This document shows, piece after piece, positions 1-28,333 of a stretch of DNA of 28,333 nt (positions are counted from its first letter, which is position 1; the number at the start of each line of letters is the position of its first letter). The translations under genes were made by a program, and so were the position numbers. Origin of the DNA: a virus; IMG/VR virus record IMGVR_UViG_3300010392_001226, positions 1-28,333 of that record. One strand, given 5' to 3'. The notes beneath the pieces are model-generated. The model worked only from the letters and a program-made list of their open reading frames with translations. It did no database searches and had not been told where the DNA came from.

Positions 1-75
1 CTCTGGAGTGGACTCGAACGCTCCCTCAAGGCAGCCGCTTCGCCCGCAGTCCAACTCAAACTTGTAAAGCCCCAT
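1..75 (-). CDS. Hypothetical early protein, cut by the left edge
   Basis: The first 25 residues of a minus-strand gene start at the ATG complementary to 73-75 and run off the window. The visible start reads MGLYKFELDCGRSGCLEGAF and is not recognised. The start is supported by an AAAGGGAG Shine-Dalgarno six to seven bases upstream, within the start-associated motif shared with other early genes. It is the last gene seen of the leftward early operon. No function can be given. Confidence 0.6.
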   Translation of the reverse strand, partial: MGLYKFELDCGRSGCLEGAFESTPE

Positions 76-108
76 GTCGTTCTCCCTTTGGTTAAAATTG
101 CTGTAGAC

Positions 109-129
109 CATCGGAGCGTCACTCCGATG
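109..129. promoter_or_regulatory. 21-bp palindrome, copy 1
   Basis: The arms are CATCGGA and TCCGATG with a 7-base spacer. This is one of five intergenic palindromes of the form CWTCGGA-N7-TCCGAWG in the first 10 kb. It lies between the partial left-edge gene and the gene to its right, and it contains that gene's TGA stop. Arm sequence and spacer length are conserved while spacer sequence is not, which suits a dimeric DNA-binding protein. An mRNA hairpin is the alternative. Confidence 0.65.
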
Positions 130-376
130 CTTTGCCGGCGGGCCACCATAGCCACGACGGCAATGATGTTGACGGGGTCCGTGCCGGTGAAACTTTTCCC
201 GGCCACAGGCTGACGTAGCGGCGAGTGCGAATCATTTCGTCGCCACGATGGTCGGTTGCTCGGAGCGTGAACGTCGGCCAGTCGATGGCGATGATCTCGG
301 CCTTCTTGGCATAGCAACCGAATGATGCCATCACCCAGTCGCCGACTTTCAACTCGCGAGCGTCTGCCGCCTTCAT
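119..376 (-). CDS. Hypothetical early protein (85 aa)
   Basis: An unrecognised 85-residue protein. The central part, including KVGDWVMASFGCYAKKAEII, looks like a small beta-barrel; the tail is rich in Ser, Pro and Trp and ends Lys-Ala-Ser-Glu. I chose the ATG at 376 because it follows the TGA of the upstream gene by four bases and has GGAG about ten bases upstream; an in-frame TTG at 424 would add 16 residues. The stop codon lies inside the 109-129 palindrome, so the palindrome also encodes the C-terminus. It belongs to the leftward early operon. Confidence 0.65.
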   Translation of the reverse strand: MKAADARELKVGDWVMASFGCYAKKAEIIAIDWPTFTLRATDHRGDEMIRTRRYVSLWPGKVSPARTPSTSLPSWLWWPAGKASE

Positions 377-380
377 GGCC

Positions 381-650
381 TCATTGCTCCATTTGTTCGG
401 GATCGGCGGCCAGCCACCTTTCAAACAGTCGCCGATCGCCAGGGTGTTGCGAGTGTTCCAAGAGATACCCAGGTGCGCCGTGTCGGGGCCAGCCTTGCTT
501 GGCGACGTGCATCGAAGTTCGGCACCGCCAGCACAGCATCAGCCACGCTACGAAAGGCCAGCCAGGCAGCCAAGCTACAGGCATCAGAAGTGGACGCACC
601 TTCAGGCACTCTTGGCACTCGGCGTGGAATTGGGGCATTGGCTTCAGCAT
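381..650 (-). CDS. Small protein with two CxxC pairs around a hydrophobic segment (89 aa)
   Basis: An 89-residue protein with a CQEC motif near residue 12, a hydrophobic Trp-rich stretch (about residues 20-40), then a CWRC motif, followed by a basic and charged tail. The four cysteines could form one zinc ribbon, with the hydrophobic stretch folded between the pairs or acting as a membrane segment. The start at 650 follows the upstream TGA by four bases. The junction GGGGAGCAATGAAACC-ATG nearly repeats the one before the next gene (GGAGCAATGAGGCC-ATG). Function unknown. Confidence 0.55.
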   Translation of the reverse strand: MLKPMPQFHAECQECLKVRPLLMPVAWLPGWPFVAWLMLCWRCRTSMHVAKQGWPRHGAPGYLLEHSQHPGDRRLFERWLAADPEQMEQ

Positions 651-654
651 GGTT

Positions 655-1041
655 TCATTGCTCCCCTGGCCCAGTGAGCAACAGCCTTTGCTGGTGATGC
701 TCGATGCGTGGCTGCGACTCCTGCGCGACACGTCGCTGGGTCACATGGCCTAGCAGGGCATCCATTTCGGGCGTGTCGGGCTGGAACATACAAGAGAACG
801 TCGTGTTGCGAGCAAAGAACCGAGCATGCACCCGGCCCTCGGTGCCGGCGTGGATCTCCCTTTTGTCTTGCCGGACTCTCATCAGCGAAAACAGGCGGAC
901 GAATTCGGCCGGCTCCACGAAAATACTCACGCCGCCCCACTTGTCGATCGAGATGTTGATCAGCTTCCGCTTACTAACGCTCAATTTGGACACCAGCAGG
1001 TGAGTGTCTGACAAGGCTTTCGTGACGCTTCGATCTGCCAT
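655..1041 (-). CDS. Hypothetical early protein (128 aa)
   Basis: An unrecognised 128-residue protein. Its N-terminal half (residues about 8-60) alternates basic and hydrophobic residues and looks folded; the C-terminus is Gln/Arg-rich and probably flexible. The ATG at 1041 is preceded by CAACCACGAAAGGGAAACG, one of the clearest copies of the start-associated motif, and behind that by the 1065-1085 palindrome. An upstream in-frame start at 1104 would run through the palindrome and is less likely. Stop and next start are separated by four bases, suggesting translational coupling. Confidence 0.65.
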   Translation of the reverse strand: MADRSVTKALSDTHLLVSKLSVSKRKLINISIDKWGGVSIFVEPAEFVRLFSLMRVRQDKREIHAGTEGRVHARFFARNTTFSCMFQPDTPEMDALLGHVTQRRVAQESQPRIEHHQQRLLLTGPGEQ

Positions 1042-1064
1042 CGTTTCCCTTTCGTGGTTGAGAC

Positions 1065-1085
1065 CTTCGGATGGTTGGTCCGATG
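1065..1085. promoter_or_regulatory. 21-bp palindrome, copy 2
   Basis: The arms are CTTCGGA and TCCGATG with a 7-base spacer. It sits a few bases after the stop of the 91-residue membrane-protein gene and about 25 bases before the start of the 128-residue gene. It belongs to the CWTCGGA-N7-TCCGAWG family. It could be an operator or a hairpin in the intercistronic mRNA. Confidence 0.65.
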
Positions 1086-1087
1086 CT

Positions 1088-1363
1088 TTAGTCGATAATC
1101 TCATCGTTCTCGATTCGGTCGATAATCTCTTCGACCAAGTGATCAGCTTTGCGTGCCGATGCGTCGCAATCGTCGGCCGTCAGCATTGCCGCAATTCTGA
1201 TGTTCTTCATGCGTACGGCGGCAACTTCCTCGGAAAATCGATCCGAACGCTCGCGGTAGTACTCAATCCGCTTTCGGAGGTAGGCCGCTTCGCTTCGGCC
1301 AACCATCACGTTGGCGATCAGCACGATCGTGGCCGTGATCCACATTGCGAAAATGAACCCCAT
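1088..1363 (-). CDS. Small membrane protein with a coiled-coil tail (91 aa)
   Basis: A 91-residue protein with an N-terminal membrane segment (about residues 2-21, FIFAMWITATIVLIANVMV) followed by a highly charged helix, likely coiled coil, to the end. The charged tail would be cytoplasmic if the N-terminus is outside. The start at 1363 has CCGGAGAG seven bases upstream within the start-associated motif. A second possible palindrome core (TCGGA-N7-TCCGA) lies inside the gene at 1230-1246. Phage small membrane proteins of this shape can act in superinfection exclusion or host takeover, but nothing here proves it. Confidence 0.65.
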   Translation of the reverse strand: MGFIFAMWITATIVLIANVMVGRSEAAYLRKRIEYYRERSDRFSEEVAAVRMKNIRIAAMLTADDCDASARKADHLVEEIIDRIENDEIID

Positions 1364-1384
1364 TTTGCTCTCCGGTTGGTTGAC

Positions 1385-1405
1385 CTTCGGATCAGTGCTC
1401 CGATG
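1385..1405. promoter_or_regulatory. 21-bp palindrome, copy 3
   Basis: The arms are CTTCGGA and TCCGATG with a 7-base spacer. The TGA stop of the ASCH-domain gene (1392-1394) falls in the spacer, so the right arm also encodes the end of that protein (Ala-Ser-Glu-His). The start-associated motif of the 91-residue gene follows directly on the minus strand. Confidence 0.65.
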
Positions 1406-1799
1406 CGCTGGGGCATAAGAGTTGTAATAGAATCGGATGCTGCCCCCACTGGATCAGCTCGCCGCTGAAAGGGAGGCTGCGGAAGTCGTGATAGGACCGC
1501 ATTTGTTCCCAGTCGGCGAATCCATCGCTTACCGCAAATGCATCAAGCTCCACCTGCTCGCTCAAGCGATGCTCGGCGATCACAATTCCCTGGGAGTCGA
1601 TCCAGCAGTCGAGCACGGCCAGGCACGTTTCGTCGGACAGCACTCGTTGGCGTGAGCGATACGCCTTTTCTTCCCAGCCGCGCAGGCTGATCTGATCGCC
1701 CGGACAAATCGGGCGCTTGCGAGGCTGGCGAATCGTGTGAACTTTGTCACCCGTCACTATGGCCGGCCAGAAGCGACGCTCGAAGAGTAAGACTTTCAT
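1392..1799 (-). CDS. ASCH-domain protein (135 aa)
   Basis: This small protein resembles the ASCH family, a PUA-like beta-barrel that binds RNA or modified nucleosides and is common in phages. Supporting segments are the N-terminal strand with WPAIVTGDKVHTIR (residues 11-24), GDQISLRGWEEKAYRSRQ (34-51), which is the family's GD...LR...R core, a DGF motif at 92-94 and a closing SGELIQWG (112-119). It would act in the cytoplasm on RNA; the substrate is unknown. The start at 1799 follows the upstream TAG by three bases with GGGAG nine bases upstream. The stop lies inside palindrome copy 3. Confidence 0.75.
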   Translation of the reverse strand: MKVLLFERRFWPAIVTGDKVHTIRQPRKRPICPGDQISLRGWEEKAYRSRQRVLSDETCLAVLDCWIDSQGIVIAEHRLSEQVELDAFAVSDGFADWEQMRSYHDFRSLPFSGELIQWGQHPILLQLLCPSASEH

Positions 1800-1802
1800 G
1801 GC

Positions 1803-2105
1803 CTATGGCTCCCAATGATCGACTTCCTGCCAAACGGCATCTTGTGGCGACAGCCCCTGCCAATACGGATCAATCCAGCAGTCGCGGCCGGTGTCCGCCG
1901 TCATGTCGCTGGGCCAGTCGTATTGCACACGGAACAGGTGATTCACCTGTCGGCACCACTTGCGAAACCTGGGCGAGCAAAGCGTCCACGAACGCGCGAC
2001 GCCGAACAGCAGCGCATCGAGCCAGAGGCACTTCACCCACGGCCGCCCCCAGCCTTGCCGTTTTTCAAAGTATCGCTGCCTCGCATATCGAATGGCGGTC
2101 AACAT
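1803..2105 (-). CDS. Hypothetical early protein, Trp/Arg-rich (100 aa)
   Basis: An unrecognised 100-residue protein, basic and aromatic-rich in the first 60 residues (many Arg and Trp, Cys at 26, 43 and 51) and acidic at the end. It might bind nucleic acid, but no family is visible. The ATG at 2105 follows the TGA of the upstream gene by three bases, and an AAAGG stretch lies about ten bases upstream. It is part of a tightly packed early operon. Confidence 0.6.
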   Translation of the reverse strand: MLTAIRYARQRYFEKRQGWGRPWVKCLWLDALLFGVARSWTLCSPRFRKWCRQVNHLFRVQYDWPSDMTADTGRDCWIDPYWQGLSPQDAVWQEVDHWEP

Positions 2106-2108
2106 GGT

Positions 2109-2396
2109 TCACTTACCTTTCTGGTTTGAAACAGCATCGGATGGTGAATGCTTAACGCGCTCGATCTCGTCGAGCGCAACGCAATACTTGTTGCCGTTGT
2201 CCCAATGCACGAACACCATGTGGGCAGCTGTCGCCCGACGTTCATGGCCTTCTAGGTGTTGAACGGTGCCTCCCCAATTCCCAGTCGTCACGCCGATTGG
2301 CCACACCCTCGCTCCATTGGGAAAGGCCTCTTCGACTGCCTCGCGAACACGCACCTGCATGTCCCGAAACTCTTGAATCATGCGAACGTCGTACAT
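2109..2396 (-). CDS. Hypothetical early protein (95 aa)
   Basis: A 95-residue protein with an N-terminal amphipathic helix (residues 6-25) and a beta-rich remainder including VFVHWDNGNKYCVALDEIER (61-80), which resembles a small SH3- or Tudor-like barrel. The start at 2396 is preceded by CCAACCAACGAAAGGGAAACC, the best copy of the start-associated motif, with palindrome copy 4 directly behind it. No function is assigned. Confidence 0.65.
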   Translation of the reverse strand: MYDVRMIQEFRDMQVRVREAVEEAFPNGARVWPIGVTTGNWGGTVQHLEGHERRATAAHMVFVHWDNGNKYCVALDEIERVKHSPSDAVSNQKGK

Positions 2397-2419
2397 GGTT
2401 TCCCTTTCGTTGGTTGGAG

Positions 2420-2440
2420 CATCGGATCGGTAATCCGATG
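2420..2440. promoter_or_regulatory. 21-bp palindrome, copy 4
   Basis: The arms are CATCGGA and TCCGATG, perfectly symmetrical, with a 7-base spacer. It lies between the helicase-loader-like gene (stop at 2449) and the 95-residue gene (start at 2396). It is immediately followed on the minus strand by the shared CCAACCAACGAAAGGG motif, giving the same palindrome plus ribosome-site arrangement as copies 1-3. Confidence 0.65.
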
Positions 2441-2448
2441 CGGTTGGT

Positions 2449-2880
2449 CTATCTGGTACGTGCTTCCGATTGCCACGGCGTGGGTCCGCTGTAGGGACCG
2501 TCGATCACGTCGCATGCCTGATCCCAATTCAGGCCCCGGGCCAACAAGGCCCGAAACTTGCCGATCCGCTCCAAGCTGGCCGCTAACACTTCATCGCGGT
2601 ACGGCCGATCAACCGCTTCGCCATCCCCGCCGGCCGTGATCCGCTGGGCGTGCGTCACGATACAACGCGGAATGTCACTCACCTGGTACGCTTGCGGCTT
2701 GCCGCCGGCCAGCAGTTCGACGCTGGCCTGCTGGGCCGCTTCCAAGTCGATCGCCGCCAACGCCACACACCAGGCCTGGCACCGCTCGCGGCCGTGCTCG
2801 GCGTCGTACAGGTACGCTTTGGCCTCGGGGAACAAGGCGGCGTGCCGCCTGGCCCAAGTGCGAAACTCGTCTTCGTTCAT
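2449..2880 (-). CDS. Replicative helicase loader-like protein (143 aa)
   Basis: A 143-residue, mostly helical protein directly downstream of the initiator gene, the position of lambda P after O. The N-terminus (MNEDEFRTWARRHAALFPEA) and the later WCVALAAIDLEAA and VSDIPRCIVTHAQRI segments resemble small phage helicase-loader/replisome-organiser partners of the G40P-loader type: a short domain followed by a line about which residues to sample along the 'P..adi' region. The expected role is recruiting the host DnaB helicase to the origin. The call relies on position and a loose pattern, not a diagnostic motif. The ATG at 2880 lies 15 bases past the initiator stop. Confidence 0.5.
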   Translation of the reverse strand: MNEDEFRTWARRHAALFPEAKAYLYDAEHGRERCQAWCVALAAIDLEAAQQASVELLAGGKPQAYQVSDIPRCIVTHAQRITAGGDGEAVDRPYRDEVLAASLERIGKFRALLARGLNWDQACDVIDGPYSGPTPWQSEARTR

Positions 2881-2894
2881 GGTCGCTCAGCCTT

Positions 2895-3674
2895 TCAAAA
2901 GGGCAGCTCCTGTCTGGAGCGGGGTGGCCAGAACCGGGCATCCTCCGGCGAATGTCCCGGCCGGTAGTGCGTCACCGCGAAGTGCAAGGCTCCGGCACCT
3001 TGATACGCCTCGCGGTCACGTTCGAACACGGCAGCCAGGGCCAGTGCATCCGCCGGCGACAGCCCGGCCTGTTTCGCACAGCGGATCGTGATGGCAGCCC
3101 TCGCTAAGCCGCAAGAAAACAAACGTTCCTCCGCCGCCTCCCAAGCGTCACGCTCCGGCACGCTTTCGCTTGAGGGGGGAGGGGGTGGCGCTTCCTGGTC
3201 GTTTCCTATGCGCTTCCTAGATATAGAGCGGCGCGCATCAGTTGCCGTTTGGTCTGCATCAGTTGCCGTTTGGTCTGCATCAGTTGCCGTTTGGTAACCG
3301 GCAACTGATGCCGGTTGCTCTGCCCGGCGAGCCCAGCAGAATTCCACCTGATCCCAGAAGATCACGAAGTGCAGCCGTGTCTTCCCATCAGGGCATAGCT
3401 TGCGCTGGCGATGAATCAGTCCCAGCAGCTCCAGCGCTGCGCAGGCCATCCGCACGGTTCGTTCGCCGCGGCCCAGATCACGCGCTACGGTGTCGAGGCC
3501 CGGCCAGCAGCTCCGCCCGCCGCCATAATCGTCGAGCTGCCGGAGCACGCTCTTGATCAGGGCTCCACTGCTGCTGGTGCGCTCGCTCCAGCGCACGGTC
3601 GGGATCTCGATCTCGCGTAACATGCGGAGCTGCTTCCCTCGGTTCCAGTTGATCTCTTGCTGTTGGGCTGCCAT
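2895..3674 (-). CDS. Replication initiator, lambda O-like, winged helix (259 aa)
   Basis: This is probably the phage replication initiator. Residues about 36-92 form a helix-turn-helix/winged-helix domain of the HTH_36 type (GALIKSVLRQLDDYGG...WPGLDTVARDLGRGERTVRMACAALELLGLI). A linker at 128-147 contains three copies of Asp-Gln-Thr-Ala-Thr-Asp-Ala, encoded by DNA iterons. A proline run (163-167) and a helical C-terminal domain (about 176-245) follow. As in lambda O, the N-terminal domain would bind the iterons inside the gene and the C-terminal domain would bind the helicase loader encoded next. I chose the ATG at 3674; the in-frame extension to 3746 overlaps the upstream gene. Confidence 0.7.
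   Translation of the reverse strand: MAAQQQEINWNRGKQLRMLREIEIPTVRWSERTSSSGALIKSVLRQLDDYGGGRSCWPGLDTVARDLGRGERTVRMACAALELLGLIHRQRKLCPDGKTRLHFVIFWDQVEFCWARRAEQPASVAGYQTATDADQTATDADQTATDARRSISRKRIGNDQEAPPPPPSSESVPERDAWEAAEERLFSCGLARAAITIRCAKQAGLSPADALALAAVFERDREAYQGAGALHFAVTHYRPGHSPEDARFWPPRSRQELPF
3235..3311. repeat. Iterons inside the initiator gene; candidate replication origin
   Basis: Two exact 21-bp units (3235-3255, 3256-3276) and a third that diverges at its end (3277-3297) begin GCATCAGTTGCC and are followed by an inverted 12-bp copy, GGCAACTGATGC (3300-3311). The 21-bp period keeps the reading frame. An AT-richer stretch (TTCCTAGATATAGAG, 3215-3229) lies to the left and could be the unwinding element. 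Lambdoid phages carry their origin as iterons in the middle of gene O, and the gene context here matches. Confidence 0.7.
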
Positions 3675-3700
3675 GCCGTGAGCAACTTTCTTGTGATTGG

Positions 3701-4036
3701 TTACGGTTGGGGAGGCAACTGCTCGGACAGTGCCCAGGCTTGCCACGCTTCGGTATCGCGGGCGATCGCATCGTCTGGCTGCCGGTCGTGCAGCACATAC
3801 TCGGCCTGGCTATACCAGCCGGACCGGTGCCGTTCCTTGCCGCGGGCACACAGGTGATAAGTCGTCGCCAGGCCCAGCCGGCGATAGACCACGATCTGCT
3901 CCTCGGCCCGCGGCACGTCCTTGGGTTGATCGAGGGCATCGAACTCGACGCCGTGGATTACTACACGGAGCAGGTCCGGAGCGCTTCGCAGTTGCAGCGT
4001 GATGCCGGCGGCTGGTCCGTCGAGGAAGCTGATCAT
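3701..4036 (-). CDS. Conserved hypothetical protein (111 aa)
   Basis: A 111-residue protein starting MISFLDGPAAGITLQLR, with central segments VYRRLGLATTYHLCARG and SGWYSQAEYVLHD. I recall this pattern from small proteins in planctomycete prophages but know no function. The start ATG at 4036 overlaps the TGA of the upstream gene (ATGA), and GGGAG lies nine bases upstream, so the pair is translationally coupled. The in-frame extension to 4186 is a shadow of the upstream gene. Confidence 0.7.
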   Translation of the reverse strand: MISFLDGPAAGITLQLRSAPDLLRVVIHGVEFDALDQPKDVPRAEEQIVVYRRLGLATTYHLCARGKERHRSGWYSQAEYVLHDRQPDDAIARDTEAWQAWALSEQLPPQP

Positions 4037-4275
4037 CGGGGCTTGCTCCCGCGGGCCGCTCGGCCGGCGATCCGCAACGCCTGGTAGCAGGCCGATCGCT
4101 GCTCCTTGGTTCCCTTGGCCAGCAGGTTCAGCCGCACGACTTTGGTGCGCAGTTCGATCGGCACTTCGAACCAATGCTGCCGGCACATCAACTGATCTGG
4201 GTAGCGATTGCCTTGGCAGCCGCGGACCGGACAGGTCAGCTTGCGGCGCGTCGATCGCTTCTTCTTGACAGTCAT
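4033..4275 (-). CDS. Small zinc-finger-like protein (80 aa)
   Basis: An 80-residue basic protein. After a Lys/Arg-rich start, CPVRGC (residues 15-20) and CRQHW (31-35) give a C-x4-C...C-x2-H arrangement like a short treble-clef zinc site. A helix, VPIELRTKVVRLN, and a basic tail follow. It may bind DNA or RNA. The ATG at 4275 has AGGAG about eleven bases upstream. It lies directly downstream of csrA in the leftward operon, after a 150-base gap containing the 13-base palindrome CCGGACGGTCCGG (4327-4339). Confidence 0.7.
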   Translation of the reverse strand: MTVKKKRSTRRKLTCPVRGCQGNRYPDQLMCRQHWFEVPIELRTKVVRLNLLAKGTKEQRSACYQALRIAGRAARGSKPR

Positions 4276-4425
4276 CGTGGGTCGATCTCCTATTGTTAAT
4301 GAAGTGTCACGGATGAAACCAACGAGCCGGACGGTCCGGTCGAGCAGCGATCTTAGCGGCGGGCACCCGGCCCCTATTGCTCGCTCAAGAAACATGCTTC
4401 TCGGCAGTGGTCCAGATCCGGCGCA

Positions 4426-4638
4426 TCAGGCGGCCTCCGCATCACGTGACTGCTTGTCGTCTGAGTCGCTCGCCTGCTGGGCCTGGATCTTGAGCCAGAT
4501 TTCCTTGCGGTGGATGGCGACATCCTTCGGGGCGTCGATCCCCAGGCGGACCTTGTCGCCTCGAATGGCGACGACTGTGATGGTCACATCGTCGCCGATC
4601 ATGATTTGCTGATCCTTGTGTCGTGATAGAACGAGCAT
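4426..4638 (-). CDS. csrA: CsrA/RsmA-family post-transcriptional regulator (70 aa)
   Basis: A 70-residue CsrA homologue, an RNA-binding dimer that recognises GGA in hairpin loops and usually blocks or stabilises mRNAs. It starts MLVLSR with the expected Leu4 and Arg6, continues IMIGDDVTITVVAIRGDKVRLGI and has HRKEIW with Arg44, the key RNA-contacting residue. The C-terminal 15 residues are a charged tail. The start at 4638 fits the family exactly; the upstream in-frame extension is noise. A loop-exposed AGGGATC hairpin lies 45 bases upstream, and CAGGATG overlaps the start codon, so autoregulation is plausible. A phage-encoded copy could retarget host translation or control phage mRNAs. Confidence 0.95.
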   Translation of the reverse strand: MLVLSRHKDQQIMIGDDVTITVVAIRGDKVRLGIDAPKDVAIHRKEIWLKIQAQQASDSDDKQSRDAEAA

Positions 4639-4682
4639 CCTGAGTTCTTCCTTTGCTTGCGTGGTCAATCCGTTGGTAAGGC

Positions 4683-4707
4683 CGCGGCGGCGATCCCTGC
4701 CGCCGCG
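4683..4707 (-). promoter_or_regulatory. Hairpin with AGGGATC loop upstream of csrA; candidate CsrA site
   Basis: On the minus strand a perfect 9-bp GC stem (CGCGGCGGC/GCCGCCGCG) presents the 7-base loop AGGGATC. CsrA prefers A(N)GGA motifs in short hairpin loops. The site lies in the leader of the phage csrA gene, about 45 bases before its ATG, where many csrA genes are autoregulated. The hairpin is seen directly; CsrA binding is inference. Confidence 0.5.
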
Positions 4708-4772
4708 ACCGACAACTCCCTTCCCTCGGCCGGCCTCCAGCCAGCCTTTCACCAGGCGTCCGTCGCCCGGTG

Positions 4773-5543
4773 TTAGTCGCTTATGTGCCCGGCAGCGGTC
4801 ACATGCTGCCTCACACAGTCTTGGATCTCATGGAACAATGCGCGAAAGCTTTCGGGTGATTGCGAACGATCCAGCAGCCGAGGCCCCCACACTTCGCCAC
4901 CGAATTCGTGAAGCACTTCCTGCCAATACTGCACGACAGTGGCTGCCTGCTCCTCGGTGGGAGGCCCGAACTCCATCTTCAGATCGATCCGCGAAAGAAG
5001 TGCAGAGTCGAGTCGGTCAGGCAGGTTGGTTGCCAAGATGAAGAGCGTGGGAGATTGCCAACGATCGAGATACTGCCAGAACACGCCCATTGCCGAACTG
5101 AGTTCTCGGCCCACCGTGCTAGATCCGGCATCCGTTCGTGAGATCAGCATCTGCTCGACTTCATCGAGCAGCACTACACAAGCCGGCCTCGTTTCGAGCC
5201 ACTGCATCACGGCGGAGACATTGGAGGCAGACTGCCCTACATATTTGGCGATCAGGTTTTCGCAACGAACGCGGTACAGAGGCACGTTCAGCTTGGCGGC
5301 AATCCACTGTGAAGCCATCGTTTTGCCGTTTCCTGGCGGTCCGTAGAACAGCATTCGATCGATCGGTCGAATGCCATGCTTCGCCAAGCGGGCGAATTGT
5401 TCCTGATGCTGCCACTGCGAGAGTACCGTCTCACGCAGAGCATCGAGTGACTGCGTGGTCACCAGCGATGCCAGGTTCGTGGCCGGCCGTTCCAGCGATA
5501 GGCCAGCAGGCATTTCTTTCGTGTCGCGGGGCAATTCGTCCAC
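4773..5543 (-). CDS. AAA+ ATPase (256 aa)
   Basis: A single-domain AAA+ ATPase. Walker A is GPPGNGKT (residues 68-75), Walker B is VVLLDE (123-128) and sensor 1 is ATN (171-173), followed by Leu-Pro-Asp-Arg-Leu-Asp and Leu-Leu-Ser-Arg-Ile-Asp, which supply arginine-finger candidates R177 and R185. The lid domain follows (about 195-250). The fold is nearest the classical AAA clade (FtsH/p97/SpoVK-like) rather than DnaC loaders. It would remodel a protein complex, target unknown. The start is a GTG at 5543 sharing its G with the TAG stop of the coiled-coil protein gene, so the two are translationally coupled and probably act together. Confidence 0.85.
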   Translation of the reverse strand: MDELPRDTKEMPAGLSLERPATNLASLVTTQSLDALRETVLSQWQHQEQFARLAKHGIRPIDRMLFYGPPGNGKTMASQWIAAKLNVPLYRVRCENLIAKYVGQSASNVSAVMQWLETRPACVVLLDEVEQMLISRTDAGSSTVGRELSSAMGVFWQYLDRWQSPTLFILATNLPDRLDSALLSRIDLKMEFGPPTEEQAATVVQYWQEVLHEFGGEVWGPRLLDRSQSPESFRALFHEIQDCVRQHVTAAGHISD

Positions 5544-6088
5544 TACTTGGTGGTCCTTTCATTCACGAAATCATTGAGCCGATCGGCAACAGCCATTGCC
5601 ACCGGGTAGGTGAGTCCGTCGATCTTGAGATACCACTCATCCGAACTTGCCAAGATACGATCCTGCAACTGACCAACGAACATTACATCCGCCGCAGTCA
5701 GCAGGTTCGTGGCGAGCAGTGAGAGACGCAAAGCACTAATCGGCTCCTTGCGCCATTCGTCGGAATGAACGCCGTGCTTGTCTTCGTCCGCTGGTTCCAT
5801 TCGATCAAACAACGGCAGGATCTCCGAAGGGCCTGGACGGAGGAACATGAACAGGGCGTGCTTTGTTCCGTCGCGCGACTCCCGTGCAGCTTGCAGTTCG
5901 TCTTTGGCCTCTTCGTACTTGGCCTTGGCCTCATTCGCCGCCAGCGAAGCGGCGAGAATATCAGTCTCTTGGCTTTTGATCAGCTCGATGAAATGACCGA
6001 CTTCACCGAACACTTCTTCGTATTGGGCCAGCAGCTTCTGGAGCGTGGCAACATCGGTCGTCTTCGTCTTCGTCTTTCGTTTGGCCAT
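5543..6088 (-). CDS. Coiled-coil protein coupled to the AAA+ ATPase (181 aa)
   Basis: A 181-residue protein. After a Lys/Thr-rich start, residues about 10-72 form a long charged helix with heptad character (LQKLLAQYEEVFGEV ... AKYEEAKDELQAARES). A folded C-terminal half follows (about 78-181). It has no recognised family. The ATG at 6088 has GGAGG four to five bases upstream, the best ribosome site of the early region. An in-frame ATG at 6169, inside the 6134-6171 hairpin, would add 27 residues and is less likely. It overlaps the AAA+ gene by one base and may be its adaptor or substrate. Confidence 0.7.
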   Translation of the reverse strand: MAKRKTKTKTTDVATLQKLLAQYEEVFGEVGHFIELIKSQETDILAASLAANEAKAKYEEAKDELQAARESRDGTKHALFMFLRPGPSEILPLFDRMEPADEDKHGVHSDEWRKEPISALRLSLLATNLLTAADVMFVGQLQDRILASSDEWYLKIDGLTYPVAMAVADRLNDFVNERTTK

Positions 6089-6133
6089 ATTACCTCCGTG
6101 TCGTGATTGAAAATGTGTCGCGACTCTTGCGCC

Positions 6134-6171
6134 GCATGGCCCGCCGCAGACATCAGTCAGGCGGGCCATGC
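6134..6171. promoter_or_regulatory. Perfect 12-bp inverted repeat in the leader of the coiled-coil gene
   Basis: GCATGGCCCGCC and GGCGGGCCATGC are separated by 14 bases, a very stable hairpin. No T-tract follows on either strand, so it is not a typical intrinsic terminator. It lies between the 45-residue membrane-protein gene and the coiled-coil gene and could be an operator, a processing site or an mRNA-stability element. Confidence 0.5.
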
Positions 6172-6197
6172 GTTCCTGCAACCTCCTCGATTCCGCG

Positions 6198-6335
6198 TCA
6201 CTTCCCCGCCGGCGGGTAGTGCCGGCGGCCATCCTGATCGGCCAGCCCGTAGCCGACGTACACCCCGTGCAACCAGACCCCCGACATGATCAACAGCAGC
6301 AGCACGATCAAGGCGATCTCTTTGGCTCCTCTCAT
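6198..6335 (-). CDS. Small single-pass membrane protein (45 aa)
   Basis: A 45-residue protein: a short basic start (MRGAKE), one membrane segment (IALIVLLLLIMSGVWLHGVYV, about residues 7-27) and a short polar tail ending in Pro-Pro-Ala-Gly-Lys. The ATG at 6335 overlaps the TGA of the upstream Cys-rich gene (ATGA), and GGAG lies about eleven bases upstream. Codon use is strongly GC-ending as in its neighbours. Function unknown. Confidence 0.6.
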   Translation of the reverse strand: MRGAKEIALIVLLLLIMSGVWLHGVYVGYGLADQDGRRHYPPAGK

Positions 6336-6820
6336 GGCTGGTGATTCTCCACGGCGGCGGTCGGCTGGTAGCCCACCTCGATCCCCAGTTCCCGGCAGAG
6401 CCGATCCCGCTGGGCACAGACCGCCGCGATCTGGTCTCCCAGCCCGGGGAGCCCCCGTTGCCAGGCGATCATCAGGTGATCGATCGAGCGAATCAGCTCG
6501 GCTTGCGGCGGGCTCACCACCACCGGCGGCGGCTCCGGCTCGCAGCGCAGCGGTGAGGGGATCGCTGCCACCTGCTGGCCCAGACAGGGGCGATAGCCGG
6601 GGAGACTTTCCCCCGGCCCCACTTCGGCCAGCTTGTCATGGGTGGCGAACAGCAGCGAGCCGAGCCAGTAGCGCCCCGCCTCGCTGGCGAGCAACTGCTC
6701 CAGCGAGGCGCAAGTGCTGCACAGATTCTCCTCGATCCAGGTGCAGGGGACGCCGTTGATCCCGCACGCATCGTGATCGCTGCAGCCGCAAGTGTCACAG
6801 CGTGGTTGATTGGTTGGCAT
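6332..6820 (-). CDS. Cys-rich zinc-cluster protein (162 aa)
   Basis: A 162-residue protein with an N-terminal cysteine cluster, CDTCGCSDHDACGINGVPC followed by CSTC (residues about 8-35). The C-x2-C-G...C...C-x-W...L-C-x2-C pattern is a zinc cluster I recall from many phage hypothetical proteins. The rest is helical, with a proline-rich stretch near residue 95. The ATG at 6820 has GGGAG seven bases upstream within a CAACCACGAAGGGAG motif similar to that of other early genes. Its role is unknown; nucleic-acid binding is possible. Confidence 0.7.
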   Translation of the reverse strand: MPTNQPRCDTCGCSDHDACGINGVPCTWIEENLCSTCASLEQLLASEAGRYWLGSLLFATHDKLAEVGPGESLPGYRPCLGQQVAAIPSPLRCEPEPPPVVVSPPQAELIRSIDHLMIAWQRGLPGLGDQIAAVCAQRDRLCRELGIEVGYQPTAAVENHQP

Positions 6821-6858
6821 GGCATGACTCCCTTCGTGGTTGAACTTCGAGGTTCGTG

Positions 6859-7077
6859 TCAAATGGACGTTTTCTGCCGCAGCTCCCCCGTGGAAGTGAA
6901 GCAGGGAATCGTGACCGCCGCGGAAGTGAATGGCCGCTCGGCTTGCCGCCGGCGGGTGCCGCTCCAGCCGTTGCGGATCTGCTGGCAGGCGATCTCGATT
7001 TCATCCGGTGTGGGAAGGTGGGCGTTGTCATCGGTCTGGTGCTCGCTGCCAAAGCCTGGGGCGTTGGACGTGGTCAT
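6859..7077 (-). CDS. Conserved small hypothetical protein (72 aa)
   Basis: A 72-residue protein whose middle, LPTPDEIEIACQQIRNGWS, is a helix of a type I recall from small planctomycete phage proteins ('P-x-E-I-x-x-x-C-x-x-I-R-x-x-W-S'). The rest is polar and probably disordered. The ATG at 7077 has GGAG eight bases upstream. No function is known. Confidence 0.6.
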   Translation of the reverse strand: MTTSNAPGFGSEHQTDDNAHLPTPDEIEIACQQIRNGWSGTRRRQAERPFTSAAVTIPCFTSTGELRQKTSI

Positions 7078-7107
7078 GGGTTGGACTCCGTGGCTTGAAA
7101 CAAGAGG

Positions 7108-7124
7108 GGACGAAGGAAACGAAG
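7108..7124. repeat. 17-bp intergenic repeat GGACGAAGGAAACGAAG, copy 1
   Basis: This 17-base word occurs identically at 18942-18958, also between two minus-strand genes and in the same orientation. A related word (AACGAAGGAAACCAAG) forms the ribosome site of the 146-residue gene on the other strand. It could be a shared leader element or the remnant of a dispersed repeat. Confidence 0.5.
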
Positions 7125-7130
7125 TACCGT

Positions 7131-7571
7131 TTAGCTCTCTGCCTCATGGCATCGAGGGCAGCGAATGTCGATGTTCTCCGGCAGCACACAGCAGCCGCAC
7201 TTGTTGCAGGAGGCACCTTCGACGTGCAGTAACCCGGCCAGCAGGGCCGACGCCGTGCAGCCGAATCCCAGGTCGGAGTGCTCCCACACTTCATCCGCCT
7301 CGGCTCGCGGCACATAGCCCCGAGGTCCGACGTAGTGGGTGCCATCACACTGGACATAAACCCACTCGTAGGCGGCGTTGTCGGGATCTCCGATCACCAG
7401 CGTCCAACCTCCCGAACACTCGATCGCGTGGAGGACGTCGGCGGCTTGCAGGTCGAGGCATTGGAACTCTCGGCTGCGAGCACGAAAGCCGCGGCGGACA
7501 TCGTCCATTGTGGGCTTGCGCCCGGTTAACTCGGTGAGCTGCTGATCGCAGGCTTGGAGCTGCGTGGTCAT
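7131..7571 (-). CDS. Hypothetical protein with C-terminal zinc ribbon (146 aa)
   Basis: A 146-residue protein with a helical N-terminus, a central segment (WTLVIGDPDNAAYEWVYVQC) and a C-terminal zinc ribbon: CNKCGCC near residue 123 and CPRC near 140. The reading frame stays open far upstream because of high GC, but the ATG at 7571 with AAGGA nine bases upstream is the credible start. It is the first gene after the integrase terminator. Function unknown. Confidence 0.65.
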   Translation of the reverse strand: MTTQLQACDQQLTELTGRKPTMDDVRRGFRARSREFQCLDLQAADVLHAIECSGGWTLVIGDPDNAAYEWVYVQCDGTHYVGPRGYVPRAEADEVWEHSDLGFGCTASALLAGLLHVEGASCNKCGCCVLPENIDIRCPRCHEAES

Positions 7572-7718
7572 GGCTTGGTTTCCTTCGTTCTGTTTGGTGG
7601 AAATGGAGCTAGTGAAAAAGGCAGACGGCGGCGCGTTGGCACACGCCAACGGACCCGATTCGCCAGAAGCGGTCCCGAGAGGCAACCGCCGACTGCCGGG
7701 AACAGCAGGGGAAAGGGC

Positions 7719-7856
7719 GGAAGTCGGAGAGGGGAAGTCGGCCAGCCGATCACAAGCGGACGGCCTTGAGTCGTGCGGCCTGGTCCCCCCACGGAACCTT
7801 GTAGATGGCACGACGCGCGTCCCGGCTAAACCACCGACTTCCCCGTTCCGACTTCC
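7719..7856. repeat. 23-bp inverted repeat pair with AAGTCGG words
   Basis: The segment 7719-7741 and the reverse complement of 7834-7856 match at 21 of 23 positions. Both read GGAAGTCGG, a purine spacer, then GGGGAAGTCGG. The arms enclose 92 bases with no gene. A third, direct relative is at 20333-20359. It could be a miniature inverted-repeat element or a dispersed intergenic word carried from the host. Confidence 0.55.
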
Positions 7857-7864
7857 GACCTGGT

Positions 7865-7932
7865 GAAAAAGGAGCGGCCGGGTTGGTGTGCCTGCCCATG
7901 ACACAACGCAATCATGGACATGCCCCGGCCGC
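7865..7932 (-). terminator. Probable terminator of the integrase gene
   Basis: On the minus strand, 14 bases after the integrase stop, a perfect 9-bp stem (GCGGCCGGG/CCCGGCCGC, 7924-7932 with 7874-7882) is followed by TCCTTTTT. The loop is long (41 bases), which is unusual, but it can fold further. Position and T-tract favour an intrinsic terminator for leftward transcription. Confidence 0.55.
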
Positions 7933-7945
7933 ATGGGGATTCGAT

Positions 7946-9034
7946 CTAGAACAGTTTGCGTTGCCGCGCATCGTCGCCGGCAGCCGGCAAGATCGAGGGC
8001 AACTGGCGAATGAACTTGGCCTCGACGTTCACATACGACCGCCGAGTGGTCTTTACATTGGCATGGTTCAGCGAAGAGCGGGCCAGTTCCTCGGCCTTCT
8101 TGAGTCCCAGCTCCGCCAGCTCGCAGCCATGCGTCCGCCGCCAGGCCTGCACCGACATCTGCTCCGCGGCGGGAATCCCGGCCAGCTCCTGCAGCTCGGT
8201 GTGCCAATCGTCGAAGGCCGTCTTGCAATGCGGGAACGGAATGATCCGCTTGCGTTGGCTCTGGATGCGTGAAATGGCTGTAACCGCGTCGTGATGCAAG
8301 GCGATGTTCTGGGCCTTGCTCGTCTTGGGGACGTCGTCTCGGTCGAGCTTGAGCCACCAGCCATCGGCCCGCTGTTCGATCTTGTCCCACACCAGCCGCG
8401 GGTTGATGATGGTGGCGTAGCGCTGGCCCGTGTAGAACAGCAGGCAGAGCGTCGCCTGCCACCAGGCCCCCGGCGTGATCCCGGCAATGTCCGGGCGTTC
8501 CATCTGGGCCGTCGCGGCCATCATCCGCCTTACCTGGTCGAGCGAGTAGGGAGGCTTGGGCTCGCCATCGACGGGCGGGACGTACACATACGGAGCAGCG
8601 GCGATCAGCCCCTTGCCAGGTCGCTTGGGATTTATCGACGGGCCGGTGCGATACAGGATCGCTCGGATGTAACGCAGGTGTTTGGCTTGCGTCGCTTCGC
8701 TGAGGAGTCGATCGGAGCCCCGCAGCTTGGACCGCGACCAGGTCGCCGAGCGGAGCCCATCGAGGAACATGGCCACCACGTATTCGTCGATCAGCCTCAG
8801 CGGCGGATCGTGGGTGATCAGCTTCCAATACCGGAGGGCGTCCCGGTAGGGCTTGATCGATTGCGGTTTGGTGGCATGCTGCACCAGCACCACGGGCAAG
8901 AACCAACACTCGAAGAACTGCGACAATGTCATCCGATCGGAGAGTCGAGGTCCGTCGGATTCGACCTGGGAGGGATGGTCGGGAGTGAACAGCCGCAGAT
9001 GAACCGGGGGGATTGAATCGCGAAGTTCGGACAT
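7946..9034 (-). CDS. Tyrosine-recombinase integrase (362 aa)
   Basis: A tyrosine site-specific recombinase that would integrate the phage at the tRNA-Asp-like site 630 bases upstream. The N-terminal part (about 35-170) has the SAM-like core-binding fold (SQFFECWFLPVVL...). The catalytic domain shows box I Arg205 (YTGQRYA), a lysine turn (K237 or K240 in KTSKAQNIALHH), box II Arg299, His324 (LNH in place of the usual LGH) and Tyr334 (RRSYVN). The first histidine of the H-x-x-R motif is Gln296, an uncommon substitution. Length is normal. The ATG at 9034 has only a weak ribosome site. A terminator follows the gene. Confidence 0.9.
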   Translation of the reverse strand: MSELRDSIPPVHLRLFTPDHPSQVESDGPRLSDRMTLSQFFECWFLPVVLVQHATKPQSIKPYRDALRYWKLITHDPPLRLIDEYVVAMFLDGLRSATWSRSKLRGSDRLLSEATQAKHLRYIRAILYRTGPSINPKRPGKGLIAAAPYVYVPPVDGEPKPPYSLDQVRRMMAATAQMERPDIAGITPGAWWQATLCLLFYTGQRYATIINPRLVWDKIEQRADGWWLKLDRDDVPKTSKAQNIALHHDAVTAISRIQSQRKRIIPFPHCKTAFDDWHTELQELAGIPAAEQMSVQAWRRTHGCELAELGLKKAEELARSSLNHANVKTTRRSYVNVEAKFIRQLPSILPAAGDDARQRKLF

Positions 9035-9664
9035 GGCTCAAGGTTCCACACGGCGATCGAGGTTCCCGCGCATCCGTTCGGCGATCGCGCGACTTGGCAT
9101 CCGCGGAGCTGGCCGGCATCCTTTCCACGTCATGGTGCAGGTGGCTCAAATCTAGGAGAGCAGACCTGCCATGGGAAGAAACACTAACCTGCAAACGAGA
9201 GATTGGCGAACAGTCGCCGTCACCAAATTGGGTGATGTCGGCGGTGTTGATCAGGTAGAACATGCGGCCCTCGGTGAACTGCGCAGCGCGCAGCCCGAGA
9301 CGGTTTTACAGGCGGGCCTGCAAAGCGATCGGGTCTGCGAGCAGCGCAGAAAAAACTGGACGAAGCGAACCCGGCCAAACGTCCACGTGCGGAAACGTCC
9401 GACCGATTGTGCATCCGACGCACTCGGCCGCGGCTTCGAATCGACCAGGAAGGGCCGGTGGGAAGTCGCTCAGAAGAGCGAGGCATACACATGATGTTTT
9501 TGGCGAGGTTGATTGTGCGCGCCGCCGCATCCCTGTCAAGCATCACGTGACGGCGGGGAGTGTCCACCAAAGGAACAGGCTATCGGTCGATCAAAAACGA
9601 ATAGTCATCGCCTATGATCCACACAACGGGGAGGACGTTGCCTGACAGTCACATCGGTCCACGA
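9035..9664. other. Non-coding left part of the attP region (630 bases)
   Basis: I see no convincing gene between the integrase start and the tRNA fragment. A minus-strand frame beginning at 9263 starts with protein-like codons (MFYLINTADITQFG) but loses coding character within about 30 codons. An excisionase is not evident. The stretch contains arm repeat A (9487-9498) and part of a GACAGTC/GACTGTC inverted repeat (9644-9650 with 9668-9674) at the edge of the core. Confidence 0.5.
9487..9498. repeat. Candidate integrase arm site A
   Basis: ACACATGATGTT followed by TTTGGC. The same 12 bases recur at 9777-9788, followed after three bases by TTTTTGGC, on the far side of the tRNA-like core. Paired arm sites flanking the crossover region are typical of lambda-type attP. 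Confidence 0.5.
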
Positions 9665-9711
9665 TCGGACTGTCGATCCGAAGGTTGCGGGTTCGAGCCC
9701 CGTCACCCTCG
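9665..9711 (+). other. attP core: 3' part of a tRNA-Asp(GTC)-like sequence
   Basis: This 47-base segment folds as the 3' part of a tRNA. Anticodon stem TCGGA/TCCGA encloses the 7-base loop CTGTCGA (anticodon GTC, Asp); a 5-base variable loop AGGTT, T-stem GCGGG/CCCGT with loop TTCGAGC, acceptor strand CACCCTC and discriminator G follow. No matching 5' acceptor strand (GAGGGTG) or D-arm precedes it, so it is a fragment, not a functional tRNA gene. Integrases of this class use such 3' halves as attachment cores. Integration would restore a complete tRNA-Asp at one junction. Confidence 0.75.
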
Positions 9712-9714
9712 CTT

Positions 9715-9830
9715 GAGTGATCCTGACCGGGATCAAGGAGTAGTGAGCCGCGATGGCGTCGCGGTAACTTCTTTACACACATGATGTTCAGTTTTTGGCA
9801 GCTCTGCTGTTTGTCCCGGTCGGATCACTC
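9715..9830. repeat. Large inverted repeat next to the att core
   Basis: GAGTGATCCTGACCGGGA (9715-9732) pairs with TCCCGGTCGGATCACTC (9814-9830), 17 bp with one bulged base. The 81 bases between contain two more hairpins (CCGCGA/TCGCGG, 9748-9764; CAGC/GCTG, 9799-9809) and arm repeat B, so the whole could fold as a branched RNA or act as a DNA structure at attP. No gene is visible inside. Confidence 0.55.
9777..9788. repeat. Candidate integrase arm site B
   Basis: ACACATGATGTT, followed after CAG by TTTTTGGC; matches arm site A at 9487-9498 in the same orientation. It lies 66 bases right of the tRNA-like core. If both arms are integrase sites, attP is intact and the DNA is not integrated here. 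Confidence 0.5.
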
Positions 9831-9847
9831 GCCTCCCATTTTGTCCG

Positions 9848-9868
9848 CTTCGGACTAATCGTCCGAAG
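9848..9868. promoter_or_regulatory. 21-bp palindrome, copy 5
   Basis: The arms are CTTCGGA and TCCGAAG with a 7-base spacer, the same layout as the four early-operon copies. Its left arm can alternatively pair with GTCCG at 9843-9847, giving two exclusive hairpins. It lies 132 bases upstream of the plus-strand SHD1 gene, so it might control that gene. Confidence 0.55.
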
Positions 9869-9999
9869 CTGCTCAGGTAGGCGGGATGGGGCATGAGGCC
9901 CGACGCCGCAATGCGGTGAAACTGTATGCGATGCGGCAGATCATCGCCGGCAGTGTCCGGAGCGCGAAAAGAATTTCCAAATTTTTTTCGGAGTACACC

Positions 10000-10899
10000 A
10001 TGCGACCGCAGTTCTTCGCCGTCTGGCGCGCCCAGCCGATCGGCCAACAGATCTACTTCGCCACCCTGGCCATGTGTGCCGGGATCTTCATTGCCTGCGG
10101 ATCGGGGGCCACGACGACCTACGTCGATAGCAAAGGGAATCCACTTTCCGAGGAGCAGGTCGCCGCCAAGAAGGCCGAAGACCGCCGGCAGATCGATCTG
10201 GAAATTTCAGCCAAGAGCAGCGGCGAGAAGTACTGCAAGAAGTTCCTCAAGTATCCGCTCGATTCGAGCTTCAACTGGGACACGGCCGTCAGTCACAATA
10301 GTGACTGGAGTTTGACCAGCGTCACCGGTACGGTGCAGGCCCCCAATTCCTTCGGCGCCAAGCTGACTCACGAGTGGGGCGTGATCATGCAGCGGGAAGG
10401 TGATTCCTGGAAATTGCTCATGTGCTCGATCGGGAATGACACCGTCTACCAAGACGCCGACGCTATGGCCGCCGCCAAGGGCGATCGCCCAACTCCCTCC
10501 CCACCTGCAGTGACGCCGGCAGCGACGCCTGATCTGGCGTCGAGCTCCGGCAGCTCGGCCCCCGGCCAGGCCGAGGCGGATGCCGCCGCAGCCCGGGCGG
10601 CCGAGATCGATCGCCAGCGTGAATTGGCGGAGGAAGCCGAGCGGCAAGAAGCACAGCGGGTCGCCGAGGCCCGGCGAAAGGAAGCGGCCAAGGCCGCGGC
10701 GATCGAAGCCGCCAAGACACGGATCTGGAAAACGGCCGACGGCCAATACGAGATCGAGGCAACCTTCGTCACGGCGATCGGCAACATCGTCAAGCTGCAG
10801 CACACCGATACACAAGACGTGATCGAGGTGCCCATGGAAAAGCTCTCACTGGCCGATCAGGACTTCATCAAGCATCGCCGCTGGAATGAGGCGGAGTGA
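10000..10899 (+). CDS. Membrane-anchored SHD1-domain protein (299 aa)
   Basis: A plus-strand gene unlike its minus-strand neighbours. Residues 18-33 form a hydrophobic anchor (IYFATLAMCAGIFIAC) that could be a signal anchor or, with Cys33, a lipoprotein signal with a weak lipobox. A folded domain follows (about 70-150, FNWDTAV...VTGTVQAPNSFGAKLTHEWGV), then a Pro/Ala/Ser linker, an Ala/Glu/Arg-rich coiled coil (191-239) and a C-terminal SHD1 domain (241-296, WKTADGQYEIEATFV...VIEVPMEKLSLADQDFI). SHD1 is a small SH3-like barrel common in planctomycete envelope proteins. I chose the ATG at 10000 (GGAG seven bases upstream). It may be a lysogenic-conversion gene acting at the host surface; that is inference. 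Confidence 0.8.
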   Translation: MRPQFFAVWRAQPIGQQIYFATLAMCAGIFIACGSGATTTYVDSKGNPLSEEQVAAKKAEDRRQIDLEISAKSSGEKYCKKFLKYPLDSSFNWDTAVSHNSDWSLTSVTGTVQAPNSFGAKLTHEWGVIMQREGDSWKLLMCSIGNDTVYQDADAMAAAKGDRPTPSPPAVTPAATPDLASSSGSSAPGQAEADAAAARAAEIDRQRELAEEAERQEAQRVAEARRKEAAKAAAIEAAKTRIWKTADGQYEIEATFVTAIGNIVKLQHTDTQDVIEVPMEKLSLADQDFIKHRRWNEAE

Positions 10900-10906
10900 T
10901 GGGGAT

Positions 10907-11209
10907 CTATTGGGGAACGGTCCCCTCGCGAAAGACCACGATCTCCGGCTCGACCGGCCTGGCTGGGACGTGATGAAAGCCGATCGGCGGCTTGGGCTCT
11001 TGCTCCTCGGTCGCATCTTCGCCGGCCAGCCGGGCCAGGCAGAGCTTGTTCAGCGACGTCTGCTCGGCGTGGGCATCTTCCTTCAGCCGGGTGTGCAGGC
11101 TCTTGGGCATCCGCACGGTCACCACCCGGGTCGGCTCATCGTCGAGCGAGGCCTGGCAGTTGGTGCAGATCCGGTCTCGGTTGACGCTGTAATTCTGCGA
11201 CGGGTCCAT
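10907..11209 (-). CDS. Ribbon-helix-helix, HicB/Arc-type DNA-binding protein (100 aa)
   Basis: A 100-residue protein with a CTNC pair near residue 15 and then a ribbon-helix-helix segment (about 28-62: TRVVTVRMPKSLHTRLKEDAHAEQTSLNKLCLARLAG), typical of HicB-tail and Arc/MetJ-type DNA-binding proteins. No HicA-like toxin is adjacent, so a regulator is more likely than a toxin-antitoxin pair. The second ATG (11209) is preferred because AAGG lies nine bases upstream; the first (11218) directly abuts it. It converges with the SHD1 gene with seven bases between stops. It is the best visible candidate for a factor binding the dispersed palindromes. Confidence 0.75.
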   Translation of the reverse strand: MDPSQNYSVNRDRICTNCQASLDDEPTRVVTVRMPKSLHTRLKEDAHAEQTSLNKLCLARLAGEDATEEQEPKPPIGFHHVPARPVEPEIVVFREGTVPQ

Positions 11210-11376
11210 GACGATCATCCTTGAGTCAGGGGCGGCGGCTGTCTGCTATCACGATGCCACGCCGGACGGCGGCAGGTCAAGCGGAAATGCTTACAATCGG
11301 CAGGCAATCCTTACAATTTCCTCGAGCCAGAATCCGGTTTCGAGCTTGCCTAGATTCCCCAGTCGTGGGATATTCT

Positions 11377-11447
11377 ATGAGTCGTGATGGCGAGTCTGGA
11401 CTCATGTGGCCCCGTCGGTGAAGGATCACCAGCGGGGCCACGCTTTT
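11377..11447 (+). terminator. Two stacked hairpins with T-tract; plus-strand terminator or small RNA end
   Basis: ATGAGTC (11377-11383) pairs with GACTCAT (11399-11405). Directly next to it GTGGCCCCG (11406-11414) pairs with CGGGGCCAC (11433-11441), with an inner GGTGA/TCACC stem, followed by GCTTTTT. The T-tract is on the plus strand only. It could end rightward transcription from the SHD1 gene or be the 3' end of a short RNA starting near 11340-11375. It faces the end of the late operon. Confidence 0.65.
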
Positions 11448-11500
11448 TGGCTGCTCTCCTGCAGGGCCGCTCGATCTGGCGTCAGGATCCTATCGGCCGC

Positions 11501-11713
11501 TCACCGCATCAGTTCGTTGATGATCCAGCCGGCGGCCACGCCGAGCACGCCGAACAGCCACAGATAGCTCCGCCAGACGATCTCCAGCCGGGCCGCGATC
11601 CCCAGGTTGCTGCTCCCATCGCCGGTGATCAGCCGGCTGAGTTGTTCGATTTGTTGTTCGGCGCGTTGCATGCGTTGCTCCAAGTCCATTGCAGATGGTT
11701 CCAAGTTGTTCAT
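11501..11713 (-). CDS. Holin/XhlA-like small membrane protein (70 aa)
   Basis: A 70-residue protein: an acidic and Gln-rich coiled coil (about residues 9-30, LEQRMQRAEQQIEQLSRLI), a short linker, then one membrane segment near the C-terminus (YLWLFGVLGVAAGWIINEL, about 50-68) and a final Arg. Length and layout match XhlA/hemolysin-type phage proteins that act with holins in lysis. It is the last gene of the late operon, a usual place for lysis genes, but no endolysin is beside it. The ATG at 11713 is 15 bases past the upstream stop. Confidence 0.6.
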   Translation of the reverse strand: MNNLEPSAMDLEQRMQRAEQQIEQLSRLITGDGSSNLGIAARLEIVWRSYLWLFGVLGVAAGWIINELMR

Positions 11714-11727
11714 CGGATCGGGTTATT

Positions 11728-13140
11728 CTAAGCCTTCAGGACGCGCCGCATTTTCAGGCGGCCAAAGCTGGTCGTGATCGCGTTGCCGCCGCCGCTGGCC
11801 AGGGTGCTGAAGCGGATGCGCTCCCCCTCGGCCAGGTCGATGTGAGTCAGCAGCGGAAAGGCGTGCCGAATGCCGGCGGCCACGATCGGATTGAAAGCCC
11901 AGTCATAATCCGAGAATGACCCGCCGCCGCTGCCACCCTTCTCGATATAGAAGCTGGCCTCAAAGGGAGCCGTGCCGCTGGAATAGAGCAGGTGATCGAC
12001 CGCGTCCACGCTCAGCCGCATCGCCTTGTTGGCAGTGAAGATCCCCGCGCTGTAGGTCATGTCCAGCGGACCGACCGAACTGGTCGCTGCCCAATTGGTG
12101 ATCGCCCCGGCGCTGGCCGAGCTGTGAGAGTAGAACGCTTCGTAGTCCTGCCCCGGCGGACGAATCACGAAGACCCGGCTGTTGGCGTCCCAGTCCATCA
12201 CGGTGTAGACGCCGGCTGCGATCGGGATCTGATGCGGGTTGATCACCCGCACATCATCGTAGTTGATGAAGGACGTGGTGCCGTTCCAGTTGTAGGCGTA
12301 GGCGTGCAGCTTGAGATCGCCGCGGCGGCGGGGGCTGGACAGCGGGAAGCCGAACCGGATCGGCGTGACTCGGCCGATCCCCGGCGTGGGATTGACCGCG
12401 TCGGTATAGTCGCAGGCCGGAATCTGTTCGCTGGTGAAACAGATGATGTTGGAGCAGCTCGCCGAGCCCAGCCTCACGATCGCCATTCGATCCTGGTAAA
12501 TCTGTGAGGGGGAGAAGTTCGTGGGGAAGCGGGCGTTGTCTTCGCTCTCCCAGAGAATCTCACCGGTGGCCGGCCCGTGCCAGCTCGTCATGGCCCAATG
12601 TGGAATCGCTCCGTAGCTGTGACAGAAGTGCATCGCCGGATGCCGCACTCGCAGCGGCACGTAGAACAGCCCCTGCACCGCGACCCGACCCACCTTCCCC
12701 ACGGGAATGTTTTCCACCGCGAAGCCCCAGGCGGGCCAGTTGTGGTTGCTGAGGATCGACGTTTCGCTGCTGGAGTTGTCGGAGACTTCGCCCGGGTGGT
12801 AGTCCTGCGAACTGAACACGCCACTGTCGGCGTTGGCATGCTCCGGATAGTCAAAGGCGATCTGCTTGGTCTGGCGGGCGTAGTTCTTTTTCTGGGTGGC
12901 GTTGTCGCTGCCGTCTACGTCGAAGAACGAATTGCCCAACCGGGTCGCCATGCCCTTGAGGGCCGGGCTGCCCGTGGTGTTTTTCCAGCGCACCCAGAAG
13001 AACGGCTCGTACTGTCCGGTCGGCACCTCCCCCGCCGGCACATGTCCCGGCGACGCCAGGTCTACGACGGCGTTATAGAAGCCCGCGGGAATTCCCTTGA
13101 GCTTGTCGCCGGGTCGGATTTTCTTTTGCCATTCGCTCAT
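11728..13140 (-). CDS. Tail tip or fibre protein (470 aa)
   Basis: A 470-residue beta-rich protein at the distal end of the tail operon. The N-terminus (RPGDKLKGIPAGFYNAVVDLA) is a motif I recall at the start of planctophage tail-tip proteins. The middle is rich in aromatic and Asn/Ser residues, and the C-terminal 130 residues look like a jelly-roll domain (AGIFTANKAMRLSVDAVDHL...), suggesting host-receptor contact. Its ATG overlaps the upstream TGA by one base (TGATG). The precise role is inferred from position and composition. Confidence 0.55.
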   Translation of the reverse strand: MSEWQKKIRPGDKLKGIPAGFYNAVVDLASPGHVPAGEVPTGQYEPFFWVRWKNTTGSPALKGMATRLGNSFFDVDGSDNATQKKNYARQTKQIAFDYPEHANADSGVFSSQDYHPGEVSDNSSSETSILSNHNWPAWGFAVENIPVGKVGRVAVQGLFYVPLRVRHPAMHFCHSYGAIPHWAMTSWHGPATGEILWESEDNARFPTNFSPSQIYQDRMAIVRLGSASCSNIICFTSEQIPACDYTDAVNPTPGIGRVTPIRFGFPLSSPRRRGDLKLHAYAYNWNGTTSFINYDDVRVINPHQIPIAAGVYTVMDWDANSRVFVIRPPGQDYEAFYSHSSASAGAITNWAATSSVGPLDMTYSAGIFTANKAMRLSVDAVDHLLYSSGTAPFEASFYIEKGGSGGGSFSDYDWAFNPIVAAGIRHAFPLLTHIDLAEGERIRFSTLASGGGNAITTSFGRLKMRRVLKA

Positions 13141-13973
13141 CAGGTGATCGCCGGCCAGAATGCGTTGAAGTCGGTTTCGTCGGCGATCTGCGACACGTAC
13201 ACCCGCGACGGCACCGGGGCCGAAGTGTTCGTGTCAAGCTCGACCGTATCCTCGATCCACAGATGTTCCTGACCGTACTTGACGCCAACCTTGATGTCCC
13301 CCTTCATCATTCCCGTGACGGTCTCGGAGCCGGAACCGTAGAACGTGACCGGCCAATCGCCGCGGCCCCGCTGGCTGCCGCTGGCTCCGAGGAACAGGAT
13401 CTCGCGAGGGTTGAATCCGCGGAACGCCATCGAGTTGGTTTTGCCGGTTGCCCGCGAAAGGTCTTTGATCCAGTTGGGGTTTCGCACGATGTTGTCGGGA
13501 ATGTAGTGCGTCTCCTGGAATCGCAAGGTGGGAATCACCACCTCGACCCCTTTGGCCTCGGTTCCGTTCCAGCCGATCGCCAGGCTGTTGCTCGGCTTGC
13601 TGACGCCGGAGTCGTCGTCGTAGTAACGCTGGCTGATCGCATGGGTACGGGTCGCCGTGCCGCCGGTCGTGTCGAAGCTGACTTCGTAGTCGCCCGTCTC
13701 TTTCTCTTCGCGAGCGTCGGGGTGATCGGGGTTGCGGTAGCGGGCCTGCACCGTCCAAAAGCGTTGGGTGTCGCTGCGGTCTTCCTCGCGAGGGCTGACC
13801 GAAGTCAGCACCATGTTGGCCTCGGTATCGGGGAGCAACGCACGCACGGCGACTTGGACCGCATTGAACGAATCAGACAGCGAAGCGATCACGCAGAACG
13901 TGCGGTCGAAGCTGTTCTTCGCATTGCGGGCGATCTCGCCGGACTGGCTCTTGTTGATCTCGAAGATTTCCAC
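13140..13973 (-). CDS. Conserved tail-region structural protein (277 aa)
   Basis: A 277-residue protein of a type I associate with planctomycete phage tail modules. The N-terminal segment SFDRTFCVIASLSDSFNAVQVAVRALLP and the FWTVQARYRNP motif (about 72-82) are its most conserved-looking parts. A proline/aspartate-rich strand-forming region and a C-terminal segment on strand-swap scale (YGQEHLWIEDTVEL) follow. No enzymatic motif is seen. The start is a GTG at 13973, just downstream of the previous stop. It is likely a baseplate or tail-tip component. Confidence 0.55.
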   Translation of the reverse strand: MEIFEINKSQSGEIARNAKNSFDRTFCVIASLSDSFNAVQVAVRALLPDTEANMVLTSVSPREEDRSDTQRFWTVQARYRNPDHPDAREEKETGDYEVSFDTTGGTATRTHAISQRYYDDDSGVSKPSNSLAIGWNGTEAKGVEVVIPTLRFQETHYIPDNIVRNPNWIKDLSRATGKTNSMAFRGFNPREILFLGASGSQRGRGDWPVTFYGSGSETVTGMMKGDIKVGVKYGQEHLWIEDTVELDTNTSAPVPSRVYVSQIADETDFNAFWPAIT

Positions 13974-13977
13974 GGCG

Positions 13978-15120
13978 TTAGATTCTCACGTAGGTTCGCT
14001 GATACGGATCGCTCGGCTTGTTGTCGGTCGTGATCGTCACCAGTGAGCCGATCAACTGCACCGCTCCCTGGCCGCTGAAGGGAGTCACATTGAGCGTGCC
14101 GATCGTGCCGGCCGTGGTCCGCTTGGTCGCATCGAGCGTGCCGCTGTCGTGATTGAGCGTGGTGATGTTGCCGGCCGTCCAGGTGAGCGTGCCGCTGTCG
14201 AGATGGTGCGTCGTGGTGGTGCCGGTCCCCTCGGTGCGGAGATTGGCGGCGGCCTGCGTGATCGTGGTGATGGCACTGGTCCAGGCGAGCACTCCACTGC
14301 CGCCGCGCATGTCGAGGGTGGTCAAGCTCAGGCCACTGCCGCTGCGGATCGCTCCGCCGATGTTCCGCCAGGTGGCCACGGTCGCGGTCTCGTTAGCCAG
14401 GGCCGCGACTGCGACCGAGGTGCCGGCCTGCGTGGTGAGGGTGGCGATGTTGCTGCCGGTCAGGTTCAGGCCGAACGGACGCGAGCCGCTGCCGCTGCCG
14501 GTGCGGGTGATATTGGGGCTGATGTTGGCCGAACCGATGTGGAGATACGCCGCTCCGCTGCCGGCGAAGGTGAGGGAATCGGGATCGATCTTCAGCGGAC
14601 CGGTGTTGCTGCCGATCAGCCCGTCGTAACCCTCTTCGACCACGAAGGCATTGACTGCCACGCCGCTCTGATCCAGCCCGCTGCTGATCTTCTGGGCTCC
14701 GGCCGGAATGGTCACATCGTCGCCGGCCACCGGGATCTGCGTCATCGTGATGTAGCCGTCAGCCTTCGTGTCGGGATCGGTGCCGTCGCTCAAGCGAACA
14801 TAGACGGTGCTGTACCCCAGCGTGTCGTTGTCGGCGTAGTCCCACTCCCCCGCGGCCAGGCTGCCGGCAGTTCCTTCGGTGGCACTGGCCGAACTGCTAT
14901 TGATCTGCACCTTGCCCGGAGCACTGATGCCGGGATCGCCGCCGGCTGTCAGTTCCATGTAATACTCACTGGTTCCGCTGCCGGACGCCGTCCACTTGAA
15001 CGTGCCGGAAAGCACCAGCTTTTGGGGCTGCCAGTTGTTGGCTGCAGAGTAGTCGCCCACCGTGGTCGATTCGCCGCTGATGACGGTCGTGCCGCTGTAG
15101 ATTTTGTTGAACGCTACCAT
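13978..15120 (-). CDS. Beta-solenoid-like tail protein (380 aa)
   Basis: A 380-residue protein, very rich in Thr, Gly and Ser. From about residue 180 it shows irregular short repeats of strand-plus-turn form (such as GSNIATLTTQAGTSVAVAAL and SGTLTWTAGNITTLNHDSGT), as in beta-solenoid fibres. The N-terminal 170 residues look like a separate beta-sandwich. It follows the tape measure by a few bases, so a tail-tip or side-fibre role is likely. Not recognised by name. Confidence 0.55.
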   Translation of the reverse strand: MVAFNKIYSGTTVISGESTTVGDYSAANNWQPQKLVLSGTFKWTASGSGTSEYYMELTAGGDPGISAPGKVQINSSSASATEGTAGSLAAGEWDYADNDTLGYSTVYVRLSDGTDPDTKADGYITMTQIPVAGDDVTIPAGAQKISSGLDQSGVAVNAFVVEEGYDGLIGSNTGPLKIDPDSLTFAGSGAAYLHIGSANISPNITRTGSGSGSRPFGLNLTGSNIATLTTQAGTSVAVAALANETATVATWRNIGGAIRSGSGLSLTTLDMRGGSGVLAWTSAITTITQAAANLRTEGTGTTTTHHLDSGTLTWTAGNITTLNHDSGTLDATKRTTAGTIGTLNVTPFSGQGAVQLIGSLVTITTDNKPSDPYQRTYVRI

Positions 15121-15124
15121 GATG

Positions 15125-16861
15125 CTATGTTCCTGCCGTGACCGGGATGCCGCCGCCGCTGCGTTCCATCATCTGGAACAAGGCGGAGTGCTCCCGCAGT
15201 GCTTGCGTTTGGGCCTTGAGTTCTGCGAATTGCTTTTCGAGCAGGACCACTTCCTCGCTCTTGCCGCCGCTCACCAGCAGGGCCGCGGCTGCCGTGTTCG
15301 TGGCGCCGCGGGTGGCGATCTCGGCCACGGCATCAGCCGCCCCGCCGCCGGGGACGTACACGTCGCCCGCCCCTTCGACTGCCGCCTTGATCGCTTCGGC
15401 TGCCTCTTGCTGGGCTTCGGCCGCTTCCTCCTGGATCGCCGCCACTTCCCTGAGCGTGTCCGACAAGCCCCCCTCGGCGTTGCCTGCTGCGACCCTGCCG
15501 GCCGGTTCTTCCTCGATCACCGTGTTCGCTCGATCGACTGCGATCCGCAACGCTTTCTCGGCATCGTCGGCCTGCTGCTCAATGACTTTGCGGCTAACCG
15601 CCAGCGCCTTGTCCATGGCGGCCGAGTCCACCCCCACCACGTACTGGATTCCCGGAATGGCCATGATCGCTTCGGTAATGCTGGCCATCGCATCGAAGGC
15701 GATCAGTTGAATGTTGGTCCAGACGCGAGCCCAAAGAGCCTGGAGTCCCAGGACGGCGATCTCTCCGGCCGCTTCCAGGTCGCCGCTCTGCAGTGCCCCG
15801 ATGATGCCGCCGAACGTCTCGCCGAAGATCGAGCCCAGGCCGTCGAGGATGCCGCTGGCCTTGACGACCCACACGATCAGGCCGGCGACGGCGACGGTGG
15901 CCGCGGTGATCGCTACGACCATCAGGCCGATCGGTGAGGCGATGAAGGCAACCGCAGAGCCCAGGGCCGAGACCGCCACGCCGGCCGCGGCAATGATGCC
16001 GCCCAGGGTGGTCAGGGCCACGCCGGCCGCTCCGACGGCTGCGACCACAGCCACGATGCCGACCACGAGCCGCTGGTTGTTCTTGATCCACTCGATCGCC
16101 ATGCCGATGAACGGCCGCACGGTTTCGACCAGGGCGGTAAATGACGGAATGACCGCGGCAGCAATCTCGCGGCTGAGCCCCAGCACGGACTGCTTTCCGC
16201 GGTTCCATGCGTCGGTAAAGTCGGCCGCCGCTTGGGCCGCCTCGGTACTCATTACGATGCCCAGCTCCTCGGCTTCGTCGGTGAGGGCTCGGATGCCCGC
16301 GGCCCCGCCATTGATCAGGGGGAGCAGCATCGTGCCGCTGCGTCCGAATAACTGCTGAGCCAATGCCGCTCGGGTCGTGGCGTCTGCGACATTCGACAGC
16401 GCATCGGCGATCGCGACAAATTGTTCCTCGGGAGAAAGCCCGATCAGATCGTCGACGCTGAGGCCCACACGGGCCAGGGCGTCGGCGGCCGACTTGCTGC
16501 CGTTCTGCGCATCGGCAATGGCCCGCTGCATGCGCTTGATGCCGGTCTCCAGTTCTTCGATGGAACTGCCCGATTGTTCGGCGGCGAACTTCAGCGCCGA
16601 GAGTGCTTCGACCGCCACGCCAGTACGGGCCGCCATCTTGTTGAGCTGATCGCCGGCAGCCGCGAACTCGAACACCGCAGCGGTGAGCGGAGCGAGCACC
16701 GACGCGGCAGCGGCAGACAGGCCGGCCCCGATGCCGGCGATGCCAGCCCCGAACGATTTGAGCTTCGACCCGGCGGCCTTGAGCCCGGCCTCGAACTGCG
16801 GCCCCAGCTTCGTGCCGATCTCGACAAAGGCCCGGCCCATGCGTACTGCGGATGCTGACAT
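15125..16861 (-). CDS. Tail tape measure protein (578 aa)
   Basis: This protein sets tail length and is threaded through the tail tube. It begins with an Ala/Gly-rich amphipathic region, followed by the TP901-type core (about 60-240: MAARTGVAVEALSALKFAAEQSGSSIEELETGIKRMQ...LSPEEQFVAIADAL...LFGRSGTMLLPLI). Strongly hydrophobic segments follow (about 270-345), then a helical, Glu/Ala-rich C-terminus. At 578 residues it is short, predicting a tail of roughly 85-90 nm at about 1.5 angstrom per residue. The ATG at 16861 has GGAGG seven bases upstream. Confidence 0.9.
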   Translation of the reverse strand: MSASAVRMGRAFVEIGTKLGPQFEAGLKAAGSKLKSFGAGIAGIGAGLSAAAASVLAPLTAAVFEFAAAGDQLNKMAARTGVAVEALSALKFAAEQSGSSIEELETGIKRMQRAIADAQNGSKSAADALARVGLSVDDLIGLSPEEQFVAIADALSNVADATTRAALAQQLFGRSGTMLLPLINGGAAGIRALTDEAEELGIVMSTEAAQAAADFTDAWNRGKQSVLGLSREIAAAVIPSFTALVETVRPFIGMAIEWIKNNQRLVVGIVAVVAAVGAAGVALTTLGGIIAAAGVAVSALGSAVAFIASPIGLMVVAITAATVAVAGLIVWVVKASGILDGLGSIFGETFGGIIGALQSGDLEAAGEIAVLGLQALWARVWTNIQLIAFDAMASITEAIMAIPGIQYVVGVDSAAMDKALAVSRKVIEQQADDAEKALRIAVDRANTVIEEEPAGRVAAGNAEGGLSDTLREVAAIQEEAAEAQQEAAEAIKAAVEGAGDVYVPGGGAADAVAEIATRGATNTAAAALLVSGGKSEEVVLLEKQFAELKAQTQALREHSALFQMMERSGGGIPVTAGT

Positions 16862-16864
16862 GGT

Positions 16865-17500
16865 CTAGCCTCCTCTCGATTGGAATTGAGACGGGAGGTG
16901 TGCCCCTGTCGCTGCGAGGGCCAGGCTCATGGTAGGCCGTGGCTTTATTACGCCCTGGGAGCGACGCTTCTTTCCTTTCCAGCGAGCGAACGCTTTGTCG
17001 CTGACGATCCGCCACACGCCAGAATCGAGAACGCGATAGACCCATACAGTGCCGCCGCGCTCCAGTCTCTCTGGCACGTTGTTCGCCTTGGCTCCGTTGA
17101 CGTGAACCGGCCCGGCAACCAGCGTTCCCATGCGAAACTCGTACGACGCCCTGGTGTCGTAGGCGTATTGGATATTGCGAATTGAGATGCTGTCCTGCTT
17201 GCCCTTGTAGTTTCTGACGTGGCTATAGGGCGGCGACCCCGCGGGGCTGACCTTGGCCCGTCGCTTGGCAAGAGTCTTGAGGGCACGTGCCCGCTTCTTT
17301 GGGTCGGCGTCTCGCGTACGCTCGATCATCGCAGTGGTAGGGGCCAGGATCTTGATCGATTTCCGGGCGTGCTGGCGAACGATGGCCCCGTAGCGAGTCA
17401 GTGGCTTGATCTGCTCCTTTTCAACCCACTTCAAGAGTTCCTTCTCGTTGTCGAGAAAGAGCCTTTCGTGATTCATTTTCATGGTCAATGCGAGGGGCAC
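16865..17500 (-). CDS. HK97 gp10-like tail completion protein (211 aa)
   Basis: A 211-residue basic protein with YGAIVRQHARKSI, SPAGSPPYSHVRNYKGKQDSI and GPVHVNGAKANNVPERLERGG, then a C-terminal RPTMSLALAATGAHLP. This order (helix, 'G-x-PP-x-S-H' turn, 'P-x-x-LE-x-GG', then 'RP-x-M-x-x-A') matches gp10-like tail completion or minor tail proteins. I chose the GTG at 17500, with GGAG seven bases upstream; ATGs at 17482 and 17476 are alternatives. It lies between the tail chaperones and the tape measure, whereas in HK97-type phages it usually precedes the tail tube. Confidence 0.6.
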   Translation of the reverse strand: MPLALTMKMNHERLFLDNEKELLKWVEKEQIKPLTRYGAIVRQHARKSIKILAPTTAMIERTRDADPKKRARALKTLAKRRAKVSPAGSPPYSHVRNYKGKQDSISIRNIQYAYDTRASYEFRMGTLVAGPVHVNGAKANNVPERLERGGTVWVYRVLDSGVWRIVSDKAFARWKGKKRRSQGVIKPRPTMSLALAATGAHLPSQFQSRGG

Positions 17501-17532
17501 TGCGTTGCTCCGCTTCTATTCCGGTGCCTAAT

Positions 17533-17841
17533 TCACTGGCCACTGATCCATCCGAATTGACTGCAGGCCTGCTTGAAATCGCCCCACGTGCCATCGGCCT
17601 TGCTCGCCTTCGCGGTCGGTTCTTTGGTCGGGGCCTTGCCTTGTTCCCAGGCGTTGAAGTCCATCGGCTCGAAGGGCTGCTTCCGTTTCTTCGGGTCGCG
17701 GTGGCAGTTGGCCAGCAATGCCATCGCGTGGCTCTGCCGTGCCCACCGTTCCGCCAACGCTCCGCCGTGCATCCAGCACAACTCTCGAAAGGTCTTGTCG
17801 TACGGGTCGGTCGGAATCACTCCGGCCATTTCCCAGATCAA
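17533..17841 (-). CDS. Tail assembly chaperone, gpT-like partner (102 aa)
   Basis: A 102-residue protein in the position of lambda gpT, after the gpG-like gene and ahead of the tape measure. Its frame is -1 relative to the upstream gene and overlaps that gene's stop in TTGA, so it starts at a TTG (17841) or at the ATG at 17829. The C-terminal WGDFKQACSQFGWISG and central FRELCWMHGGALAERWARQ segments are helical. I see no standard X-XXY-YYZ slippery heptamer in the last 60 bases of the upstream gene. Confidence 0.6.
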   Translation of the reverse strand: MIWEMAGVIPTDPYDKTFRELCWMHGGALAERWARQSHAMALLANCHRDPKKRKQPFEPMDFNAWEQGKAPTKEPTAKASKADGTWGDFKQACSQFGWISGQ

Positions 17842-18251
17842 TCGCTCAACGCTTCGCTGATCAGCTGGTCGAACTTCTTGTCGACCGCTCCGCTGTCGAG
17901 GTACTCGACCAGCTTGCTCGTCCCCCGCCTGGTCAGTTCCACTTGCTTGGCCAGCGTCCGTTCGATCGTCTCGCTCGCTTCGGGGCGTGTGCTGCGGATA
18001 AAATCCGTGATAGCAACACGCAAGCCCTCCTGAGCGGCCCGAATATCCTCCGGCCCCATGTCATCGACCAACGCTTCCACGTTCTCGCCGCGGGCCTCCA
18101 GCAACAGGCCGATCGCCTTGCCGACTTTCTCCAGGTCGAACAGCAGCTCGGTGACGGACTTGGTCACGTCGGTGCCCAGCAGGTCCACGATCTTGGCTTC
18201 CCGCAATTTGCGGGCGAGGCCGAACGTGATCCGAAACGTGTAATCGCTCAT
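17838..18251 (-). CDS. Tail assembly chaperone, gpG-like (137 aa)
   Basis: A 137-residue helical protein that lies between the tail tube and tape-measure genes, the fixed place of tail chaperones, which coat the tape measure during assembly. It begins with two strands (DYTFRITFGLARKLREAK) and continues as charged helices (ELLFDLEKVGKAIGLLLEARGENVEALVDDM). The ATG overlaps the upstream stop (ATGA). Assignment rests mainly on position, size and the -1-frame partner downstream. Confidence 0.65.
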   Translation of the reverse strand: MSDYTFRITFGLARKLREAKIVDLLGTDVTKSVTELLFDLEKVGKAIGLLLEARGENVEALVDDMGPEDIRAAQEGLRVAITDFIRSTRPEASETIERTLAKQVELTRRGTSKLVEYLDSGAVDKKFDQLISEALSD

Positions 18252-18451
18252 GGTTTGATAATCAGCCCGCCGTGCTGCTCCCTCTGCCTGAACTCATCGA
18301 TCCACTCCACGAGTGTTTGAATGTCACGCACCTTGTTGCCGACGATCTTGTCGGGCTCGAACTGGTAGGCCCGCACTCCGACCCGGAGCGCTTCCAGTAC
18401 GCGGAGGCGATCGGCTTGAATCCGTGCGATGGTGTCTGCCGAAACTTGCAC
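18248..18451 (-). CDS. Small hypothetical tail-region protein (67 aa)
   Basis: A 67-residue, mostly helical protein (IQADRLRVLEALRVGVRAYQFEPDKIVGNKVRDIQTLVEWIDEFRQR). The GTG start at 18451 shares its G with the tail-tube TAG stop, and its own stop overlaps the next ATG, so it sits tightly in the operon. The longer open frame to 18916 is a shadow of the tail-tube gene. Function unknown; perhaps a tail assembly accessory. Confidence 0.6.
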   Translation of the reverse strand: MQVSADTIARIQADRLRVLEALRVGVRAYQFEPDKIVGNKVRDIQTLVEWIDEFRQREQHGGLIIKP

Positions 18452-18909
18452 TAGACCGTGTACCAATCCGGGGTGACTTCTGCCGACGATTCGACGAACC
18501 GCGACACTTTGAGCGAAACGTCGATCATCATCGCTTCGGTCAGGTTTTCTGACCGGCTGAAGTTGAACACGCCGACGCCGGCCCGCAGACCTTGCGATCC
18601 GCTGGTCGTAATATCTCCATCCATGAAGGCGTACTGGCGGATCGTCTTGGCAAAGTAGTCCGTTCGCACGCGGGTCATGTCGGCGTCGCTGGTGTCGTAC
18701 ACCATCTGGAAATCGATCGAGCCGTCGGCCAGCACGGGCACACGCTGCACGAAGCCGCCGCCGCCGCGGGTGGTGACGTCGAACTCGCCACGCTCCAGAT
18801 TGAGGGTGAGGTCTTTGACGTTCTCCACTTCGGCCCAGGTCGGGCTCGCATTGGTCCCCGTGTTGGCGTAAGTCTTGCCGTCGAGGCCGAGTGTAAATCC
18901 GGTTGCCAT
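18451..18909 (-). CDS. Major tail tube protein (152 aa)
   Basis: A 152-residue protein matching small siphophage tail-tube proteins. MATGFTLGLDGKTYANTG begins the beta-barrel, ENVKDLTLNLERGEFDVTTRGGGGFVQRVPVLADGSIDFQMVYD is the typical 'V-x-D-L-x-L-x-x-x-x-x-x-D-x-T-x-R' strand set, and the C-terminal region covers VSLKVSRFVESSAEVTPDWYTV. It would form stacked hexamers. The ATG at 18909 has GAGGG about eight bases upstream. It precedes the chaperone pair as expected. Confidence 0.75.
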   Translation of the reverse strand: MATGFTLGLDGKTYANTGTNASPTWAEVENVKDLTLNLERGEFDVTTRGGGGFVQRVPVLADGSIDFQMVYDTSDADMTRVRTDYFAKTIRQYAFMDGDITTSGSQGLRAGVGVFNFSRSENLTEAMMIDVSLKVSRFVESSAEVTPDWYTV

Positions 18910-18941
18910 GGGTCAAGCCCTCTATGCTTTTGAACAGGAGT

Positions 18942-18958
18942 GGACGAAGGAAACGAAG
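18942..18958. repeat. 17-bp intergenic repeat, copy 2
   Basis: Identical to 7108-7124 (GGACGAAGGAAACGAAG), again just after the stop of one minus-strand gene and before the start of the next. Flanking bases are similar too (GAACAGGAGT against GAAACAAGAGG). Confidence 0.5.
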
Positions 18959-18969
18959 GTTTCCGCGGA

Positions 18970-19512
18970 CTATGCCGACCGGCCCAGGATCGTGATGTTG
19001 TGGATGGTGTCACCGCCGGAGGCCGCCAGCTTGAGCAGGTGATTGCTGGTATCGGCGACCGCGTAGGCGGGATCGGTCGGGTTGAACAGGAACAGCACGC
19101 CGCCGGGATCGAGCGTGACCGCCGCGTCATCGTCGCCGCCGAAGGGGCTGTTCCAGGCGGCCGTGGTTCCGTCGCCACCGACGATCAGGTTGCCGGCTGA
19201 GCCCGATTCGTTCTCGATCAGCAGGGCCACGATCTCGGCGAAGCTGACGGTATTCCCCAGCACGTCGGTCGTGGCGTCGAAGTTGGCCAGGTCAAACAGG
19301 TCGAGTGTCACGCTGTTGCCGCTGGTGATCGCCTGGTCGACCTCGAAGTAGAGCCGGTCCGCCTTGTTGGCCGTGGTGCCGCTGCTGAACAGCGAACCGC
19401 GGGAGTACCCCTGGCCCACCCGATCCAGGGCCACGGTGCGACCCTGCACGGTCTTCTGCAATTTGGCGAACAAATCCACGTTGATCAGGAATTCGCTGAG
19501 TGAAGTAGCCAT
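18970..19512 (-). CDS. Conserved beta-sandwich virion protein (180 aa)
   Basis: A 180-residue protein of a pattern I recall from many phage structural modules: an N-terminal helix region, then ANKADRLYFEVDQAITSGNSVTLDLFDL, FAEIVALLIENESGSAGNLIVGGDGT, a GPFGD-like SPFGGDDDAAVTLDPGGVLFL and a final strand set ending NITILGRSA. This is a beta-sandwich found between connector and tail-tube genes; its role may be tail or decoration. The ATG at 19512 overlaps the upstream TAA by one base (TAATG). The longer open frame upstream is noise. Confidence 0.6.
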   Translation of the reverse strand: MATSLSEFLINVDLFAKLQKTVQGRTVALDRVGQGYSRGSLFSSGTTANKADRLYFEVDQAITSGNSVTLDLFDLANFDATTDVLGNTVSFAEIVALLIENESGSAGNLIVGGDGTTAAWNSPFGGDDDAAVTLDPGGVLFLFNPTDPAYAVADTSNHLLKLAASGGDTIHNITILGRSA

Positions 19513-19952
19513 TAGCTGATTGCCCTTACGGTGGTGAGTTCGGCAGTAAAGGCCGCGACGAACTTGTCGTCGCTGGCATGTTCGATGGAGTACTCGGCAG
19601 CCGGGGTGATCTTGCCGCACACCGCCAGCTCGGCGAACGTGCTGCCATCGATCGAGTCGGCGATCGCCTCCGTCAGATCCATCAGGTCGTCGTAGTCGCT
19701 GAGCGTGCTGGCGGCGGGGAGCTTTCGCTCGACCACCACATCGATCAGCAGCACCTCATTACTATGCTTGCGCGTGATCCGTTCCCGCCGCCGCGGTGCG
19801 GCACAGATCAGGCTGACGTAGATCCCTGTATCGCCGTCCCCCCGATCGCGCACGAAGTAGTACTTCCGCTCGACCGTCAGCGGCACGCCGAAGCTGCCGG
19901 TGGCGATCGCGGTGATCATGGCGTCGGCCACGGTGATCAGCGTGCTGCTCAT
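19512..19952 (-). CDS. Tail terminator-like protein (146 aa)
   Basis: A 146-residue protein with an N-terminal helix (TLITVADAMITAIATGSF), strands (VERKYYFVRDRGDGDTGIYVSLICA, VLLIDVVVERKL), a helix (YDDLMDLTEAIADSIDG) and final strands (KFVAAFTAELTTVRA). Helix, sheet, 'V-x-V-V-x-R' strand, 'D-x-L-x-x-x-x-x-I' helix and closing strand resemble gpU/tail-terminator folds. It overlaps both neighbours by one to four bases and lies at the expected place after the connector. Confidence 0.5.
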   Translation of the reverse strand: MSSTLITVADAMITAIATGSFGVPLTVERKYYFVRDRGDGDTGIYVSLICAAPRRRERITRKHSNEVLLIDVVVERKLPAASTLSDYDDLMDLTEAIADSIDGSTFAELAVCGKITPAAEYSIEHASDDKFVAAFTAELTTVRAIS

Positions 19953-20326
19953 GGCCGGCCCACCTCTTGGCTATGCACACGCAGGATCACGTGCGAGCGA
20001 TCGCTCCACTCCCAGACCGGATCGTTGCTGCTCAGCCCCACCACCTGGTACACATAGCCGGCGGCATCGGTGATCGTGTCTTTGTGATCCGGGACGATCG
20101 GCGTGCTGCCGTCGACCAGGTCCGCCGCGGCGATCAGCCAGTCGCGGCGTTCGACCCGTTCGCTGACACCCTGCTCATCGAGCTGCTCGGTATCCCGTTG
20201 CCCTTTGCCGGCGGTGAGGCTGACACTGAGCGACGTGCCTGGCCGCGCGTAAGTGATCGCCACGCCACCGTGTGATTTCACGATGCCGATCAGATCCGCG
20301 GCGGCTTGGGCAAATACGTCGGTCAT
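19949..20326 (-). CDS. Head-tail connector-like protein (125 aa)
   Basis: A 125-residue protein with an N-terminal helix (FAQAAADLIGIVKSHG) and then beta strands (VAITYARPGTSLSVSLTAG, RDWLIAAADLVDG, HKDTITDAAGYVYQVVGLS, WEWSDRSHVILRVHSQEVG). The 'K-D-x-I-x-D-x-x-G-x-x-Y-x-V' followed by 'Y/H-x-I-x-x' strand pattern is typical of head-tail joining (stopper or gpFII-like) proteins. The ATG at 20326 is chosen; the extension to 20380 runs through an intergenic repeat. It has no clear Shine-Dalgarno. Confidence 0.5.
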   Translation of the reverse strand: MTDVFAQAAADLIGIVKSHGGVAITYARPGTSLSVSLTAGKGQRDTEQLDEQGVSERVERRDWLIAAADLVDGSTPIVPDHKDTITDAAGYVYQVVGLSSNDPVWEWSDRSHVILRVHSQEVGRP

Positions 20327-20332
20327 GGGTTC

Positions 20333-20392
20333 AAGTCGGAGAGGGGACGGGGAAGTCGGACATCTGCGATCTGAGATCACAAATCCGAGATC
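20333..20392. repeat. Intergenic AAGTCGG-type repeat and GATCTGAGATC words
   Basis: The gap between the decoration gene and the connector gene begins AAGTCGGAGAGGGG (also in 7721-7734) and continues ACGGGGAAGTCGG, which matches the other arm of the 7719-7856 pair. It then has GCGATCT...AGATCGC (20366-20394 region). The repeat occupies the place where the ribosome site of the connector gene would be. Confidence 0.5.
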
Positions 20393-20394
20393 GC

Positions 20395-21372
20395 TTAGTT
20401 GTCGTCATCCATCGCGATTGCGTAGAACTCGAACACACGCACGTCGCAGGTCGTGTCGTTGCTGGTCTTCTCGGCATGCACCAACAGCTTGAACGGGCCG
20501 GTGGCCGCACTGATGTCGAGCGTCTTGCTGGCACCGGTGGTGCCGTCCATCACACGGACGCCGTTGATGTAGACCTTGCAGTTGGTCAGATCGCGGCAGT
20601 CAAACACCACGTCGAACGGCGTGTTGTCGACGGCGTCGATCGTGGAGTCGGCGGCGGCGTTCTCGGTTGTGCCGTCGTCGGACTCGACCAGGATCGAAAG
20701 GGCAGAGCCGTCAAGGTGAATGAACAGCGATTCGGTGATCGAATCGGCATCGGTCGCATGGGTTGCATTGGCGGGGCCGATGTTGATGTCCAGCGCGGCA
20801 TCGTCGCCGATGTCGTAAATCGCAAACCGGCCGAAGGCCACGAACGGCACCGTCACCGGGATCGAGGCCTGCGTCAGCAGGTCCGTCTTGCCGGCCTCGG
20901 CGGTGGCACTCATGGTGAGCTTGGCCCCGCCAGGGACCACCGTCACGGTCGAGGTGCCGGAGGTCTGGACGTCGATATTGTCGGCGACGCCGTACTGAAG
21001 CATGCCGATCGTCGGCTGCGGCAGCACATTGAGATCGACCCAGCCGGTGGTGGCCGTGCTGGTCGCGTCTTTGGTTGCCACGCCCAGATAGAAGTCGGCA
21101 CCGGCTGCCGCCTTGACCGGAGTGGCCGAACCGGCCGAGCGGTCCCAGTAAATCTTCTGACCTTTGACCCACGAGAGGCCGCTGGCCTTGGTGACTTCGT
21201 GCTTCCCTTCGGTCTCCAGCGTGATCTTGTCTCCGCTGGCAGCGGCGTCGAGGCCACGCTTGACAGCGGCCCGGCCGTCAGCCGTGAGGAGCACTTCACC
21301 CGAAGCGACGGCCGCCGGGGCGGTGATCGTTGCTTCACATCGCGGGTCACGATAAATCGCTTCAGCAGCCAT
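20395..21372 (-). CDS. Capsid decoration protein: DUF2190-like domain plus lectin-like domain (325 aa)
   Basis: The first ~115 residues resemble DUF2190/capsid-cement proteins, small beta-barrels that bind the major capsid protein: IYRDPRCEATITAPAAVASGEVLL, ASGDKITLETEGKHEVTKASGLSWVKGQKIYWD and ADFYLGVATKDATSTATTGWVDL. The remaining ~210 residues look like a concanavalin/LamG-type jelly roll (FGRFAIYDIGDDAALDINIG, LFIHLDGSALSILVESDDGT, FDVVFDCRDLTNCKVYINGVRV, VRVFEFYAIAMD). It probably displays a sugar-binding or surface-contact domain on the head. The ATG at 21372 has AAGGAA upstream. Confidence 0.65.
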   Translation of the reverse strand: MAAEAIYRDPRCEATITAPAAVASGEVLLTADGRAAVKRGLDAAASGDKITLETEGKHEVTKASGLSWVKGQKIYWDRSAGSATPVKAAAGADFYLGVATKDATSTATTGWVDLNVLPQPTIGMLQYGVADNIDVQTSGTSTVTVVPGGAKLTMSATAEAGKTDLLTQASIPVTVPFVAFGRFAIYDIGDDAALDINIGPANATHATDADSITESLFIHLDGSALSILVESDDGTTENAAADSTIDAVDNTPFDVVFDCRDLTNCKVYINGVRVMDGTTGASKTLDISAATGPFKLLVHAEKTSNDTTCDVRVFEFYAIAMDDDN

Positions 21373-21460
21373 GGAACAGGTTCCTTATCAGTTGGAAGTT
21401 GGTTTGCCGATTCGCCGGCTGTGGTGTTTGGCTTGGTAAGGTTTGGTAGCCGCCGCCGCG

Positions 21461-21733
21461 TTACTGGGGAGCGGAGAGATCGTCGGAGTCGGCCGAAGCC
21501 GCGTCATCCTCCGGCGCAGGATCTTGCTCGGACCCGTCGCCGCCGGTGGTGCAGGCCACGAGCCAGCCCACGCTGACCAGGCTTGCCAGGTCGCCGGCGG
21601 GGATCTCCCCCTCGATCACCGTGCGGCCGGCAGTGAACTTCAGCCCCTCGACATTCACGTCGCGCGTGAAGCGATAGCCGGGGGTGCCATCCTTGGCCGG
21701 TTGGGCCGGCGTTGTTTTTTTCTTGGTCGCCAT
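21461..21733 (-). CDS. Small head-region protein (90 aa)
   Basis: A 90-residue protein with a Lys-rich start (ATKKKTTPAQPAKDG), a short fold (YRFTRDVNVEGLKFTAGRTVIEGEIPAGDLASLVSVGWLV, about 20-60) and an acidic disordered tail. Small proteins of this shape occur between capsid and connector genes in many phages; a head-completion or capsid-accessory role is possible. The ATG at 21733 has GGAGAG nine bases upstream; the longer open frame is a shadow. Confidence 0.6.
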   Translation of the reverse strand: MATKKKTTPAQPAKDGTPGYRFTRDVNVEGLKFTAGRTVIEGEIPAGDLASLVSVGWLVACTTGGDGSEQDPAPEDDAASADSDDLSAPQ

Positions 21734-21822
21734 GGCGAACGTCTCTCCGTAGCTGCGTTGGGTTTCCGTATGACAAAAAGGGGCGATCGAGTGCCGCCCG
21801 ATCGGGCGGCACTGCAGGCGGC

Positions 21823-24087
21823 TTACTGGTCGCGGCGTTGCAGGCCGCGGAAGTCGAGGGCCTTGGCACCGATGTCCATGTTGATGTCCCAGCCCACGCC
21901 CCACTGTCCCTTGTCGAGGGTGAAGCTGCGGACTTGCGGAGCCCGGCCGGTGCCACGCAGATAGCCCACCTCAATGGTGTGACCCATCGAGCTGGCGACG
22001 TAGTACTTGCTGGCCGAGCCGGAGTAAGTGGTCTCGCTGGCGGGATCAACGACGCCGTTGGCCAGCCGCGAGTCGGAGACCAGCGACATGTTCTCGATCG
22101 AGGCCAGCGTGTTCTGCGTGCCGAACTCGGCGTTGTCGCCGCTGGTGCCGTCGCCCACGTTGCGGGTCTCGACCGACTGGATCAACTGGGCGGCCAGGTG
22201 TTTGAGATCCGAGGGGACGATCAAGTGGGTCGCCTTCAAATTCAGGTTGACGCCGTTGTCTTGCTGCTTCTCCAGGGCCGCGATCACGGCCTTCAGGGTC
22301 AAGGCCGAGAGGGCCGCACTGGAAGCGTCGTTGCTGTGCGAGGTGTGGAACAGGGCCACGCTATCGGCACCCAGGGCCGCGTTGGCCAGCAGGATCGCAT
22401 ACACCAGGTCGGGGCGGAGCCGTGCCGCGGCGAGGCCCATTTCCGGAGCGATGTCGCTGAAGGCATCCATCGAGTCGTTGATGATGTCCTGCTCATCGAC
22501 CACGAACTGATCGGCGAAGCGGGCGATCTTGTACGATTCGACGCTGTCGCTGCGATCGGTGTGCTTGGCGGTCTTGCCGGCGGGGAGCTTTTTCAGCCCC
22601 TTGCCTTTGGCCAGGCGGATGCGGTCGTTGGTCTTGAAGTCGCCCACATCCTTCTCGCTGGTCCAGCCGCGGGTGGTGTCGCCGGTTTCCATGTAGGTGG
22701 CGAGCATCGCCGCGTTGATCGACGTGGTGAAGATGTTGGTCAGGCTCGATCCGGAGAAGGCGGCCTCGATGATCTTCTTGCGGCTCCCCTGGCTGGGCAC
22801 GTACTGGCCGTCGAGCCGGATCGCTTCGCGGCACAGATCCAGCAGGGACATGTCCGAGAAGCGGTGGGCCGCTTCCATGGCCTTCTGCTTTTGCTCGGCA
22901 TTGATGCCGGCCCGCAGCCACGAGGGCAAATCGAGCGCGTGGGCGGCCTGCCCCTGGAACGAGCGATCCTCGAACGAGACGCCGGCCCGCAGCATCAGGG
23001 CTCCCTGCATCGCCTGGATCGTGCCGTCCTTTTCCTTGCCATGCACATGCACGGCCGCGGCCGGAGCCGTTTCGCGGTTGGCCCGCAGCAGGTGCAGCTC
23101 GGTCTTGGTGGCGTCCCAGTTTTCTTTGATGGCCTGGGCGACGATCTCATCGGCCTTGTCGCTGGGCCACTCTTTGGCCTTGGCTTCGATCGTGCGGATG
23201 CGTTCCCGCTCGGCCACCAGGTCGGCACGGAACTGGGCCTTCAGCTCCTCGGTGTCGAGGGCCTCGGCACCGTCGCCACCCTTGCCCGATGCTTTGAGAT
23301 CCTTGGGGGCGTTCTTGTCGTCTCCCGTTTTGTCGGTGGTGCCACCGTCGCCGGCGGCCTTCAGCTCGGCGTCGTAAGCGGCCCGCAGCACTTTGTTCTG
23401 CTCTTCGCTCAGCGTGTCGATGTCAAAGCCCTTCGCGGCCAGCCATGCTTCGTAACCCATCGGTAGTGCCTTTCGTTGGAATGATGCCGCCAAACGGGCG
23501 GAGGTGTTGTCGTCTGCCCCAAGGGCCACAAAGCTCACTTCGCGCAACCGCGACTTGCGAGCCACCAGAACTGGGCCGACGATTGTGCGGCCGTTGACCT
23601 TGATCTGCTCCCCTTCGTCGAGGCGGATCATCCGCTCGATCGAGGCGCCGATCGACGCTTGCCACGGGAACCCCGCGGCGGCTGATGCTTCGATTTCCGC
23701 CGCGTGGGCGTTGCCGGCCGAGATCTTGCCGGTCAGCTTGATTCGCTTGCCGTCGTTGCTGATCACATCGCTGTGACCCACGATCTGGCTGGTGTTGTGA
23801 TCGCGCAGGATCGGCCGGCTCTTGGCGGTGATTACCAGCCCGGCCAGGTCCACGACCACGGGCATGCCGAAGCCGACATCCATCGGGCCGCCGGTGTAGC
23901 CGGTCATGCTGAACGTGCGCGGTCCCTTGGGCTTGCCGTCGCCATCTTGCTCGGCAGCCTGCAAAGCGAAGTCGCTCGACTCGGTCGCGGTGAGGTACAG
24001 CAGCTCGGGCGAGGCGCTGGCCCGCAGTGTGCGCAGCTCGGCGGTGACTTCGATTTCGGTGCCGACTTGTTTGGTTCGCTTAGGCAT
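21823..24087 (-). CDS. Fused prohead protease and major capsid protein (754 aa)
   Basis: Residues about 25-205 form a prohead maturation protease: TFSMTGYTGGPMDVGF, the histidine region ILRDHNTSQIVGHSD (His97) and WQASIGASIE (Ser145), the catalytic pair expected for phage serine proteases. Residues 210-400 are a charged, helical, scaffold-like region. Residues about 420-754 resemble Mu gpT-type major capsid protein (VALFHTSHSND, LNLKATHLIVPSDLKHLAAQLIQS, WGVGWDINMDIGAKALDFRGLQ). The ATG at 24087 overlaps the portal stop (8 bases). An internal ATG at codon 210 (23460) has AAAGG about nine bases upstream and could give free capsid protein. Confidence 0.8.
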   Translation of the reverse strand: MPKRTKQVGTEIEVTAELRTLRASASPELLYLTATESSDFALQAAEQDGDGKPKGPRTFSMTGYTGGPMDVGFGMPVVVDLAGLVITAKSRPILRDHNTSQIVGHSDVISNDGKRIKLTGKISAGNAHAAEIEASAAAGFPWQASIGASIERMIRLDEGEQIKVNGRTIVGPVLVARKSRLREVSFVALGADDNTSARLAASFQRKALPMGYEAWLAAKGFDIDTLSEEQNKVLRAAYDAELKAAGDGGTTDKTGDDKNAPKDLKASGKGGDGAEALDTEELKAQFRADLVAERERIRTIEAKAKEWPSDKADEIVAQAIKENWDATKTELHLLRANRETAPAAAVHVHGKEKDGTIQAMQGALMLRAGVSFEDRSFQGQAAHALDLPSWLRAGINAEQKQKAMEAAHRFSDMSLLDLCREAIRLDGQYVPSQGSRKKIIEAAFSGSSLTNIFTTSINAAMLATYMETGDTTRGWTSEKDVGDFKTNDRIRLAKGKGLKKLPAGKTAKHTDRSDSVESYKIARFADQFVVDEQDIINDSMDAFSDIAPEMGLAAARLRPDLVYAILLANAALGADSVALFHTSHSNDASSAALSALTLKAVIAALEKQQDNGVNLNLKATHLIVPSDLKHLAAQLIQSVETRNVGDGTSGDNAEFGTQNTLASIENMSLVSDSRLANGVVDPASETTYSGSASKYYVASSMGHTIEVGYLRGTGRAPQVRSFTLDKGQWGVGWDINMDIGAKALDFRGLQRRDQ

Positions 24088-25576
24088 TGGCCGGTTGCTC
24101 CTCTTGTTCCTGGGGCATGGCGGCGAATGGCTCGAACGGGATGTTGTTGTCCCGCATGAACTGGACTTCCTTGGACCGCTGCAATAGCTGCGTCCGCCAG
24201 TCTTTGCCCTTCTTCGCGTACAGCTCGGCGAGCGTCGCCGTGTTGTTGGCCAGATCCACCGCGTTGGCGTTGGCCTTCTTGAGTTCGTCGATCGTGCGAT
24301 CGGTCCCCTGCCACATCCAGTTGCGATTGAAGCGCACACCGGTCATGCGGAGCGATTGCGGCAAATAGCCTTCGATCAGCACCGCCTCTTGAATCCACAG
24401 CCGATAAAGGCGATCCAACACCAGGCGTTCGAACTTCTCTTGTTCAACGGCCAGAGCGGTGATGTAGGGAAGGTGATCGAGCTTGCCCGAGGAAAAGTTG
24501 TGGCGGCTGCTGTCGCCGGAGATCACGTTGATCGGCACATTCAGGATGCGGCCGATCTCCGCCAGGATCTCCCGCTTGAACATGTCGTACGTGGTGCCAG
24601 GGTGCTCGGCCTTGGCCTGGCCGATCTTGCTGCCGGCGGGCAAGCTCATCAGCATGCCGCGGACAATCGGGATCTCGTCAAAGGCGTCGGCCGATTCGGT
24701 GTACTCTTGGGCCAGCTCGTTGACAGCTTGCTCCAGGTAGAGCGCGATGTCGGCCGCGGCCTCGGCGGCCTGCACGGTGGCCAGCGTAAAGCGGCGGAGC
24801 AAAGCGAACAGCGGCAAGGCGGCGGTCAGCTCGGGAATGCCGCGATGCTGCTCCGGCCGATCGACGTTGAAAATGTGGATCACGCTGGCGGCCAGCTTCA
24901 CATCGAATTCGCTCTGACTCCCCCAGCTATCGCCGGGATGCGAGCGTTGAATGTGGTACCGGACCGGATAGCCCAGTTCGTCCAGCTCGATCCCATCCAC
25001 AATGTTTTCCCCAAAGGAATACATGTAGGGAGAGCAGAGTCGGTCGCATTCGCGGTTCACATAGTCGAGCTTGACCGGATGCTCCAGGCGATCGTTGGTG
25101 GTGATGAACCCCAGACCTTCACCCGACGAACACTTGCTCATGCGGAGCGTGCGGAGCTTGTCGGCCAGCGTCACCTCGGTGAGCCAATCGCCGAACTCCC
25201 GCTCCACGAATTCGTTTTCTTTTTCGAGCGTCTTTCCCTCGGCCGATTCGCACAGTGCCTGCAACCGCGGACCGGTGCCAATGCAATCGTGGGCCAGCGT
25301 CTTGACCACGCCGCCGGCGTAACAATTGTTGGCCACCTCATAGCGGCAACGCTCCCGCAGAATGCGGCGCGTGCCCGGATCGTGGGCGGCGTCGGCCGAG
25401 AGCGAATCGGTCCACTTCCAATGCTCGCGATTGTCGGCGTTGGTCTGGGCCGCATCGTAGGAGCCCTTCACCAGCTTCTGCAGCGCGACCGTGCGGCCTG
25501 GAGCAGTAGCCGCCGGAGCGGACTTGCCGCTTCGCTTCTTCTGCTTCGACTGCTTGTTCTTGGTGCGCTTTGCCAC
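24080..25576 (-). CDS. Portal protein, lambda gpB-type (498 aa)
   Basis: The dodecameric DNA gate at the capsid vertex. It matches the lambda-type portal family: RILRERCRYEVANNCYAGGVVKTLAHDCIGTGPRLQ (about 70-105), the GEGLGFITTNDRLEHPVKLDYVNREC region, HIFNVDRPEQHRGIPELTAALPLFALLRRF (clip/stem), and RILNVPINVISGDSSRHNFSSGK. Length is near the family's ~500. It is preceded by the gpW-like gene and followed by the protease gene, exactly as in lambda. The start is a GTG at 25576 with a weak ribosome site. The Lys-rich N-terminus is probably disordered. Confidence 0.92.
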   Translation of the reverse strand: MAKRTKNKQSKQKKRSGKSAPAATAPGRTVALQKLVKGSYDAAQTNADNREHWKWTDSLSADAAHDPGTRRILRERCRYEVANNCYAGGVVKTLAHDCIGTGPRLQALCESAEGKTLEKENEFVEREFGDWLTEVTLADKLRTLRMSKCSSGEGLGFITTNDRLEHPVKLDYVNRECDRLCSPYMYSFGENIVDGIELDELGYPVRYHIQRSHPGDSWGSQSEFDVKLAASVIHIFNVDRPEQHRGIPELTAALPLFALLRRFTLATVQAAEAAADIALYLEQAVNELAQEYTESADAFDEIPIVRGMLMSLPAGSKIGQAKAEHPGTTYDMFKREILAEIGRILNVPINVISGDSSRHNFSSGKLDHLPYITALAVEQEKFERLVLDRLYRLWIQEAVLIEGYLPQSLRMTGVRFNRNWMWQGTDRTIDELKKANANAVDLANNTATLAELYAKKGKDWRTQLLQRSKEVQFMRDNNIPFEPFAAMPQEQEEQPANA

Positions 25577-25591
25577 TGGGAACGTGATCCG

Positions 25592-25786
25592 TTAGACTGC
25601 GGAGCCGGGACGGAGCTTGTAGAAAGTGAAGGGGCGTTTGCCCTGATCACTGGCCGTCTGTTGCCGGAGGTAGCGGTCGGCTTCGACCATTTCCTTGAGC
25701 GAATGCTGACTGACGGAGTTGCCGTCAATCGTGATTTGCTTGGGCTTGCCGGCCGCCGCTTCGAGTTCGTCGCTGATGTCTGCCAT
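25592..25786 (-). CDS. gpW-like head completion protein (64 aa)
   Basis: A 64-residue protein between terminase and portal, the place of lambda gpW. Layout: N-terminal helix (MADISDELEAAAG), a short hairpin (KQITIDGNSVSQHS), then a second helix (LKEMVEADRYLRQQ), which is the helix-hairpin-helix pattern of gpW. gpW closes the filled head and joins the tail. The ATG at 25786 is used. Size and order support the call; sequence identity with gpW is low. Confidence 0.6.
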   Translation of the reverse strand: MADISDELEAAAGKPKQITIDGNSVSQHSLKEMVEADRYLRQQTASDQGKRPFTFYKLRPGSAV

Positions 25787-25842
25787 ACCCCGATGTTTCG
25801 GGCCGGCCTGGTGGAAGTCAGCAGCGCCACGGGACGAAGTTC

Positions 25843-25886
25843 CTAGATGTAGGAAATGGGCACTAGATGTAGGGAAATCGCACTAG
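25843..25886. repeat. Two 20-bp tandem repeats in a divergent intergenic region
   Basis: Two units begin CTAGATGTAGG (25843-25862 and 25863-25882), with a partial third (CTAGGCG). Each unit is 20 bp, close to two helical turns. They lie between the divergent starts of the gpW-like gene (25786, minus) and the plus-strand gene (25894) and may be operator sites. Confidence 0.6.
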
Positions 25887-25893
25887 GCGTCTC

Positions 25894-26163
25894 ATGCAAA
25901 AGATCCCGGTAACCTTCGGACTGACTTTCAACCCCAGGCTGTGGATCGATTTGGTGCACAGCTTCAATGTGGAACAGATCGGGAACCATCCGCCGCAGAC
26001 CCTCTTTCTCAAGGCGTTCGACAGCCAGCTCGATCCCGATGGGTTTTATCGGGGATATGTGGAAGTGATGCACATCGACGAACTTCCGTACGGCATGCAA
26101 TCGCTCGACGTCTATCCCACCAAGAGCTGGAATGTCAGCCTGATCGATCCGATAAACAATTGA
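25894..26163 (+). CDS. Plus-strand hypothetical protein inside the late operon (89 aa)
   Basis: An 89-residue protein opposite to all its neighbours. It begins MQKIPVTFGLTFNPRLWIDL and ends SLDVYPTKSWNVSLIDPINN; no family is recognised. Third codon positions are clearly GC-rich in this frame, and the opposing minus-strand frame (25843-26100) puts that signal in the wrong position, so the plus strand is the coding one. It ends back-to-back with the terminase gene (TGATCA holds both stops). The only ribosome-site candidate is AGG eight bases upstream. It looks like a moron with its own promoter, perhaps controlled by the tandem repeats. Confidence 0.7.
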   Translation: MQKIPVTFGLTFNPRLWIDLVHSFNVEQIGNHPPQTLFLKAFDSQLDPDGFYRGYVEVMHIDELPYGMQSLDVYPTKSWNVSLIDPINN

Positions 26164-28333
26164 TCACCGCCCCTTCCGCTTCTTGTACCGATCGCTCATC
26201 GAGTATTTGACCGGCCCCTTCGTCGGTCGGTTGGCTCCCTGCTGACTCGGGAGTACTGCGCCGCACATACTGGCGGCAACGGCCGAGCCCACCACGCAGT
26301 CGCCCAGGTGGTTGTCGGGCTTGTGCGGGTAATCTTCCCACTCGATCGCCGTGACTCCCTTGCGGGTCACCTCGCCGGCATACTCGCCATTGAGGTGATC
26401 GCTGATCATGCGGTGGCCGCTGGGATCTGCCCCGCACAGCTCCAGGCAGCCGGCGTCCCCTTTGGGTGTGGCCAGGCGTTGATGCACAAACGTCTTCCAA
26501 AAGTTGGTGTCGTACCGCACGATACGCTGCCCCTGCTCCGGCGGCTTGATCTGCCAGTTGAGCCCACGGCTCTCGCCCGCCTTGCGTTTGCCCTCATTGA
26601 TTCCGCGGGCACCGGCTTTGATACCGACACCGAAGCTGGGCAGAATGTTGAACGAGGTCCGCCGGCAGAACTCTTTCACCGTCGCGGTGGAGATACCCCA
26701 GGCCGCATCGACCAGGCCCCGCTCGACTTGCAGCGATCCTCCCCCTTCGCGATTCCACTGGCTGCCGTACACGATGGTGCTCAGATCCACCAGGCCCTGG
26801 AAGATCGAGGCTTCCAGTCCCATGCCCGGGTACTTTTCCTTGAGCGTGGGGCGGGCTTCGCTCAGCAGGAAGTAGTGCCGCTGTTGATCGGGCCAGGCTC
26901 CGTAGCTGATGACACAACCATCCATGTCATCGCTCCAGCCGGATACCACCCAGTACAGCAGATCACCTTGCACGTCAAAGTACGAAGTGAGCCGCGTGCA
27001 ATACGACGGCACGGTCCCGATCGGCAGCCCGTTGATCTTCTTACAGATCGCCTCGGCCGAAACCTTGATCGATTTCTTTTCCTTGACGACCGGCTTGTTC
27101 TGGCACTCCGAGGCGAAGACCTCCTCGCCGTCGTCGATCAGAATGTTGTAGGCGTGCTGGATCGCACTGACTTCACCCTCTTCCTCTTCATAGCATTGGT
27201 CCCAAGAGACCTGGCAGCCGCGATCCATGTCGGCCCGGTTGGCCACGTAAAAGGCGGTTGCCTTCTTGTGGGCCTTGGCCTGGTCGCCAATCAGGTTGGG
27301 GTCGAAGCCGTTGCGCAGATCCTTGTACTGTTGCATCCACAGATCGGCGTGGCGATCGGACCACTGCCGGATCATGGCGATCCGTTCGCCTTGGAAGCTG
27401 GGATTGAGCGCCGGATTGAGGAGCTGATCGACGGCGTCGTTGGGCTCGATCACCGTCGCCGCGATAACCACCGCCATCTTCTTGCGATGACCGCCCAGCC
27501 GCAGAATGTTTTTCTTGATGATCGACAACCGCTTGTTCACCCCTTGGGTGGTCTTCGCGGAAACGTCGGTCTGCGGATCATCGATGAACACAAAGTCGGG
27601 GCGCTGCTGCACACCATCGGGACGCTTGTGTTTGATGCCGCGGCTGGCGGCGATGATGCCGTACGCTCCCAAGATCGCCCCGGCTCCCTGGATCGGCACC
27701 AGGTCTTTCTTGCGCCCGCCGTAGAATGACGCCGGCACCTTGAGATAGGGGAGCACGATCTTGTCGGCCGCCCATTCGATGTGCGTCAACTCGGGATCGC
27801 CCGCGGCCTTGCTTCCTTCGACCAGGCCGAGCTGGTGGGTCTGACTCTTGCACCGCTGCGACTTTCCTTCCAAGGCCCGGATCGGAATCACGACCTCGGG
27901 GAAATCCTCCGCCAGCAGATCGTTGTCCGACAACTCCATCTTGATCGAGTCGATGATCGCCTTGGCCAATGGCTTCGTGCTGGCGATCGCCGGCACGAAC
28001 TTGCGGTGCCCATACACCGTTGCCCAAATCGTCGTGTTCTCAGCAATCGTGGTTTTGGCGAAACCGCGATAGACCGCTTCCACGAATCGGCCACCTTTCA
28101 ACACGCATGATTCGATGCGAGAGATCGCCCGCTTGTGGTCATCGCTGAAAGGTGTGAGCCCGGTCGAATCTGGAAAGTAAGTCGTGAGGAATTTGAAAAG
28201 ATCAAACTCGCATGACTTCCGCCGGCGGCGGTTCTTGATCTTGGGGATCTCTCCGACGTCCGCGACCGATGCAAAATTCTCCCGCGACTTCTGTCGCATC
28301 CGCTCGCGATGCTGGTCGGCTGGGCGGTCGTTC
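26164..28333 (-). CDS. Terminase large subunit, GpA-type (probably partial at the right edge)
   Basis: The motor that packages DNA and cuts it. Numbered from the ATG at 28299 (711 residues): Walker A-like VYRGFAKTT (76-84), Walker B FVFIDDPQ (236-243, Asp-Asp), and the C-terminal nuclease with Asp442 (SYFDVQGDLLYW), a central Glu/Asp set and DNHLGD (662-667). The DVQ...E/W and D-x-H-x-x-D patterns are those of GpA-like terminases. The frame stays open to the window edge (NDRPADQHRER before the ATG), so the true start may lie outside. It is followed by gpW-like and portal genes, with one reversed gene between. Confidence 0.92.
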   Translation of the reverse strand, partial: NDRPADQHRERMRQKSRENFASVADVGEIPKIKNRRRRKSCEFDLFKFLTTYFPDSTGLTPFSDDHKRAISRIESCVLKGGRFVEAVYRGFAKTTIAENTTIWATVYGHRKFVPAIASTKPLAKAIIDSIKMELSDNDLLAEDFPEVVIPIRALEGKSQRCKSQTHQLGLVEGSKAAGDPELTHIEWAADKIVLPYLKVPASFYGGRKKDLVPIQGAGAILGAYGIIAASRGIKHKRPDGVQQRPDFVFIDDPQTDVSAKTTQGVNKRLSIIKKNILRLGGHRKKMAVVIAATVIEPNDAVDQLLNPALNPSFQGERIAMIRQWSDRHADLWMQQYKDLRNGFDPNLIGDQAKAHKKATAFYVANRADMDRGCQVSWDQCYEEEEGEVSAIQHAYNILIDDGEEVFASECQNKPVVKEKKSIKVSAEAICKKINGLPIGTVPSYCTRLTSYFDVQGDLLYWVVSGWSDDMDGCVISYGAWPDQQRHYFLLSEARPTLKEKYPGMGLEASIFQGLVDLSTIVYGSQWNREGGGSLQVERGLVDAAWGISTATVKEFCRRTSFNILPSFGVGIKAGARGINEGKRKAGESRGLNWQIKPPEQGQRIVRYDTNFWKTFVHQRLATPKGDAGCLELCGADPSGHRMISDHLNGEYAGEVTRKGVTAIEWEDYPHKPDNHLGDCVVGSAVAASMCGAVLPSQQGANRPTKGPVKYSMSDRYKKRKGR

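Follow-up and report, generated by a model that had tools for sequence, protein, structure and literature searches.

The window analysed here is the whole of IMG/VR record IMGVR_UViG_3300010392_001226 (28,333 bp), a linear record in which genes are cut at both ends. Nearly all of its recognisable genes lie on the minus strand (Table 1) and, read from the right end, they encode the terminase large subunit, the portal, the protease and major head protein and the head decoration protein, followed by the major tail protein, the tape measure protein, further tail-region genes down to position 11728 and several small genes. Beyond the latter are located a plus-strand gene for an SHD1-domain protein, the att site, the integrase gene and an early region specifying an AAA ATPase, a CsrA-like regulator and an O-like replication protein. 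The ORF matching both the head maturation protease and the major head protein families (838 aa) represents either a fused protein or a protein with a long in-frame start extension. A CsrA-like regulator is also present in seven related phage contigs. The SHD1 protein has no relatives in named phages, and its N-terminal part has relatives in two Phycisphaerae genomes, with neighbouring genes that differ between the two; its gene, positioned beside the att site, is possibly a cargo or moron gene.

Table 1. Coordinates of the features discussed in the text (positions within the 28,333-bp window)
Feature	Coordinates	Strand	Remarks
Replication initiation O-like protein	2895..3746	minus	early region
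CsrA-like regulator	4426..4752	minus	early region
Tyrosine integrase	7946..9034	minus	362 aa; PF00589, phrog_1
Left flanking repeat ACACATGATGTT	9487..9498	plus	integrase side; 165 nt from core
attP core, 3' half of tRNA-Asp(GTC)	9664..9712	plus	49-52 nt identity to intact genes
Anticodon stem-loop TCGGA-CTGTCGA-TCCGA	9665..9681	plus	read from the sequence
Right flanking repeat ACACATGATGTT	9777..9788	plus	late-operon side; ~62 nt from core
SHD1-domain protein	9886..10899	plus	between att and late operon; PF03983, phrog_13160; probable start 10000
Late operon	11728..28299	minus	
Tail tape measure protein	15125..16861	minus	late operon
ORF matching head maturation protease and major head protein families	21823..24339	minus	
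Portal protein	24080..25576	minus	
Terminase large subunit	26164..28299	minus	PF20454, phrog_38; frame open at the right end of the record

The half tRNA-Asp gene and its intact counterparts

The initial annotation had interpreted the 9487-9788 region as an apparently intact attP in the middle of the phage gene map, centred on a tRNA-Asp(GTC)-like 3' fragment (9665-9711) with no 5' half beside it. The fragment was borne out and is in fact slightly longer, with identity to intact tRNA-Asp genes extending from 9664 to 9712 and, with some hosts, to 9715; it thus begins with the 5' strand of the anticodon stem and ends one or two bases past the discriminator base. ARAGORN detected no complete tRNA in the window and hence no intact tRNA-Asp with the same 3' end at the other end of the left element, an arrangement that would have spoken against an attP. 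The Rfam tRNA model matches positions 9657-9704 with 21.2 bits, below the gathering score, and lacks most of the D-arm; agreement with the tRNA in the 27 bases 5' of TCGGA is limited to 11 positions.

Intact planctomycete genes for tRNA-Asp(GTC) that have precisely the 3' end seen in the core, the existence of which followed from the initial reading, were indeed found. The core is identical over 49-52 nt to eight intact tRNA-Asp genes, and an exact search with a 44-nt string from the fragment, run on the GTDB representative genomes, returned four contigs, all from MAGs of Planctomycetota (three labelled Phycisphaeraceae), each of which carries an intact tRNA-Asp(GTC) according to ARAGORN. Exact matches to the core occur in two more genomes of the class, whereas in others one to three positions differ; the matching intact genes are those of Planctomycetota, mostly Phycisphaerae. 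The sub-threshold Rfam score might be taken to indicate a chance tRNA-like sequence without function; such an origin is refuted, and its probability negligible, because 44 nt match real tRNA-Asp genes exactly. The core therefore consists of the 3' part of a host tRNA, complete to its end and lacking the 5' part.

The integrase and the flanking repeats

As originally proposed, the att site is bordered by the integrase gene on one side and by the tail end of the late operon on the other. The integrase gene is separated from the core by 630 bp and lies 5' of the half tRNA. Its product is a tyrosine integrase (PF00589) in which an alignment showed residues R205, K237, R299 and Y334 to be conserved. 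An AlphaFold2 model (mean pLDDT 78, from a shallow alignment of nine sequences) comprises a core-binding and a catalytic domain, and its best matches in a fold search were Xer, Tn1549 Int, the integron integrase and lambda Int. The first ~35 residues of the model are disordered, the fold beginning at the core-binding domain, and an in-frame stop is positioned two codons 5' of the ATG; an N-terminal arm-binding domain, which is present in lambda Int, is therefore not supported, and the window integrase appears, from its predicted structure, to be without one.

The 12-bp direct repeat reported on both sides of the core was confirmed as an exact pair (ACACATGATGTT), with no further copy in the window. 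The T-run and GGC noted after each repeat were likewise recovered, in that TTTTTGGC occurs 3' of both copies, preceded by CAG at the right copy. The chance of an exact 12-mer straddling the core is ~0.002 (0.21% of first-order Markov sequences of the window's composition), and repeated sites in both flanks are a feature of lambda-like attP regions. The repeats are nevertheless only putative integrase arm sites, as the predicted integrase lacks an N-terminal domain for arm binding. As each repeat includes the palindrome ACAT-G-ATGT, it might, speculatively, suit dimer binding, and on the basis of the modelled integrase the repeats may bind a protein other than the integrase. One could envisage a family of arm-less tyrosine integrases in planctomycete phages, acting at the tRNA-Asp anticodon loop with a dimeric helper protein on palindromic 12-bp repeats in place of arm binding; we regard this as a tentative and rather doubtful proposal.

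No relative of the integrase was detected in named phages, nor any integrase of this kind in the four MAGs having the exact tRNA, and the rest of the class and phylum yielded only distant relatives (26-30% identical). The genomes searched contain no prophage with the window's integrase and hence no attL/attR pair, and single-protein scans of IMG/VR identified no close relatives of the integrase, the terminase or the AAA ATPase. The nearest integrase relative (30% identical; genome G023, L027:8529-10484) adjoins two tRNA-Met-like predictions, one of them doubtful, and has no arm repeat in common with the window; this locus is possibly another att site.

Continuity of the phage map across the att site

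Phage DNA is present on both sides of the core, with early genes to the left and the tail-to-terminase genes to the right. A comparison of tetranucleotides gave a value of 0.163 between left and right, compared to 0.171 between two right-hand segments and at least 0.20 for other contigs, and composition is thus the same on both sides. This argues against two unrelated elements that abut, the left one ending at 9711 in an attR scar and the right one being the remnant of a different phage, as do the exact 12-bp repeat that straddles the core, the narrowness of the interval from 9716 to the late genes, with little space for host DNA, and the co-occurrence of CsrA-type early genes with this terminase type in relatives. 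The SHD1 gene by the site would be compatible with such a junction, since it has a domain common in planctomycete hosts and relatives of the N-terminal part of its product occur in chromosomal contigs; taken together, the evidence leaves a junction of this kind very little probability.

Terminase relatives were found in 59 of 392 sampled Planctomycetota genomes, at no more than 47% identity. In relatives identified via the terminase, CsrA is encoded some kilobases upstream of the terminase gene, on the same strand and the same contig, and two of these (L048 and L076) also have, further upstream, an integrase-like gene with weak similarity to that of the window (E ~4e-4). The L048 protein has no Pfam match and no tRNA fragments were found near its gene, and near that of L076 there are only weak sub-threshold matches. 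The position of CsrA and integrase genes upstream of the terminase in relatives indicates that the left part of the window precedes the terminase on a circular map, and the record would accordingly correspond to this circle cut open near the terminase, att being the closed junction. In two prophages (G747 and G146) an integrase is located on the tail side of the late genes.

Since the tail end, att and the integrase are contiguous, the DNA is joined at att, and from this closed junction we infer a free, circular or packaged state. The initial annotation had suggested the same, or else a plasmid-like prophage, and had looked to circularity or terminal redundancy of the contig as a check; this was not obtained, as the linear 28,333-bp record has no terminal direct repeat. 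A free circle, a concatemer, packaged DNA, tandem prophages and mis-assembly via the 50-bp core are all possible because the record is not circular and both of its ends cut genes. A plasmid-like prophage is without specific support, no plasmid partition system having been identified in the window; the sole plasmid hint is a small HicB/Arc-like protein (10907-11218) with weak partition-family matches.

Other elements carrying a half tRNA-Asp

The exact half tRNA was not present in any other IMG/VR record, and the search was then performed with a relaxed pattern. A tRNA-Asp(GTC) 3' half without the 5' half was observed in other planctomycete phage or MAG contigs (L162, L164, L165 and L145/L166). 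The start of the half tRNA in five separate elements (the window, L162, L164, L165 and L145) falls at the same position of the anticodon stem to within two bases, and the bases upstream do not match the tRNA. The integrase of the L164 record, the sole one compared, is unrelated to that of the window. In L165, which has tape-measure similarity to the window, the gene that follows the half tRNA encodes a short-chain dehydrogenase, the arrangement expected of an attR.

Record IMGVR_UViG_3300033145_001968 (39,215 bp) appears to be circular because it has a 114-bp terminal direct repeat. Its terminase is 37% identical to that of the window and, as in the window, its half tRNA-Asp adjoins an integrase gene and is flanked by repeats (of 22 bp in this case). 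In contrast, its integrase is unrelated to that of the window by BLASTP and is encoded on the 3' side of the half tRNA, so that att lies between int and the terminase rather than between the tail genes and int.

These elements bear on two further explanations of the closed junction. According to the first, contigs holding the attL and attR of a prophage were fused via their shared 50-bp core, in which case the attP sequence would be right and a free state not implied. Short-read assembly may produce a false join at an exact repeat of 50 bp, but large assembly k-mers would resolve a repeat of this length, and in other records the half tRNAs occur beside host genes or within an apparently circular phage, which is the expected pattern; we consider a false join improbable. 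According to the second, the window covers the internal junction between prophages of the same or a closely related phage integrated head to tail, which also has the structure of an attP. Arrays at one tRNA gene, in which each member has its own fragment and integrase, are known (PMC4383910) and would be compatible with the window taken alone, but the record is devoid of host DNA, such arrays are rarer than free phage and the related record with terminal repeats looks free, which makes tandem prophages a slightly weaker candidate still. The intact host tRNA-Asp genes, the uniform composition, the gene order in relatives and the apparently circular relative thus support the initial interpretation. 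Points that count against it are the linear record with genes cut at both ends and no terminal repeats, the failure to find an attL/attR pair in the genomes searched, the predicted lack of an arm-binding domain and the position of the integrase gene, 630 bp away and 5' of the half tRNA. On balance, the 9487-9788 region is very probably the intact attP of a tailed, temperate phage that infects Planctomycetota, probably Phycisphaerae.

Through the att site, a viral contig that is otherwise anonymous can be assigned to a host group and to a precise position of insertion; the site also shows that the virus is temperate. Furthermore, several planctomycete elements appear to share the tRNA-Asp position, which is therefore a candidate site for integration vectors in bacteria for which few genetic tools exist. 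The mechanism itself is ordinary and well known; the interest of the site resides in the host assignment and in an insertion point common to planctomycete phages.

Proposed integration and comparison with known systems

The first bases of the core that are identical to the host genes are those of the 5' strand of the anticodon stem, the standard location for crossover in the anticodon loop; attP sites of this anticodon-loop type (type A) belong to tRNA-integrating phages and islands (Islander, PMC4383910; reportedly also Williams 2002). The anticodon loop is a known crossover subsite of tRNA-integrating elements (PMC4383910, PMC8371274), accounting for ~2,083 of 3,919 islands in Islander (PMC4383910), and a 7-nt loop between the stem strands fits the overlap and core-site layout of many tyrosine integrases (PMC8371274). 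The stem-loop of the window, judged by its layout, would supply two integrase sites of the core type, separated by a 7-bp overlap. Integration may be envisaged as follows: the phage carries the terminal 49-52 nt of the host tRNA-Asp(GTC) gene as a copy of its own, and the tyrosine integrase would recombine this copy with the host gene, the cut most likely falling around the 7-nt anticodon loop CTGTCGA, with the stem supplying two inverted core sites. The host 5' part would thereby be joined to the phage-borne 3' part, restoring the tRNA on the side of the SHD1 gene and late operon, and the old host 3' half would be displaced to the integrase end. The DNA of the record would be a circle, a concatemer or a packaged molecule, opened near the terminase gene.

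In common with a type A attP (PMC4383910), the window has the 3' half of a tRNA, with identity from the anticodon stem to the end of the gene, a tyrosine integrase nearby and, as proposed here, restoration of the tRNA upon integration; it is distinguished by its use of a tRNA-Asp(GTC) of Planctomycetota and by the lack of an integrated copy among the genomes searched. The order late genes, att, int and early genes and the presence of repeats in both flanks are shared with lambda, the attB of which, unlike the tRNA-Asp target of the window, is not a tRNA gene (PMC4880445). A lambda-like 7-bp overlap with inverted core sites is likely for the window; int and the late genes are on the same strand, unlike in lambda. 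Arm-less tyrosine integrases, such as that of mycobacteriophage Brujita, were reportedly described by Lunt and Hatfull in 2016 (cited in PMC7194413). Brujita-type systems have an integrase composed of core-binding and catalytic domains only, like the one predicted here, with attP inside the repressor gene and arm-type sites absent, whereas the attP of the window contains a half tRNA with a 12-bp repeat on either side. A Brujita-type arm-less system was rejected for the window, where the core is a half tRNA and no repressor gene was recognised at the site. Similarly, tRNA-dependent lysogeny, which involves a short core that does not restore the tRNA together with a phage tRNA of the same type (PMC10865867), was discounted, as the core of the window restores the whole 3' part of the tRNA and the record is without a phage tRNA.

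Contig ends next to the terminase gene

Among the 63 terminase relatives with a contig end within 10 kb upstream of the gene, 18 have that end no more than 250 bp from it. A p-value calculated for this clustering presupposes uniformly distributed ends and independent contigs and, as some of the contigs are close relatives, is not to be relied upon as it stands. In several related contigs the sequence stops precisely two bases beyond the motif CCCCTCTGCGTCGAYTC. These ends point to a fixed end of the cos type, located a short distance upstream of the terminase gene in related phages, which fits a lambda-like virion order. The right end of the record itself was not accepted as a cos end, as it cuts the start of the terminase frame. 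In twelve related contigs the end is situated ~80-220 bp upstream of the terminase gene.
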